DNA from: Nocardiopsis kunsanensis DSM 44524 | GTDB lineage: Bacteria > Actinomycetota > Actinomycetes > Streptosporangiales > Streptosporangiaceae | DNA: 64,000 bases | Assembly: GCF_000340965.1 (NCBI RefSeq) | Contig: NZ_ANAY01000021.1 | Location: forward strand, 1 to 64,000 | Direction of reading: 5' to 3' | In this document: positions 1 through 64,000 of the stretch, in pieces | Position numbering within the stretch: position 1 is the first letter of the stretch | Layout: the number at the start of each line of letters is the position of its first letter | Made by a program: the position numbers and the translations under genes | The notes under the pieces: generated by a model | What the model saw: only the letters and a program-made list of their open reading frames with translations | What the model was told of the DNA's origin: nothing | The model's database searches: none

Positions 1-28
1 GGTCACTGGTCGCCTACGACCACTGACC
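1..28. terminator. imperfect hairpin at the window edge
   Basis: Two 12-base arms (GGTCACTGGTCG and CGACCACTGACC) pair with one mismatch around a 4-base loop. It probably ends a gene lying before the window. Positions 29-232 show no further convincing gene or signal. Confidence 0.35.
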
Positions 29-232
29 AGGGCACACATTTCCCATCAACGATCTAGGCCTTGTCCGGCGGGGACCTCCCGTCGCGAGCGGCCCCGAACT
101 GCACACCCGCAGCTCCGGTTCCGGCACCCGGGCGGGGAAGGACCCGGCCGACACACCCGGGGCCCCCGCATCGCGCAGGCCCCGACCGCCTACCCTCGTG
201 TCCACCGTCGTCGCCGACCCCCGGGGGAGACC

Positions 233-928
233 GTGACCGGCCGTGGAGAACGAGGCGAACGGACGCGCGGGACACGCTGGTCCCTGATCGTCCCAGTCAA
301 GCATCTCGCCCGTGCGAAGTCGCGCCTGGCCCGTGCCACAGGCCCCCGCAGGGCCGAGCTGGCGCTGGCGATCGCCTGCGACACGGTGGCAGCTGTGTTG
401 GAGTGCCCGACCGTGGAGCGGGTGCTCGTGGTCACCGACGACCCCCGGGCCGGTGCGGCCCTGGAAGGCCTGGGCGCGCTCGTGGTCGCCGGCGAGCCCG
501 GGACCGGGCTCAACCCGGCCTTGGAGCACGGGGAATCGGCCGCAGGGCCCCTGGCGCCGGGTACGGGCCTGTGCGCGCTCTCCGCCGACCTGCCCGCGCT
601 ACGGCCGGCCGAGTTGGCGACGGTACTGCGTGCGGCTCAGCGGTACGGGCGTTCGTTCCTGCCGGACTCCCCCGGGGTGGGTACCACACTGTTGGCGGCC
701 ACCGCGGGCTCGTGTCTGCTGCCGGCCTTCGAGGGGGCCTCGCGCGCCCGCCACCTGCGTTCGGGGGCACGAGAGCTGCGGGTTGCCGGAGCGGGATCGG
801 TGCGCAGGGACGTCGACACCCCTCAGGACCTGTGGGACGCCCGTGAACTGGGGCTGGGCCCGCGCACGCGGCGGCTGCTGGCGGAACTGGAGGGGCCCGG
901 ACACGACTCCGCCCGGGTGCCCTCGTGA
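233..928 (+). CDS. cofC: CofC/FbiD-type 2-phospholactate (phosphoenolpyruvate) guanylyltransferase
   Basis: A 231-residue protein of the usual CofC size. The family loads GMP onto 2-phospho-L-lactate or phosphoenolpyruvate to give the activated precursor of the coenzyme F420 side chain, in the cytoplasm. After a charged N-terminus it begins with a nucleotide-binding segment WSLIVPVKHLARAKSRL (about residues 16-32), then VLVVTDDPRAG, a CALSADLPALRP segment corresponding to the D-x-P-x-L metal/substrate loop, and a C-terminal DVDTPQDLWDA typical of the fold. The GTG start at 233 follows GGGGGAGA at close spacing. It ends 43 bp before the convergent hup stop. The position beside hup and leuCD is one I recall from other actinomycetes. 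Which triose substrate it uses cannot be told from sequence. Confidence 0.9.
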   Translation: MTGRGERGERTRGTRWSLIVPVKHLARAKSRLARATGPRRAELALAIACDTVAAVLECPTVERVLVVTDDPRAGAALEGLGALVVAGEPGTGLNPALEHGESAAGPLAPGTGLCALSADLPALRPAELATVLRAAQRYGRSFLPDSPGVGTTLLAATAGSCLLPAFEGASRARHLRSGARELRVAGAGSVRRDVDTPQDLWDARELGLGPRTRRLLAELEGPGHDSARVPS

Positions 929-971
929 GGCGACCCGGGCGGTGGCAGTCCTTCGCCGTGGGGCGGAGGGA

Positions 972-1253
972 CTACTTCTTGTCCCCGTTGACCAGAGCCT
1001 TGAAATCGGCACCGGCACGGAACTTCGGGACGAAGCTGGCCGGAACATTGATCGTGGCGCCGGTGGCGGGGTTCCGCGCCGTACGTGCAGCGCGCTCGGA
1101 CTTCTCGAAAACACCGAAGCCGGTGATGGCGACCTTGTCGCCGGAGGCCACGGTGGTCTGAATGGTCTCGAGCACAGCGTTGACCGCTTCGGTCGCGGTC
1201 TTCTTGTCTCCGAGACGATCGGAGATCGCGTCGATCAGGTCACGCTTGTTCAT
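972..1253 (-). CDS. hup: HU-family histone-like DNA-binding protein
   Basis: A short HU homologue of 93 residues that begins MNKRDLIDAISDRLGDKK. The family forms dimers that bend and wrap DNA in the nucleoid. It has the family arm signature ITGFGVFEKSERAARTARNP and a GATINVPAS turn (residues about 47-75), and ends VNGDKK with no lysine-rich extension. It is therefore the short HupA/HupS-like core, not the long mycobacterial type with a PAKKAA tail. The start at 1253 was chosen because GGAGG lies 6 bases upstream; a start 10 codons earlier would bury that site. It is convergent with cofC and has its own promoter. Confidence 0.95.
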   Translation of the reverse strand: MNKRDLIDAISDRLGDKKTATEAVNAVLETIQTTVASGDKVAITGFGVFEKSERAARTARNPATGATINVPASFVPKFRAGADFKALVNGDKK

Positions 1254-1284
1254 AAGGTTCCTCCGGTTCCCCCTTGCTCGCACG

Positions 1285-1314
1285 AAATTAGGGGAAGCAG
1301 AGGCCTTTACACAA
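1285..1314 (-). promoter_or_regulatory. putative hup promoter
   Basis: On the minus strand TTGTGT (1309-1314) and TAATTT (1285-1290) are separated by 18 bp. This is a good housekeeping-type -35/-10 pair, placing transcription start about 25 bases upstream of the hup start codon. Confidence 0.5.
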
Positions 1315-1750
1315 ATACAAACGCCCCGGGAGAAGGCGTGTCGAGGCCTTCCCGACCTGCACGGTCACTCCCTGTTGACAGTGGAACGCGCCCGGTACCC
1401 TCACCGGAGAGCCCCCTTTTATGCCCTTCTGGGAGCCCCAAATGCCTACGTATAACCGGATTCCGGGCTCCCGGGAGCGCGAAGACGGGGACTTTGGAGT
1501 AGTGACCGGCTACTCACTCCAAGTAAAGGTAAAATCTTTTGCGGATCGGCGTGCCGTGGGCCACAGAGCACGTGATCGCCGCACCAGGAGGTGATCCAGC
1601 ACCCGGCGCCGCCCCCTTCTCCCCTCACTCCGGTCACTGTCCGAAAACAGTCGGATCAGGCTTTTCCTCACCATGTGTGACCACCCCCGGGACGACGACG
1701 GGGCACCCCGGAACAGTGCTCCGGCGATGCCCCGCGGACCTTCGGACGGG
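1315..1750. other. intergenic region between leuD and hup, no gene seen
   Basis: This stretch separates the leuD stop from the hup promoter. It contains an imperfect hairpin at about 1492-1523 (TTGGAGTAGT pairing with ACTCACTCCAA) followed by an A-rich patch. Neither strand has an ORF with convincing codon bias or ribosome binding site. Confidence 0.4.
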
Positions 1751-2338
1751 TCAGAGAGTGACCGGCGCCCAGGGCTTGCGCCCGGACTCGAACTCGGCGA
1801 TCTCGTCGGTGTGGCGCAGGGTCAGGGCGATGTCGTCCAGCCCCTCCAGCAGACGCCAGCGCGTGTAGTCGTCCAGTTCGAAGGACTCGTGCACGCCGGG
1901 GGCGCGCACCTCGCGCTCGACCAGGTCGACGGTGATCTCGGTGCTCGGGTCCTCCTCCACGGTCCGCCACAGGTGTTCGACGACCTCCTGCGGCAACAGC
2001 ACGGTCAGCAGACCGCCCTTGAGCGAGTTCCCGCGGAAGATGTCGGCGAAGCGGGACGAGAGCACGACCCGGAAGCCGTAGTCCTGCAGGGCCCACACGG
2101 CGTGCTCCCGGGAGGATCCCGTACCGAAGTCGGGCCCCGCGATCAGGACGGTCGAGCCCGCGTACTCGGGGCGGTTGAGGACGAAGTCGTCCTCCTTGCG
2201 CCACTCCGCGAACAGGCCGTCCTCGAACCCGGTGCGGCTGACGCGCTTGAGGTAGACGGCGGGGATGATCTGGTCCGTGTCGACGTTGCTCGCGCGCAGC
2301 GGCATCGCCCGACCGGTGTGGACGTCGAACTTGTCCAT
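1751..2338 (-). CDS. leuD: 3-isopropylmalate dehydratase small subunit
   Basis: A 195-residue LeuD. With LeuC it isomerises 2-isopropylmalate to 3-isopropylmalate in leucine synthesis. The swivel-domain signature is clear: [21 protein letters not shown] near residues 19-39 and [27 protein letters not shown] near 69-95, where GSSREHA is the substrate-specificity loop. The length fits the family. It lies 83 bp downstream of leuC on the same strand and is presumably co-transcribed with it, under the divergent promoter region controlled by ndgR. Confidence 0.96.
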
Positions 2339-2421
2339 GTCGATGGTCTCCTGTTGGTTCTGGGGCCTGCGCTCGGTGCACCGCGCCTCGGCCCGCGGTT
2401 CGAGGGCTTCGCCGGCCCTGC

Positions 2422-3825
2422 CTACTGGGCCAGGTCGGCGGGTGAGGACAACGTCCCGCGCACGGCGGTGGCGGCGGCGACCAGGGGCGAGACCAGGTGA
2501 GTGCGCCCGCCGCGGCCCTGACGTCCCTCGAAGTTGCGGTTGGAGGTCGAAGCACTCCGCTCACCGGGAGCGAGCTGGTCGGGGTTCATGCCCAGACACA
2601 TGGAACAGCCGGCCTCGCGCCACTCGGCACCGGCCTCCTCGAAGACGGCCCCCAGGCCCTCCTGGTTGGCCTCCTCCTTGACCCGCATCGAACCGGGCAC
2701 GACGAGCATCCGCACGCCGTCAGCGACCTTGCGCCCGCGCATGACCTCCGCAGCCGCACGCAGGTCCTCGATGCGGCCGTTGGTGCAGGAACCGAGGAAG
2801 ACGGTGTCCACGGCCACCTCGCGCATGGGGGTTCCGGCCCTCAGGTCCATGTAGTCCAGGGCCTTCTCGGCGGCGGCGCGCGCGGAGCTGTCCTCGAAGG
2901 AGGCCGGGTCGGGCACGGAGCCGTCCAACGGCACGCCCTGGCCGGGGTTGGTGCCCCAGGTGACGAAGGGGCTGATCTCGTCCGCGTGCAGGACGACCTC
3001 GGCGTCGAACTCGGCGCCCTCGTCGGTGGCCAGGCTCTTCCAGTACTCGACGGCGTCGTCGAAGTCAGCGCCCTGCGGGGCGTGCGAGCGGCCCCGGATG
3101 TAGTCGAAGGTGGTCCGGTCGGGCGCGATCATGCCCGCGCGGGCACCGGCCTCGATGGACATGTTGCACACGGTCATCCGGGCTTCCATCGACAGCGATT
3201 CGATGGCCTCGCCGCGGTACTCGATGACGTAACCCTGTCCGCCGCCGGTACCGATGCGGGCGATGACGGCGAGGATGATGTCCTTGGAGCTCACCCCCGG
3301 GTCGAGCTGCCCGTCCACGGTCACGGCCATGGTCCTGAAGGGCTCCATGGGCAGGGTCTGGGTGGCCAGCACGTGCTCGACCTGGCTGGTGCCGATGCCG
3401 AAGGCCAGGGCACCGAAGGCCCCGTGGGTGCTGGTGTGGCTGTCGCCGCAGACCACGGTCGTGCCGGGCTGGGTGAGGCCGAGCTGGGGGCCGACCACGT
3501 GCACGACGCCCTGGTCGATGTCGCCCATGGGGTGCAGACGCACGCCGAAGTCCGAGCAGTTCTTGCGCAACGTCTCGACCTGCTTGCGCGAGACCGGGTC
3601 GGCGATGGGCGCGAGGAGGTTCTGCGTGGGGACGTTGTGGTCCTCGGTGGCGATGGTGAGGTCGGGACGGCGCACGGAGCGGCCGGCCAGACGCAGCCCT
3701 TCGAAAGCCTGCGGGCTGGTCACCTCGTGCACGAGGTGGAGGTCGATGTAGAGCAGGTCGGGCTCGCCGTCGGCGCGTCGGACGACGTGCTCCTGCCAGA
3801 CCTTCTCGGCCATCGTGCGTGCCAT
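2422..3825 (-). CDS. leuC: 3-isopropylmalate dehydratase large subunit
   Basis: A 467-residue aconitase-family subunit carrying the [4Fe-4S] cluster. The cluster ligand motifs are visible as FLGSCTNGR near residue 345 and [12 protein letters not shown] near residue 405. DHNVPTQ and [19 protein letters not shown] are the usual active-site segments. I placed the start at [15 protein letters not shown] (3825), preceded by AGAGAGGCG; a longer frame extends to 3930 but would run through the operator region and into ndgR's promoter. It is the first gene of leuCD, transcribed divergently from ndgR, and is likely repressed when leucine is plentiful. Confidence 0.96.
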
Positions 3826-3898
3826 GGTCGATCGCCTCTCTCGCGTTCGGTTTCGCGGCTGCTCCTGTCGGGGCCACCTCGAGTACTGGAGGCCTGAC

Positions 3899-3927
3899 TT
3901 GCGTTTCATATTTCGAGACGGCAATAT
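3899..3927 (+). promoter_or_regulatory. ndgR promoter with palindromic operator in its spacer
   Basis: TTGCGT (3899-3904) and CAATAT (3922-3927) are 17 bp apart and point to a start at or next to the ndgR ATG, so the mRNA may be leaderless. The spacer holds GTTTCATATTTCGAGAC (3903-3919), related to motifs upstream of cimA, leuB and ilvB in this window. A protein bound there would block ndgR and probably also leuC, whose start is 78 bp away on the other strand. Confidence 0.55.
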
Positions 3928-3933
3928 CAAGCC

Positions 3934-4668
3934 ATGGACAACTCTAGCTCATCCAGCGGCGTCGGTGTCCTGGACAAGACGATGTCGGTCCTCGACGCCC
4001 TGGAATCGGGGCCCGCCTCCCTGGCCCAGTTGGTGCAGATCACGGGTCTGGCCCGCCCGACCGCCCACCGTCTGGCCGTGGCACTGGAGCGCCACCGCAT
4101 GGTCACGCGCGACAGTCAGGGGCGATTTGTCCTGGGTCCGCGCCTGGGCGAGCTCTCGATCGCCACCGGCGAGGACCGCCTGCTCGCGGTCGCCGCCCCC
4201 GTACTGGTCCAGTTGCGGGACCTGACCGGGGAGAGCGCCCAGCTCTACCGCCGCCAGGGCGATCTGCGCGTGTGCGTGTCCGCCTCCGAACGCAGCAGCG
4301 GCCTGCGCGACACCGTGCCCGTGGGCAGCGAACTCCCCATGAACGCCGGGTCGGCCGCCCAGGTGCTGCTGGCATGGGAGGACTCCGACCGGATCCGCCG
4401 CTCCCTCGTCGGCGCCCGCTTCACCGCCGCGAGCCTGGCCCAGGTGCGCCGACGCCGGTGGGCCCAGAGCGTCGCAGAACGCGAGCAGGGCGTGGCCTCG
4501 GTATCGGCGCCCGTGTCCGGCCCCGGCGGCCGTGTGATCGCCGCTGTGTCGGTCTCGGGCCCCATCGAGCGCCTGACCCGCTCCCCCGGCCGTATGCATT
4601 CACAGGCCGTGATGTCGGCCGCGGAGAAGATCAGCGAGTCGCTGCACAACTACGAGGGCACGTACTGA
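3934..4668 (+). CDS. ndgR: IclR-family regulator of leucine/amino-acid genes (NdgR type)
   Basis: A 244-residue IclR-family regulator. Residues about 10-70 form the winged helix-turn-helix ([20 protein letters not shown]); the rest is the effector-binding domain, with [23 protein letters not shown] and [17 protein letters not shown] segments. The divergent position against leuCD, the size and the sequence match actinomycete NdgR/AreB/LtbR-type regulators, known to control leucine and other amino-acid genes. The gene appears leaderless. The likely targets here are leuCD, itself, cimA, leuB and ilvB, from the shared motif. That target list is inference; the family assignment is secure. Confidence 0.88.
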
Positions 4669-4691
4669 CCGTCACCCGGCCCCTCACCGTC

Positions 4692-4732
4692 GGCACCGGG
4701 GGCGGCCCCGCGTGGAGGCCGCCCCCGGTGCC
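4692..4732 (+). terminator. ndgR terminator
   Basis: Perfect 16-bp stem (GGCACCGGGGGCGGCC and its complement) with a 9-base loop, 24 bp after the ndgR stop. There is no T run, as is usual in this GC-rich group. Confidence 0.75.
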
Positions 4733-5074
4733 GTACCGACCGTCCGTGTCGGGACCAGCAGTCACGCTTCGTGGTCCCGGAACCGCATTCGAGGTCCGGA
4801 GCGCACCGGGTAAATCAGAACGCGAAGGAACATTCCTTCTTTTCGTTTTGTCCCGCACATTGCGTACCGCCCTTCTTTCTCTCGGACAGAACACACGAAG
4901 CGTGCCCGGCGAGCGCCCGATCAACGTTTCCGGCCGCCGTTCGCACAGAAGGGGCGGTGTTCCCGGCGCCTGTGTGGAGAGGACGTCCGGGGCCGGACGG
5001 AGGAGACGGCCGGATCGGCCCGGCACGCCGGGGTGCTGGGGCGCTGTCGGGGGAGGCAGGGCCGAGCACGGACA
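4733..5074. other. intergenic region between ndgR and the tRNA genes, no gene seen
   Basis: About 340 bp between the ndgR terminator and the terminator of the convergent tRNA-Glu gene. It is locally less GC-rich around 4810-4880. No frame has both a start with ribosome binding site and plausible composition. Confidence 0.4.
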
Positions 5075-5104
5075 CAAAAAAAGCCCCGCCCGATGGACGG
5101 AGCC
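5075..5104 (-). terminator. terminator of the distal tRNA-Glu gene
   Basis: On the minus strand, GCTCCGTCC pairs with GGGCGGGGC around ATC and is followed directly by seven T. It is an intrinsic terminator just beyond the CCA end of the tRNA. Confidence 0.75.
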
Positions 5105-5110
5105 TGCGTT

Positions 5111-5186
5111 TGGTACCCCCGAGCGGATTCGAACCGCCGTTACCGCCTTGAGAGGGCGGCGTCCTGGGCCACTAGACGACGGGGGC
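5111..5186 (-). tRNA. tRNA-Glu (anticodon CTC)
   Basis: Full cloverleaf on the minus strand: acceptor GCCCCCG with CGGGGGT, anticodon stem CCGCC/GGCGG with loop CTCTCAA (anticodon CTC) and a GGTTCGAATCC T arm. The CCA end is encoded (TGG at 5111-5113 on the plus strand). Its body is essentially identical to the second copy at 5305. Confidence 0.97.
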
Positions 5187-5262
5187 CCTGAGTTCGCCGT
5201 GTGACGACCGGTGAGTCATCATACCCGGTCGAACCGGACATCGACGCTGTGCGTCGATCGAG

Positions 5263-5289
5263 ACAAGAAAACTCCCACGCTTTGGGAGC
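5263..5289 (-). terminator. terminator between the two tRNA-Glu genes
   Basis: On the minus strand CTCCCA pairs with TGGGAG over a 5-base loop and is followed by TTTTCTTG. It lies 16 bases past the second tRNA-Glu, so the two tRNA-Glu copies are probably separate transcription units. Confidence 0.65.
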
Positions 5290-5304
5290 CACCCTTGCTC
5301 TCTG

Positions 5305-5377
5305 TACCCCCGAGCGGATTCGAACCGCCGTTACCGCCTTGAGAGGGCGGCGTCCTGGGCCACTAGACGACGGGGGC
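5305..5377 (-). tRNA. tRNA-Glu (anticodon CTC), second copy
   Basis: The same 73-base body as the tRNA at 5114-5186, but the 3' end is followed by CAGA, so CCA is not encoded and must be added. The tandem duplication implies demand for tRNA-Glu, which here also supplies other pathways such as haem synthesis. Confidence 0.97.
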
Positions 5378-5440
5378 TTCATCCGGAGCCGTGGGCTCCG
5401 CGTTCGCATCACTCGAGCTCGGCCCGGGCGGTGGAACTTG

Positions 5441-5512
5441 CTGGGGTACCAGGACTCGAACCTAGACTAAGTGAACCAGAATCACTCGTGCTGCCGATTA
5501 CACCATACCCCA
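5441..5512 (-). tRNA. tRNA-Gln (anticodon CTG)
   Basis: 72-base tRNA on the minus strand: acceptor TGGGGTA with TACCCCA, anticodon stem AGTGA/TCACT with loop TTCTGGT (anticodon CTG), and T arm GGTTCGAGTCC. The weak U1-A72 pair is the feature recognised by indirect Gln-tRNA synthesis. CCA is not encoded. It sits between the tRNA-Glu genes and gltX. Confidence 0.97.
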
Positions 5513-5568
5513 GTGCTTTCGGGGGCCGGTCCGCTTCCGCTTCCCTGTCCCCCTCGGCGACGTCCCCA

Positions 5569-5598
5569 ACTCTAGCGGACTTTCGGAGTGCTCGCGAA
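5569..5598 (-). promoter_or_regulatory. putative tRNA-Gln/Glu promoter
   Basis: On the minus strand TTCGCG (5593-5598) and TAGAGT (5569-5574) are 18 bp apart, giving a transcription start about 50 bases before tRNA-Gln. The -10 element is good and the -35 moderate. Confidence 0.45.
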
Positions 5599-5643
5599 CT
5601 GAATCCGGGGAGGCCGGCTGTGGCCCCGGCCACCCCGCGCCGA

Positions 5644-7104
5644 TCAGCCCTCGGAGAGGTCTGCCTCGGCCTCCTCCGCACGTGCTTTCGCCAGGGCCGA
5701 AGCCACACGGGCGACCGTGCGCTCACGGCCCAGGAGCTCCAGGGACTCGAACAGCGGCAGCCCCACGGTCCGCCCCGTCACAGCCACCCGCACGGGCGCC
5801 TGCGCCTTGCCGAGCTTGAGGCCCAGCTCCGCGCCGGCCTCCTCCGTGGCTGCCTTGAGGGTGTCGGTCTCCCAGGACAGCGACTCGTCGGAGAAACGCT
5901 CCAGGGCGGCCTCGAGCATCGGCGTACCGATACCGGGCTTCATCGCCTTCTTCCAGCTCTTCTCCTCCGTCTCGGGCTCGTCGAGGAAGAGGAAGTCGAC
6001 GTTGGGCACGATCTCCGAGAGCACGGCCACACGGCTCTGCGCGAGCGGGGCCACCTGCGCGAAGACGTCGCGGTCGAAGTTCTCCGGGGGCCAGGGGGCC
6101 TCCTCACCGGTCATCGTCACCCACGGCTCGCAACGCTCGATGAAGTCGGCGGTCTCCAGGGAACGGATGTAGTCGCCGTTGAACGCACGCAGCTTCTTCT
6201 CGTCGAAGAAGGCGCTGGAGCTGTTGACGTCGGCGATGTCGAAGAGCGGCACCATCTCCGACCACGGCATGATCTCGCGGTCGTCACCGGGGGCCCAGCC
6301 CAGCAGCATGAGGTAGTTGACCATCGCCTCCGGGAGGAAACCCTCCTCCTGGTAGGACTCCAGGGCGACCTTGTCACGGCGCTTGGACAGCTTCTTGCGC
6401 TGTTCGTTGACGATGACGGGCAGGTGCGCCCACACCGGCGGCTGCAGCCCCAACGCCTCCCACAGCAGCTGCTGCTTGGGGGTGTTGGACAGGTGCTCCT
6501 CACCGCGGATGACGTGCGTGATGCGCATCTCGACGTCGTCGACGACGTTGGCGAGCACGAACAGGGGACTGCCGTCGGCGCGTGCGATCACGAAGTCCTC
6601 GATGGAGGCGTGATCGAACTCCACCCGGCCGCGGATGCGGTCGTCGACGACGGTGGGACCCTCGTCCGGCACACGGAAACGCAGAGCCCGGCCGGGGCCC
6701 GGCTCCAGACCGCGGTCGCGGCAGAAACCGTCGTAGCCCAGGTTCGGGTTGTCGCGCCGTTCCTGGACCTGCTCACGGGTGCAGTCGCAGTAGTAGGCGC
6801 GCCCCTTGGTGTGGAGCTCCTGAGCGGTCTCACGGTGCTTGCCGGCGTACTCGGACTGGAAGTAGGGGCCCTCGAAGGCCGGGTCCTCGGCGCTGATGCC
6901 CAACCAGGACATGGCACGCACGATGCCGTCGGTCCATTCGGGCTTGTTGCGGGCGGCATCGGTGTCCTCCACACGCAACACCATCCGGCCGCCGGGGCTC
7001 TGCTGGGCGAGGGCCCAGTTGAAGAGCGCGGACCGGGCTCCACCGACGTGGAACATGCCTGTGGGGGACGGGGCGAAGCGGGTACGAATCGAAGTCTCAG
7101 TCAC
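5644..7104 (-). CDS. gltX: glutamyl-tRNA synthetase (probably non-discriminating)
   Basis: A 486-residue class I synthetase. It shows the HIGH-type motif as [19 protein letters not shown] (residues 13-31) and the KMSKS-type motif as [19 protein letters not shown] (about 246-264), and has a complete C-terminal anticodon-binding domain. It charges tRNA-Glu and, where no glutaminyl-tRNA synthetase exists, also mischarges tRNA-Gln for GatCAB to amidate. Both tRNA substrates lie just downstream and gatB, gatA and gatC lie elsewhere in this window, so the non-discriminating role is likely, though not proved. The GTG start at 7104 was kept because the protein begins close to the catalytic motif, as usual. 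Confidence 0.96.
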
Positions 7105-7150
7105 GGGCCCCAGGGTATCCGTGCTCCCCGGTCACCTGGGGTGTCCCGCT

Positions 7151-8152
7151 TCAGGGGGAGATCGGCAGCGGGCGCGGGTACCCCGGTCCGATCTCGTAAC
7201 CGCGGGAGAGGACGTCGGCGAAAGCCGCGGCGATCTTGAGCTCACCGTCGGCGTTGGGGTGGGTGCCGTCGTAGGTGTCGGCGGAGGCCTCCCACTTCTC
7301 CTTGTTGGCCACGTCGAGGCTGATGACGGGCGAGGTCCGGGTGGACATGTCCTGGGCCACCTCCCGCACGAGCTCGTTGTAGGCGTACACACGCAGGGCG
7401 AAGCCTTCGTCGGAGTCGGCGAGCGCGATCGGCACCACTTCTGCCAGCACCACGCGCAGGTTCGGGTTGCCCGAACGTGCGGCCTCGACGTACCCCCTCA
7501 GGTTCTCCTCCATCTCCTCCATGGAGACCGGCCACAGCAGGTCGTTGACGCCGAGCATGGCGCACAGCACGTCCGGCTGATAGGTGCGTACCTCCTCCCC
7601 GATGGAGGCGGAGGCGTCGCGCAGGGTACGGCCCCACAGGGCGTTGTGCTCCTGGTCGAAGTCGGGGTCCTCGTACTCGGCCTCGCCGGGAGGGGCACCG
7701 CCCGGCCCGTCGGAGCCGCCGGTGTCCCCCTCCCCGGGGGAAGGGGCCTCCTCGCCGGGTCCCGTGCCGTCCGGGGGCGAGGGGGCGCCGGTGGACCCGG
7801 GAGAGGGCGCCACGGGGTCCTCCCCCTCGGTGGTGGGCACCGGCAGGATCATGTCCGGGGACGCCGGATCGCTGTAGGGGCCCACGAACTCGAGGCCGTC
7901 CACGTGCGGGGACAGATGGTTCCACAGGTGGTAGCGCCAGGTGCGGTCGCCGTCGGCGCCCTGGGTCATGGAGTCGCCGGAGAGCATGATCCGCCGGGGT
8001 TCGCTCACGGGGCGCTCCTCCGCTTCGTTCTGGGGGGCGCCGCTGTCGGCGCTGGTCGTCACCCAGTATCCGACAGCACCGACGATCAGTAGCACAAGCG
8101 CGACGGCTCCGCCGACCAGGAGCGGGCCGGTGCGGCGCTGGGGTCTGTTCAT
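7151..8152 (-). CDS. membrane-anchored SGNH/GDSL hydrolase
   Basis: 333 residues: a short basic N-terminus, one membrane segment (about residues 12-32) and an extracellular SGNH hydrolase domain. The catalytic blocks are visible as IMLSGDSMTQGADG (Ser block, about residues 54-67), a GVNDLLWPVSMEE block containing the conserved Asn, and DGTHPNADGE (Asp-His dyad) near the end. An acidic/proline-rich insert of about 55 residues (PSPGSTGAPSPPDGTGPGEE region) interrupts the domain after the Ser block and lengthens it beyond common GDSL enzymes. It probably cleaves an ester on a cell-surface or extracellular substrate; the substrate is unknown. It stands alone, 46 bp after gltX on the same strand. 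Confidence 0.85.
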   Translation of the reverse strand: MNRPQRRTGPLLVGGAVALVLLIVGAVGYWVTTSADSGAPQNEAEERPVSEPRRIMLSGDSMTQGADGDRTWRYHLWNHLSPHVDGLEFVGPYSDPASPDMILPVPTTEGEDPVAPSPGSTGAPSPPDGTGPGEEAPSPGEGDTGGSDGPGGAPPGEAEYEDPDFDQEHNALWGRTLRDASASIGEEVRTYQPDVLCAMLGVNDLLWPVSMEEMEENLRGYVEAARSGNPNLRVVLAEVVPIALADSDEGFALRVYAYNELVREVAQDMSTRTSPVISLDVANKEKWEASADTYDGTHPNADGELKIAAAFADVLSRGYEIGPGYPRPLPISP

Positions 8153-8319
8153 CCGTGTGGTGGGTGCCTACCTCGCGTGCGAGGCATAGGGGAGAGCACC
8201 CGTCTCCTTTCTCGGTTGCCCTAGGGGGAGTGCACCGGTTCGGAGGAGGCCCCGTGCGGAGGGACCGCGGAAGGCCGAAGGCACGGGGCGGCCGCGGCGG
8301 GCCACCCCGTTCTCCTGGG

Positions 8320-9120
8320 TCAGTCGCGGGAGACCACACGGTTGTCGATGGAACCCAGGCCCTCGATCGAGACCGAGACCTCCTGTCCCTCACGGACCGG
8401 GCCGACGCCGGCGGGGGTGCCGGTGAGCACCACGTCGCCGGGCAGCAGGGTCATGAAGGACGACACGTGGGAGACGATCTCCGGGATGTCGTGGATGAGC
8501 TGCGAGGTACGCCCCTCCTGCCTGACCTCACCGTCGACGGTGGTGGTCAGGGCGAGGTCCTGGGCCTCCTCGATGCTCAGCCCGGTGGTGATCCACGGGC
8601 CCAGCGGGCAGAAGGAGTCGAACCCCTTGGCGCGGGTCCACTGCTTGTCCTTCTTCTGCAGGTCGCGGGCGGTGATGTCGTTGGCGACGGTGTAACCGAA
8701 GATGACGTCCTTGACCCGCTCCCGGGGCACCTCGCGGCACGGACGGGAGATGACGAGGGCGAGCTCGCCCTCGTAGTCGACCTGTTCGGAGACCGACGGG
8801 TGGAAGACGGGGTCCTGCGGCCCCGTCACGGCGGTGGAGGGTTTGAGGAAGACGACCGGTTCGTCGGTGGACTCCCCGGTGACGTTCTTCATCTCTTCGA
8901 CGTGGTCGGTGTAGTTCTTGCCGATGCAGACCACTTTGGTGGGAAGCACCGGTGAAAGCAGTCGGACGTCGGTGAGCTTGGCCCGCTCCCCCGCCAGCTT
9001 GACCTCACCCAGCAAGGGGTGACCGCTCAAACGGGAGACGTAGTCCTCCCCCGTGTCCGAATCGGCCTCCACCAGACCGAAACCGACGTCGTCCCCAGAC
9101 GCGAAGCGTGCGATGCGCAC
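8320..9120 (-). CDS. fumarylacetoacetate hydrolase-family enzyme
   Basis: 266 residues with the FAH fold. The N-terminal part VRIARFASGDDVGFGLVE is followed by KVVCIGKNYTDHVEEM (near residue 65) and the metal-binding region VDYEGELALVI (near 115). Later come GYTVANDITARDLQ, the GFDSFCPLGPWI block and the terminal DVVLTGTPAGVGPV. Such enzymes cleave C-C bonds of 1,3-dioxo acids or decarboxylate oxaloacetate. Sequence alone does not separate 2-hydroxyhepta-diene-dioate isomerase-like enzymes from acylpyruvases. The GTG at 9120, with GGGAGG 6 bases upstream, is the start. The same frame stays open to 9990 but that part is only the complement of the next gene. Confidence 0.88.
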   Translation of the reverse strand: MRIARFASGDDVGFGLVEADSDTGEDYVSRLSGHPLLGEVKLAGERAKLTDVRLLSPVLPTKVVCIGKNYTDHVEEMKNVTGESTDEPVVFLKPSTAVTGPQDPVFHPSVSEQVDYEGELALVISRPCREVPRERVKDVIFGYTVANDITARDLQKKDKQWTRAKGFDSFCPLGPWITTGLSIEEAQDLALTTTVDGEVRQEGRTSQLIHDIPEIVSHVSSFMTLLPGDVVLTGTPAGVGPVREGQEVSVSIEGLGSIDNRVVSRD

Positions 9121-9288
9121 CCGTTGCCTCCCAATTGATCGCTTGCTGTTGCAGGGTATCCGGGTGCGGTGAACGGTACGCGAGGGTATTCGGTTCCGTT
9201 CGGGCCCCTGGTGGTGCGTCCTGGCCGTGGTTCGAGCGCGACTCTGGCATGCTTGGGTCCGTCTTCCTACTTCGAGAGGTCCAGGTAC

Positions 9289-10092
9289 GTGCCCACCAAG
9301 CGCCCCAGGCACCGCCGCCGGCGTCGCTACCCCACAGGGATCGCGCTCGGTCTGTGTGTCGTGTCCGGGGCCGCGGCCGTGTTGATGGTCAGCGTGCCGG
9401 AGGACTCCGACGGCCCCCCGGTGGCCGACCCGTCGGGTTCGCCCGCGAGCGACGGCGTCCCCGACGGTGACCGCCGGCACGGGACCGAGGAGCAGAGCTC
9501 GTCGCCGACCGCGCCGGAGGAGGACGAGGAGAACCCGCTCCTGCGTTCCGTCGAGGAAGAGGTCGACACCGCCGACGGCGACATCGAGACGGTCCCCGGT
9601 GAGAGCGAGGTCATGGGCGAAGGTCCGTTGACGACCTTCGCCGTCGAGGTGGAGCAGGGTCTGCCCGGTTCGGAGGAGGACTTCGCCGGGGCGGTCGAGA
9701 CGATCCTCGGCGATCCCCGCAGCTGGCGGGAGGACGGTGAACGCTCCCTGCAACGCGTCGACGACGCCGGCGACGCCGACGTGCGCGTGCTGCTGGCCGC
9801 GCCCGACACCGTCGACGAGCTCTGTGCCCCTCTGAGCACCAACGGCTATGTCTCCTGTGCCCAGGGGAGCCGGGCCATCATCAACCAGAACCGTTGGGTC
9901 TCCGGTGTCGACCACTTCGACGGCGACCTGGAGACCTATCGCATCTACCTCATCAACCACGAGGTGGGGCACACTTTCGGCCACGGCCACGTGGACTGCC
10001 CGGAGAAGGGCGCCCCCGCCCCGGTGATGCAGCAGCAGACCCTCGGCCTGCAGGGGTGCGAGCCCAGCGGGTGGGTCGACCTCGAGGGGTGA
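9289..10092 (+). CDS. secreted DUF3152-type protein with zinc metalloprotease motif
   Basis: 267 residues from a GTG at 9289 (AGAGG upstream). A very basic start (KRPRHRRRRR) leads into one membrane/signal segment (residues about 15-37), then an acidic, proline-rich spacer and a globular domain. Near the C-terminus is HEVGHTFGHGHVDCP, an extended HExxH-type zinc site with a third His, followed by APVMQQQT, a Met-turn-like segment. Two cysteine pairs (VDELCAPL, YVSCAQG, VDCPEKG, LQGCEPS) suggest disulfides outside the cell. DUF3152 proteins are widespread in actinomycetes and uncharacterised; proteolytic activity is inferred from the motif. It is divergent from the FAH-family gene. Confidence 0.8.
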   Translation: MPTKRPRHRRRRRYPTGIALGLCVVSGAAAVLMVSVPEDSDGPPVADPSGSPASDGVPDGDRRHGTEEQSSSPTAPEEDEENPLLRSVEEEVDTADGDIETVPGESEVMGEGPLTTFAVEVEQGLPGSEEDFAGAVETILGDPRSWREDGERSLQRVDDAGDADVRVLLAAPDTVDELCAPLSTNGYVSCAQGSRAIINQNRWVSGVDHFDGDLETYRIYLINHEVGHTFGHGHVDCPEKGAPAPVMQQQTLGLQGCEPSGWVDLEG

Positions 10093-10123
10093 GCCCGCTC
10101 TCCGCTCTCCCGTCCGTGCGGCC

Positions 10124-10300
10124 GTGTGCGACCACTACTGTCCTGGGCGGTACAGGACCGTCCTGGGCAACTGCCGTCCGTCCCGACGTGCAGCGTTCGG
10201 TGCCCTGGGTGCCGTTGCCGTGACCACGTCCCTGGCAGCCTGCGGAGGCCCCGACGGGGGCGAGGAGGGCCGACGAGCGCCCGAACCCCCGCCCCCGGCA
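10124..10300 (+). pseudogene. remnant or very short lipoprotein
   Basis: From a GTG at 10124 the frame reads a twin-arginine-like and lipobox stretch: SRRAAFGALGAVAVTTSLAACG, in two parts around residues 20-41, then an acidic/proline-rich linker. That is a convincing lipoprotein signal. What follows is not a domain: the sequence enters C-rich low-complexity DNA that also occurs at 51.2 kb, and the frame then overlaps the cimA 3' end. I therefore read it as a truncated lipoprotein gene, though a tiny secreted lipopeptide is possible. The end given is where protein-like sequence stops, not a stop codon. Confidence 0.35.
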
Positions 10301-10429
10301 CCACAAGAAACCCCGCTCCCTCAGCCCCGGACCACCCCGAACCATCTCGCCACGGCAAGACCGCCCAACCCCTGTCTCCCCCGGCACAGCAAGCCCCGTC
10401 CCCGTCCGAGGGCAAGAGCCCACCGGACA

Positions 10430-10473
10430 GAACCGGCCCGGCGCACGGGATCGACGCGCGGCCGGGCCGGTTC
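10430..10473 (-). terminator. cimA terminator
   Basis: Perfect 12-bp arms GAACCGGCCCGG (10430-10441) and its complement (10462-10473) with a 20-base loop, 11 bp past the cimA stop. Confidence 0.75.
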
Positions 10474-10484
10474 CGTGCGGAGGG

Positions 10485-12095
10485 TCAGACCTGGGGATAG
10501 CCCTGGCGCAGGAGCCCGTAGGTGACGGCCTGCTCCAGCGCCACCCAGGAGGCGTCGACGACGTTGGGCCCCGCGCCCACTGTCGTCCACTCCCCTACCC
10601 CGTCACTGAAGGTGATGAGGATGCGGGTGATGGCGTTGGTGCCCGAAGTGCCCTCGAGGATGCGGACCTTGTAGTCGGTCAGTTCCAGGCCGGCCAGCGC
10701 GGTGAAGACGTTCTCCATCGAGTTGCGCAGGGCGCGGTCCAGGGCGTTGACGGGGCCGTTGCCCTCTGCGGTGGCGATGATGCGCTCGCCCTTGACGGAG
10801 AGCTTCACGGTCGCCTCGGTCAGGCTCTCGTCGGCGCCGTCCGGCAGCCCCGCGCCCGAGGAGGGGCGGCGTTCGGTGATGACACGCCAGGACTCGGTCT
10901 CGAAGTAGCGCACCGGGCGGCCCATCTCCTCGAGCATGAGCAGTTCCAGGGAGGCGTCGGCGGCCTCGAAGCTGTACCCGGACAGCTCCAGTTCCTTGAC
11001 CCGCTCGACGACTCGTCCTGAGGCCGCCCGGTCATCGGACAGGTCCAGCCCCAGCTCCTGGGCCTTGAGTTCGACGGAGGCGCGCCCGGCCATGTCGGAG
11101 ACGAGCATGCGCATACGGTTGCCGACCAGCTCGGGTTCGGTGTGCTGGTACAGGTCCGGGTCGACCTTGATCGCGGAGGCGTGCAGCCCGGCCTTGTGCG
11201 CGAAGGCGGAGACCCCCACGTAGGGCTGGTGGGTGTCGGGTGCCAGGTTGACCAGGTCGGCGATGGCGTGGGCGACGCGGGTCATCTCCTCCAGGCAGCC
11301 TTCGGGCAGCACATCGCGTTCCTGTTTGAGGGCGAGGGCTCCGACCACGGAGAAGAGGTTGGCGTTGCCCACGCGCTCGCCGTACCCGTTGGCGGTGCAC
11401 TGCACGTGGGTGGCGCCGGCGTCGACGGCGGCGAGGGTGTTGGCGACCGCGCAGCCGGTGTCGTCCTGGGCGTGGATGCCCAGTCGTGCGCCGGTGGCTT
11501 CTGCGACCTCGGCCACGACGCGGGTGATGTCGGTGGGGAGCATGCCGCCGTTGGTGTCGCACAGAACGACGACGTCGGCTCCGGCACCGGCGGCGGCGCG
11601 GACGACGTCGAGTGCGTGTTCGGGGTCGTGGTGGTAGCCGTCGAAGAAGTGCTCGCAGTCGACGAAGACCCGCTGCCGGTGTTCGCGCAGGTACTCGACG
11701 GTGTCGGCGATCATGGCGAGGTTCTCGTCCGGGGTCGTGCGCAGGGCGCGCTCGACGTGCCGGCTGTCGCTCTTGGCGACGAGGGTGACGACCGGGGCGC
11801 CGCTGTCACGCAGGGCGGCCACCTGGGGGTCGTCGGCCGCCCGGACACCGGCGCGGCGGGTCGCGCCGAACGCGGTGAGCCGGGCGTGCTTCAGCGTCAG
11901 CTCTTGTCGGGCACGCTGGAAGAACTCGGTGTCCTTGGGGTTGGCCCCCGGCCACCCTCCCTCGATGAAGGCGACCCCGAAGTCGTCGAGCAGCTTCGCG
12001 ATGGCCAGCTTGTCCGAGACACGGAGGTTGATGCCCTCGCGCTGGGCGCCGTCGCGCAGCGTGGTGTCGAAGACGTGGAAACTGTCGTCCCTCAT
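10485..12095 (-). CDS. cimA: (R)-citramalate synthase
   Basis: A 536-residue member of the isopropylmalate/homocitrate/citramalate synthase family. The TIM barrel begins FDTTLRDGAQREGINL (residues 9-24). Metal-binding GIHAQDDTGCAVAN lies near residue 210, GNANLFSVVGAL near 245 and HKAGLHASA near 300. A C-terminal regulatory domain, with the LEGTSGTNAITRI segment, occupies about residues 400-530. The length and the FIEGGWPGANPKD motif fit CimA, which condenses pyruvate with acetyl-CoA on the threonine-independent route to isoleucine, rather than LeuA. It lies next to ilvE and leuB, and is controlled by an attenuator and a palindromic site upstream. Confidence 0.88.
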   Translation of the reverse strand: MRDDSFHVFDTTLRDGAQREGINLRVSDKLAIAKLLDDFGVAFIEGGWPGANPKDTEFFQRARQELTLKHARLTAFGATRRAGVRAADDPQVAALRDSGAPVVTLVAKSDSRHVERALRTTPDENLAMIADTVEYLREHRQRVFVDCEHFFDGYHHDPEHALDVVRAAAGAGADVVVLCDTNGGMLPTDITRVVAEVAEATGARLGIHAQDDTGCAVANTLAAVDAGATHVQCTANGYGERVGNANLFSVVGALALKQERDVLPEGCLEEMTRVAHAIADLVNLAPDTHQPYVGVSAFAHKAGLHASAIKVDPDLYQHTEPELVGNRMRMLVSDMAGRASVELKAQELGLDLSDDRAASGRVVERVKELELSGYSFEAADASLELLMLEEMGRPVRYFETESWRVITERRPSSGAGLPDGADESLTEATVKLSVKGERIIATAEGNGPVNALDRALRNSMENVFTALAGLELTDYKVRILEGTSGTNAITRILITFSDGVGEWTTVGAGPNVVDASWVALEQAVTYGLLRQGYPQV

Positions 12096-12149
12096 GGGTG
12101 GTTACTCCCGAAGGTGGATTCTGTGGTGTGGCCGACCACCCTCGCCAAC

Positions 12150-12179
12150 AAAAAAGACCCCTCGTGGACACGAGAGGTC
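12150..12179 (-). terminator. cimA attenuator terminator
   Basis: On the minus strand GACCTCTCGTG pairs with CACGAGGGGTC (one G-U pair) and is followed by six T. It lies between the leader peptide and cimA. Upstream, GCGCGCCGGC/GCCGGCGCGC forms a competing hairpin, and GACCCC just before it can pair with the GGGGTC arm. This is the alternative folding expected of a translation-coupled attenuator. Confidence 0.75.
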
Positions 12180-12203
12180 AGCGCGCCGGCGGGGTCCGAA
12201 TCG

Positions 12204-12263
12204 TCAGCCGGCGCGCCTCACGATAATGAGAACCTGAGACGGCATGTTTTCAGTGTGCCACAT
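12204..12263 (-). CDS. cimA leader peptide (branched-chain attenuator)
   Basis: A 19-codon frame, MWHTENMPSQVLIIVRRAG, or 13 codons from the inner ATG at 12245. Five consecutive codons are Val-Leu-Ile-Ile-Val, and the stop codon sits in the first arm of the hairpin that precedes the terminator. Stalling at these codons when branched-chain amino acids are scarce would favour antitermination and cimA expression. Attenuation is known for ilvB and leuA in actinobacteria; a cimA case is less usual. The exact start is uncertain because no strong ribosome site is present. Confidence 0.7.
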   Translation of the reverse strand: MWHTENMPSQVLIIVRRAG

Positions 12264-12295
12264 GCTCTCGGGCTGCCGGCCCATCAGAGGCAGAT

Positions 12296-12312
12296 GTCTC
12301 ACCTGCTGAAAC
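12296..12312. promoter_or_regulatory. candidate NdgR operator upstream of cimA
   Basis: GTCTCACCTGCTGAAAC on the plus strand matches the ilvB site (GTCTCACCATGTGAAAC) at 14 of 17 positions. It lies 33 bp upstream of the longer leader start. Confidence 0.5.
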
Positions 12313-12317
12313 GCGAA

Positions 12318-12351
12318 CCACCCGGGTCCGGTGGCCCCGGACGCCGGGTGG
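12318..12351 (-). terminator. ilvE terminator
   Basis: Nested stems: outer CCACCCGG/CCGGGTGG and inner GTCCGG/CCGGAC, 55 bp after the ilvE stop. Confidence 0.6.
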
Positions 12352-12406
12352 CGCTGTGTGCCGGTGCGGGGGCGGCTGCGCGGCGCCCCGCCTCACCCGC
12401 TGCCGC

Positions 12407-13525
12407 TCACTGGAAGCGGGTGATCCAGCCGTGCTCGTCGGGCCGCTTGCCGGTCTGCAGGCCGACCAGTTCCTCGCGCAGGCGCATGGTGACCGGGCCG
12501 GGTTCGCCGTCGCCGATGGCGAACCCGCCCTCGTCGCTCTTGACGAAACCGACCGGTGTGACGACCGCGGCGGTCCCGCACGCGAAGACCTCGGTCATCT
12601 CGCCGGACTCGGCGGCGCGGCGCCACTCGTCGATGGACAGCGGCTCCTCCTCGACGGGCAGTCCCAGGTCGGGGGCGAGGGTGAGGAGGGAGTCGCGGGT
12701 GATGCCGGGCAGGAGCGTTCCGGTGAGCGGCGGGGTGCGCAGTTTCGCGTTCTCGCCCGAGCCGAACACGAACCACAGGTTCATGCCGCCCATCTCCTCG
12801 ACCCAGCGGTGCTCGTGGGCGTCGAGCCAGACGACCTGGTCACAGCCCTTCTCGACCGCCTGCGACTGGGCGAGGAAGCTCGCGGCGTAGTTGCCGGCGA
12901 ACTTGGCCGCACCGGTCCCGCCGGGGGCGGCGCGGGTGAAGTCCTTGGACAGCCACACGGTGACGGGCTGGACGCCGCCCGAGAAGTAGGAGCCGACCGG
13001 CGAGGCGATCAGCATGAACAGGTAGCTGCGGGAGGGATGGTTGACGCCGAGGCCGACGTCCGTCGCGATCATGAACGGGCGCAGGTAGAGGCTGAAGTAC
13101 TCCTTGTCGGGGACCCAGTCACCGTCGTGTTCCAGCAGCACCTCGATGGACCTGGTGAACAGGTCCTCGGGCAGCGCGGGCATGGCCATGCGCTCGGCGC
13201 TGCGGTTGAAACGGGCGGCGTTGGCCTCGGGGCGGAAGGAGGAGAGGCTGCCGTCGGGGTGGCGGTAGGCCTTGAGACCTTCGAAGATCTCCTGGGCGTA
13301 GTGGAGGGCGGCGGTGGCCGGGTCGAGGGCGAGGGGCCCGTAGGGCTCGAGTTTCGCGTCGTGCCAGCCCTGGCCCTCGGTGTAGCGGATGGTGACCATG
13401 TGGTCGGTGAATACCTGGCCGAACCCGGGATTCTCCAGCAGCTGTGCCCGCTCTTCCGGGGTCTTCCGGTCGGCGGAGAGCTGGATGTCGAACGTCAACC
13501 CGCTTGTGGTGGCGTCGTTGTTCAT
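12407..13525 (-). CDS. ilvE: branched-chain amino-acid aminotransferase
   Basis: A 372-residue fold-type IV PLP enzyme. It transfers the amino group of glutamate to the 2-oxo acids of leucine, isoleucine and valine. Recognisable blocks are [18 protein letters not shown] (about residues 82-99), [11 protein letters not shown], the lysine segment [14 protein letters not shown] (about 205-218), [10 protein letters not shown] and [14 protein letters not shown] near residue 330. The start at 13525 (MNNDATTSG) follows GAGAGGAT; a longer frame to 13597 lacks a ribosome site. The length fits the actinobacterial enzyme. It has its own terminator and a separate 5' region, so it need not be co-transcribed with leuB. 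Confidence 0.95.
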
Positions 13526-13549
13526 GCGTAGATCCTCTCGGGTACATCG

Positions 13550-13569
13550 GGCCGGCAGCGCTGCCGGCC
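13550..13569. repeat. 20-bp perfect palindrome in the ilvE 5' region
   Basis: GGCCGGCAGCGCTGCCGGCC lies 24 bp upstream of the ilvE start. It could be a hairpin in the mRNA leader or a binding site. No leader peptide or U tract accompanies it. Confidence 0.5.
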
Positions 13570-13652
13570 TGAGATCCAGTCTGTCGGATGAGCTCACCCG
13601 GTGCCAGGGTCGATGTTTCGCGCGACGCCCGGTTCAGGGACATACGAAGCAC

Positions 13653-13687
13653 CGACAGGCGCGCTCGGTTCCCGGGCGCGCCTGTCG
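13653..13687 (-). terminator. leuB terminator
   Basis: Perfect 12-bp arms CGACAGGCGCGC and complement with an 11-base loop, 74 bp past the leuB stop. Confidence 0.7.
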
Positions 13688-13760
13688 ACTCCCACGTCGG
13701 TGGCCGTGTGGTGCCGCCGGGCCACGCCCTTCGGGTGGCGGCCGGGCGGTCGGGTGGTGC

Positions 13761-14819
13761 CTAGCCCTGCTCGGCCACCCGTGCGGCGAGGTCGTCGCCG
13801 ATACGGGAGGTGGAACGCTCCTCGTCGCCGCGGGTCCTGAGGTCGGCGGCGACGGCGTTCTCGACCTTGCGTGCGGCCTCGGGCATGCCCAGGTGCTCCA
13901 GCATGGTCGCGGCCGAGAGCACGGTGGCGGTGGGGTCGGCCTTGCCCTGGCCGGCGATGTCGGGGGCCGAGCCGTGCACGGGCTCGAACATGCTGGGGAA
14001 GGTGCGGTCGGGGTTGACGTTCCCGCTCGCGGCCAGGCCGATGCCGCCGGTGATGGCGGCGCCGATGTCGGTGATGATGTCGCCGAAGAGGTTGTCGGTG
14101 ACGACCACGTCGAACCGTCCGGGCTGGTCGACGAAGAACATCGATGCGGCGTCGACGTGGCAGTAGTTCACGGACACCTGCGGGTACTCGGCGGCGACCT
14201 CCTTGAGTACGCGCTGGTAGAGGTCGCCGGCGAAGGTGAGGACGTTGTCCTTGTGCACCAGGGTCAGCTTCCGGCGGGGGCGCTCGGCCGCCTTGGCGAA
14301 GGCGTAGCGGATGAGGCGTTCCACGCCCACGCGGGTGTTGACGCTGTCCTGGGTGGCGATCTCGTTGGGGGTGCCCTTGCGCAGCACACCGCCCGCACCC
14401 GCGTAGGGCCCCTCGGTCCCTTCGCGCACCACGAGCATGTCGATGTCCTCGGGGGCCACCCCCGCCAGCGGGGTGCGCACTCCGGGGAACAGGCGCACGG
14501 GGCGCAGGTTGACGTAGTGGTCGAAGTCGAAGCGGAGCTTGAGCAGCAGTCCGCGTTCCAGGACACCGCTGGGCACGGAGGGGTCGCCGACCGCACCGAG
14601 GTAGATGGCTTCCTGCTGGGCGAGCTCGGACTCGACCGATTCGGGCAGGGTCTCACCGGTGCGGTGCCACAGCTCGGCGCCGAGTTCGTACTCGGTGGTC
14701 TCGAACGCCAGGTCGTGCTGGGCCGCAACGGTGTCGAGCACCTTGAGGCCCTCGCCGACGACCTCGGGTCCGATCCCGTCGCCGGGGATGACGGCCAGTT
14801 TCACGGTGCGCGCTGCCAT
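13761..14819 (-). CDS. leuB: 3-isopropylmalate dehydrogenase
   Basis: A 352-residue member of the isocitrate/isopropylmalate dehydrogenase family. It starts [15 protein letters not shown] after MAART. Substrate and metal sites are visible: [12 protein letters not shown] (about residues 130-141), [11 protein letters not shown] (about 184-194) and [17 protein letters not shown] (about 236-252). NAD binding is at [19 protein letters not shown] (about 280-298). It oxidises and decarboxylates 3-isopropylmalate to 2-oxoisocaproate. The gene has a candidate operator 29 bp upstream and its own terminator, so it looks like a single-gene unit between ilvE and the accessory DNA. Confidence 0.96.
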
Positions 14820-14847
14820 ACGGACTGCCTAACTCGGACTCGATCCC

Positions 14848-14864
14848 ATCTCACCTGATGAGAT
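14848..14864. promoter_or_regulatory. candidate NdgR operator upstream of leuB
   Basis: ATCTCACCTGATGAGAT is a clean inverted repeat (ATCTCA n5 TGAGAT). It matches the ilvB site at 11 of 17 positions, with both half-sites conserved. Confidence 0.5.
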
Positions 14865-15010
14865 CCGAATGAACACTGAATGAGACAACCCTACCGCCTC
14901 ACCCGCACGCCCGCGCCCTCGGCCCGCATCCGACCTGGGAACGGCCCCCGGACGCGACGGGCCCGCACCCCGGGATGAGGAACGGGGGGCGGGCCGGACG
15001 CGGCGCGGCG

Positions 15011-15088
15011 TCAGTCGCGGCGGTTGATGGCCTCCTGCAGGGCGCGCTGCAGCTCGTCGTCGGCGGGGTGGTCGGCCGTCTGGTACAT
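15011..15088 (-). CDS. possible 25-residue peptide
   Basis: A short frame MYQTADHPADDELQRALQEA plus five residues (INRRD), with GGAG 7 bases upstream of the ATG. It is acidic then amphipathic, and could form one helix. Overlapping longer frames in this stretch have poor composition. It lies alone between leuB and the glycosyltransferase operon. I do not recognise it; it may be a real small protein or the tail of a decayed gene. Confidence 0.3.
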   Translation of the reverse strand: MYQTADHPADDELQRALQEAINRRD

Positions 15089-15418
15089 GGCAGTCTCCAG
15101 GATCGCGAGGCCACCGGCACCTGCGAGGGTCCGGTGTTGCGTGTTGGAAGGACCGCGGGGCCCGATCCGTGGGCGTCGCGGCAGAAACGCGGGCGACAGT
15201 GTCCGCGAACAAGGAGCTCAGCACCTCGGCGGGTTCGGCCGGGGTCGCCCCGGACCTCCGGTTCGAGGCACGCGGGGCACCGGGCGGCGGGACCGGGATC
15301 CGAAAGCCGGACGCCGCAGACTCCTACTAGGACGACAGACTATCGGATGTCCAACTATGTAACCAGAAGATCTCACTATGTGATACGCACGATCGGAAAT
15401 CGCAGGTCACGACAGAAA
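15089..15418. promoter_or_regulatory. AT-richer region with spaced ACTATGT repeats
   Basis: No convincing gene. A relatively AT-rich patch at 15330-15385 has ACTATGT at 15354-15360 and 15375-15381 (21 bp apart, two helical turns), the second inside the palindrome TCACTATGTGA, plus a related ACTATCG at 15339. It resembles a cluster of regulator sites upstream of the leftward small ORF. Confidence 0.4.
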
Positions 15419-15446
15419 GAACGCGGACCCCGAAGGGCCCGCGTTC
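15419..15446 (-). terminator. terminator of the glycosyltransferase operon
   Basis: 12-bp arms GAACGCGGACCC and GGGCCCGCGTTC (one mismatch) around a 4-base loop, followed on the minus strand by TTTC. It lies 12 bp after the last stop of the operon. Confidence 0.7.
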
Positions 15447-15458
15447 AACCGGTCGACG

Positions 15459-15941
15459 TCACGTGGCCGCCCCGGCCGCCTCCGTCCGCACCACCGGCTC
15501 GGCCCCGCTGTCCCGGACCGGGGTCAGAACCCCCTCGCCGGCCCTCTCCGCCTCGGTCGGCCGTTGCGGCTCCGGGACCTCTTCCCTGGGCCCCTCGTGC
15601 CCGGGACCGTGTGTACGGGACAGGAACCCGGCCGCGTGCGACAGACGCTCCAGCAGCTCGTCCATGCGGGCCTCCACCTCCTCACGGTCGTCGGCGGCGA
15701 GCTCACCGCACTCCAGCCCCTGCCCGTCGATACTCATACGCCAGCTCCACACCTCCCGGCGCAGCCGGACCAGGTTCCGGGCCAGGTACACGACCGCGGC
15801 CAGGAGGGCCCCGTACACGGACAGTTCCGCCGCCTGCCACGGCCCGAGCGACCCGCGGAACAGGGGCAGGGCCACCGCTGCGAGCCCCGCCAGGAAGAGC
15901 GTCGGCGGCACCAGGGAAAAATGCGTTCGCAACAAATGCAC
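15459..15941 (-). CDS. small membrane protein with cytoplasmic helical tail
   Basis: 160 residues from a GTG at 15941 with GAGGAGG upstream. Two hydrophobic segments (LVPPTLFLAGLAAVALPLF, about residues 10-28, and LSVYGALLAAVVYLARNLV, about 41-60) form a hairpin in the membrane. A charged helical region RREEVEARMDELLERL-like (about 85-105) and an acidic/proline-rich C-terminus follow. It is the last gene of the operon, 28 bp after the upstream stop. Its layout mirrors that of the first gene of the operon (20761-21138), though the sequences are not clearly homologous. I do not recognise a family. It may anchor or organise the glycosyltransferases at the membrane; this is inference. Confidence 0.65.
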   Translation of the reverse strand: MHLLRTHFSLVPPTLFLAGLAAVALPLFRGSLGPWQAAELSVYGALLAAVVYLARNLVRLRREVWSWRMSIDGQGLECGELAADDREEVEARMDELLERLSHAAGFLSRTHGPGHEGPREEVPEPQRPTEAERAGEGVLTPVRDSGAEPVVRTEAAGAAT

Positions 15942-15969
15942 GAGTCCTCCTCGATCCTCTCCCGGTCCT

Positions 15970-17364
15970 TCAGCGAGGACCGGATCCGCGGCCCAGGACC
16001 AACCGGGCAGCGCGCCCGCGCGTGAGCGCACGGATCCGGCGTTCCCAGCGCTGCGCGTCCTCCTTCAGAGCCCTGGACTCACGGCGGGCCTGCCGGGTGC
16101 GCTCGTCCCCCTCCCGGGGCCAGGGCGGGGCTTCCTCCACCACCGAGTGCGATTCCGCCGTACACGCGTTCCACGGCGGTGCCGTACCCCCGAGCCCCGC
16201 ACCGGTCAGGCGCGCACGGGCGAGAGCGGCGGTACGTTCCCAACGCAGCTCGCCCCGTTTCCCGCACGGGACGGTCAGGAGCCCGGCCGCGCGTTCGTCG
16301 GCGGCGGCCGCCAGGGTGCTGAGCGCGTCGGGGGCCAGTTCGACCCCGGCCGGCAGCCAGAGACGGAAAGGCACCTCGGGCCCGGGTTCGGAAGTATGGT
16401 CCGCAAAACCCACGCGCGGTTCGTACCGGTAGAGCTCGCGCAGCAGCCGGACGGTCCCGGCCGTGGCGCGGTCCCGCGCGCCCCAGGGTCCCACGAGGGT
16501 GAGGACCAGGTCGGCGTCGTTGCTGTTGAGCAGGCTGTCGGCGGTGATGCGGACCTCTTCGGCGCTCACGTGGAAGGCGTCGACGACCACGTCCGTGAAG
16601 GGCACCTCCCACAGGCGTGCGGGCCGGGCCCGCCGTGCCGGGTGCCAGGGCACACGGTGTTCCAGTTCGGGGTCGCGGTCCGGGAGCGGGGGTTCGTCCG
16701 GGCCGTCGGTGCGGGCCTTCACGGTGGTTCCGGTGTCCTTCTCGGCCGGGTCCACCAGTTCGGTGCGCGGTCCCGGGACCAGAACAGCACCGAACTGGAG
16801 CATGCGGTGCAGGAGCTCCTCGGGCGCCCGTGTGTCGGCGACCCCGACCTCGGCGAGCAGGGCACGCGGGTGCGAGGCCGGTGCCTTCGGGTACACGTCC
16901 CGCAGCCGGTCGGGCCTCGGGCCGCCGGTGCCGGACTCGACCGTGGCCCGTCCCACGGCGACGGCGGCGTGTTCTGCCAGGTGGGCGCGTACGTGGCCGT
17001 CGACCTCGCTGCGCCGGGGCACGGTGCCGGGCCGGGCCAGCAGCACCACGTCACCCCCGGCCTCCGCCAGCCCCGCGCGGGCGAGCTCCCAGAGCCGGGC
17101 CGGGCCGGGCACCGTCAGGACCCGCTGTCCGGGCGGTTCGGGGTCGGTCGACGGCACTGTGGTGCACAGCAGGACGTCGAGGTCCCCGTCCGGACCGATG
17201 CGTTCCCGTACCCGCCCCATCACGTGCTCGAGCTCGCCCTCGTCGCCGGTGCCGGACGCGTCCGGCACCGGGATCACCACGGTCGCCCCGGGCCGGGGCC
17301 CCAGGGGCGGCAGCAGACCGTCCGCCCGTACCTCACGGTTCGCTGTCACGGCCACTCCCCTCAT
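15970..17364 (-). CDS. degenerate GT2-like protein (operon gene 4)
   Basis: 464 residues from an ATG that overlaps the preceding stop (ATGA at 17361-17364), so translation is coupled. An N-terminal Rossmann-like segment ATVVIPVPDASG opens the first half. A second GT-A-like half starts near FTDVVVDAFHVSAEEV, with LVLTLVGPWGARDR and RLWLPAGVELAPDALSTL. No DxD motif is evident in either half. A basic helix (TRQARRESRALKEDAQRW region) ends the protein. It shares architecture with the upstream gene, and the two look like duplicated, catalytically reduced glycosyltransferases. They could be a partner subunit or scaffold of the active GT2 enzyme. Function unknown. Confidence 0.7.
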   Translation of the reverse strand: MRGVAVTANREVRADGLLPPLGPRPGATVVIPVPDASGTGDEGELEHVMGRVRERIGPDGDLDVLLCTTVPSTDPEPPGQRVLTVPGPARLWELARAGLAEAGGDVVLLARPGTVPRRSEVDGHVRAHLAEHAAVAVGRATVESGTGGPRPDRLRDVYPKAPASHPRALLAEVGVADTRAPEELLHRMLQFGAVLVPGPRTELVDPAEKDTGTTVKARTDGPDEPPLPDRDPELEHRVPWHPARRARPARLWEVPFTDVVVDAFHVSAEEVRITADSLLNSNDADLVLTLVGPWGARDRATAGTVRLLRELYRYEPRVGFADHTSEPGPEVPFRLWLPAGVELAPDALSTLAAAADERAAGLLTVPCGKRGELRWERTAALARARLTGAGLGGTAPPWNACTAESHSVVEEAPPWPREGDERTRQARRESRALKEDAQRWERRIRALTRGRAARLVLGRGSGPR

Positions 17365-18773
17365 CCCAGGACCCGGCACCAGAACCGGCCCACGCGTGTG
17401 CGGGTGAGCAGGTCGAGCCGGCGCCGCAGCCGCCGTTCCCACACCCGCATCCGGGCCGCCTCGGTCTCGTGCTCGTGCAGGCGCTCCCATTTCCGGGCGC
17501 GCCGCTCGGCCCTCCTGTTCGACGGGGTGAGCAGGCGGGCCTGCCCGTCGATCCAGCGCACCGCGGGCCGGTGCAGGAGGTCGGAGGCGACGGGGTCGGC
17601 CCCGGAACACCGGTGGGCGGCGCGGGCCCGAGCGGCGGTGCGCTCCAACCGCGGTCCTCCGAGGTCGGACCCGGGCACGGTCGCGCGGACCACGTCTGCG
17701 CCGGAGCGCTGCGCCTCCTCGACCATCACCCGGGCCACGTCGGTCTCGGGCCGCAGGTCCCCGGGCATGCTGAGCACGAACGGGACGAGCGGGTCGGGTA
17801 CGGGTTCGCCCTCCCCCACCCTGATCCGCGGGTCGGCCCGGAAGTGCGCGCGCAGCTCCGACTCCATGGGCGATCCTGCTTCGGTCCTCAGGGTGATACG
17901 GGTGCCGCTGGTGTCCCTCTCCAGGAGGCGGTCCACGGTATCGACCACGGTGGCGCTGTCCGTTCCCGCGGTGTCCACGACGACGTGGGCCAACGGGACC
18001 CGCCAATGCGTGCCCGGGCGTTCGGCCCGTTCCGGTGAGGTCGGAACCCATTGGGCCACGCGTGCACGGGACAGCGGTCCGGCCCCGGCCTCCCCGTGCC
18101 GTGTCCTCGGTTCGTGCCGGACCTCGGGATCGGTGGCCGGGAGCGCGCCGTGCTGGAGCAGCAGGTGGTGCAGGATCTCCTCCTGGGCGGGGAGTTCGCC
18201 CCCGGCCGAGGCGGCGCACCCCTCCAGGACGGATCTGGGTGCCGAGGCCCCGCTGCGCAGGGCGCCCGGCCACAGGGGCCCGGTCCGCTCGTACAGGACC
18301 CGCCGGTCTCCTTCCGTCCCCTGCTCACCTTCCTCGTCCTGTTCGGTCGCCTCGGGTGTGCTGCACAGCAGGAGCCCGCGCACGTGGTGGTGGCCGCGCA
18401 GGTGGGCCTCCACGAAGGTCTGCGGTATCCGGTCCCCGGCTTCGAGCCACAGCACCACCGAGGGGTCCGCGGACGCGTCCGGAAGCAGTGCTCCGCCGTC
18501 CCCGGTCTCCACACGGGTGCGTTCGGGCCGGGCCCCGTCCGGGACGTGCACACCGGTGCCGCCGGCGACCGTGACCTCGGTGAGCGCGGCCGGATAGGTC
18601 TGTGCGGCCAGGTCGGCCAGGAGTGGGGCGGGATCGGCGCCGGCGTGTTCGGCCCGGACCACGACGTGTACGCCCAGTTCCGGTTCCCAGGTCCCCAGTT
18701 CGGGCAGGGACCGTACCGTCTCCCGGCCGCTCGGCACGACGGTGTTCCTCGCTTCCGGTGTGGATACACTCAT
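17361..18773 (-). CDS. degenerate GT2-like protein (operon gene 3)
   Basis: 470 residues. The start overlaps the upstream stop by an ATGA (18770-18773). The N-terminal half resembles a GT-A domain: ELGVHVVVRAEHAGADPAPL, ADLAAQTYPAALTEVTVAG (where real GT2 enzymes have an AQTYP..EVIVVDDG stretch) and VVLWLEAGDRIPQTFVEAHL in place of the usual acidic DxD line. A second similar half starts near RVPLAHVVVDTAGTD. The C-terminus is a long arginine-rich helix (RRAERRARKWERLHEHETEA). Catalytic acids are not obvious, so activity is doubtful. It is a paralogue of the next gene in the operon. Confidence 0.7.
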   Translation of the reverse strand: MSVSTPEARNTVVPSGRETVRSLPELGTWEPELGVHVVVRAEHAGADPAPLLADLAAQTYPAALTEVTVAGGTGVHVPDGARPERTRVETGDGGALLPDASADPSVVLWLEAGDRIPQTFVEAHLRGHHHVRGLLLCSTPEATEQDEEGEQGTEGDRRVLYERTGPLWPGALRSGASAPRSVLEGCAASAGGELPAQEEILHHLLLQHGALPATDPEVRHEPRTRHGEAGAGPLSRARVAQWVPTSPERAERPGTHWRVPLAHVVVDTAGTDSATVVDTVDRLLERDTSGTRITLRTEAGSPMESELRAHFRADPRIRVGEGEPVPDPLVPFVLSMPGDLRPETDVARVMVEEAQRSGADVVRATVPGSDLGGPRLERTAARARAAHRCSGADPVASDLLHRPAVRWIDGQARLLTPSNRRAERRARKWERLHEHETEAARMRVWERRLRRRLDLLTRTRVGRFWCRVLG

Positions 18774-20764
18774 CCGGCCTCCACCACTGGTCCGGTTCCT
18801 TCACGGACGGGTTCCGGCGCGCCCCAGGGCAGGGACGAGCAGGTGACCGGCGCATCCTTCGGGTCGGGCTCCAGCAGTGGGCTGGGGCGCCACCCGGGCA
18901 ACTGGCCCTTGCCCTCCCGGCGCAGGAAGTGGCCCGCCCCGACGGTCCACGTGTGGCCCTCGCTCTTGCGCCGTACCACGAAATTGCACCCGTGAGTGCG
19001 GTAGATGCGTCCGCCGGCCAGCTGCACCCCGGCCAGGCACTGGGAGTCGACCCCGCGGGCCAGCGGCCGGAACCCGCCGATCTCCTCCAGTACCCCCCGG
19101 TCGAGGAAGAGTGTGCAGCCGCTGGCGTGCTTCGCGGGTTTCTCGCTCTCCCCGGACAGGCGGACCGTGGTGTCCAGGGTCTCCAGGTAGAAGAACTCCG
19201 GGTCGGAGCCGACCAGATCGGCCCCGGAATAGGTACGTGCCGAGACCAGGTCGGCGAGGTGCTCGGGGCCGTACCAGTCGTCGTCGTCCATCTTGGCGAG
19301 CATGTGGCAGCTCGCCGTGCGCGCCGACCGGTCGAGCACCGTGCCCAGGGCGAGGGAAGGGTCGGGTTCGTGCAGGATCAGCTCACGGCCCGAGGCGCGG
19401 AACGCACGGATCTCCGCGGCGACCTCGGGGATCTTCCGGTCGAACCCGTGCAGTGCGAGCACGGTCTCGGTCTCGACCCCGCGCTGGCGTGCGATCTGGC
19501 GCAGCGCGAACCCGACCATCTCCGGGCGCCGGGTGCACAGGAGCACGGACACGGCCGGGCAGGTGTCGGTGTCCAGGCCCAGTTCGGCCCCCATGCGGCG
19601 CCACCGGGCCAGTGCGCCGTGTTCGCGCATGGCGGCCCGCCGGGTGCGGATGCTGTGGATCTCGCGTTCGTCCTCGTCGTCCAGGTCGGACATCCGCACC
19701 GACCGCAGACGGGCCAGGGTCTCCTGCCCCAGTCCGGTGGCCCAGCTCGGTGCGGGGCCGCTGACCAGCGGTACGCCGGCCGCGGCCAGGGCGGCCACGG
19801 CACGGACCGCTGCGAGCGGGCCGCTGTGCCGGCCCCACACGATCTCGACGGCGCGCAGGTCGCGGGCCCGGGCGATGTGCACGTCGGTCACTGTCCCGTC
19901 GCCGGGCACGCTCCAGCGCACGTTTTCCCCGACGACGAGGTGCCAACGCCCGTCGTGGTCCTCCAGAGTTCCGGTCACGGGTTCGGAGGTACGGGTGAAC
20001 CCGATGGGGTTGACGACCCGTTCGTCCACTGGGGGGACCTGGTCGGGGGCGGGCCGTTCGGGGACGTACGCGCCGAGGGAGCCGAGGTCTGCCCAGGATG
20101 CCTCTCCCAGGGGGGCGCGGCGGGTCCGGGGCGGGGCGTCCTCGGGCAGGGTGTACCCGGAGGCGGTGGTGTCGAGGATCGCGTCGACGTGTTCGGTGCG
20201 GTTGCTGCGCGCGTCTCCCGGCCGCCAGAGCCCGGCGTCGGGCCCCCGGACCGCCGCCAGTACGGGCAGGGGCCGCTCGCGCCGGCCTCCGACCATGCCG
20301 TGGGCCAGCGCCGAGACGACCGGGATCAGGGGGACGGGTGCCCCGAAGTACAGGTCGGCGGCCCATCCCTGGTCGCCTGCACGCCGTACTCGGGAGTCGA
20401 CGAGTTCGCCCCAGGGCCCGAGTCCGGGCAGGACGGGGAAGGGCGGGTCCAGGTGGGGTGCGGCCGCCGCGACGAGTACGACGATGCGCGCCGAGCGCGG
20501 GAACCCGGCGAGGTGGGCGGCGGCCCGGCGCAGGTCGGTGGGTGTGGCGGCCAGGAGCAAGGTGAGCCCGCAGGAGCGGGTACCGGAGGCGGCCGTCTCG
20601 CGCCGCACGTGCTGGACGGAGGCCGGGCGCTGGTCCAGGTCGTGGAACGCGACCTCCTCCGGCAGGTCTGCACCGTCGGGCCAGGCGCCTTCCCCGACGG
20701 TGCAGACCACGGTGCGCCCCGGCTCGCGTGTACGGAGTGCCTCCTCCAGCAGCGCCCGGATCAT
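18770..20764 (-). CDS. GT2-family glycosyltransferase (operon gene 2)
   Basis: 664 residues. The C-terminal half (about residues 415-625) is a recognisable GT2 domain: PAVSVLLCTRRPEMVGFALR, an LALHGFDRKIPEVAAEI strand region, and the metal/nucleotide-sugar motif MLAKMDDDDWYGPEHLADL. Acceptor-side blocks HASGCTLFLDRGVLEEIGGF and VDSQCLAGVQLAGGRIYRTH follow. The N-terminal about 400 residues hold another GT-like or Rossmann-like region with no clear motif. The ATG overlaps the upstream stop (ATGA at 20761-20764). It probably transfers a sugar to a cell-surface glycan or glycoconjugate; donor and acceptor are unknown. It is the only member of the operon with an intact catalytic signature. Confidence 0.78.
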   Translation of the reverse strand: MIRALLEEALRTREPGRTVVCTVGEGAWPDGADLPEEVAFHDLDQRPASVQHVRRETAASGTRSCGLTLLLAATPTDLRRAAAHLAGFPRSARIVVLVAAAAPHLDPPFPVLPGLGPWGELVDSRVRRAGDQGWAADLYFGAPVPLIPVVSALAHGMVGGRRERPLPVLAAVRGPDAGLWRPGDARSNRTEHVDAILDTTASGYTLPEDAPPRTRRAPLGEASWADLGSLGAYVPERPAPDQVPPVDERVVNPIGFTRTSEPVTGTLEDHDGRWHLVVGENVRWSVPGDGTVTDVHIARARDLRAVEIVWGRHSGPLAAVRAVAALAAAGVPLVSGPAPSWATGLGQETLARLRSVRMSDLDDEDEREIHSIRTRRAAMREHGALARWRRMGAELGLDTDTCPAVSVLLCTRRPEMVGFALRQIARQRGVETETVLALHGFDRKIPEVAAEIRAFRASGRELILHEPDPSLALGTVLDRSARTASCHMLAKMDDDDWYGPEHLADLVSARTYSGADLVGSDPEFFYLETLDTTVRLSGESEKPAKHASGCTLFLDRGVLEEIGGFRPLARGVDSQCLAGVQLAGGRIYRTHGCNFVVRRKSEGHTWTVGAGHFLRREGKGQLPGWRPSPLLEPDPKDAPVTCSSLPWGAPEPVREGTGPVVEAG

Positions 20765-21138
20765 GTGAGCACCTTCGGGTGGTCCTCGGTCTCCCCCCGG
20801 CCCCGGTGGGGGTCCTCCCGGCGCAAGGTGTCCTCCATCTCGCAGATGCGGTCGGCGATCTCCTCCGTGCGGCCGAGGAGTTCCATCCGCTGTTCCCCGG
20901 TGAGTTCACGGATCAGGCGCACGTTCCGGTCGAGACCGGCGCGCAACTGTTGGATCTGCCGGTTCGTGTGGCGCACCAACAGCGCCAGCACCACGGCCGA
21001 GACCAGAACCGTCGTGAACGCGAGCGCGCGGGCCGCCGCCCAGAAACCGACGAGTCCCGAGCCGATGAGGACGGCGGTTCCGACGAGAACCATTGCGGAG
21101 AGCAGCAGGAGCAGCTGGGCTGACCGTGAACGAGGCAT
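20761..21138 (-). CDS. small membrane protein with coiled-coil tail (operon gene 1)
   Basis: 125 residues from the ATG at 21138 (MPRSRSAQ). Two hydrophobic segments (AQLLLLLSAMVLVGTAVLIG and ALAFTTVLVSAVVLALLV) are followed by a cytoplasmic coiled coil rich in charged heptads (HTNRQIQQLRAGLDRNVRLI through EIADRICEMEDTLRRED). It heads the five-gene operon, and its stop overlaps the GT2 start. Upstream frames extend to 21285 but lack a better start. A membrane anchor or oligomerisation role for the glycosyltransferases is plausible but unproven. Confidence 0.68.
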   Translation of the reverse strand: MPRSRSAQLLLLLSAMVLVGTAVLIGSGLVGFWAAARALAFTTVLVSAVVLALLVRHTNRQIQQLRAGLDRNVRLIRELTGEQRMELLGRTEEIADRICEMEDTLRREDPHRGRGETEDHPKVLT

Positions 21139-21531
21139 ACGCACAACATCACCAGACCGGCCTCGGGCCGAAGAGTGCAGGGACGAATCCGCCTCAGAAT
21201 GCCACGGAGACAGGAAGAGCCAGCGGAATTCCCGCTGGGCTCCCGCTAATTTGCCAAAAATTGCCCACGCAGATTTGCCACACATGCAGCTTTCACCATA
21301 AAAGGGAAGCCAATCGGTTCAGAGCGCGCACTTCTCCTTTTTCGCCATGAACCCGACCACACATCGGACGCGTGCCCATCCGGGGTTCTGCACGCCGCGG
21401 GGTACGCCCACAGCTCCCGCTGAGGTTGCGCCGGTGGAGCGAGGATGCCTGTCAGGCCACCGAGACGGCACCTTTTGCGCCCGCACGGATCGTCTGATCG
21501 GCGGAGCCTTCCGCCCCGGACCCGCGAGCCC
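21139..21531. promoter_or_regulatory. upstream region of the glycosyltransferase operon
   Basis: No gene is convincing here. The region holds a hairpin GAGCCAGCGG/CCGCTGGGCTC around AATTC (21217-21241) and three ATTTGCC-like units at 21249, 21259 and 21273. The AT-rich part (21245-21320) is where the leftward operon promoter should be. The right-hand third lies just past the stop of the ABC ATPase gene. Confidence 0.4.
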
Positions 21532-22386
<855 letters not shown>

Positions 22387-22451
22387 GCGCTCCGCGGCCG
22401 CCGATCGTCGATCGGAGTGTCCCCGCGGGAGGTACTCCGGTCCGTGTCCAG

Positions 22452-23243
22452 TCACTTGCGCCTCACCGCGACCAGCACAGCGAGTGTGAGCAACACAGCG
22501 GTGAACACAGCCAGGACCGCCAGGTTGGCCAGCGCCGTTCCCGTGTCCGGGGGCGGGCTGAGGGGGCCCGTCAGCTCCCTGTTCGCCCACACGGCCCGCT
22601 CACCGAACCAGGCAGCCGCCGGATAACCCCCGACCGGGGACAGGAGTGTGCCGGTGGGGGTCACCAGCGGCAGTATCTGGGGCGAGGCGATAGTGGACCA
22701 CAACCAGACCCCCGCGGTGGCAACTCGGGCAAGGGTCAGAGGGAGCACCAGCCCCAAGAAACAGGCCAGCGCGGTCAGCGCGGCCGCACCCGGTACCAAC
22801 ACGGTCGTAAAGGCCGCCAGTGCGGCGGCCAACGGGCGCACACCACCGTCCGCCACGGCCGCGGGGACCACACACACCATCACCACCACGAGCGGCAGGA
22901 CCAGGGCAACCCCCAAAGACGCAACGAGCATCGCGGGCAACCGGAACCAAAGGCTGTGAGGGGTGGCGGCAGCGAGGTCCCCCATTCCGTGGCTCAGGCC
23001 CCGCACGAACCGGTCGGCCAAGGTCACACCGATACCCAAGGTGCACAGAATCCCCGTGATCAGGGCGGCCGCACCGACGTGGCGCACACCGCCGGTGATA
23101 TCGGAGGGCGCGCCCCAGGCGATTACCAACGACAGGAGCGACAACGGCACCAACACGGTCCACAAGGCGCGATGGCGCACCACCATGAGCGCCTCGTAGC
23201 GCAGGGTGCCGCCCAGAACCGGGAGCAGGGAAGAAGCCCTCAT
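22452..23243 (-). CDS. ABC transporter membrane protein (module A)
   Basis: 263 residues from the ATG at 23243 (MRASSLLPVLGGTLRYEALM), chosen over upstream starts because CGGAG lies about 10 bases before it. It has about six hydrophobic segments, for example ALWTVLVPLSLLSLVIAWG, HVGAAALITGILCTLGIGV and ALANLAVLAVFTAVLLTLAV. This is the layout of ABC-2 type permeases. Its stop overlaps a possible GTG start of the ATPase, and the two should form one transporter. The gene is divergent from the ECF sigma gene; the 150 bp between them is the likely regulatory region. Confidence 0.78.
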   Translation of the reverse strand: MRASSLLPVLGGTLRYEALMVVRHRALWTVLVPLSLLSLVIAWGAPSDITGGVRHVGAAALITGILCTLGIGVTLADRFVRGLSHGMGDLAAATPHSLWFRLPAMLVASLGVALVLPLVVVMVCVVPAAVADGGVRPLAAALAAFTTVLVPGAAALTALACFLGLVLPLTLARVATAGVWLWSTIASPQILPLVTPTGTLLSPVGGYPAAAWFGERAVWANRELTGPLSPPPDTGTALANLAVLAVFTAVLLTLAVLVAVRRK

Positions 23244-23392
23244 TCTCGTATTCACTCCGTTTTCACGTGGCCCTCGATGCGTCACCGCACCCGCCCCGAG
23301 GGCGGCACCCTGATCCAGTGACCGAGCTTACTCGGGGACCGTACTCGGGGCCTCGGTGGAGTGTCGGTCGCGCGCGAGTACGGTTTCACGTC

Positions 23393-24001
23393 GTGGAGGT
23401 GAACCCCACGGCGCGCAGACGCTACGTACAAGATGTGGAGATCGACACCGACGTGGACACCGAACACGGTCTGCTCGCCGACGTGGCCGCAGGGGACGAA
23501 TCCGCTCTGCGTGCCCTCTACGAACGGCACTCCGCTCCGATGCTGCGCTTGCTGCGCCGCCTGACCTCCGACGCCGGAGCCGCCGAGGAGCTGTTGCAGG
23601 AGAGCTGGCTCGCGGTCTGGCGCTCGGCCGCGACCTTCCGCGGGCAGTCGTCGGTGCGGGGGTGGCTGCTGGGGGTCACGCGTCGGCAGGCCCACAACCG
23701 GCTCCGTCGGATCGAGCCGGTCAGGGTCGCCCTGCACGCCGAAGAGGTACCGGAGCCGGCCGACCCCGGGGCGGACGTCGAGGCCGACGTGCTCGCCTCC
23801 GCCGGGCAGCACAGGATCCTCGAAGCGATCGGGGCCCTGCCGCTGCGCCACAGGGAGGTGGCGGCCCTGGCGCTGGTGGAAGAACTGCCGTACACCGACA
23901 TCGCCGAGAGCCTCGGCATACCCGTAGGCACGGTCAAGAGTCGTATGGCCAAGGCGCGGGCGCGGCTGTGTGCAGCGCTCGCCGAGGGACAGGTGAGTTG
24001 A
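23393..24001 (+). CDS. ECF-family RNA polymerase sigma factor
   Basis: About 202 residues from a GTG at 23393. The start is uncertain: another GTG lies at 23399, neither has a good ribosome site, and the mRNA may be leaderless. Region 2 is clear (ALYERHSAPMLRLLRRLTSD ... ELLQESWLAVWRSAATFRG, with GWLLGVTRRQAHNRLRR). Region 4 is at the C-terminus (LPLRHREVAALALVEELPYT and IPVGTVKSRMAKARARL). There is no extra C-terminal domain. It is followed one base later by a membrane anti-sigma gene. In known actinomycete lanthipeptide clusters such as microbisporicin and planosporicin, an ECF sigma/anti-sigma pair controls production and immunity; this pair may do likewise. Confidence 0.9.
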   Translation: MEVNPTARRRYVQDVEIDTDVDTEHGLLADVAAGDESALRALYERHSAPMLRLLRRLTSDAGAAEELLQESWLAVWRSAATFRGQSSVRGWLLGVTRRQAHNRLRRIEPVRVALHAEEVPEPADPGADVEADVLASAGQHRILEAIGALPLRHREVAALALVEELPYTDIAESLGIPVGTVKSRMAKARARLCAALAEGQVS

Positions 24002-24002
24002 C

Positions 24003-24938
24003 ATGCCACATCTGAGCGAGGGAGAGGTCCTTCAGGCCGCCCGTGCAGACCGAGGGACAAAAAAGCACCCGGACGGCCTGTCCGAGAAGCGGTGCTCACA
24101 TCTGCAGACATGCGCCTCGTGCTCCGCCCGTGTCTCGGGGATGCAGAACTTCGCCTCAGCTCTGCAAGCCTCCGAACCCGAGGTGCGAACACCCTCCTTC
24201 GACGACCTGATCGCGCCGGCGCTCGCCGCGGAGCGCGCGGCGCCCGCGAAGGTGTCCGGGCCGACCGCGCCGTCTCTCACCTCTGGAGGGGCGGCCCGAC
24301 TGGTCGGCACCCTGGTGATGCGCCAGGCCAAGCTCGTCCCGGTGTCGCTTTGGCCGATGACGGCCGTGGTTCTGGCCGCGCTCTTCGTGTTCGCCGCGCA
24401 AGCACCCGACCCGTCCGTCGGCGCGGCCTTCTTCGGGCCCGTAGCCACACTGCTCACCACAGGGACGGCCCTGGCCGTGTGCTCCCCGAAGAGGGATCCC
24501 AGGTCCGAGATGCTGTACACGATGCTCGTACCTCCGGCGGCAGTGTGGCTGGCGCGGCTGGTACTGGTGACGGGCACTGTATTGGCGGCCTCCGCGCTGG
24601 TGTCGGCGGCCTCGGCCGCCGTGTCGGGTTCCCCGCAGGCCGCCACCGCGCTGATCGCCTCCTGGTTGGGGCCCGCTGTCCTGGGCGTGAGTACGACGGT
24701 GTTCGGCACGGTATGGTACTCGCCCGCAATGGGTGCGGTTTTCGGGGCGGGGTCCTGGCTTATGAGCGTGTTCGCCGCCCGAGGCGCCGCATCGTTGGGC
24801 CCCTTGCCGGCAGGCATGCGGGATACGATCGGCGCCCTGTGGTCGACCACTCCGCTGAGTCTGCTGATCTCGTCCGCGCTGCTGGCCGCAGCGACGTGGC
24901 TGGTCTCGCGCCCGGAGCAGTCGCTGCAAGGGAGGTAA
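24003..24938 (+). CDS. anti-sigma factor fused to a multi-pass membrane domain
   Basis: 311 residues. The cytoplasmic N-terminus holds a short zinc-binding anti-sigma-like motif, HLQTCASCSAR (about residues 33-43, H-x3-C-x2-C). About 60 linker residues follow, then about six membrane segments such as LWPMTAVVLAALFVFAAQAP and LLISSALLAAATWLV. Ordinary anti-sigma factors have one membrane helix; here the membrane part looks like an ABC-2 permease. The ATP-binding gene 32 bp downstream has no other partner, so this protein may be both sensor and permease of that transporter. It is co-transcribed with the sigma gene. Confidence 0.75.
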   Translation: MPHLSEGEVLQAARADRGTKKHPDGLSEKRCSHLQTCASCSARVSGMQNFASALQASEPEVRTPSFDDLIAPALAAERAAPAKVSGPTAPSLTSGGAARLVGTLVMRQAKLVPVSLWPMTAVVLAALFVFAAQAPDPSVGAAFFGPVATLLTTGTALAVCSPKRDPRSEMLYTMLVPPAAVWLARLVLVTGTVLAASALVSAASAAVSGSPQAATALIASWLGPAVLGVSTTVFGTVWYSPAMGAVFGAGSWLMSVFAARGAASLGPLPAGMRDTIGALWSTTPLSLLISSALLAAATWLVSRPEQSLQGR

Positions 24939-24970
24939 CGCTCGAACGACTCCGGGGAAGGAACGACGGC

Positions 24971-25831
24971 ATGCGTGTCGTGGTCACAGGCCTGTCCCAT
25001 TCCTACCGACACCGTCGCGTCCTCGAGGGTGTGGACCTCGAGTGCGGCCCCGGGGCCATGGGGCTCCTCGGGCCGAACGGCGCCGGAAAGACGACTCTCC
25101 TCCGGTTGTTGGCGGGCGTGCTCCGGGCGAAGTCCGGGTGGATCCAGGCCGGCAGACACGATCTGCGCACGCGTGCGGGCCGCCGGGCGCTCCGGCGCGG
25201 ACTCGGTTATCTTCCCCAGGACGTCGCTCTCCCTCCGGACATGTCCACGCGCGATTTCCTGGACTACGTCGGGCTGTTGAAAGGGATGGCCGATCCGCAC
25301 GAGCGCCGACGCCAGACCGCTGAAATGGTCGAACACCTGGGGCTGGACCTGGTGTCGGACCGCCGGTTGGGAACGCTCTCCGCGGGGACGCGCCGCCGGG
25401 TGGGGGTCGCCCAGGCCTTCATGGGCGACCCGGGTCTGGTCCTGCTCGACGAGCCCACGTCGGGTCTGGACCCCGAAGAGCGCATCCGCTTGCGCTCGGT
25501 GCTCGGGATGCTTGGCGGGGACCGCACCGTGATCCTGTGCACGCACCTCTTGGAGGACGTGACCGCGGTCTGCCCGGAGTTGGCGGTCCTCCACGCCGGC
25601 CGGGTCGCCTACTCCGGCTCGACGAGCGGCCTCAGAGAGATCGCGACCGACCGCACCTTCGAACTGCCCCGGCCACCGGCCGGCGAAGGCTTCGGCGACC
25701 TCGGCCCACCCCGCCGAGAACGCCTGCTCACCGACTTCCCCCCGCCCGGGGCCCGCCCGGTCACTCCGAGCGCAGAAGAGGGCTATGCCGCGCTGATGCA
25801 CGATCTGCGCGGGGAACCTGTGGCGTGGTGA
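24971..25831 (+). CDS. ABC transporter ATP-binding protein (module B)
   Basis: 286 residues from the ATG at 24971 with AAGGAA upstream; the same frame is open far upstream but overlaps the anti-sigma gene. Walker A is LLGPNGAGKTTLLRLLAG, the signature is LSAGTRRRVGVAQAFMG (a GTR variant of the usual GG), and Walker B is LVLLDEPTSGLDPEE with the switch His in CTHLLEDV. The C-terminal PSAEEGYAALMHDL matches the paralogue at 21532. It likely works with the membrane domain of the anti-sigma fusion just upstream. Confidence 0.88.
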   Translation: MRVVVTGLSHSYRHRRVLEGVDLECGPGAMGLLGPNGAGKTTLLRLLAGVLRAKSGWIQAGRHDLRTRAGRRALRRGLGYLPQDVALPPDMSTRDFLDYVGLLKGMADPHERRRQTAEMVEHLGLDLVSDRRLGTLSAGTRRRVGVAQAFMGDPGLVLLDEPTSGLDPEERIRLRSVLGMLGGDRTVILCTHLLEDVTAVCPELAVLHAGRVAYSGSTSGLREIATDRTFELPRPPAGEGFGDLGPPRRERLLTDFPPPGARPVTPSAEEGYAALMHDLRGEPVAW

Positions 25832-25921
25832 TTCCACCGGACAACGGGCGGAAGTGAACCTCCGGGGCGGTACACGCTACGTACCTCTGTGCCAACGGAA
25901 CATGTCGGAAGTGAGACGACC

Positions 25922-26725
25922 ATGTCGATGCCGGAGCCCCGTGTACGGTCGGCCGAGTCTGCACGCGACTCCCCCTCCCTCGTCCTGCTCTTGTCGCTCG
26001 CGCTGGACCGGCTCCGCTGGGGGCTATCTCTGTGGACCACCCTGGCCACACCTGTGGCTCTGGCGGCGCTGTTCGCGGTTGCGGTGTTCATCGGCGCGGG
26101 ACGTGGCCAGGAGGAAGTGTGGGACCACTGGTTCGGCCTCACGTTGTACATCTGGGCCGTGCTGACGCCCATGCTCGCCGCGCTCTACGCCGTTGGCGCC
26201 GACCAGGCCGACGAAAGCGCCAAGCGCGTCATGTACACCTACGCATTCCCCCGCCGCCGACTCCTGTTCGCTGACGTTCTGGCGCTCATGGCCCTCTGGA
26301 CGGTGTCGGCCCTGATGCTCGCCGCCCTGATCGCCGCAGCCGCCCTCGCCAACGACACCCCCGGAGACGCAGGAACGGCTTTCGCCGGTGCCCTCATGCC
26401 GGTCCTGGCTGCTCTGCCGACCCTGGTGCTGTGCGTGCTCGCCACCGAGGCCTGGGGCGTCGCGGGGGCTACATGCGTCGGCGTGGCCGGGACGCTCTTC
26501 GGGGCGCTGGCCGGGGACAAGGTCTACTGGTGGGTCTTCCCGCCAGCCTGGCCCACGCGCGGGGTCATCCCCATCGCGGAGAACCAGGGCCTCGCTTCGC
26601 TCGATGCCGCCGGCGTCCCACTGCTCTCACTCTCCGTGCTGCCCGTGATCGGGATCGCGGTCCTGGGGCTCAGCGGGGTGCTGTTGGCTGTGGGCGCACT
26701 CTACGTCGACCGTCGGGAGATCTGA
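25922..26725 (+). CDS. lantibiotic-immunity type ABC permease (LanE-like)
   Basis: 267 residues from the ATG at 25922. Six hydrophobic segments, with family landmarks DHWFGLTLYIWAVLTPMLAA and VMYTYAFPRRRLLFADVLAL. The second permease downstream has the same length and matching blocks (GIWFSVTLLFWGMFLPM, VVYAYAFPRHRLLIGRFLAL), so the two are a duplicated pair. Two related permeases followed by one ATPase is the LanFEG arrangement. It removes a lantibiotic from the producer's membrane. It is 90 bp downstream of module B on the same strand. Confidence 0.82.
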   Translation: MSMPEPRVRSAESARDSPSLVLLLSLALDRLRWGLSLWTTLATPVALAALFAVAVFIGAGRGQEEVWDHWFGLTLYIWAVLTPMLAALYAVGADQADESAKRVMYTYAFPRRRLLFADVLALMALWTVSALMLAALIAAAALANDTPGDAGTAFAGALMPVLAALPTLVLCVLATEAWGVAGATCVGVAGTLFGALAGDKVYWWVFPPAWPTRGVIPIAENQGLASLDAAGVPLLSLSVLPVIGIAVLGLSGVLLAVGALYVDRREI

Positions 26726-26838
26726 CCGATGGCGCCACCGGAGGGAGGTTTCCGGTCCCCGCCCCAGGCCCCGGAGGCGGAACCGACCGTCACCCCGAAT
26801 GCCGTTCCCCGGACACCACGACGAAACGAGGAACACCG

Positions 26839-27642
26839 ATGACCGCTACCGGATCCGACCGCATCTCTGCCCCGACGATACGCGACGATCCGTCGCTCGC
26901 GACCGTCGTCGCCGTGGAGTGGGAGAAGCTCCGACGGGGTTTCTGCCTCTGGCTCTCCCTCGCCCTGCCGTTCGTACTGATCCTGCCCCTGGGGCTGATC
27001 GCCGCCTTCTCACCCGAGGGACAGGCCGGTGACGTGTGGGGCATCTGGTTCAGCGTCACCCTGCTTTTCTGGGGGATGTTCCTGCCGATGGGCGCGGCAC
27101 TGTACGCAGCCATGTCGGTACGCGCCGACCTGGACTCCCGGCAGGTGGTATACGCCTACGCCTTCCCCCGCCACCGACTGCTCATCGGCAGGTTCCTGGC
27201 CCTATTGCTGCAGTGGGCGGTGAGCGCACTGCTGCTCACCGTACTGCTGGCGACGGTCGGTGCCCTGCTCATCGGCCCGGAGGCGGCCTTGCCCGTACCT
27301 GCAGGGGTTCTGGTGCCCTGGCTCGGAGCCGCGGCGACGCTCGCGCTGTGCCTCATGATGGCCGAGCGCTGGGGCACGGGGCCCACCGCTGTGGTCGGGG
27401 TCCTCGGGATGCTGCTGGGCGGGATCATCGCAGACACCTCCGCGTGGTGGTTCGTTCCCATGGTCTGGCCCATGCGCGCTGTGGTTCCGCTGGCCGGTAT
27501 CGAGGCCAACGGGGTTCCTCTGGAACCCGGCGACCCGCTCTTCTCGACGGCACCTCTACCCGTGGTCGTCGTCCTGTCCTTCACCCTGTCGATCGTTCTG
27601 CTCGCCGCAGGGGCCCGTCACGTCAACCGCAAGGAGCTCTGA
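26839..27642 (+). CDS. lantibiotic-immunity type ABC permease (LanG-like)
   Basis: 267 residues from the ATG at 26839, with GAGGAA upstream. It has six membrane segments and ends RHVNRKEL, like the preceding permease's YVDRREI. It begins a coupled pair with the ATPase: its stop is immediately followed by the next ATG. The homologous pair plus one ATPase should give a heteromeric immunity transporter. The assignment of LanE versus LanG to either permease is arbitrary. Confidence 0.82.
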   Translation: MTATGSDRISAPTIRDDPSLATVVAVEWEKLRRGFCLWLSLALPFVLILPLGLIAAFSPEGQAGDVWGIWFSVTLLFWGMFLPMGAALYAAMSVRADLDSRQVVYAYAFPRHRLLIGRFLALLLQWAVSALLLTVLLATVGALLIGPEAALPVPAGVLVPWLGAAATLALCLMMAERWGTGPTAVVGVLGMLLGGIIADTSAWWFVPMVWPMRAVVPLAGIEANGVPLEPGDPLFSTAPLPVVVVLSFTLSIVLLAAGARHVNRKEL

Positions 27643-28359
27643 ATGCCGTCGGCACTGCGCGTCAACGCGCTCACCAAACACTTCGGTTCCCACGCTGCGC
27701 TGCAGGGGGTGGACCTCGACGTCGCCGAGGGCGAGGTCTACGGGCTGTTGGGACCCAACGGGGCGGGCAAGACCACTCTGATGAAAGCAGTGGCCGGCCT
27801 GCTGCAACCGGATTCGGGGACGCTGGAAGTGGCGGGCCGCCCTTTCACCCGTGACTCCCTGCGGGGGATCGGCGCGCTCGTCAACGGCCCGGGGTTGTGG
27901 TCGCGGATGAACGCCCGGCAGCACATACGAGCGCACGCCAAGCTGCGCGGGGTCGACCCCGACGACGCGGTGGCCCGTCTGCTGCCGCTGGTCGGCATGG
28001 ATCAGATCGCCGACCGCCGGGTGTCGGCCTATTCGCTGGGCATGCGCTGGCGGCTCGGCATCGCCATCGCCATGGTCGGCTCCCCCCGTCTGCTCGTGCT
28101 CGACGAACCGACCAACGGCCTGGATCCCATCGGTATGCGTGAGATGCGTGCACTGATGCGCCGGGTGGCCGAGACGGGTGCGACCGTGTTCGTCTCCAGC
28201 CACCAACTCGACCAGATCGCCCGCACGTGCGACCGGGTGGGCGTGCTCGTGCACGGCCGGAACTGCTACGAGGGCCCCCTGTCCGGCCTCGCACGCGACG
28301 GCGACCTGGAGGAGGGCTTCTTCGCGCTGGTGGAGCAGACCTCCAGCGGGGTCCGCTGA
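27643..28359 (+). CDS. lantibiotic-immunity type ABC ATPase (LanF-like)
   Basis: 238 residues starting directly after the permease stop. Walker A is GLLGPNGAGKTTLMKAVAGL (about residues 36-55). The Q-loop region GIGALVNGPGLWSRMNARQ lacks the usual Gln: immunity ATPases of the LanF/MutF/BcrA family carry an E-loop in place of the Q-loop, but no clear Glu is seen here. The signature is AYSLGMRWRLGIAIAM, Walker B is LLVLDEPTNGLDPIG, and the switch His lies in SSHQLDQIA. Size and neighbours fit LanF. It ends the rightward run and is convergent with the lanthipeptide biosynthesis remnants. Confidence 0.88.
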   Translation: MPSALRVNALTKHFGSHAALQGVDLDVAEGEVYGLLGPNGAGKTTLMKAVAGLLQPDSGTLEVAGRPFTRDSLRGIGALVNGPGLWSRMNARQHIRAHAKLRGVDPDDAVARLLPLVGMDQIADRRVSAYSLGMRWRLGIAIAMVGSPRLLVLDEPTNGLDPIGMREMRALMRRVAETGATVFVSSHQLDQIARTCDRVGVLVHGRNCYEGPLSGLARDGDLEEGFFALVEQTSSGVR

Positions 28360-28381
28360 ACGGGCCCGGCCGACCATGACG

Positions 28382-28439
28382 CGGCCCCCGCGCGATCCGG
28401 TGCTTCGCCTTGCGAGTACTGGATCCCCGCGGGGGCCGT
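28382..28439. terminator. bidirectional terminator between converging units
   Basis: Outer arms CGGCCCCCGCG/CGCGGGGGCCG with an inner GATCC/GGATC stem. It separates the rightward LanF-like gene from the leftward lan remnants. Confidence 0.65.
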
Positions 28440-28450
28440 GCTCTTGCGCC

Positions 28451-28998
28451 TCAGCTCGGGGACAGAAGCTGCGAGACCGCCAGGTCCCGGTAGAGCTCGT
28501 CACCCGCGACGAGCTCCTCGTGCGTTCCCACAGCGCGCACCCGGCCGGTGTCCATCACCACGATCCGGTCCGCGTTGGTCACCGTCGACAGCCGGTGCGC
28601 GACCACCATGACCCCCGCATCCCGTGCTGCGTCCTGCACGACCTCCTTCAACGCGGCCTCGTTGGCCGCATCCAGTTGCGAAGTGGCCTCGTCCAGCAGC
28701 AGCAATCGCGGTTTGCGCAAGAGCGTTCGGGCGATGGCGATTCTCTGCTGCTCGCCCCCGGACAGCGTGGTGCCGCGGTAACCCACACTGCTGTCCAGGA
28801 CGTCGGGCATGCGTGCGACCAGTTCGGTGAGCCTGGACCGCGCGACCACCTCCAAGAGCTCCTCCTCGGCAGGTACCGCTCCCAGCGTTCCGGTTCGAAC
28901 CACGCCATGTTGCCCTCGAGCCAGGCCAGTGCGGCGTCGACGTCCAGGCGGCGGGCTTCGGCCGTGCGGATCCCCCCGCCGCCGGCGGTCGCACTCAT
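28451..28998 (-). pseudogene. truncated LanT-like ABC exporter
   Basis: Only the C-terminal half of an exporter nucleotide-binding domain remains, about 155 residues. It runs from [20 protein letters not shown] through the signature [16 protein letters not shown], Walker [17 protein letters not shown], switch [13 protein letters not shown] and the terminal [13 protein letters not shown]. Walker A and all membrane helices are missing. A coupled start at 28998 (ATGA overlap with lanD) opens a different frame, [19 protein letters not shown]..., that runs about 35 codons and then meets the ABC segment out of frame near 28885. This looks like a deletion that fused an unrelated N-terminus to the tail of an exporter gene. 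It cannot make a working transporter. Confidence 0.85.
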
Positions 28999-29576
28999 CC
29001 CTGTTCCCGCCCGTCCGAGGAAGGTGCCAAGTGGCGGAGCAATTCATCGGGGGTGGGCGGCGCCAAGCCCGGCACGAGCGCTTTGGCGGCAACCTCGTAA
29101 GCGGTGCAGTCCCGCGGTTCGAGGACTGCGTTGCCGTCCTCGCGCAGTTGGGCCGCGTTGCGCTGCACCGAGGGCTTGCGCCACATCACCGGGTTCATGG
29201 CCGGAACGAAGTCCACCGGCTGCTCGGAGGCCAGCAGAACCGACGTGAGCAGGCTCGGGGCGAGGCCTTGAGCGGCACAGCCGAGTACGTGAGCAGTGCA
29301 GGGCAGAACCACCACACGATCGGCCCAACGCCCCAGAGCGACGTGCCCGGGCCCGTGCTCCACGTCGGTGTAGACCCCGTCGCACAAGGCACGCATACTC
29401 TGTTCCGCCACCAGCCCTTCCGCCGTCCGGGTCAGGACTGCGGCGATCCGCTGGACCCCCGCAGTCCGGAAGGCGTACAGGTAGGACGGCAGCGTGACCG
29501 CTGCGATCGAACCGCTCACCCCGACCAACATCCGTTGCGGAAGCAGGCCCGGACCGTTCTCAGTTGCGTTGGTCAT
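28995..29576 (-). CDS. lanD: LanD-type flavoprotein (cysteine decarboxylase family)
   Basis: 193 residues of the homo-oligomeric flavin-containing Cys decarboxylase family. [20 protein letters not shown] (residues 17-36) binds [23 protein letters not shown] (about 78-97) carries the family His, and [16 protein letters not shown] (about 125-140) is the PxMN substrate-clamp motif. In lanthipeptide pathways it oxidatively decarboxylates the C-terminal Cys to make an aminovinyl-cysteine ring. The gene follows lanC by 26 bp, and its stop overlaps the next start. It appears intact although lanB and the exporter are broken. A CoaBC-like housekeeping role is unlikely from size and context. Confidence 0.88.
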
Positions 29577-29602
29577 TCATCACGCTTTCTCGTCGGATGG
29601 TT

Positions 29603-31009
29603 TCAGCTCAGCGCCAGACAGCGGTCCCACACGGGGTCCCCGTCGCCGCCGACCGCGTCCGCAGCCGGAAGAAGGGCGCACGCCACCCCGGCTGCCCCTT
29701 CCAGGACCCCGGCGACGTCCAGCCGATGGTGCGCGGGCGCGGCCTTGCGCCAGCCCTGAGCGGAGTCGGGGACCAAATGCGCGAACAGGAACGGGGCCCG
29801 CTCGTCCGCGTGCTGGACCACCCGTTCGGCGAGCGCGTCGGCGCTCCTCCGGAGCTCCTCGTCCCCCGACTCCCGGCCGATCCTCCACAACACCTGGCCG
29901 AACCCTGCGAGCCCGTGGCAGACCGTCGGTCCGTCCAGGCGCCACTGCGAGGGGTCCCGGCGCAGACCTGAACGCAAGGGCTCCACCGCCTCGTGGCGCC
30001 AGGACGCGACCCCGAAGGCCCGGCCGGCCGCGTACAGGGCGCTCGCGATCCCGGGCGCCCCGTAACACCAAGCGGTCCGCGTCACCCCCGCGTGGTGCCG
30101 TTGTTCGGCCACTTCCTCAGCGAGGGGCACTCTGCAGGGCCAATAGCTCCCGGCCGCGTCCTCCAACCGCCAGGAGAGCAACCACTCGGCGATACGGTGC
30201 GCCGCTTCGCGCTGCCCTGCGACCCGGTGTCCCCGCCCCTCCGCAGCGGAGAGAAGCGCGAGGGGGCCTGCGATGCCGTGGGCCAGACCGAGGTTGAAAT
30301 CGCCGTCGGGGTAGGACCTGCGGTCCTGCTCCATCGCCTGGAGCTCGTTCGGTACCCACCATCCGGGCACTTCCCGGTCGTGGGCGAGGACTGGCCGGGT
30401 GAGCGTGACGAGGTGCTGCAGGGTCGCCGCCACCGCCTCGGCAGCGTCCGGTTCGTCCCTGTCGGGGGCCTCGGCCGCGTCCAGGAGGATGCGTCCGGTC
30501 CCCGACAGGCCCTTGATCACGTCGTAGGCGTCCGCGTCCACACCGGGCTTTCCCGCCTCCCGGCGCGAGGCGGCCCGTCGGATGCGCCGGCCCTGGTCCT
30601 CGCAAAGCCACGCCACCAGCTTGCGGCGCAGCGTTCGGTAGCGACCGGGAACGCGCTGGTTGCAAGCCTGGACGGCTGCGAGCACCGATGCCGGCCCCGT
30701 GAACAACCCTCCGCTCGGCGAGGACGGCAGTGCCTCGGTGGCCGCGCGTATGTGCGCATGCGCCGCCCATGCCCACCGCTCGTCGTGCGCCGAGAGCTCG
30801 GCGTGGAGCAGGGCCACACCGGGGTGGCCGTGGGAGAGAGTGGTCGGCGCCCACACGGACGCGCCGAACAGCGGTTCGATGTTGTCCTCGCGCCCGGCGA
30901 TCCGTGCCGTGCGTTCCGGATCAGCCAATCGTTCGGCCACCTGCTCGACAATGCCCAGTGCGCGCTCACGGGTGAGCGTACGGTCCTCGGCGGTTCCAGG
31001 TGCGTTCAC
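29603..31009 (-). CDS. lanC: LanC-type lanthionine cyclase
   Basis: 468 residues from a GTG at 31009 that overlaps the lanB stop (GTGA) and has GGAGG upstream. The alpha-toroid repeats carry the zinc site: WCYGAPGIASALYAAG (first Cys) and TVCHGLAGFGQVLWRIG (Cys-His), with LGLAHGIAGPLALLSA earlier. All three zinc ligands of known LanC enzymes are present. It would add cysteine thiols to dehydrated Ser/Thr to form lanthionine rings. Because the dehydratase next to it is deleted, it probably has no substrate in this locus now, unless a dehydratase acts in trans. Confidence 0.92.
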   Translation of the reverse strand: MNAPGTAEDRTLTRERALGIVEQVAERLADPERTARIAGREDNIEPLFGASVWAPTTLSHGHPGVALLHAELSAHDERWAWAAHAHIRAATEALPSSPSGGLFTGPASVLAAVQACNQRVPGRYRTLRRKLVAWLCEDQGRRIRRAASRREAGKPGVDADAYDVIKGLSGTGRILLDAAEAPDRDEPDAAEAVAATLQHLVTLTRPVLAHDREVPGWWVPNELQAMEQDRRSYPDGDFNLGLAHGIAGPLALLSAAEGRGHRVAGQREAAHRIAEWLLSWRLEDAAGSYWPCRVPLAEEVAEQRHHAGVTRTAWCYGAPGIASALYAAGRAFGVASWRHEAVEPLRSGLRRDPSQWRLDGPTVCHGLAGFGQVLWRIGRESGDEELRRSADALAERVVQHADERAPFLFAHLVPDSAQGWRKAAPAHHRLDVAGVLEGAAGVACALLPAADAVGGDGDPVWDRCLALS

Positions 31010-32342
31010 GAGGTGTGCCTCCTCCTGTTTCGGTGGTCGTTCACCGCGGCGCGGACCGTGCCCAACAGGTCGCGCTCGCGGTCCGATCCGCCTCCGAACA
31101 ACCGGTTGCACGTCATGTGCATCACGCTTCCGACCACCCTCGGAACCGGGGACACCGGGTTTTTCTGGTCACGGAGCAGGGCTCCGTACTCGGCCACTCT
31201 GCTGTCCCGGTCGGCGAATGCGTCGAGGAGCGCCTCTCCGCAGGGGGCCAGTCATAACCGGACGGCGCCCCGAGACCGCGGTTCTCATCGAGCGGTTCCA
31301 GGACCGGAACCAACCGGTCCACGCCGTACTGCTCGGTGAACCTCCGGTGGTATCCGCGCAGCGCACGCATGCCCAGGCGCGGTGACGACAGGCGCCAGAA
31401 GAGTTCGGCCATGTGTTCGACCTCGCTCCGGACCTGCTCGGGCATCCTGATCGTCGCGTCCAGATGGGCGTCGACGTGCACCGGTGTGCGCACCGGATGG
31501 ACGGCCTCGATCCGGGAACTCAGCCTGCGGAGTTCCTCGACCCCCTTGCCGACGGGAAGAGCGTCGTACTCGTGCCGGGAGCGGTCGATCGCGACCAGTT
31601 CATCGCGCAGGTGCGCGCTCTCGGCACTGACCCCGGTTCGAGGCAGCGTCGACAGTACGTGGTCCAAGGGATCGGTCCCGTCCAGCGGAGGTCTCAGCGA
31701 GGTGATCAGGAACTCCTGTGCCACGAGAGCTGTCAACATGCTCTCGCACTTGTCGGGGCCGACGACGAACTCCTCTGCCAGCGCCGCCGAGACCGCGGAG
31801 AAGAGCACGGGACCGGCCGCGAGCTCGAGCACACGCCGGACCGGGTCCGTGGCCTGGATCGACGCCTCGGCAAACGCGGTCGAGTCGCTCAGCATGCCTT
31901 TGGACGAAGGCGCCGCCAGGACGATCCGGCCACCTCGTTCCATGAGCGCCTGGTGGGCCTGAACGGACAGGCCGCGCAGGACACTGGGGTCGCTTTCGAG
32001 GTCGCGCACGACCGCCTTAAGCCACTCCATGTCCGGCCGGGTCCGGGTTCGGTGCGCGTCACTGAAGGAGGACTCGACCTTACTTCCGAAACGGCCCACG
32101 CAGACCCCCGCGAACAGGCCGAAAGGGGTGGAGCGGGTACGCATACGAACGTCGTAGCGCTGCACGGAGACCACGGCCTTGCGAAGCCGCTTGTCGCTCA
32201 GTTCCTCCTCCCGCCCCTGCTCCACCAGGTCCAGGACCGTGGTGAGGCTGGATGAGGCCAGGGTGACTGCTTCGACCAGGTGGGGGTTTTTCACGGCAGC
32301 ACGTAGCAGCGCCAGGCCGGCCTCACGGTCGCGCGGATACAC
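31006..32342 (-). pseudogene. lanB: lantibiotic dehydratase (lanB) with large internal deletion
   Basis: The first frame (32342 down to about 31250) gives some 365 residues of the N-terminal LanB domain, including QRYDVRMRTRSTPFGLFAGV and LRGYHRRFTEQYGVDRLVPV. At about 31229-31250 the homology jumps to a second frame, EALLDAFADRDSRVAEYGAL then VVGSVMHMTCNRLFGGGSDR, which is the extreme C-terminus of the elimination domain. It ends exactly at the GTGA overlap with lanC. About 500-600 residues typical of a 1000-residue LanB are missing, and the reading frame is shifted. The N-terminus is probably also short by a few dozen residues: homology starts 50 bp from the serA terminator. The enzyme must be inactive. 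Confidence 0.9.
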
Positions 32343-32392
32343 ACGAACACCTGGCCACTTCGGACACCTTCGTTCGGGTCGCGCCCTACACG

Positions 32393-32439
32393 ACGGAGGA
32401 CCGCCCCGCCGGTACTGATCCGGCGGGGCGGTCCTCCGT
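32393..32439. terminator. 20-bp perfect hairpin after serA
   Basis: Arms 32393-32412 and 32420-32439 are perfectly complementary (begin ACGGAGGACCGCC) with a 7-base loop. It starts 17 bp past the serA stop and also shields the lan remnant from serA transcription. Confidence 0.85.
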
Positions 32440-32455
32440 TCGCGTGAGGGCGCCT

Positions 32456-34045
32456 TTAGTCCTCCAGGTCGATCTGCCGCGTGATGTCGGCCTCGATCGT
32501 CTCGGAGATCGAGGTCAGGATGTCGTCGGGGACCACGGTGTCGACGGTCAGGGCGATGAGCGCCTTGCCGCCCTCCTTGTCCCGGATCACCTGCATCCCG
32601 GCGATGTTGACACCGGTGTCGCCCAGCACAGCACCGACACGGCCGACGATGCCGGGGCGGTCCTCGTAGGACAGGAACACCATGTGCTCGGCGAGGCCGA
32701 TCTCCATCGTGTAGTTGTTGACCTCCACCAGCTTCTCGAACTGGCGCGGGCCCGTCAGGGTGCCCGAGACCGAGACCCGGGTGCCGTCGGCGAGCACGCC
32801 GCGCACGGAGATGAGGTTGCGCCAGTCGCTGGAGCCCTCACCGGTGATGAGGTTGACCTCGACCCCGCGCTCCTTGGCCAGCAGCGGGGCGTTGACGAAG
32901 GTGACGGTGTCCTCGACCACGTCGGTGAACACACCCTTGAGCGCGGCCAGCTCCAGCACCTTCACGTCGTGCTCGGCTATCTCACCGTGCACCTCGACAT
33001 CGATGCGGGTGGCCAGCGTGCCGGCCAGGGAGGTGAAGACCCGGCCGAGCTTCTCGGTCAGCGGCAGCCCCGGCTTGACCTCCTCGGCCACGCCGGTGCC
33101 CTGGACGTTGACGGCGTCGGGCACGAACTCGCCGGACAGGGCCAGCTTCACCGAGCGCGCCACCTGCGTTCCGGCCTTCTCCTGGGCCTCGGAGGTGCTG
33201 GCGCCCAGGTGCGGTGCCACGACCACGTTCTCGAACTCGAACAGCGGACTGTCGGTGGTCGGCTCGGTGGTGAACACGTCGATGCCGGCGCCGGCGACAC
33301 GGCCGGCCTTGAGCGCCCGGTACAGGGCGTCCTCGTCGAGGATGCCGCCGCGGGCGGCGTTGATGACCCGCACCGAGGGCTTGACCTTCTCGAAGGCCTC
33401 GTCACCGATCAGACCCAGGGTGTCCTTGTTCTTGGGCAGGTGGATGGTGATGAAGTCGGAACGCTGCAGCAGATCGTCCAGCGTGGTCATCTCCACACCG
33501 AGCTGGGCGGCGCGGGCCGGCTGCACGAACGGGTCGTAGGCGATGACCTTGGTCCCGAAGGCCTGCAGGCGCTGGGCGACGAGCGCACCGATGCGCCCCA
33601 GGCCCACGACACCCACGGTCTTCTCGTAGAGCTCCACACCGGTGTACTTGGAGCGCTTCCACTCACCGTTGACGAGCGCGTGGTGCGCGGGTGCGGTGTT
33701 GCGGGCGCTGGCAAGCATCAGGTTGATGGCCTGCTCGGCGGCGCTGATGATGTTGGAGGTCGGAGCGTTGACGACCAGCACACCGGCCTTGGTCGCGGCA
33801 TCGACATCGACGTTGTCCAGTCCCACACCGGCGCGGGCAACGACCTGCAGACGGTCGGCGGCGGCCACGACCTCGGCGTCGACCTGGGTGGCGCTACGCA
33901 CGACGAGCGCGTCGACGTCGGCGAGGGCGGGCAGGAGCTGGGACCGGTCGGAGCCGTCGACGTGACGCACCTCGAAGTCCTCTTCGAGGAGGGCGAGTCC
34001 GGCGGGGGAGAGCTTCTCCGCTACGAGTACGGCGGGTTTGGACAC
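32456..34045 (-). CDS. serA: D-3-phosphoglycerate dehydrogenase
   Basis: A 529-residue long-type SerA that oxidises 3-phosphoglycerate in serine synthesis. The NAD-binding fold contains VGVVGLGRIGALVAQRL (about residues 145-161). RSATQVDAEV, RAGVGLDNVD and the catalytic His region APHLGASTSEAQ are present. An allosteric substrate-binding domain (about 320-450) and a C-terminal ACT domain (VFLSYEDRPGIVGRVGAVLG, about 455-474) complete the long form, as in Mycobacterium. The GTG start follows AAAGGAAA. It lies downstream of ilvC with a terminator between, so it is probably a separate unit, as in other actinomycetes. Confidence 0.96.
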   Translation of the reverse strand: MSKPAVLVAEKLSPAGLALLEEDFEVRHVDGSDRSQLLPALADVDALVVRSATQVDAEVVAAADRLQVVARAGVGLDNVDVDAATKAGVLVVNAPTSNIISAAEQAINLMLASARNTAPAHHALVNGEWKRSKYTGVELYEKTVGVVGLGRIGALVAQRLQAFGTKVIAYDPFVQPARAAQLGVEMTTLDDLLQRSDFITIHLPKNKDTLGLIGDEAFEKVKPSVRVINAARGGILDEDALYRALKAGRVAGAGIDVFTTEPTTDSPLFEFENVVVAPHLGASTSEAQEKAGTQVARSVKLALSGEFVPDAVNVQGTGVAEEVKPGLPLTEKLGRVFTSLAGTLATRIDVEVHGEIAEHDVKVLELAALKGVFTDVVEDTVTFVNAPLLAKERGVEVNLITGEGSSDWRNLISVRGVLADGTRVSVSGTLTGPRQFEKLVEVNNYTMEIGLAEHMVFLSYEDRPGIVGRVGAVLGDTGVNIAGMQVIRDKEGGKALIALTVDTVVPDDILTSISETIEADITRQIDLED

Positions 34046-34206
34046 AACGTTTCCTTTTCGAGTGGTGCGACCCGACCGCGCAGGTAACGGCCCTGCCCTG
34101 ATCGGGTGTGACGGCCGCAGGGAAGTCTACTAGGGGGGTCGGAAAGGCTGAGGGGGGTTCCCCCCTGAAACCGGGTTCCACCCGCCTCACCTCAGCAGGA
34201 ACGCAA

Positions 34207-34243
34207 CAGCGCCGGGGCGGATCGGCGACCCGCCCCGGCGCTG
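34207..34243 (-). terminator. ilvBNC terminator
   Basis: 14-bp perfect arms CAGCGCCGGGGCGG and complement with a 9-base loop, 40 bp past the ilvC stop. It closes the ilvB-ilvN-ilvC operon before serA. Confidence 0.8.
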
Positions 34244-34282
34244 GGGAACCTGTACCGGGGGCCCTGCCCGCCGGTGGGGGGA

Positions 34283-35278
34283 TCAGGCCTTGAGCCAGCT
34301 CATGAGCGGACGCAGCTCGGCACCGACCGTCTCGATCTGCTCGTTCTGCTCGGCCTCACGGCGCTTGGTGAACGTGGGCTTGCCCGCGTCGAACTCCTCC
34401 ATGAGCTCCTTGGCGTAGGAGCCGTCCTGGATCTCGCCGAGGATCTTGCGCATCTCCTGGCGGGTCTGGTCGGTGATCAGGCGCGGACCACGGGTGTAGC
34501 CGCCGTACTCGGCGTTGTCCGAGATCGACCAGTTCATCTTGCTCAAGCCGCCCTCGTACATGAGGTCGACGATGAGCTTGACCTCGTGCAGGCACTCGAA
34601 GTAAGCGATCTCCGGCTGGTACCCCGCCTCGACGAGGGTCTCGAAACCGCCCTTGACGAGCTCCTCCATGCCGCCGCACAGCACGGTCTGCTCACCGAAC
34701 AGGTCGGTCTCGGTCTCCTCGGTGAACGTGGTCCGGATGGCGCCGGCCCTGGTACCGCCGATGCCCTTGGCCCAGGAGAGGGCCAGGTCCCAGGCCTGGC
34801 CGCTGGCGTCCTCCTCGACCGCGACGAGGCAGGGCACGCCACGGCCGGCCTCGAACTGGCGGCGGACCAGGTGGCCGGGGCCCTTGGGGGCGACCATGGC
34901 CACGTCGACGCCCTCGGGCGCCTTGACGAAGCCGTAGCGGACGCTGAAGCCGTGCGCGAAGAACAGGGCGTTGCCCGCCTCCAGGTTGGGGGCGATCTCT
35001 GCCGTGTAGAGGTCACGCTGGATGTGGTCGGGGACCAGGATCATGATGACGTCGGCCTCAGCGGTGGCCTCGGCCGGTGTCAGGACGCGCAGGCCCTCCT
35101 CCTCGACCTTGGCGCGGCTCTTGGAGCCCTCGGCCAGGCCGATACGGACGTCCACGCCCGAGTCCCGCAGCGACAGCGCGTGCGCGTGGCCCTGGCTGCC
35201 GTAGCCGATCACAGCGACCTTCTTGCCCTGGATGATCGCCAGGTCCGCGGCGTCGTCGTAGTACATCTGTGCTGCCAC
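34283..35278 (-). CDS. ilvC: ketol-acid reductoisomerase
   Basis: A 331-residue class I KARI. The Rossmann motif is [20 protein letters not shown] (residues 19-38), the metal-binding region is [20 protein letters not shown] (about 192-211), and [20 protein letters not shown] (about 220-239) is the conserved knotted helix. It isomerises and reduces acetolactate and acetohydroxybutyrate using Mg2+ and NADPH. It is the third gene of the operon, 73 bp after ilvN. Confidence 0.97.
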
Positions 35279-35351
35279 TTGGGGTTACTCCTTGTTCTTG
35301 ACGTGTTTGTCGGGGACGCGAGGCTCGGGACCCCTGTTCGGGCCCCGTCGC

Positions 35352-35876
35352 TCAGGCGCTGCGGTCGACCGCTCTCAGGGACCGGTCGGTGATCGAGCGG
35401 GGGCCGCGTCCCAGGGCGACCAGCCCTGACTTGACCAACTCCCGGATCCCGAAGGGTTCCAGATTCTTGACCAGGGCATCGAGTTTCTCGGGGTCGCCGG
35501 TGGCCTCGATGACGACGACGTCCGGGCTGACGTCCACGACATGTGCGCGGAACAGCTCGGCCGTCTGCAGCACGTGGGTCCGGCTCGACGCGTCGGCCTT
35601 GACCTTGACGAGCAGGAGCTCGCGCTGGACCGACGCGGCGGTGTCCATCTCCACGATCTTGACGACGTTGACCAGCTTGTTGAGCTGTTTGGTCACCTGC
35701 TCCAAAGGGTGGAGGTCGCAGTTGACCGCGATCGTCATCCGGGACAGGCCCGGGTACTCGGTGGTACTCACGCTCAGCGAGTCGATGTTGAAACCGCGGC
35801 GTGAGAAGAGGGAGGAGGCACGAGCCAGGATACCCGGGGTGTCCTCCACCAGCACGGAAAGCGTGTGACTGCTCAT
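35352..35876 (-). CDS. ilvN: acetolactate synthase small (regulatory) subunit
   Basis: 174 residues. An N-terminal ACT domain (HTLSVLVEDTPGILARASSL, then NIDSLSVSTTEYPGLSRMTI) binds valine for feedback inhibition. A C-terminal half (about residues 80-165) contacts and activates IlvB. Its length is that of the usual actinobacterial IlvN. It lies 18 bp after ilvB. Confidence 0.96.
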   Translation of the reverse strand: MSSHTLSVLVEDTPGILARASSLFSRRGFNIDSLSVSTTEYPGLSRMTIAVNCDLHPLEQVTKQLNKLVNVVKIVEMDTAASVQRELLLVKVKADASSRTHVLQTAELFRAHVVDVSPDVVVIEATGDPEKLDALVKNLEPFGIRELVKSGLVALGRGPRSITDRSLRAVDRSA

Positions 35877-35894
35877 GGTGGTGCGGTGCTCCTC

Positions 35895-37655
35895 TTAGTC
35901 CTCGTGCTCCCAGTCCGGCGCCATGTCGCGCGCGTACTGGATCTCGTCGTTGCTGACGCCGGGGCCGACCATGGGCCAGACCATGGCGTCGTGGTTGACG
36001 GTGAAGTCGACGACCACGGGCACGTCGTTGATGGACATGGCCTTCTCGATCGTGGCGTCGATCTCCTCGGGGGTCTCGCAGCGCAGGCCGACACAGCCGT
36101 AGGCCTCGGCCAGGCGCACGAAATCGGGGATGCGGACCTTCGCGTCCAGGGGCGAGGTCTGCAGGTCCGTGTTGGAGTAGCGGCCCTCGTAGAACAGGGT
36201 CTGCCACTGCCGGACCATGCCGAGGTTGCCGTTGTTGACCACGGCGACCTTGAGCGGGATGCCCTCGACCGCGGCGGTGGCCAGTTCCTGGTTGGTCATC
36301 TGGAAGCAGCCGTCGCCGTCGACCGCCCACACGACACGCTCGGGGTCGGCGAGCTTGGCTCCGAGCGCCGCGGGCACGGAGAAGCCCATGGTGCCCAGTC
36401 CCCCGGAGTTGACGAAGGAACCGGGGCGCTGGTGGCCGATGAACTGGGCCGCCCACATCTGGTGCTGGCCCACACCCGCCACGTAGGTGGCCTCGGGGCC
36501 GACGAGGCGGCCCAGGCGCTCGATGACGTGCTGCGGCGAGAGGGTCCCGTCGTCGGTGCGGTCGTAGTCCTTGGGGTAGGTCTCGCGCAGGTACCCGAGC
36601 TGGTTCCACCAGGCGGTGTAGTCCCCCTCTCGGCCCTTGTCCTGGTCGGCGCGCACCGCCACGACGAGGTCGGCGAGGACCTCGCGGCAGTCACCGACGA
36701 TGGGCACGTCCGCGTGGCGGTTCTTGGAGATCTCGGCCGGGTCGATGTCGGCGTGGACGATGCGGGCGTCGGGCGCGAAGCTGTCGAGGCGCCCCGTGAC
36801 ACGGTCGTCGAAGCGTGCGCCGAGGGCGACGATGAGGTCCGCCTTCTGCAGGGCACCGACGGCGGAGACGTCGCCGTGCATGCCGGGCATGCCCACGTGC
36901 TGGGGGTGCTCGTCGGGGAACACGCCCCGCGCCATGAGGGTGGTGACCACGGGCACGCCGGTGAGCTCGGCCAGGACGCGCAGCTCGGCGGAGGCGCCGG
37001 CGCGCAGGACCCCGCCGCCCGCGTAGAGGACGGGACGCTCGGCCTCGGCGATCATCCGGGCGGCCTCGCGCACCTGCTTGCCGTGGGGCTTGTTCACGGG
37101 GCGGTAGCCGGGCAGTTCCAGGCGCTCGGGCCAGCTGAACTCGGTGGTGGCCTGGAGGGCGTCCTTGGAGATGTCGACCAGCACGGGTCCGGGACGGCCG
37201 CTGGAGGCGATGTGGAAGGCTTCCGCGATGGTGCGCGGGATGTCCTCGGCCTTCCTCACCAGGAAGTTGTGTTTGGTGATCGGCATGGTGATGCCGCAGA
37301 TGTCGGCTTCCTGGAACGCGTCGGTGCCGATGGCGGGCGAGGCGACCTGACCGGTGATCGCGACCATGGGGACGGAGTCCATGTGGGCGTCGGCCAGGGG
37401 TGTGACGAGGTTGGTGGCCCCGGGGCCGCTGGTGGCCATGCACACGCCGGGTTTCCCGGTGGCGTAGGCGTACCCTTCGGCCGCGTGCCCTGCCCCCTGC
37501 TCGTGGCGCATCAGGACGTGGCGCACCGCGGAGGAGTCGTAGAGGGGGTCGTACGCGGGGAGGATGGCGCCACCGGGAATCCCGAAGACAGTGTCAACGC
37601 CGACGTGCTCCAGCGACCTGATCAGCGATTGTGCGCCGGTCATCTGCTCGGTCAT
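35895..37655 (-). CDS. ilvB: acetolactate synthase large (catalytic) subunit
   Basis: A 586-residue TPP- and FAD-dependent enzyme that makes acetolactate and acetohydroxybutyrate. The catalytic Glu lies in [14 protein letters not shown] (about residues 55-68). TPP binding is at [20 protein letters not shown] (about 452-471), completing GDG-x-NN with [17 protein letters not shown]. The start at 37655 ([20 protein letters not shown]) has GAAGGAT upstream; an in-frame start 22 codons earlier falls in the leader hairpin region. It is the first gene of ilvBNC, preceded by an attenuator and a candidate operator. Confidence 0.97.
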
Positions 37656-37735
37656 CTCAAGATCCTTCAGCGAGGGTTCAGAGCGCTCGGAAGCTCTGGA
37701 CCGTGGTGGATTTCGACTCACGTCCTTGCGGCAAT

Positions 37736-37770
37736 AAAAAAACCCCCACCGCGATGCGGTTGAGGGGTGG
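37736..37770 (-). terminator. ilvB attenuator terminator
   Basis: On the minus strand CCACCCCTCAACCGC pairs, with small irregularities, with GCGGTGGGGG and is followed by seven T. Upstream, GGCGCGCAGC and GCTGCGCGCC (37769-37804) form the alternative hairpin overlapping the leader peptide's end. Confidence 0.85.
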
Positions 37771-37787
37771 CGCGCAGCAGAAAGGAC

Positions 37788-37841
37788 TCAGTGGGCTGCG
37801 CGCCGACCAAGTACGAGAATCAGGGAGTTGTTGCTCTGCAT
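37788..37841 (-). CDS. ilvB leader peptide (attenuator)
   Basis: 17 residues, MQSNNSLILVLGRRAAH. The run Leu-Ile-Leu-Val-Leu directly senses all three branched-chain aminoacyl-tRNAs. The ATG lies about seven bases after the -10 box, so the transcript is probably leaderless, explaining the absence of a ribosome site. Stalling in the run should disrupt the GC-rich hairpin at its end and prevent termination. It has the same plan as the cimA leader, including the Arg-Arg-Ala near the end. Confidence 0.85.
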   Translation of the reverse strand: MQSNNSLILVLGRRAAH

Positions 37842-37848
37842 GTTGACA

Positions 37849-37878
37849 ACACTGGCCGAACGTGGGGTCGCACGTCAA
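37849..37878 (-). promoter_or_regulatory. ilvB promoter
   Basis: TTGACG (37873-37878) and CAGTGT (37849-37854) on the minus strand, 18 bp apart, giving a start at about 37842. Confidence 0.6.
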
Positions 37879-37892
37879 CACGAACGCAACTT

Positions 37893-37911
37893 TGTCTCAC
37901 CATGTGAAACA
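37893..37911. promoter_or_regulatory. candidate NdgR operator upstream of ilvB
   Basis: TGTCTCACCATGTGAAACA is an imperfect 19-bp palindrome centred about 60 bp upstream of the predicted start, where an activator could touch RNA polymerase. Its core is shared with the cimA and leuC/ndgR sites. Confidence 0.5.
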
Positions 37912-37977
37912 GCAATGCCACCATCCGGCCACCTCTGTCACGACAAAACCCCTGCTCATGGGGCATTAGTAACAAAA

Positions 37978-38015
37978 GACCCGGGCGTGTGTTCTGCGTT
38001 ACACACACCCGGGTC
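37978..38015 (-). terminator. terminator of the nuclease-like pseudogene
   Basis: 15-base arms GACCCGGGCGTGTGT / ACACACACCCGGGTC (one G-U pair) with an 8-base loop; TTTTGTT follows on the minus strand. It isolates the ilvB control region from upstream reading. Confidence 0.8.
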
Positions 38016-38040
38016 CACGATGCGGGACGCCTCTCGGCAG

Positions 38041-38714
38041 TCAGTCGAACAGGGCGCCGGACTTCTCCACGGTCGCCGCACGGCGCAGCCGACCGGACAG
38101 GATCTCGGGGTCCGGCTCCTCGGCGACGCGCTCGCGTACACGATCCGGCACCGAGAGGCCGCGCGCCTCCAGGACCGCGACCACCGACTCGGCTATGGCC
38201 TTGGCTCGGCCCTTGGCCTCACCCTCATCGCCAGAACGGTCAGCAACGGATGCCGGTCGGCCTCGGCCGTATCAGTGACCGGCCGGAGCGACCCCATGGA
38301 GAAGACCACCGGTCGTACCTCCCCGCACCCCAGGTCGGTCGTCGTGGCGAACCTGTGGGCCAGGGCCGTGGTCGGTGTGAGGACCAGAAGCACCACGGGA
38401 CACCGGTGGCGGTGCCGCACATGGGCCGCGTACGCGGGCCAGGAGTAGTGCTTGCGGCTGCCCCAGCCCCGCTGGGACTCGGTGATGACGGCCATGACCT
38501 TGACCGGATCGGTGCCCTCATGCTCGTAGGGCGGACGTTCACACACCACCACCGAGTCACTGAGCAGCTCCGACGGCGCGGTGTGCGTGGCCTCCACGGC
38601 CCCGTCCCTCACGTGTGTGAACTCGGGCAGCGGCATCCCGCTGACTTCACGGAAGAGCTCGACCGCGAATGCGGGGTCGTTGCGGATCAGATCGACGGGA
38701 AGCTCGTGTGAGAC
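38041..38714 (-). pseudogene. broken Rpn/PD-(D/E)XK-like hypothetical gene
   Basis: One frame reads HELPVDLIRNDPAFAVELF, then VKVMAVITESQRGWGSRKHY and HRCPVVLLVLTPTTALAHRF, ending near PLLTVLAMR. This is the N-terminal nuclease-like half of a family common in streptomycetes. Homology resumes in another frame at about 38230 with EGEAKGRAKAIAESVVAVLE ARGLSVP and ends RRAATVEKSGALFD, the family's C-terminal tail. The middle (roughly 80-100 residues) is missing and no start codon lies between the upstream stop and the first conserved residue. So it has both a deletion/frameshift and a lost start. Family naming is from memory of its members and only moderately sure. Confidence 0.7.
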
Positions 38715-38811
38715 TGAGGGCCTGTCCGGGCACTAGCGAGATACCCATCATCGCCGCAGGTCAATGGTGGTTCACCAGGAAAAGTCACCTCGCCGCCGAC
38801 ACAGTCGACGG

Positions 38812-41586
38812 TCAGAGGTCGACGCCGACCTCACCACCGACGAGGGCCTCGACACCGCTCGCCGCCATGGGGCGCGCCACCAGGAACCCCTGGCCGTGGT
38901 CGCAACCCATCGCCCGCAACTGCTCCAGCTGCTCGGGACGCTCGATGCCCTCGGCCACCACCTGCACGCCCAGGTCCCGCCCGAGCTGGATGATCGTGTG
39001 CGTGAGCAGTGTGACGGTGTCGTCGCGGCCCAGGTCGGCGATGAAGGACGGGTCGATCTTGATCGCGTCCACACTCAGCTCGCGCAGGTGCGCCAGAGAC
39101 GCGTACCCCATCCCGTAGTCGTCGATGGCGAGCTGCACCCCCAGGGCCCGCAGCTCGCTCAGCCGCGCCACGGCCTCCTCCCCGTTGTCGAGCAGGAGCT
39201 CCTCGTCGACCTCCAGGGTCAGGACCTCCGCGGGCAGCCCCGTGTCGGCCAGCACACCCTCCACGGTCGAGACGAAACGCTCGGAGAGCACCTGCTTGGC
39301 CGACAGGTTCACCGACAACCCGATGTCCCAGTCCGAGACCCGCCACACGGCGACCTTCTGGCAGGCCTCACGCAGGATCCACTCCCCCAACGGGACGATG
39401 AGCCCGGATTCCTCGGCTGCCCCGAGGAAGTCCTCCGGCGGCACCGTGCGCCCCTCGTGGCCCCAGCGCACCAGAGCCTCCACGGTGGTCACCTGCGAGC
39501 TGCCCAGGTCCACGATCGGCTGGTACTCCAGGTAGAAGTCACCGGCGTCCAGGGCCTCGCGCAGATGTATCTGCAGTTCCAGCCGGGAGATGACCTTCTC
39601 GTGCATGTGGGCGGCGTAGACCTCGACCGTGCCGGCGCCGCGTTCCTTGGCCCGGGTCATGGCCACGTCGGCATTGCGCAGCAGTTCCCCGCTGTCCATT
39701 CCGGTCTCGGCGAAGGCCACACCCAGGCTGGCGGTGAGCATGATGTCGCGGTCGGCGACCTGGAAGGGTTCGGAGGCGATCACCCGGCCCAGACGCTCGG
39801 CCAGGTCCACCACACGCTGGGCCTTGCCGGTGCTCTCCACCAGGACGGCGAACTCGTCCCCGCCCCACCGGGTCAGGGTGGAGGAGGAGTCCAGTTCCCC
39901 GCGCAACCGCCGCGCGGCCTGCCCCAGCAGGTGGTCGCCCCGTACGTGGCCCGCGGAGTCGTTGACGGCGGTGAACCCGTCCAGGTCGAGGAAGACCACC
40001 GCGACCCCGTCGACGGGCTCCTCGCTGATGGCCCGGTGTGCCAGGACGTCGCTCGCCCGCTCCTCCAGGTAGGCCCGGTTGGGCAGCCCGGTCACCCCGT
40101 CGTGGAAGGTCAGGTGGCGCACCTCGTTCTGCAGGGCCACCTGGGCGGAGATGTCGCGGGTGGTGACCAGCAGGCGGTCCGGTTCCCCGGGCTGCTCGTA
40201 CAGGGACACCGTCGACTCGGTGTGGCGCCAGGTGCCGTCGGCGGCGGCCACCCGCAACCGCAGGTGCATCCCTTGGGAGGTGCGTTCGGTGAACAGACCG
40301 CTGACGGAATCGGTGCGTTCCAGGTCCTCCGGGTGGATGAGCGCCGTGATGGGGGCGGCGAGCACGTCGTCGAGGCGGTAACCGAAGGCCTCCACCGTCC
40401 CCGGACTCACGTAGTGGACGCTGGCGTCCTGGTTGAGCACCAGGATGACGTCACCGCTGTTGCGTGCCAGCTCGTTGAAGTGGCCCTCGCGGTTGCGCAC
40501 CATGCGCGACAGGGTCGCGTTCTCCTCCAGCATGCCCAACACGCGGACCAGCAGCACGAGCACGGCCGTGCCCGCCGCCAGCGGCAGGACGGGGGCGATG
40601 GCGCCCATACGCAGGGCAGCCACGGTCAGCACCACCGTGGCCGCCGCCAGCGCGCCCACGGCCGCCAGCTCGGGCGCGAACCGGTACAGGCCGCGTCCGG
40701 TGATGCGCCGGGGGTCGGTGCCGGTGCGGTGCTGCACCATCCAGGGCAGGGCCGCCAACAGGGCCAGGCCCAGGAACCGGATCGGGTGTTCCACACCACC
40801 GGCCACGGGCGGACCGGTCAGGCGGGTGATGGCTGCGAGCATGTCCGCGGCGGCGATGGTGATCAGCGCACCGATCACCAGGAGCACGGCCCTGCGGGTG
40901 CTGTGCGGCGACATGAACACCAGCGGCACCAGCAGGCACAGGACCACGATGTCGGCGACCGGATAGACCAGCGCGAACCCGAGCAGCCCAGCGCCCTCCC
41001 CCAACTCCTCGTAGAGCGGGGAGAAGATCAGCAGCCACACGATCGCGAACACCGCCGCCGCACACACGTAGCTGTCGGTGATGTGGCGTGTGGCGGTGCG
41101 CACGCCCCCGGGCCAGGGCGCGAACCGGGTGAAGCCCACCACGAACAGCGGGAGCGCCGCCAGGGAGAACAGGTCGCCCAGGGTCAGGGACAGCATCGAG
41201 GTGGTGGTGAACAGGCCGGTGCTGGCGTGGGCGAACCCGCCCGCGCACCAGGCCAGGGCGGCAAGGCCCAGGAAACGCAGGGCCATGGGGCTGTCGGCCC
41301 CGTCGGCATGGCTCTCGTGGTCGGACCCGGTGGCCGCCCAGCGGCGCGAGGCCACCAGAAGCGACAGACCCGCGAACCCCGCCGTCACGGACGTGGGCCA
41401 CTCGGCCATCTCCACGGCCAGTGTGTACTCGCCCAAAGGGACGAACGTGGTGGCGGCATAGACGCCGAAGAACACGAGGACACCGGCCAGCCACCCAAGA
41501 CACGTCGTGGTACCCGCCTTCGGGGTCGCCTTCGGTGCGGCCGGGGGCTCCACGGCTCGGGGCCGCCGGTTCGCCTCCTCGGTCAT
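38812..41586 (-). CDS. membrane PAS-GGDEF-EAL cyclic-di-GMP enzyme
   Basis: 924 residues. About ten hydrophobic segments in residues 25-330 form a membrane sensor. A PAS domain follows (HFNELARNSGDVILVLNQDA to DISAQVALQNEV, about 355-480). The GGDEF domain is intact (LPNRAYLEERASD; TRWGGDEFAVLVES), without an obvious RxxD inhibitory site. The EAL domain (FYLEYQPIVDLGSSQVTTVE, ALVRW, then LSVNLSAKQVL, IDDYGMGYASLAHL, AEGIERPEQL) keeps the main metal-binding motifs, so it may both make and break c-di-GMP. In actinomycetes this nucleotide controls development. The start at 41586 was chosen because the frame upstream is only low-complexity sequence. Confidence 0.92.
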   Translation of the reverse strand: MTEEANRRPRAVEPPAAPKATPKAGTTTCLGWLAGVLVFFGVYAATTFVPLGEYTLAVEMAEWPTSVTAGFAGLSLLVASRRWAATGSDHESHADGADSPMALRFLGLAALAWCAGGFAHASTGLFTTTSMLSLTLGDLFSLAALPLFVVGFTRFAPWPGGVRTATRHITDSYVCAAAVFAIVWLLIFSPLYEELGEGAGLLGFALVYPVADIVVLCLLVPLVFMSPHSTRRAVLLVIGALITIAAADMLAAITRLTGPPVAGGVEHPIRFLGLALLAALPWMVQHRTGTDPRRITGRGLYRFAPELAAVGALAAATVVLTVAALRMGAIAPVLPLAAGTAVLVLLVRVLGMLEENATLSRMVRNREGHFNELARNSGDVILVLNQDASVHYVSPGTVEAFGYRLDDVLAAPITALIHPEDLERTDSVSGLFTERTSQGMHLRLRVAAADGTWRHTESTVSLYEQPGEPDRLLVTTRDISAQVALQNEVRHLTFHDGVTGLPNRAYLEERASDVLAHRAISEEPVDGVAVVFLDLDGFTAVNDSAGHVRGDHLLGQAARRLRGELDSSSTLTRWGGDEFAVLVESTGKAQRVVDLAERLGRVIASEPFQVADRDIMLTASLGVAFAETGMDSGELLRNADVAMTRAKERGAGTVEVYAAHMHEKVISRLELQIHLREALDAGDFYLEYQPIVDLGSSQVTTVEALVRWGHEGRTVPPEDFLGAAEESGLIVPLGEWILREACQKVAVWRVSDWDIGLSVNLSAKQVLSERFVSTVEGVLADTGLPAEVLTLEVDEELLLDNGEEAVARLSELRALGVQLAIDDYGMGYASLAHLRELSVDAIKIDPSFIADLGRDDTVTLLTHTIIQLGRDLGVQVVAEGIERPEQLEQLRAMGCDHGQGFLVARPMAASGVEALVGGEVGVDL

Positions 41587-42026
41587 GGAGTACACACCCT
41601 CGCTCTTGTCGGCCGGGCACCGTCCTCGGCGCCCGGCGGCGCGTCCGGCTCGCGCGGACCACGCGGGACTGGATCGGTCCCGTCCACCACGCCGGACGTG
41701 CCCTCTTGCACGCCCGGGCCCGATGGCTCCACAGCCCCCTGTGCGTCGCAACCCTACGCAATCGAGGTCACACACGGATTGAGGGACGGATGAGAGTCGG
41801 GCTCCCCCTCCGCACACACGGAAGGGCACCTCGGCCCGGGCCGGCCGGGACGGGGTGCGTCCGCGCAGCACTGCACGGCAGAGCGTTCCACCTGGGCTCG
41901 GGCGCTTGAGCCGCGCTCGGGAGCGGGGACCGGGACACGGCACAGTAGCACCTGTGGGACGCAGACACCGGCGGAGACCGGACGGCCTTCTCCGGCGTTC
42001 GGTGGGCACACAACGTGACCACCGTC
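41587..42026. other. intergenic region upstream of the PAS-GGDEF-EAL gene, no gene seen
   Basis: About 440 bp before the gatB terminator. It should carry the promoter of the leftward gene. I see no frame with convincing composition and no clear RNA structure. Confidence 0.4.
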
Positions 42027-42055
42027 GTCCGGGCCGGGCAGGGCCCGGCCCGGAC
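42027..42055 (-). terminator. gatB terminator
   Basis: 13-bp perfect arms GTCCGGGCCGGGC and complement with a 3-base loop, 8 bp past the gatB stop. Confidence 0.8.
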
Positions 42056-42063
42056 ACGAGGGA

Positions 42064-43611
42064 TCAGGAGACGCCGATCTTCTCCAGGATGAGTTCACGG
42101 GCCCGGCCGGCGTCGGCCTGGCCGCGCGTGGCCTTCATGACCGCGCCGACGAGAGCACCCGCCGCGGCCACCTTGCCGCCGCGGATCTTCTCGACGACAT
42201 CGGGGTTTCCGGCGATGGCCTCGTCCACGGCGGCGCCCAGGGCGCCGTCGTCGCTGACGACCTCGAGGCCGCGCACCTCGACGACCGCGTCGGGCTCGCC
42301 CTCACCGGCCAGTACGCCCTCCACGACCTGGCGGGCGAGCTTGTTGGTGAGCTTGCCCTCGGCAACCAGCGCGATGATGCGGGCGACCTGGCCCGGGGTG
42401 ATGTCGAGGGAGGAGAGCTCGACCTCCTGCTCGGTGGCGCGGCGGGAGAGCTCGTTCAGCCACAGCTTGCGTGCCTCGTTCGACGGCGCGCCCTCGGCGA
42501 CGGTGGCTTCGACCAGATCGATGGCGTCGGCGTTGACCAGGTCGCGCAGCTCGGTGTCGGTGAGATCCCACTCGGCCTTGACACGGGCGCGCTTGGCAGC
42601 CGGGAGCTCGGGCAGGGTCGTGCGCAGTTCCTCGACCCACTCGGCGGAGGGGGCGACCGGCACCAGGTCGGGGTCCGGGAAGTACCGGTAGTCCTGGGCC
42701 TCCTCCTTGCTTCGGCCGGAGGTGGAACGGCCCAGGTTCTCCTGGAAGTGGCGGGTCTCCTGGACCACACGCTCGCCGGCGCCGAGCACGCCGGCCTGGC
42801 GCTCGATCTCCGAACGCACGGCACGGTCGACCGAACGCAGGGAGTTGACGTTCTTGGTCTCGCTCCGGGTCCCCCACTCGTCAGCGCCGCGCTCGTTGAT
42901 GGAGACGTTGACGTCGCAGCGCATGGAGCCCTCCTCCATGCGCACGTCGGAGATGCCCAGGGAGCGGGTGAGGTCGCGCAGCTCGGCGGCGTAGGCGCGG
43001 GCCACCAGCGGGGCGAGCTCACCGGTGCCGGTGATGGGCTTGGTGACGATCTCCAGCAGCGGGATGCCGGCACGGTTGTAGTCCACGTTGGAGTGGCTGG
43101 CGCCGTGGATCCGTCCGGTGGAGCCGCCCACGTGGGCGGACTTTCCGGTGTCCTCCTCCATGTGGACACGCTCGATCTCCACGCGGAACTCGCGCGGACC
43201 CTCGGGGGTGTCGACGGTGACGTCGAGGTGGCCGTCCACGCAGATCGGCTCGTCGTACTGGGAGATCTGGTAGTTCTTCGGCATGTCCGGATAGAAGTAG
43301 TTCTTCCGGGCGAACCGTCCCCACGGTGTGACGGAGCAGTTCAACGCGAGTCCGAGACGGATCGCACCCTCGACGGCCTTCTCGTTGACGACCGGCAGCG
43401 AACCGGGGAAGGCCAGGCAGACCGGGCACACCTGTGTGTTGGGCTCGGCTCCGAACGTCGTGGAGCACGAGCAGAACATCTTCGAGGCGGTACCCAGCTC
43501 GATGTGGGTCTCCAGCCCGAGCACCGGCTCGTACGTTTCCAGAGCCTGCTCGAAGGCCACCGGCGTGGGGCCGTCGTTGGTGGCAGGGCCAGGAGTTACC
43601 GCGTGGGCCAT
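42064..43611 (-). CDS. gatB: Asp-tRNA(Asn)/Glu-tRNA(Gln) amidotransferase subunit B
   Basis: 515 residues. [20 protein letters not shown] (residues 34-53) opens the kinase-like cradle. [20 protein letters not shown] (about 104-123) and [11 protein letters not shown] are signature blocks. [20 protein letters not shown] (about 250-269) and [12 protein letters not shown] mark the catalytic core, and a helical plus YqeY-type tail (about 380-515) binds tRNA. It phosphorylates Glu-tRNA(Gln), which GatA then amidates. It lies alone, about 3 kb from gatCA. Confidence 0.97.
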
Positions 43612-43854
43612 CGCCGCAAACCCGTTTCCGTAGAGGACATACCTTCCTGCTCAGCCTACCGAGGTCCGAGGGGTGACCGTCCCGGGACCGGGGACCATGT
43701 CATCGACGGATGTCACGGCGAGCACACGATTGGGCTTCCGTAGGGCAGTTCGGCGCGTAGGGGCAGGGCGTGGGCGTTACTGTTGACGCCCGAGAAACGG
43801 TTTCGCCGGTCGGCCAACGGTGGCCCGGCCGCCTTGCGCACGGGAGCTGCCGAT

Positions 43855-45009
43855 ATGACGGGCATCCTGCGTCGGTGCGCCGCTCTGCTCTCCACGGCCG
43901 CTCTTGGGGCCGCCATGACGAGCGCGCCCGCCGCCTCCGAGGACTTCTCACGAGTGAACGGCACGCCCGTACACGGTGTGCCGGCCGTGCTCGCCTCCGG
44001 GGAGGAGGAACCCACCGCCCTGTACGGGCTGCGGGTGGGAGAGCACGGCTCCGTGCACGCGTACGCGGCCTCCACCGACCACGAGGTCCAGGCCAACTCC
44101 GCCTATGTCGAGTCCGGGTGGAGCGGCGTCGAAGGGTGGTCGGGGACCGACGAGGAGACCGATCCTTCCCACCGCGCGAACTGGGTCGTCTCGAACTCCT
44201 ACCCGAACGTGCCCCTGCCCGAGCTGGCTCAGGAGGTCGGCCACCCGGACCTGGACGAGGCCCAGGCGGTCGCCGCCACCCAGACGGCCCTGTGGCGGGT
44301 GCTCGACGGGGTGGAGCTCTCCCCCGAGGCCAACGACCCCGCCGTGATCGACCTGCACGACCACCTGGTCGAACACAGCGCCGGCTCCGAGACGGGCGAG
44401 CCCGCGAGTTCGGTGGAGGTCGATCCGCCCCACCTGGAGCTGGCCTCCCCCGAGGAGCCCCTCGGCCCCCTGGAGCTGAGCAGCACCGGGGACGGCCCTC
44501 TGGCGCTGTCGCTGCGCGGGGCTCCGGAGTCCTGGCTGGTCGACGCCGGCGGGCGGCAGCTCGGTCCGGTCCACGACGGCGACGAGGTCTATCTGGACGT
44601 GGCCCCCGACGTCTCCTCAGGTGTGGCCACCCTGCACGTGCGCGGCGACGGGGTGCCCCTGCCCGAGGGGCAGCTGTTCACCGGACGCGACGGGGTCAGC
44701 ACCGCCCCGCTCGTCACCGCCGAGCCGGGTACCGCCACCAGCACCGCCACCGCGACGCTCACCTGGTACCCGCACGAGGACACCCCTTCGGGTGACGAGG
44801 AGGAGGAGCCGGAACCGCCGGCCGACGAGACGCCCGAGCCGGACACCGGCGGAGAGGCCAGGGAACCGGAGACCGAAACCGAGGAGACCGCGTCCGGAAA
44901 CCATCTGGCGACCACGGGGACGTGGTTGAGCGGTCTGCTCGTCATCGCGGGGGCCCTTCTCGTATCAGGCCTGCTCATTTTGGTCCTGGGACGTAAACGT
45001 CGAGGCTGA
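43855..45009 (+). CDS. cell-wall thioester-domain-like protein lacking the thioester Cys, LAXTG sorting
   Basis: 384 residues: signal peptide (ILRRCAALLSTAALGAAMTS), then a TQXA-like domain. The glutamine motif AVAATQTALWRVLDG is present, but the cysteine position reads SVHAYAASTDHE where the neighbouring paralogue has TVTAYCIDFETN. The internal Cys-Gln thioester therefore cannot form. A beta-rich region follows, then an acidic/proline-rich spacer and a sorting signal LATTG, a membrane helix and RKRRG. LAXTG is the preference of class E sortases. The protein is probably displayed on the cell wall, perhaps as a stalk or decoy rather than a covalent adhesin. The ATG at 43855 has GGGAG upstream. 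Confidence 0.8.
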   Translation: MTGILRRCAALLSTAALGAAMTSAPAASEDFSRVNGTPVHGVPAVLASGEEEPTALYGLRVGEHGSVHAYAASTDHEVQANSAYVESGWSGVEGWSGTDEETDPSHRANWVVSNSYPNVPLPELAQEVGHPDLDEAQAVAATQTALWRVLDGVELSPEANDPAVIDLHDHLVEHSAGSETGEPASSVEVDPPHLELASPEEPLGPLELSSTGDGPLALSLRGAPESWLVDAGGRQLGPVHDGDEVYLDVAPDVSSGVATLHVRGDGVPLPEGQLFTGRDGVSTAPLVTAEPGTATSTATATLTWYPHEDTPSGDEEEEPEPPADETPEPDTGGEAREPETETEETASGNHLATTGTWLSGLLVIAGALLVSGLLILVLGRKRRG

Positions 45010-45116
45010 CTCCGCGTCGTCGAAAAATCCGGACCCCTCTCTGTCCTCTGAAATGCGGACTTGTCCCCTACGCGCTTACTTCGCGTCCGCAATCCATCAC
45101 ATTTTGGGGAATCCGG

Positions 45117-45145
45117 TTGGAAGCAGGCGCGGTGATGGCTAGTAT
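45117..45145 (+). promoter_or_regulatory. promoter of the second surface-protein gene
   Basis: TTGGAA (45117-45122) and TAGTAT (45140-45145) with exactly 17 bp between. The predicted 5' leader is about 205 bases. Confidence 0.55.
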
Positions 45146-45358
45146 CGGGCAAGCGGTTCAAGCCCTACACCGACGAACGCACCCCGCTCATGCGTTGGCG
45201 CGCCCCACCTCCGAATCACCTCCGTGCCCCGGGCGCATGCCCAAGACGGCTCCGCACCCGTGGAACCGCCGTCGGTGCCCACCGCTCCACCGCTCGACGA
45301 CACCCCGTCCGCGAGCGGCCTCCATCCGGTCATCCCTACGACACCGGGAAGCAACAAC

Positions 45359-46570
45359 GTGAATCTTTTCTCTCTCCCCCGTTCCGCCGGGCGCACGGCT
45401 CTCTCCGCCACCGCCGCGGCCGCCCTGGCGTTCGGCCTCGCGGCCCCCGCCTCGGCCGACACCACGGAGACCTACGAGGGTGCGGTCCGAACCCAGTTCA
45501 CCGGCAATGAGCAGAGTGGCGAGAACGTCACCATGACCGGTGGCACGATCGGCACCAACCTCTTCCGCCTGGAGCAGGAGAACGGTGACACCGTCACCGC
45601 GTACTGCATCGACTTCGAGACCAACATCGTCGGCGGTGCCTGGTACCTCGAGGACGACTGGGCCAACTACCCGGGCAAGGGCGAGTTCGCCGAGCCCGGC
45701 AAGGTCCACTGGCTCCTGCAGAACGGCTACCCGTCCGTGAGCGCCGAGGAGCTGGCCGAGGCCTCTGACGCCAACAACGGCCGGACCACCGAGGCCGAGG
45801 CCCTGGCCGCCACCCAGGCCGCCATCTGGCACTTCAGCAACGACGAGGACCTGGTCCGCGGGAACGGCAACGTCACTGCGATCTACGACCACCTCGTGGA
45901 GAGCGCCGAGCCGCTCCCGCAGGGCGAGCCCGAGGCATCCCTGTCCGTGAGCCCCGACAGCGCCGCCGGCCAGGCCGGCGAGACCGTCGGCGAGTTCACC
46001 GTCAGCACCAGCGCCGAGCAGGTGCCCGTCGAGCTGACCGCGCCCGACGGCGTCGAGCTCGTCGACCTCGAGTCCGGCGAGAGCGTCGAGACCGTCGCGG
46101 ACGGCTCCACCGTCGGCTTCTCCGTCCCCGAGGACACCGAGCCCGGCGAGGCCTCCTTCAGCCTGGAGACCTCCTCCACCCTGGGACAGGGACGCCTGTT
46201 CAAGGGTGAGGACCCCAACGTCCCCACCCAGACCCTCATCACCGCCGAGGACAGCACCGTCACCGCGTCCGCCTCGGCCGGTGTCGAGTGGAGCGAGGCC
46301 GACGAGCCCGAGCCCGAGCCCGAGGAGCCCACCGAGCCGGAGCCCGAGCCCGAGGAGCCCACCGACGAGCCCACCGACGAGCCCACCGACGAGCCCGGCG
46401 ACGACAAGCCCGCCCCCGAGGACGAGGACGAGCCGGAGCTGCCCGTGACCGGTGGAGCCCTCGCCGGCCTGGTCGCGGCCGGTGTCGCTGCCCTCGGTGC
46501 CGGTGGCGGCGCGCTGTACCTGAGCCGTAAGCGCAAGGCCGATGCCGGGGCCGAGGAGACCGACGCCTAG
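45359..46570 (+). CDS. LPXTG-anchored thioester-domain (TQXA) surface protein
   Basis: 403 residues from a GTG at 45359 (GGGAAG upstream). It has a signal peptide (LSATAAAALAFGLAAPASAD) and a TQXA domain with both thioester residues: TVTAYCIDFETN (Cys) and EALAATQAAIWHFSN (Gln). In the family these two side chains form an internal thioester that can react covalently with host or surface amines. A beta-sandwich region and a DEPTDEPTDEP-type acidic repeat spacer follow, then LPVTG, a membrane helix and a RKRK tail for sortase anchoring. It is a paralogue of the upstream gene, separated by 350 bp and its own promoter. Confidence 0.88.
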   Translation: MNLFSLPRSAGRTALSATAAAALAFGLAAPASADTTETYEGAVRTQFTGNEQSGENVTMTGGTIGTNLFRLEQENGDTVTAYCIDFETNIVGGAWYLEDDWANYPGKGEFAEPGKVHWLLQNGYPSVSAEELAEASDANNGRTTEAEALAATQAAIWHFSNDEDLVRGNGNVTAIYDHLVESAEPLPQGEPEASLSVSPDSAAGQAGETVGEFTVSTSAEQVPVELTAPDGVELVDLESGESVETVADGSTVGFSVPEDTEPGEASFSLETSSTLGQGRLFKGEDPNVPTQTLITAEDSTVTASASAGVEWSEADEPEPEPEEPTEPEPEPEEPTDEPTDEPTDEPGDDKPAPEDEDEPELPVTGGALAGLVAAGVAALGAGGGALYLSRKRKADAGAEETDA

Positions 46571-46596
46571 AGCGTTCGGTCCCCGCACCACACACC

Positions 46597-46628
46597 AGGG
46601 CCCATCCGCCACGCGGGTGGGCCCTTTC
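46597..46628 (+). terminator. terminator of the surface-protein gene
   Basis: AGGGCCCATCCGC pairs with GCGGGTGGGCCCT around CAC and is followed by TTTCCC. Confidence 0.75.
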
Positions 46629-46689
46629 CCATGCCCGGTAAGGGGCCACGTGAAGGGCTCGGCCCCAGCGCAGGCGCACGCATGACGAA

Positions 46690-46717
46690 GGCCCGCCACC
46701 CCTCGAGGTGGCGGGCC
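46690..46717 (-). terminator. gatA terminator
   Basis: 11-bp perfect arms GGCCCGCCACC and complement with a 6-base loop; TTC follows on the minus strand. 24 bp past the gatA stop. Confidence 0.75.
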
Positions 46718-46741
46718 CGGGCCAGGAGCGGGCGGTCCGCG

Positions 46742-48244
46742 TCAGGCGGACGCGACCGCGTACGGGTTCCGCTCCAGCAGCGCACCGTCACGCTCGGCCA
46801 GCGAACGCTCGACCGCAGCGGCGACCCGGTAGGTCCGGTCGTCGGCCAACGCGGGCGCCATGATCTGGAAACCGACGGGCATCCCGTCCTCCGGCGCGGT
46901 CCCGCACGGCACCGACAACGACGCGTTCCCCGCCAGGTTGGAGGGGATCGTGCACAGGTCGGCCAGGTACATCGACACCGGGTCGTCCGAACGCTCCCCG
47001 ATCGGGAAGGCCGTGGACGGCGTGGTCGGCGAGACCAGCACGTCCACGTTCTCGAACGCGGCGTCGAAGTCGCGCTTGATGAGCGTGCGCACCTGCTGTG
47101 CGCTGCCGTAGTAGGCGTCGTAGTACCCGCTGGACAGCGCGTAGGTGCCCAGCATGATCCGGCGCTTGACCTCGGGACCGAAGCCCTGCGCGCGGGTCAG
47201 CGACATGACCTCCTCGGCGCTGCGGCTGCCGTCGTCGCCGACCCGCAGCCCGTACCGCATGGCGTCGAACCGGGCCAGGTTCGAGGAGGCCTCGCTCGGG
47301 GCGATGAGGTAGTACGCGCTCAGGGCGGCGTCGAAGCTGGGGCAGGAGACCTCGACGACCTTGGCGCCGAGCGACTCCAGCAGCTCCACGGTCTCCCGGA
47401 ACCGCCGGCGCACGCCCTCCTGGAACCCGTCGTTGTCGAGTTCCTTGACCACGCCGATGGTCAGGCCCTCGACCTCGCCGTTGCGCGCGGCCTCGACCAC
47501 CGCCGGCACCGGGGCGTCGACGGAGGTGGAGTCGCGCGGGTCGTGGCCGGAGAAGGCCTCGTGCAGCATCGCGGCGTCGAGGACGTTGCGGGCGAAGGGG
47601 CCCGGGGTGTCCAGGGACGAGGCGAAGGCGATGAGCCCGTAACGGGAGGAGCCGCCGTAGGTGGGCTTGCCGCCGACCAGGCCGCACACCGCGGCCGGCT
47701 GGCGGATCGACCCGCCGGTGTCGGTGCCGGTGGCCAGGGGCGCCTCGAACGCGGCGACCGCGGCCGAGGAACCGCCGGAGGAGCCCCCGGGGATGCGGGC
47801 GGTGTCCCACGGGTTGCGGGTGACCTTGTACGCGGAGTTCTCCGTGGAGGAGCCCATCGCGAACTCGTCCATGTTGGTCTTGCCCAGGATGACCAGTCCC
47901 GCCTCGCGCAGCCGTGCGGTGACGGTGGCGTCGTAGGGCGGCTGCCAGTCCTCCAGCATCTTGGAGGCGGCGGTGGTGGGCATGTCCGAGGTGGTGAACA
48001 CGTCCTTGTGGGCGATCGGGACCCCGGCCAGCGGGCCGAGCTCCTCACCGCGCGCCAGGCGTGCGTCGACGTCGCGGGCCTGCGCCAGCGCGGTCTCCCG
48101 GCGCACGTGCAGGAAGGCGTTGATGTCGCCGTCGACGGCCTCGATGCGGTCGAGGTAGGCGGTGGTCGCCTGCTCCGAGGTCACTTCACCCGCGCGGATG
48201 GCCGCGCCGAGCTCGGACGCGGTCATGCTGATGACGTCGCTCAT
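46742..48244 (-). CDS. gatA: Asp-tRNA(Asn)/Glu-tRNA(Gln) amidotransferase subunit A
   Basis: A 500-residue amidase-signature protein that hydrolyses glutamine and supplies ammonia to GatB. The Ser-cisSer-Lys triad is visible: Lys in [14 protein letters not shown] (about residues 75-88), the Gly/Ser stretch [15 protein letters not shown] and the nucleophile region [36 protein letters not shown] precedes them. It starts 3 bp after the gatC stop and is expressed with it. Confidence 0.97.
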
Positions 48245-48247
48245 CCG

Positions 48248-48547
48248 TTACCCCTCCTCCCCGAGGATCCGCGGGACCCGGAATCGCTGGTCCTCCACCG
48301 CCGGCGCCCCGGCCAGGGCCTGCTCGGGGGTGAGACCGGTGCGGGCCTCGTCGGGACGGTAGACGTTGGTCAGCGGCAGGGCGTGCGAGCTGGGCGGGAT
48401 GTCGCCCTCGGCGACCTCCTGCACCTTGGCCACTGCGGTGAGGATGTCACCGAGCTGGGCGGCGAGCGTGTCGAGCTCGCTCTCGTCGAGCGCCAGCCGC
48501 GACAACCGGGCGAGGTGCGCGACCTCATCGCGGGTGATGGCGGTCAT
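48248..48547 (-). CDS. gatC: Asp-tRNA(Asn)/Glu-tRNA(Gln) amidotransferase subunit C
   Basis: 99 residues, the normal GatC length. It begins [20 protein letters not shown], the family's N-terminal helix, and ends with the extended [10 protein letters not shown] segment that wraps between GatA and GatB. It stabilises the GatCAB complex and is the first gene of gatCA. Confidence 0.96.
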
Positions 48548-48698
48548 GTATGGCTAACCGTTTCTTCGACGGACGGACTATCTCGCCCAATCCTATGGCT
48601 CCGCCACGGGTACCGGCGCCGGTCCGGGCTTACCGACGACGGACGGACACAACGCTCACAGATGTGGGCGCCGGCTGGTCCCGGTTCCGGCGGAAGCT

Positions 48699-50723
48699 TC
48701 AGTACTTGGCGCAGTGGGCCTCGAGCCAGGTCACGACGTCGCCCGCGGGAAGTGGAGAGGAGAAGTGGTGCCCCTGGGCGGTGTGGCAGCCGGCCTCGCG
48801 CACGGCGTCGGCGAGCTCGGCGGTCTGCACCCCTTCGGCGGTCGCACGCATCCCGAGCGCCCGCACCAGGGCGATCCCGGCGTGCACGACCGTGTGGTCG
48901 TCCTCACGCAGGCGGGCCACGAAGGAGCCGTCGATGTTGACCTCGTCCAACGGCAGCCCGGCGAGCTGGGCCAGCGTGAAGTGTCCGGGGCCGAAGTCGT
49001 CCAGCGCGAGCCCCACACCCAGGTCGTGCAGCCTCCGCACGGCCTGGGTGGTGTCCTCCTCGTTGCCGATGAGGGCGCTCTCACCGATCTCCAGGACGAG
49101 CCGCTCCGGCTGCACCCCGTGGTCGCTCAGGGCGGTGGCCACGACCGAGGCCAGGCCCGGGTCCGTGAGTTCGCGCGCACCGAGGTTGACCACCACCGGC
49201 AGGTCCCATCCGTGCTCGCACCACTGCGCGGCCGCCGACAGGGTGGTGTCGAGGACCTGGCCGGTGAAGGTGCGGTAGAGGTTGGACTGCTCCACGACCG
49301 GTATGAACTCCGCGGGACCCAGCAGCCCCCGGGTGGGGTGGCGCCAGCGGGCGAGCGCCTCGAGCCCCACCGGGGCCCCGGTGCCCAGGTCCACGCGTGG
49401 TTGGTAGTGCATCTCCAGGGCGCCCTCGGCCAGACCCCGGCGCAGTTCGCTGTACAGGCTCAGCCGCGCGGTGGAGTTGCGGTCCTTGGAGGGGTCGTAG
49501 GTCTCCACGCCCGTACGTCCGGACTTGGCGACGTACATGGCCACGTCGGCGCGCTGCAGCAGGAGTTCGTAGTCGGGGGCGTCGTAGGGGTAGAGCGCGA
49601 TGCCGATGCTGGCGTCGAGGTCGAAGTCCATGCCTTCCAGGCGCACGGGTTCGGAGAGGGAACCGCGCAGGCGTACCGCCACTTCCCGGGCGGATGCGGC
49701 GTCGCGCACCTTCGGCAGCAGCACCGCGAATTCGTCGCCGCCCAGCCGGGCCACCAGGTCCCCGGGGCGGACGCTGTGTGTGAGGCGGTGGGCGACGGTC
49801 TGCAGGAGGCTGTCGCCGGTGTGGTGGCCGAGGGTGTCGTTGACCTCCTTGAACCGGTCGAGGTCGAGCAGGAGCAGACCGACCTTGCTGCCCCGGTTCT
49901 GGGCGTGGGCGATCTCCCTGCGCGCACGCCTGATGAGGTGTTTGCGGTTGGGGAGGCCGGTGAGTTCGTCGTGGTTGGCCTGGTGGTCGCGTTTGACCGA
50001 CAGTCCCGCGCTCGCGTAGAGGGCGCCGAGAGGGAGGGCGAAGAGGAACACGTACAGCACCGAGTGGACCATGCCCACCACGACCAGCGGGGCCAGGCTG
50101 AGCAGGACCCCGTTGACGTAGAACTGCTGGCCGATGCCGGTGAACAGTATCCGGGACAGGGGCACCCGCTCGTGCAGGGCGACCGCGCAGAGCACCAGCA
50201 TGCAGTTGACCATGAAACAGACGACACCCGCGGTGGCGACGGCGGCCAGACCGGCGGGGCCGGAGGGGACCCAGGGGCCCGATTGGACCTCTGGGCGCAG
50301 CAGGCGCAGGACTGCGTCCGCCGCGCCGAAGGAGAGGACGTACTGCGCGGCGTTGAAGGCGGTGCGGTGGAGGGCGTGCCTGCGTGCGGTGCCCGCGACG
50401 ACGGCGGCCACGGTCTGCAGGAGGGCGGCGATCGGCAGCCCGTAGTGGATGACCAGGGCGAACGTGAACGGCAGTGAGGTCGCCACTCCGTTGTCGGAGG
50501 GCTGTCCCGGCATGGAGATCGGTCTGAGTTCGCCCACGACGATCATGCACAAGAGGGTCCACACCAGGGGTTCGCCGACGAGGTGGCGGAGCTGGCCGAG
50601 GCCGAGGTCGACCGAGGCGAGTACGAGCAGGCCGGCACCGGCGACGGTGGTGGTCACCATGTACAGCCAGAGCGGTGTACCGGAACGGGGACCGATGTCC
50701 CTGGTGTCGGTGGGCTGCTTCAT
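48699..50723 (-). CDS. membrane GGDEF-EAL protein
   Basis: 674 residues from the ATG at 50723 (AAGGA upstream); the longer open frame before it is not protein-like. Residues about 20-255 hold about eight membrane segments. The GGDEF domain reads HDELTGLPNRKHLIRRARRE and VARLGGDEFAVLLPK and keeps the active GGDEF motif. The EAL domain has LEMHYQPRVDLGTGAPVGLE, ALARW, LVLEIGESAL and ALDDFGPGHFTLAQL. The last departs from the usual DDFGTGYSSL, and the phosphodiesterase half may be weak or a binding domain only. It has no PAS domain, unlike the other GGDEF-EAL gene here. Confidence 0.9.
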   Translation of the reverse strand: MKQPTDTRDIGPRSGTPLWLYMVTTTVAGAGLLVLASVDLGLGQLRHLVGEPLVWTLLCMIVVGELRPISMPGQPSDNGVATSLPFTFALVIHYGLPIAALLQTVAAVVAGTARRHALHRTAFNAAQYVLSFGAADAVLRLLRPEVQSGPWVPSGPAGLAAVATAGVVCFMVNCMLVLCAVALHERVPLSRILFTGIGQQFYVNGVLLSLAPLVVVGMVHSVLYVFLFALPLGALYASAGLSVKRDHQANHDELTGLPNRKHLIRRARREIAHAQNRGSKVGLLLLDLDRFKEVNDTLGHHTGDSLLQTVAHRLTHSVRPGDLVARLGGDEFAVLLPKVRDAASAREVAVRLRGSLSEPVRLEGMDFDLDASIGIALYPYDAPDYELLLQRADVAMYVAKSGRTGVETYDPSKDRNSTARLSLYSELRRGLAEGALEMHYQPRVDLGTGAPVGLEALARWRHPTRGLLGPAEFIPVVEQSNLYRTFTGQVLDTTLSAAAQWCEHGWDLPVVVNLGARELTDPGLASVVATALSDHGVQPERLVLEIGESALIGNEEDTTQAVRRLHDLGVGLALDDFGPGHFTLAQLAGLPLDEVNIDGSFVARLREDDHTVVHAGIALVRALGMRATAEGVQTAELADAVREAGCHTAQGHHFSSPLPAGDVVTWLEAHCAKY

Positions 50724-51415
50724 CCGGGGTCCTTCGTCCGGGAACAGGGCACAGGTGCGGGTACGGGCGGACTGGAGTACCGGCCTCGCACCGTGGAGTC
50801 GGGTCCCGGACCCTGGTTCAGGGGGCCCGGTGTATGAGTACCAGCCGTTGTCCTGGCCGGAACCCATGTGGCCTACGTCCGAATCTCGACGATGGTTGTC
50901 CACCTTACGCGCCTTCGTCACCAAGTGTCGCCCATTGCAAACGAAACGTGAGACTCGCTGGTCGAGGGCTTTTCCCGACTTCCGTGGGCCCTGACCGCCG
51001 TCCCGGGGAGGCGCGTCGGAGGTCCGGCCCGGGTCCGGGGCCCGAGGGGGGCAGGAGCTCGGTGGATCGGGGGTCCGGGGTTTGTTGTGACACAGGGGGC
51101 TTGTGGGGCTGGGACTTGTGGGGGGGCTGGGGGTCGGTGCAGGGACCTGGGGGTTCGGCGCGGGGCCGTGGGCGCTTCGGGTCGGGTGGTGAGGGGGTCC
51201 TGTGGGATCGGGGCGTGGTTCGGGGTGGCGGGGGCCGGGGTTTCTCCTGGTGCCGGGGGTGGAGGGTGCGTCGGGGCCGGACTACGCCCGACGTCCGACG
51301 AACACCATCCACCTCAGCGTGCTCCATGGTCCCGGCCGAGTACCGGACCGACAGGCCCCCACCCGTTACCACCGATGGCCGGGCGCCGGCCCCGCCCGGG
51401 GCCGGCCCCGCCGGC
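50724..51415. other. gene-free region with strong G bias
   Basis: About 690 bp. From 51040 to 51290 the plus strand is dominated by GGGG runs spaced a few bases apart, so G-quadruplexes are possible. Part of it (complement of about 51205-51265) shares a GGCACCAnnAGAAACCCCG core and CCACCCCGAACCA with 10295-10345. Frames here are open only because of composition. The left end carries the promoter side of the GGDEF-EAL gene. Confidence 0.55.
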
Positions 51416-54810
<3,395 letters not shown>

Positions 54811-54846
54811 GCTGACCAAGGTTAGGCCCTGTCCGGCGCTCGGTGT

Positions 54847-55374
54847 TCAGCCTCCGGTACGGCTCAGGCCTGCTGCGCGGTGCCCGGAGTCGCGGGGTCG
54901 GACCCGGTCGGCCCTTCGGCGGGCGCGGACGACGAGCGCCCCCACGAGGACGGCGGCGAACGCGACCGCACCCACCGCGGTCCAGGGGGAGTTCAGGAAC
55001 AGGGCGACCCAGGCACCGACGAGACCGGAGACGACCGAGCCCCAGATCCCGGCCCAGGCGAGCCCGCCGACGAAGACCGCCGCGAAGTACCGGGGAAAGG
55101 CCATGCGCACGAGCCCCGCCGAGAAGTTGACTGCGGTCTGCATGCCCACGGTGAAGAAGCTGAGGGTCACCACGGGGGCGCCGTACCGGTCGATGCGTTC
55201 CTTGGCCCGGTCCAAGCGCGGGCCGAGGCGCCTACCGATGCGGCTGCGAAGCACACCGGAGCCGATCCCGCGACCGATCCCATAGGTCGCGGGCGCCCGG
55301 AGCAGGATCACCACGAGGAGTGTGGCGTAGACGATCCAGAAGGGCTGGCCTTCCAGGAAGGCGAACTGTGGCAT
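54847..55374 (-). CDS. DedA/VTT-like membrane protein
   Basis: 175 residues from the ATG at 55374 (MPQFAFLEGQPFWIVYATL). It has about four hydrophobic segments and the family's amphipathic region, LDRAKERIDRYGAPVVTLSF then FFTVGMQTAVNFSAGLVRM, corresponding to the re-entrant loop of DedA proteins. An IWGSVVSGLVGAWVALFL helix follows. The C-terminus is basic. DedA proteins are thought to move lipids or undecaprenyl phosphate across the membrane; the role of this one is unknown. It lies 36 bp upstream of the MetE-like gene on the same strand and may be co-transcribed with it and mnmA. Confidence 0.75.
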   Translation of the reverse strand: MPQFAFLEGQPFWIVYATLLVVILLRAPATYGIGRGIGSGVLRSRIGRRLGPRLDRAKERIDRYGAPVVTLSFFTVGMQTAVNFSAGLVRMAFPRYFAAVFVGGLAWAGIWGSVVSGLVGAWVALFLNSPWTAVGAVAFAAVLVGALVVRARRRADRVRPRDSGHRAAGLSRTGG

Positions 55375-55635
55375 GAACGGAACCTCGATCCTCGGCCACC
55401 ACAACTTTGCATTGCCTTACCTAACTTCGGCAAGAGCTCCGCGGAAGAAACCCGGGGCCGGATGCCCTGCATCACTCCTTCTGCCCGCACGCAGAGAGGC
55501 CATCACACCGGTGCGCCCGCCCCGGCCTCCCGGGCAGCCGGAAAACGAACGAGGCGCACCGGTCGACGGGCCTGTCCACCAAGCCCCGGACCGGCGCGCC
55601 TCGCCACTCACGCCTTGTGTTCTGTTCGCCGCCGA

Positions 55636-56766
55636 CTACACGCTCCGCACTGCCTCGGCCGCTACGGCGCCCCCGGCGGCCTCCGCACCCTCGGACCGAG
55701 CGGTCCCCGAGATCGTCGCGGACCCCAGCACCGTGTCACCGTCGTAGACCACGACCGCCTGCCCGGGCGCCACGCCCTTGGCCGGCTCGGCCAGACGCAC
55801 GAGCAGCTCCGGGCCCTCCTCGGACTCGCTCTGCCACACCCGCGCGGGGTAGACCTCCCCGTGCGCCCGCAGCTGGACGTGGCACTCGGTCGGCTCGACC
55901 AGCGGCGCACTCCCGCTCCACACCGGACGCACCCCGGTGATCTCGTCGACCCGCAGCGACTCGCGCGGGCCCACGGTCACGGTGTTCTCCACGGGCTCGA
56001 TCGAGAGCACGTAACGCGGGTCGGGAGCACCCCCGAGCCCCAGGCCCTTGCGCTGGCCCACGGTGAAGGTGTGCGAACCGTCGTGGGTACCGAGCACCTT
56101 GCCGTCCTCGTCCTGGATCGGACCGGGCCGGGCCCCGATCCGGTCGTTCAGGAACCCCTTCGTGTCGCCGTCGGCGATGAAGCAGATGTCGTGGCTGTCG
56201 GGCTTGTCCGCCACCGAGAGCCCACGCCGGTCGGCCTCCGCGCGCACCTCCTCCTTGGTGCAGTCACCGAGGGGGAACATCGCGTGCTCCAGCTGCTCCG
56301 CCGTGAGCACACCCAGAACGTAGGACTGGTCCTTGCCCTCGTCCACGCTGCGCACCAGCCGGCCGTCGACCTTGCGCACGTGGTGCCCGGTGGCCACGGC
56401 GTCGAAGCCGAGCGCGACGGCCCGGTCGAGCACAGCCTCGAACTTGATCTTCTCGTTGCACCGCAGACACGGGTTGGGTGTGTTCCCGGCCTCGTACTCG
56501 GCGACGAAGTCCTGCACGACCTCGCGGTCGAACTCCTCGGACATGTCCCACACGTAGTACGGGATCCCGATGACGTCGGCGGCACGCCTGGCGTCGTGGG
56601 AGTCCTCGACCGTGCAGCAGCCCCGTGCGCCGGTGCGATAGGACTGCGGGTTCTTGGAGAGGGCCAGATGAACGCCGGTGACGTCGTGGCCCGCCTCGGC
56701 CACACGGGCCGCGGCGACCGCGGAATCGACCCCGCCGGACATGGCGGCCAGTACACGCAAAGTCAT
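55636..56766 (-). CDS. mnmA: tRNA-specific 2-thiouridylase
   Basis: 376 residues. It makes the 2-thio group of wobble uridine-34 in tRNA-Lys, -Glu and -Gln. The ATP pyrophosphatase loop is [20 protein letters not shown] (residues 5-24). The catalytic cysteines lie in [14 protein letters not shown] (about 95-108) and [14 protein letters not shown] (about 190-203). [11 protein letters not shown] and [11 protein letters not shown] are signature blocks, and a C-terminal beta-barrel completes it. The start at 56766 has GGAAAG upstream. The last 15 residues are Ala-rich and probably disordered. Confidence 0.96.
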
Positions 56767-57087
56767 AGTGCTTTCCAGCGTATGTGCCCGGGATCGGTCC
56801 CGACCACGAAAATCCGTGCCGCGGACTGCGGGGTCGGCCACGCCACCGGGACGCACCCCCGTGCGCCGGCCCGGTCCACGCGCCACGCCCACCGGGACAC
56901 ACGGCCGCGGACCCCGCATCCGGGCCCCCGGGAGACGGGCCCACCCGCGCGTCGGCCCCGGCGCACCGCTTTCCCGACGCGCGAACCCCGATGGGGGCGC
57001 AGGTCCGGACCCCGCGCCCCGACGCACCCGCTCCCCCGGCGTCCGGGGTCGGCCCGTGTGGTCACGGAGTTCTGCGAAAATCGGAGC
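56767..57087. other. divergent intergenic region, no gene seen
   Basis: 320 bp between mnmA and the rightward hypothetical gene. The middle is C-rich on the plus strand. It must hold both promoters, but I cannot single out a convincing -35/-10 pair. Confidence 0.4.
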
Positions 57088-58269
57088 ATGGCTCTGTTCC
57101 GTCGTCGTCGCCCTGCCGACCCCAGTAACGCAGACACCACTTCCGCCACCAGTGAATTCTGGGAGACCTGGCCCGAGGTGCGCACCGCTCTGGCCGACGC
57201 CGTCGCCAAGGACCAACCGGTGCCCTCCGAGCTCTCCGACCGGCTCACCGCCCTGGTGCACAAGATCCACCCGGATCTGGACTGGGAGGTGGGCACCGCG
57301 CCCCGTTCCGCCGACAGCGCCGAGGACCTGGACCTGTCGCCGGACGTGGACCCGGAGAAACTCCTCCAGCAGCTCGCCGCGATGGACGACCCCTCGCACC
57401 TGACGGAGGGGCCCGAGTACGCGATGACCCTGCGCCCGGGACGCTCCGACGAGGCGCGTGTGCAGTCCGAACGCTGGGCCCGTTCCGCGCCCGACGACGA
57501 CCAGTGGGTGTTCCATCCCGTCCGCCCGGCCGACCTGGACCAGCTCTCGGGCACGGTGCGCTGGGACGACCACGAGCTCGACCTCTCCCACGTACTGCTG
57601 TCGGTGCGGGTGAACCCGAGTACGTCCAAGATCGACGTGGGCGTCTACCACCCCGACAACATGTTCCTGGCGGAGGAGAGCCGCACCCGCATCGCCGAGC
57701 ACGTGACGCTCCTGGCGCTGGGCGAGGACGACTACGTGCTGTGGATCGGCCGGGTCCACCCGCTCGACGAGAAGCCCATCGACCCGATCACCCCCGCGAA
57801 CCTGCCGTCGGTGGCCAAGCAGATGGGCGACATGCTCGGCGGCCAGGACGGGTGGGTGCGCGGCACCTACAAGCTTCCGCTGGTCGGCGGCGGCGAGGTC
57901 CTGCTGCGCCACCCGCTGAAGCGGCGCAGCTTCCCCGCTCTGACGCTGGCCGCGCACGTCATCGTGCCGTTCACCAACACCGACGAGGACAAGCAGCCCA
58001 CCGGGGAATCCGAGGAGGCGCTGGAGTCGCTGCAGTCGACCCTGGAGTCGCTGCTCGGCGACAACGGTGCACTGTTCGGGCGCCGGACCGACGGGGGCAA
58101 ACGGCAGTTCCTGTACTACCTGGACCCGGACTCGGGGGTCCTGCCCCAGTTCGAGAACGTGCTCGTCGACTGGCCCGAGGGCGAGATCAAGCTGCGCACC
58201 GAACTGGACCCGGAGTGGCGGCACATCACGATGTTCCGCAAACCCTTCCGGAACCTGTTCGAGAGCTGA
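57088..58269 (+). CDS. conserved hypothetical actinobacterial protein
   Basis: 393 residues beginning [20 protein letters not shown] precedes the ATG. It is soluble and acidic, with no signal peptide or membrane segment. The N-terminal third (about residues 22-90) is helical. The middle, [15 protein letters not shown]-like to [20 protein letters not shown] and [16 protein letters not shown] (about 130-240), resembles a repeated alpha/beta unit seen in actinomycete hypothetical proteins of about 400 residues. The C-terminal third ([20 protein letters not shown] to [11 protein letters not shown]) is another alpha/beta unit. I do not know its function. It is a single gene, divergent from mnmA. 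Confidence 0.78.
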
Positions 58270-58427
58270 ACGTCCGGGCGGGCCTCCCGCTCACGTCCGG
58301 CTCTGTGCCCGCATGCGTGGGATGTGCCCGGCCGGGCCGCACCCCGGGCTCGGCCGAGGGGTTCTGCTTCTGTACCCCGGTCAGTGGCGGCACGGCCACG
58401 GGTGTCGGCGGGAAACGGGAGATCGTG

Positions 58428-58652
58428 TCAGCGGGAGGAGTCGGCCCGGGGCCCGGCCTCTGAAGACGTGTTTTCGAGGCATTCCCCCGACGGGTTCGTG
58501 GCGTGGAACAGGGAGGGATCGCGCGTCCGGTTGCCCGGATCGGGTGTCACGTCCACGGGTTCGGCCCTGGCGAGCGTTCGCGCTAAGACGGCCGCGATGA
58601 CGAGGGCACAGAAGACGAGGACTCCCCAGAAGAGTGGCGACGTGTAGACCAT
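58428..58652 (-). CDS. small single-pass membrane protein
   Basis: 74 residues from the ATG at 58652; a GTG at 58670 would add six. One membrane helix at the N-terminus (SPLFWGVLVFCALVIAAVLA) is followed by a short hydrophilic tail that looks disordered. Convergent with the preceding hypothetical gene. No family recognised; coding character is fair but the ribosome site is weak. Confidence 0.5.
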   Translation of the reverse strand: MVYTSPLFWGVLVFCALVIAAVLARTLARAEPVDVTPDPGNRTRDPSLFHATNPSGECLENTSSEAGPRADSSR

Positions 58653-58945
58653 CGGAACACGGTAGAGCACGTGTCAAGCTTCTGACCAGGGGGTATATCA
58701 GTACGAACGCCCGTACACGCGCCGGGAACCGCGGCCACGGGCCGTCTCCAGCACGTGGGGAGCCCGGTGAAATCCCCGCACGTGCGGACACTGTCCACGT
58801 GCCCCCGCCGGTCGCCAACGGCCTTCTCCCTGTCGGAACCGGTCTCGGAACAGAGCGGGGGCCTGCCCTGTCGCACACCCCCATCGCCGAGCTCTCCGTT
58901 CCCACTACCCTGGTGCGTCATGAGCCCAGAGGACAGGGACCACCG

Positions 58946-60634
58946 TTGACCGCTTCCCCTTACGTACGCGCCAACGCCGCCCCCGACGCGTCCCGCTGGC
59001 GGACCTTCGACGGCCCTGTCGTCCTCGCCGTGGCGCGCACTTTCACCTCCACGGTCCGGATACTGGAGAGCCTGGCCACGTTCCGCGGCGACACCCGTGT
59101 CCTCATCGTCTTCGCCTGCGACGACACCTCGGCCTTCAACGCCGGTACCCGTGAGCTGCTCTCCGGCCTCAATGCCTGTGTCGTCCCCTGGGAACACCGC
59201 CTGAACATCGATCCCGCCCTGGTCGTCACCGCCACCGAGAACACCGACCTCTCCGAGTTCTCCTGTCCTGTGGTCGTCCTGCCGCACGGCGTGGGATTCC
59301 AGAAGTACGTGCCCGACCACCGCACCGACGAGGTCCGCCTCTCGGGTGTACCCCGCGCCGAATTCCAACACTTCCGCCACGTCCACCTGGTCCTGTCCCA
59401 CCCCGCCCAACGCGAACAACTGCGCCGGGCGGGAGTTCCCATGGCCGAATGGGCCGAGGTCGTCGGTGACCTGACCCGTGACCGCATCGTCGGCTCCGTC
59501 CGGTTGCGTGAGGAGTACCGCGCTCATTTGCAGGTGGGCGAGGACCAACGGCTCGTGGTCGTCTCCTCCACGTGGGGAAGGACGGGGTTGATCGGTAGAC
59601 GTCCGCGCCTGCCGCACGCGCTGGTGGGGGCTCTGCCCAGCGACGGGTACCGGGTGGCGACGATCCTGCACCCCAACGTGTGGTTCGCACACAGCCCCTG
59701 GCAGGTCGAGCACATGCTGGCCGATGCCCAGGACGCAGGACTCCTCCTGATCCCACCCGAGTCCGGGTGGGGCGCCTCCCTCGTGGCTGCCGACTGTGTC
59801 ATCGGTGACCACGGCAGCGTCACCCTGTACGGGGCGATGATGGACCGCCCCGTACTCCTCGCGGCCATGGGCGAGGACTCGGTACCCGGAACGGCCGCGG
59901 CCGAACTCGCCCGCCGCGCCTCCAGGTTGGAGACCGAGGGACTACGCTCCCAGGTCGAACGCGCGATCGAAACACACCGTCCGGGGCAGTACGCGGAGGC
60001 GGCCGACCTCGCATTCGCTTACCCGGGCCGGGGAGGGCACCGGCTGGCCGACCTGCTGTACGGGCTCCTCGGACTGCGTGCGTACGACCGGGGCGCCGCG
60101 GATCGGCTGCTTCCCGGCCCCACCCCGACCAGGTCGCACCGTGCTCCGACCTCGTTCGAGGTGCACGGTTCGTCCACGGCTACCGACGAGGTCAGGATCG
60201 AACGCTTCCCCGCCGCCCCGCAGGAGTTCCCCGAGCCCGCACCGGGGACGTTCCGCCACCGGTCGGCCTACGAGAACGAACACCGCAACCAGCTGGTCAC
60301 GTCGGCCTCTGTGGTGTGCCGCTCCTCCCGGCACGGTGCCGATTCCGGGGTCCGCGACCAGAACTGGACCCAGCATGCTCTGTCGCGTTACCACGGTGCG
60401 TTCGCCGTGGCCTCGCCCGTGCACGAGGGGAGCGTGGTAGCGCTGCGTGACGGGCGTTCCTATCTGGTTCGCGGCGTGCCGGACGGAACCCTCCCCCTGG
60501 CCGCGGCGGTCGTGTACACGCTGGTGCGTGCACACGGAGAACCCGCAGGGATGTGCAAGGTCCACGTGACAGGACAGCAACCGTGGGAGTGCCGGATCGA
60601 CCCCGTGCACACGCCGAGTGGAGCAGGCACCTGA
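58946..60634 (+). CDS. GT-B-like/CDP-glycerol-transferase-like protein of unknown role
   Basis: 562 residues from a TTG at 58946 (AGGGA upstream; a GTG at 58913 is an alternative). Alternating strands and helices such as GPVVLAVARTFTSTVRILES, TRVLIVFACDDTSAFNAGT, CPVVVLPHGVGFQKYV, LVVVSSTWGRTGLI, RVATILHPNVWFAH and ADCVIGDHGSVTLYGAMMDR match the GT-B/CDP-glycerol transferase fold. VIGDHGS is the usual phosphate-binding loop. Homologues are, as I recall, often misnamed translation initiation factor 2 in actinomycetes. It ends with a separate domain of about 150 residues (from about 410). Convergent with the STAND gene, 42 bp apart. A defence link is only by neighbourhood. Confidence 0.7.
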   Translation: MTASPYVRANAAPDASRWRTFDGPVVLAVARTFTSTVRILESLATFRGDTRVLIVFACDDTSAFNAGTRELLSGLNACVVPWEHRLNIDPALVVTATENTDLSEFSCPVVVLPHGVGFQKYVPDHRTDEVRLSGVPRAEFQHFRHVHLVLSHPAQREQLRRAGVPMAEWAEVVGDLTRDRIVGSVRLREEYRAHLQVGEDQRLVVVSSTWGRTGLIGRRPRLPHALVGALPSDGYRVATILHPNVWFAHSPWQVEHMLADAQDAGLLLIPPESGWGASLVAADCVIGDHGSVTLYGAMMDRPVLLAAMGEDSVPGTAAAELARRASRLETEGLRSQVERAIETHRPGQYAEAADLAFAYPGRGGHRLADLLYGLLGLRAYDRGAADRLLPGPTPTRSHRAPTSFEVHGSSTATDEVRIERFPAAPQEFPEPAPGTFRHRSAYENEHRNQLVTSASVVCRSSRHGADSGVRDQNWTQHALSRYHGAFAVASPVHEGSVVALRDGRSYLVRGVPDGTLPLAAAVVYTLVRAHGEPAGMCKVHVTGQQPWECRIDPVHTPSGAGT

Positions 60635-60676
60635 AGGAGGACGGCCCAGGGACACCGACAGGCCGACGCACACCGA

Positions 60677-62821
60677 TCACCGGCCGCCGGACCGGCCCCA
60701 GGTGCGCAGCCGGTCCATGACCTCCCGCGAACGCGGGCTGCCCAGGGTCCGGTAGATCTGCTCGGCCTCCTGCAACCGGTGGCAGGCCTCCTCGTGCTGC
60801 TGCAACTCTTCGAGGACCCCCGCGAGCTGTTCGCACGCCTCGGCCCGGTAATAGTGCCACCCGCCTTCGGCCAGCTCGCTCTCGGCGGTGCGCAGGGTCC
60901 ACAGCGCACTGTCGGGTTCTCCCGCTTCCGCTTGCGCGCGCCCCAGGGCCGCACAGGCACGGGCGGCCATCCGTCGATCAGGGCCCTCGGGCAGGCCGAG
61001 CAGGCGCGCGCGGGCGCCCCGGAGATCGGCGACGGCGGCCTCGTGTTCACCGGCCCTGCTCCGGGCGGCCCCGCGGAAGAGCACCGACAGCGCGGCCCCG
61101 CGCACGGCCGACGGGTCGTCGCTGTCCTCGTTGTACCGCACGGACCTGTCGTAGGCGGCGATGGCAGCGGGGAGATCACGAGCTTCCAGATGGCGCCCGT
61201 AGAACTCCCACACGGACCCGCTCAACAGTGCATCTCCCACCTGCTCGACCAGGTCCACTGCACGTTCGATACGCTCGGCGGCCGACTCGGCCAGGCCGAG
61301 ATCGGTGAGGGGCCGTGAGACCAGGGAAGCCAGCCGCGCTTCGGCGGCGGCGTTGCCGGCCAGACGCGCGGCGTCCGTTCCGGCCTCGCCAGAAGAGCGC
61401 CAGTCGTGCAGGTAGCGCTGATCCAGGTAGAGGGAAGTGGACAGTTCCGCGAGCTTCCACGCATGCTCGTACAGACCGAGGTCGGCACTGTGCAGAACCA
61501 CCGCGAGGAGGGTGGGACGTTCACGGGTGAGCCACTGGCGGGCGGCGTCGCGGTCCCCACCGAAGGGGTCCTCGGCGTCCGCCAGGAGGGTGTCGAGGTC
61601 GACGATGCGCAAACGTTCGCCCCGTGCCGCCCGTTCCGCGAACCCGAGAACGACGAGGTAGGCGTCCAGCATGCGGGTGAGGGTGCGCGTGCGGTCGGCG
61701 GCCCCGTCCTCGGCCCTCGCCCGCTCCCCGGCGTGCGTGCGCAGGAGATCGTGTCGGAAACGGAGTGAGCCTGCACTGTCCGACTCCACGAGGTTGGCCG
61801 TGACCAGCTCGGTCACTGCTCCGTCGGAGGTGACCGCCCGCACGGCGGATGCGTCGCAGTGCGGTCCCGGCCAGGACCCCAGCGCCCGGTAGAGGGCTGC
61901 CGCGTCGGGTGAGAGGTCCTGGTAGGTGGTCCGGAAGAGCACGTCGAGGTTGTTCCCCTTGTCACCGATGGCTTTCAGGGCGCCCTGGGTACCGCGGACC
62001 TTCGCAGCGAGACTGCGCGCACTGCCCTGCCCTTCACGGCAGAGCTGGGCCCCGACCAGGACCAGCGCCAGAGGAAGCCCGCCGCAGACGCCGGTGAGCT
62101 CGTCCAGGGAAGCACGGTCCTCGGAGTCCAGGTTCCGCCGGGCACGGTTTTGCAGCAGGTCATGGGCGGCTCGAGGGTCGAGGGGTTCGAGATCGCGCAC
62201 ACGTGCGCCAGGATGGAGTTCGAGCTCCCCGAGATCGGGGCCGTCCCCGGAAACCAGGACGAGGCTGCCGCGGCCGGTGGGGATGAGCCCCCGGACCTGG
62301 GCCGGCTCCCATGCGCCCTCGACGACGACCAGCATCCGCTTGTCACGGGTACGGGTGCGGTACTCACCACTCCAGGTTCGGGGGTCGTCGGGTAGCGCGT
62401 CCCGGTGTACGCCCAGAGCACGGAGGAACTGTTGGAGGGCCGCGTCACTGTCCTCCCGGGCCCCGCGGGCGTACTCGAAGGTGAGCTGGCCTCCGGTGAA
62501 GTACTCCTCCATGGCGTAGGCGGCCTGGCACAGGAGCGCACTCTTGCCGATACCGCGTGTCCCCGAACAGATCACCACCACGGGAGGGCCGTCGGGATCC
62601 AGGTTCTGACGGATCCACGCCAGGGTCTCGTCGTGGTTGACGAAGTCGCTCGGCGGCGCCTCGACCTGCATCGGGCTCTGGGACGGGGACTGGACGGGAG
62701 GTTCACCGTAGTAGTGGTGGTGCACGTCCCGCATTCTCTCGGCCATGACGAACTGGCCGCCGTTGACGTCGCCTCCGATCGTGTTCGAAGTACTGCCCGT
62801 CCGGGAGGGGTCGGCACTCAT
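60677..62821 (-). CDS. STAND NTPase: NB-ARC ATPase with TPR repeats
   Basis: 714 residues from the ATG at 62821 with AGGAGAAGC upstream. The N-terminus has the short motif NTIGGDVNGGQFVMAERM then VHHHYYG, a tag seen on many actinomycete signalling NTPases. The P-loop is VVICSGTRGIGKSALLCQAA (about residues 82-101). The Walker B line, KRMLVVVEGAWEPAQ, is degenerate: VEGA replaces the usual DD. GLPLAL is intact (CGGLPLALVLVGAQL). The helical C-terminus (about 480-710) carries TPR-like units (e.g. AIAAYDRSVRYNEDSDDPSA, AVADLRGARARLLGLPEGPD). No effector domain is fused. Candidates are a regulator or a defence sensor; it lies 218 bp from the CRISPR array. Confidence 0.82.
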   Translation of the reverse strand: MSADPSRTGSTSNTIGGDVNGGQFVMAERMRDVHHHYYGEPPVQSPSQSPMQVEAPPSDFVNHDETLAWIRQNLDPDGPPVVVICSGTRGIGKSALLCQAAYAMEEYFTGGQLTFEYARGAREDSDAALQQFLRALGVHRDALPDDPRTWSGEYRTRTRDKRMLVVVEGAWEPAQVRGLIPTGRGSLVLVSGDGPDLGELELHPGARVRDLEPLDPRAAHDLLQNRARRNLDSEDRASLDELTGVCGGLPLALVLVGAQLCREGQGSARSLAAKVRGTQGALKAIGDKGNNLDVLFRTTYQDLSPDAAALYRALGSWPGPHCDASAVRAVTSDGAVTELVTANLVESDSAGSLRFRHDLLRTHAGERARAEDGAADRTRTLTRMLDAYLVVLGFAERAARGERLRIVDLDTLLADAEDPFGGDRDAARQWLTRERPTLLAVVLHSADLGLYEHAWKLAELSTSLYLDQRYLHDWRSSGEAGTDAARLAGNAAAEARLASLVSRPLTDLGLAESAAERIERAVDLVEQVGDALLSGSVWEFYGRHLEARDLPAAIAAYDRSVRYNEDSDDPSAVRGAALSVLFRGAARSRAGEHEAAVADLRGARARLLGLPEGPDRRMAARACAALGRAQAEAGEPDSALWTLRTAESELAEGGWHYYRAEACEQLAGVLEELQQHEEACHRLQEAEQIYRTLGSPRSREVMDRLRTWGRSGGR

Positions 62822-62998
62822 GCTTCTCCTGGCGTGGGGGCGACACCGATTCGTGGCGGCAAGCCTACCGACGCCCGGAGCAGAGGTGGGGGCGGTGTCC
62901 TCTTCCGGCCACGAGGAGGCCTGTCTCGGGGGTCGGGACGAGGCAGGGGCCACGCAGGACTTCTCCCACCCAGGAAGCGTCCACGCTCAGCCACACAA

Positions 62999-63038
62999 GG
63001 GGCTCAGCCTCAGCGCACGTGCGCTGAGGCTGAGCCCC
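62999..63038. terminator. 40-bp perfect palindrome at the trailer end of the CRISPR array
   Basis: Arms 62999-63018 and 63019-63038 are exact complements (GGGGCTCAGCCTCAGCGCAC). It abuts the last repeat by one base. It should fold into a strong hairpin in array transcripts running leftward, acting as a terminator or protecting the 3' end. Confidence 0.7.
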
Positions 63039-63039
63039 T

Positions 63040-63738
63040 GGGCCACCCCCGCGCGTGCGGGGAGCACTACCGGGCGAGGTCGCTTCTCCACTGCCACGGG
63101 GGACCACCCCCGCGCGTGCGGGGAGCACGGATCCCAGCCCACGGCTGCGACCACGGGCGAGGGACCACCCCCGCGCGTGCGGGGAGCACATGCTGTGGGT
63201 CGACGGCTCACAGGACCACGTGGGACCACCCCCGCGCGTGCGGGGAGCACTGTGCCACGTTCTGGGGTTTCCGCGATCCTTTGGGACCACCCCCGCGCGT
63301 GCGGGGAGCACCCGCGCACAAGGCTCTGCGCCAACTGCGTGGCGGGACCACCCCCGCGCGTGCGGGGAGCACATGGTCTCCTGCTGCGGCCACGCTTCGC
63401 CGTCGGGACCACCCCCGCGCGTGCGGGGAGCACCGCCCAGTTCGGCAGGCCCTCGATGAAGGCCCGGGACCACCCCCGCGCGTGCGGGGAGCACGATCTG
63501 GGACATCTTCGCCTCCCGCTCTCTGTGGGACCACCCCCGCGCGTGCGGGGAGCACGAGGCCGCGCCGATGGAACCGCCGTCGGAGTGGGGACCACCCCCG
63601 CGCGTGCGGGGAGCACCACGATCACCGTCTCGTCACCTCCGGCCGCGAGGGACCACCCCCGCGCGTGCGGGGAGCACACCCCTATAGCAACGTTGCGTTG
63701 CGTTGCCGGGGGACCACCCCCGCGCGTGCGGGGAGCAC
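63040..63738 (-). CRISPR. type I-E CRISPR array, 12 repeats and 11 spacers
   Basis: Repeats of 28 bp at exact 61-bp intervals, beginning GGACCACCCCCGCGCG on the plus strand and ending GGGGAGCAC. All spacers are 33 bp (32 if a G before all but the first repeat is counted as repeat). The reverse strand begins GTGCTCCCCGC, the type I-E orientation, so transcription is leftward with the leader at the right end. Eleven repeats are identical; only the left-most (63040-63067) has one change, GGGCC for GGACC, as expected at the old end. The array may be functional given the adjacent cas2e. Confidence 0.98.
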
Positions 63739-63820
63739 TCTTCCTGACCTGCACACCTACCAACGAGTAACCCGAAAATCTGCAAACTTCACAGGACCTC
63801 GTAACAGGTTGATCACGACC
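63739..63820 (-). promoter_or_regulatory. CRISPR leader
   Basis: 82 bp between the cas2e stop and the first leader-side repeat, with an AT-rich core (for example GTTTGCAGATTTTCGGG on the minus strand). It should hold the array promoter and integration signals. Confidence 0.8.
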
Positions 63821-64000
63821 TCACCGTCCGAACCGGCGACGCTTGTAGGCCTTGCTCCAGCCTTTGTTCTTCTCAGGGCGTTCGCCTGGCCCACCAGGTC
63901 CACGCCCTCCGACAGATCCGCCGACGCGGGGTCGTTCGATGAGCACCATCCCTTCATGGTCGACCGGGCACCACGAGTGCTCGAACGTCTCGAAGGTGAA
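63821..64000 (-). CDS. cas2: type I-E Cas2 (3' end only)
   Basis: The last 60 codons of a leftward gene that continues beyond the window. They read FTFETFEHSWCPVDHEGMVL, then IERP, a Gly-rich linker, and end with a basic KGWSKAYKRRRFGR tail. The block with WxPVDHEGxxL is the characteristic end of type I-E Cas2 proteins of actinomycetes, the endoribonuclease-fold partner of Cas1 in spacer integration. The reading frame was found by translating the window edge. The rest of the cas operon should lie to the right. Confidence 0.88.
   Translation of the reverse strand, partial: FTFETFEHSWCPVDHEGMVLIERPRVGGSVGGRGPGGPGERPEKNKGWSKAYKRRRFGR

Follow-up and report, generated by a model that had tools for sequence, protein, structure and literature searches.

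Organisation of the five-gene unit

The window analysed here is a 64,000-nucleotide stretch of Nocardiopsis kunsanensis DSM 44524. Its minus strand carries a unit of five genes, A to E, at positions 15459–21138, with the open reading frames where the original prediction had placed them. Gene A (20761–21138) encodes a membrane anchor of 125 amino acids with two hydrophobic stretches and a charged tail, and gene B (18770–20764) a glycosyltransferase (GT) of 664 amino acids with the sole intact GT2 site among the three GT-like proteins. Genes C (17361–18773) and D (15970–17364) encode two-domain GT-like proteins of 470 and 464 amino acids that have lost their catalytic residues, and gene E (15459–15941) encodes a second anchor of the A family. 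The sequence ATGA is found at the A/B, B/C and C/D junctions, as had been claimed; these overlaps suggest coupling of the genes, but not the equal expression that had been read from them. The D/E junction has no overlap, and a short gap separates the D stop at 15970 from the likely GTG start of E at 15941. Because this GTG is the likely start, E is probably 160 amino acids long and shorter than its 190-aa open reading frame. Searches of Pfam and NCBIfam gave no match above the curated cut-off for any of the five proteins.

The downstream neighbour of the unit is a gene at 13761–14819 (minus strand, cluster c24), which we take to be of the leuB type from gene order and size, and a leuA gene identified with Pfam lies at 10485–12095. 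In relatives, the upstream neighbours are genes of the serA, ilvC, ilvN and ilvB types. Their presumed equivalents in the window, labelled likewise from gene order and size, occupy 32456–37721 (minus strand, clusters c13–c16), about 11 kb from A. Positions beside serA or leuB are called the serA/leuB slot below; the contigs of N. salina and N. xinjiangensis end before leuB, the unit of N. coralli has no called leuB after it, and serA of the window lies about 11 kb away. The intervening region (21532–32342) holds genes absent from most of the compared relatives, among them an ABC ATPase (PF00005) and, at 23267–24001, a sigma factor. A single ABC-type gene was called between A and serA in N. salina.

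Glycosyltransferase B

When the window protein is aligned with 49 of 98 full-length relatives, the metal motif KMDDDDW of B (Asp 493–496; 19277–19288, minus strand), located by alignment and sequence, as well as D573 and H604, prove invariant or conserved to at least 90%. By analogy with GT2 enzymes, D573 would be the base and H604 the conserved His. The predicted model of B (pLDDT 88.3, pTM 0.90) has a GT-A fold, and its domain at residues about 402–628 (18881–19561, minus strand) lies near many GT2 enzymes, with VIA-align Z scores up to 18.9 for residues 402–608; the comparison effectively covers the protein from residue 402 onward. The wall teichoic acid enzymes TarS (Z 17.9), RmlT (Z 17.7) and TarP (Z 17.2) are among the similar structures, as are many other GT2 enzymes. 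Against Pfam PF00535, B scores 13.7 bits with a cut-off of 23.3, and a B paralogue reaches 23.5. The nearest relative in the comparison is the B protein of N. xinjiangensis, which is 86% identical.

Membrane anchors A and E

Both A and E show hydrophobic peaks compatible with two helices, weaker in E, which agrees with the two-helix membrane proteins proposed for the first and last genes. In a search of only about 48 proteins, an HMM built from 31 short anchors, including close relatives of A and excluding the window's own anchors, gives A an E-value of 6e-23 and protein E one of 6e-10, which places the two in one family by profile similarity. With a threshold of E < 1e-3, the same HMM also detects 24 of 43 methyltransferase fusions by their N-termini, so that the A family recurs elsewhere as the N-terminus of these fusions. 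At L053:1559–2755, for example, a Methyltransf_24 domain is fused to an A-type anchor at the head of a second cassette, and O-methylation of a glycan is possible there. The methyltransferase fusions might conceivably be connected with madurose (3-O-methylgalactose), a marker sugar of related families; a literature search on madurose genes found nothing. The window unit has no methyltransferase, and several cassettes of Nonomuraea and Planobispora also have short anchors without one.

The set of five genes is not constant. Of 14 serA/leuB loci compared, just three have E, although the contig of N. xinjiangensis stops too early to show it. In N. salina, E overlaps a further B gene, which suggests that E belongs as anchor to a second anchor-B unit, the B partner being absent in the window. 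A search for a remnant of this second B after E in the window and in N. coralli gave no significant tblastn match (best E 0.16).

Fold and relationship of C and D

Chondroitin polymerase of E. coli K4 (K4CP) has two active sites. The family of C and D, called CD here, resembles it (PDB 2z86, 2z87) in having two tandem GT-A domains, and a CD profile matches it over both domains with E 8e-31. The AlphaFold model of D (pLDDT 81.5, pTM 0.76) consists of two tandem GT-A domains that superpose on K4CP with Z 18.8 and rmsd 4.2 over 355 residues, followed by a C-terminal helix and a basic tail. For C, the two tandem domains are assigned from the alignment only. The CD family differs from K4CP in its second domain, which mostly lacks the DxD and often reads PFRLxxPAG at that position; a D.D occurs somewhere in the inspected stretch in 21 of 165 proteins. 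C and D, moreover, lack the first site as well, and the helix and basic tail form a further difference.

The original prediction described C and D as a duplicated pair without catalytic acids. The absence of the acids stands. The two proteins share 28% identity over 383 columns, but gene position and tail type give each a separate catalytic counterpart in other species; a recent duplication of one from the other is rejected on these grounds. Judged in this way, C and D are two old paralogues whose sites were lost in parallel. The CD tree separates C from D on long stem branches (1.97 for C, 1.59 for D), and the deep position of the two stems is poorly supported (33/86; 52 of the 165 CD proteins in the tree).

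Distribution of the cassette

B was found in 177 of 297 sampled Streptosporangiales genomes and 32 of 62 genera (E ≤ 1e-60), and in 17 of 396 phylum-wide genomes (E ≤ 1e-20), the window's own among the 17; three (phylum) or four (order) candidates were scored per genome, and copy numbers are lower bounds. Within the genus, B was matched in 35 of 36 other genomes, the exception being G016 (85% complete). The best 80 of 250 loci belong to Nocardiopsis, Streptomonospora, Nonomuraea, Planobispora, Microtetraspora, Sphaerisporangium, Streptosporangium, Actinomadura and others. Of 84 loci chosen for holding B, with some duplicates among them, 77 contain a member of the anchor/methyltransferase family, and in most of the loci CD genes lie next to B. 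Genes of the relatives come from a codon-model caller, which may misplace starts and miscall short genes; in Nocardiopsis sp. MG754419 it called no anchor.

Possible in-frame starts with a 4-nt overlap occur at 12 of 13 anchor-B, 20 of 20 anchor-CD and 98 of 108 B-CD junctions, as raw counts uncorrected for background. Overlaps are less uniform at methyltransferase-B (13/35), CD-CD (8/17), CD-B (17/41) and CD-anchor (1/5) junctions. These counts leave out five loci, namely three duplicates and the non-duplicates L039 and L071. In the window unit, the A-family anchor, B and the CD genes are adjacent and co-oriented. By this neighbourhood comparison, the unit is a local form of a Streptosporangiales cassette consisting of an anchor, often fused to a methyltransferase, B and two-domain CD proteins, and its parts have many linked relatives there. 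What sets the window unit apart, as far as the sequences tell, is not the cassette itself but that C and D have lost catalysis.

Nocardiopsis has two places for the cassette, of which the serA/leuB slot is that of the window. The second carries an AT3-SGNH acyltransferase, an anchor-methyltransferase fusion, B, CD, B and CD; it has the same B and CD families, with an intact catalytic signature in those of its CD proteins that were scored, but its acyltransferase and methyltransferase domains have no equivalent in the window unit. The serA/leuB slot of Streptomonospora nanhaiensis carries a methyltransferase fusion (L063). In the genome of the window, the second locus is split over two contig ends (L039, L135) and comprises the acyltransferase, the methyltransferase fusion, B and a catalytic CD that keeps GGD and WHLG up to the contig end. 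A stand-alone intact CD also lies at L134:8762–10471 (G000:C10). Since both proteins keep the motifs, catalytic CD proteins are, by sequence, still present in the cell. Unlinked single-gene homologues, named in the original prediction as evidence against a joint machine, thus exist for the CD family and not for the cassette; with an intact, unlinked CD in this very genome, the family is not obliged to act together with B.

Several loci contain repeats. A tandem B array at L040:5296–11236 (genome G020) has a repeat of 2854 columns at 99.75% identity, and milder central repeats between adjacent B genes in L046, L047 and L060 reach 82–88% with differing ends, which suggests recent duplication or gene conversion. 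The locus L064, titled Glycomyces fuscus TRM 49117, holds a CD that is sister to that of N. alborubida (100/100) and is possibly mislabelled.

Loss of catalytic residues in the serA/leuB slot

At the former DxD site, C reads LEAGDR (EAGDR at 18429–18443, minus strand) and D reads LARPGT (ARPGT at 17023–17037, minus strand), both located by alignment and sequence. The four scored positions for the DxD, the base and the His of the first domain are EGE- in C and RGPD in D, and all five scored positions are changed in both window proteins. This agrees with the earlier claim that only B keeps a metal motif, and intact catalytic residues in all three GT-like proteins, which would have spoken against it, were not found.

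The DxD, base Asp and His are kept in 156 of 165 CD proteins of 400–650 aa, a count that leaves out three duplicate loci, one doubtful 409-aa label (L065) and 16 labelled genes outside this length range (two of these in duplicate loci and two at contig edges). The signature is intact in 141 of 142 proteins outside the serA/leuB slot and in 15 of 23 inside it, which gives losses of 8/23 vs 1/142 (Fisher p 3.5e-07, shared ancestry ignored). It is missing from nine proteins: both C and D in the window, in N. coralli and in N. salina, the C protein of N. xinjiangensis, one of the two CD proteins in the S. nanhaiensis slot and, as the only case outside the slot, a metagenome-assembled Hamadaea sequence. 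D of N. xinjiangensis also reads LARPG, and its sequence is cut by the contig end.

The loss in C and D is common to the four sister Nocardiopsis species, which form one clade at 100/100. In N. alba, the protein in the D position is truncated in the first domain and that in the C position is intact. The C-position protein of Nocardiopsis sp. MG754419 lacks the first domain and keeps the second domain and the tail, and it is followed only by a short tail-like ORF. Since N. alba, MG754419 and S. nanhaiensis group apart from the four-species clade in a tree whose branching is partly open, catalysis appears to have been lost in the slot in at least three lineages.

Constraint on C and D

To N. xinjiangensis, YN00 gave for C a dN of 0.109 and a dS of 0.504 (ratio 0.22), for D 0.106 and 0.588 (ratio 0.18, 226 codons), for B 0.067 and 0.552 (ratio 0.12) and for serA 0.015 and 0.325. 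The NG86 ratios are higher (C 0.36–0.49, D 0.30–0.80, B 0.26–0.38). E is poorly conserved, with 34–44% identity and an NG86 ratio of 0.58–1.06. In a neutral simulation built from fourfold sites, the observed changes at codon positions 1 and 2 of C and D were about one third of those simulated, and none of 500 runs was as low in either of two species pairs; for the window and N. xinjiangensis, the simulation overshoots third-position changes (123 vs 90 observed for C), and the factor there is nearer two. The frames of C and D are open in the four species, for N. xinjiangensis D up to the contig end. Stop-free frames arose in 24–61% of neutral runs, and an open frame alone is a weak signal. By dN/dS and the simulation, C and D are maintained under constraint despite the lost catalytic residues, and pseudogenes since speciation are not favoured. 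On the other side, the first domain of D shows little codon-position bias between the window and N. xinjiangensis (20, 34, 45), and the long stems of C and D also fit relaxed constraint.

The domains were compared with seven catalytic counterparts of each protein, picked by position and tail. The first GT-A domain of C and D is 25–26% identical to them (72–76% among the seven), the second domain 40–42% (68–69%) and the coil before the tails 23–28% (51–61%). The basic C-terminal tail of C (17394–17426, minus strand) reaches 51% (73% among the seven) and exceeds the former catalytic domain in conservation. The tail of D, RWERRIRALTRG (16015–16050, minus strand), is common to the catalytic counterparts, and its identity of 73% nearly equals the 77% among them. 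On these figures, the parts distant from the active site, the coil excepted, are better kept.

Proposed role of the unit

The reading we consider the most probable, with reasonable though not high confidence, is a glycosyltransferase unit anchored in the membrane, with B as its sole catalyst and with C and D as maintained pseudo-glycosyltransferases serving to scaffold B or to present its acceptor. A would tether the unit to the membrane at its inner face, a topology that we infer, and B would use a nucleotide donor to add a sugar to an acceptor linked to the membrane, such as a lipid-linked or teichoic-acid-type glycan; the complex itself, the sugar, the acceptor and hence the product are presumed. 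C and D would be K4CP-like two-domain GT-A proteins without sugar transfer, probably inactive yet maintained partners of B, whose second domain and basic tail would serve as the scaffold. It would fit this role that the second domain and the tail outlive the first domain, both in MG754419 and in the identity pattern.

Comparable pairs are known. Human CHSY-CHPF joins an active GT to a GT-fold partner that mainly stabilises it, CHPF stabilising CHSY3 (PMC12748766), and C and D may act on B in the same way. A CHSY3-CHPF1 chain is among the Foldseek matches of D, as a weak hit (TMq 0.23, rmsd 26.7). However, the animal heterodimer consists of related proteins, whereas B and C/D belong to different families with separate membrane anchors. 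In GtfA-GtfB, the Gram-positive adhesin glycosylation system, one GT transfers and the other is a chaperone and substrate binder (PMC8498110). It acts on a Ser-rich repeat protein, and the likeness considered here is that of the roles within the gene pair. Teichoic acids of Nocardiopsis are described in PMC6801904, with no apparent link to the window genes.

Alternatively, C and D could be what is left of an ordinary, slowly decaying GT pair, with an operon redundant to the second locus, and only B would then matter. We regard this as unlikely, though it is the strongest of the alternatives. The parallel loss in both genes, the long stems and dN/dS values above that of B would fit such decay, as would the shortening and deletion in N. 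alba and MG754419 and the second locus with its acyltransferase, methyltransferase fusion, B and catalytic CD. It is opposed by the frames kept open in the four species (D of N. xinjiangensis to the contig end), by position 1 and 2 changes at about a third of the neutral expectation in both pairs, and by second domains and tails better kept than the first domain. A role of C and D as regulators or glycan-binding sensors for the second locus instead of scaffolds for B is improbable: catalytic paralogues of both families do exist in the genome, but the overlapping starts tie C and D to B, and Pfam and NCBIfam gave no regulatory domain at cut-off. Least probable of all is that C, and perhaps D, is still active through a metal-independent or rearranged site, as a metal-independent GT6 enzyme is described in PMC3961637 and C retains part of the acidic stretch (window LEAGD, N. 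coralli VDAGD, N. salina MDAGD), a Glu at the base position and, in three of the four clade members, the donor-site Asp, but all five scored positions differ in window C and D.

Within one family and one slot, a bacterial series would run from the catalytic GT to the point-mutated pseudoenzyme and the deleted catalytic domain, and simple gene removals along it would make the reason for keeping inactive GT partners, as in CHSY-CHPF, testable. More tentatively, and with the balance somewhat against it, dead-enzyme scaffolding may arise repeatedly at the serA/leuB cassette of Nocardiopsidaceae, two-domain polymerases losing catalysis again and again while retaining, as subunits, their second domain and basic tail, so that a machine with one enzyme and inherited scaffolds would replace an assembly of three enzymes.

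No description of this cassette, common in Streptosporangiales, often with a methyltransferase-fused anchor and situated beside core metabolic genes, was found in the literature searched, which left out most subscription papers. Such neighbours identified with Pfam are a homoserine dehydrogenase and a PLP decarboxylase in L089, a PALP enzyme and a GHMP kinase in L090, and a class-II aldolase in L086.
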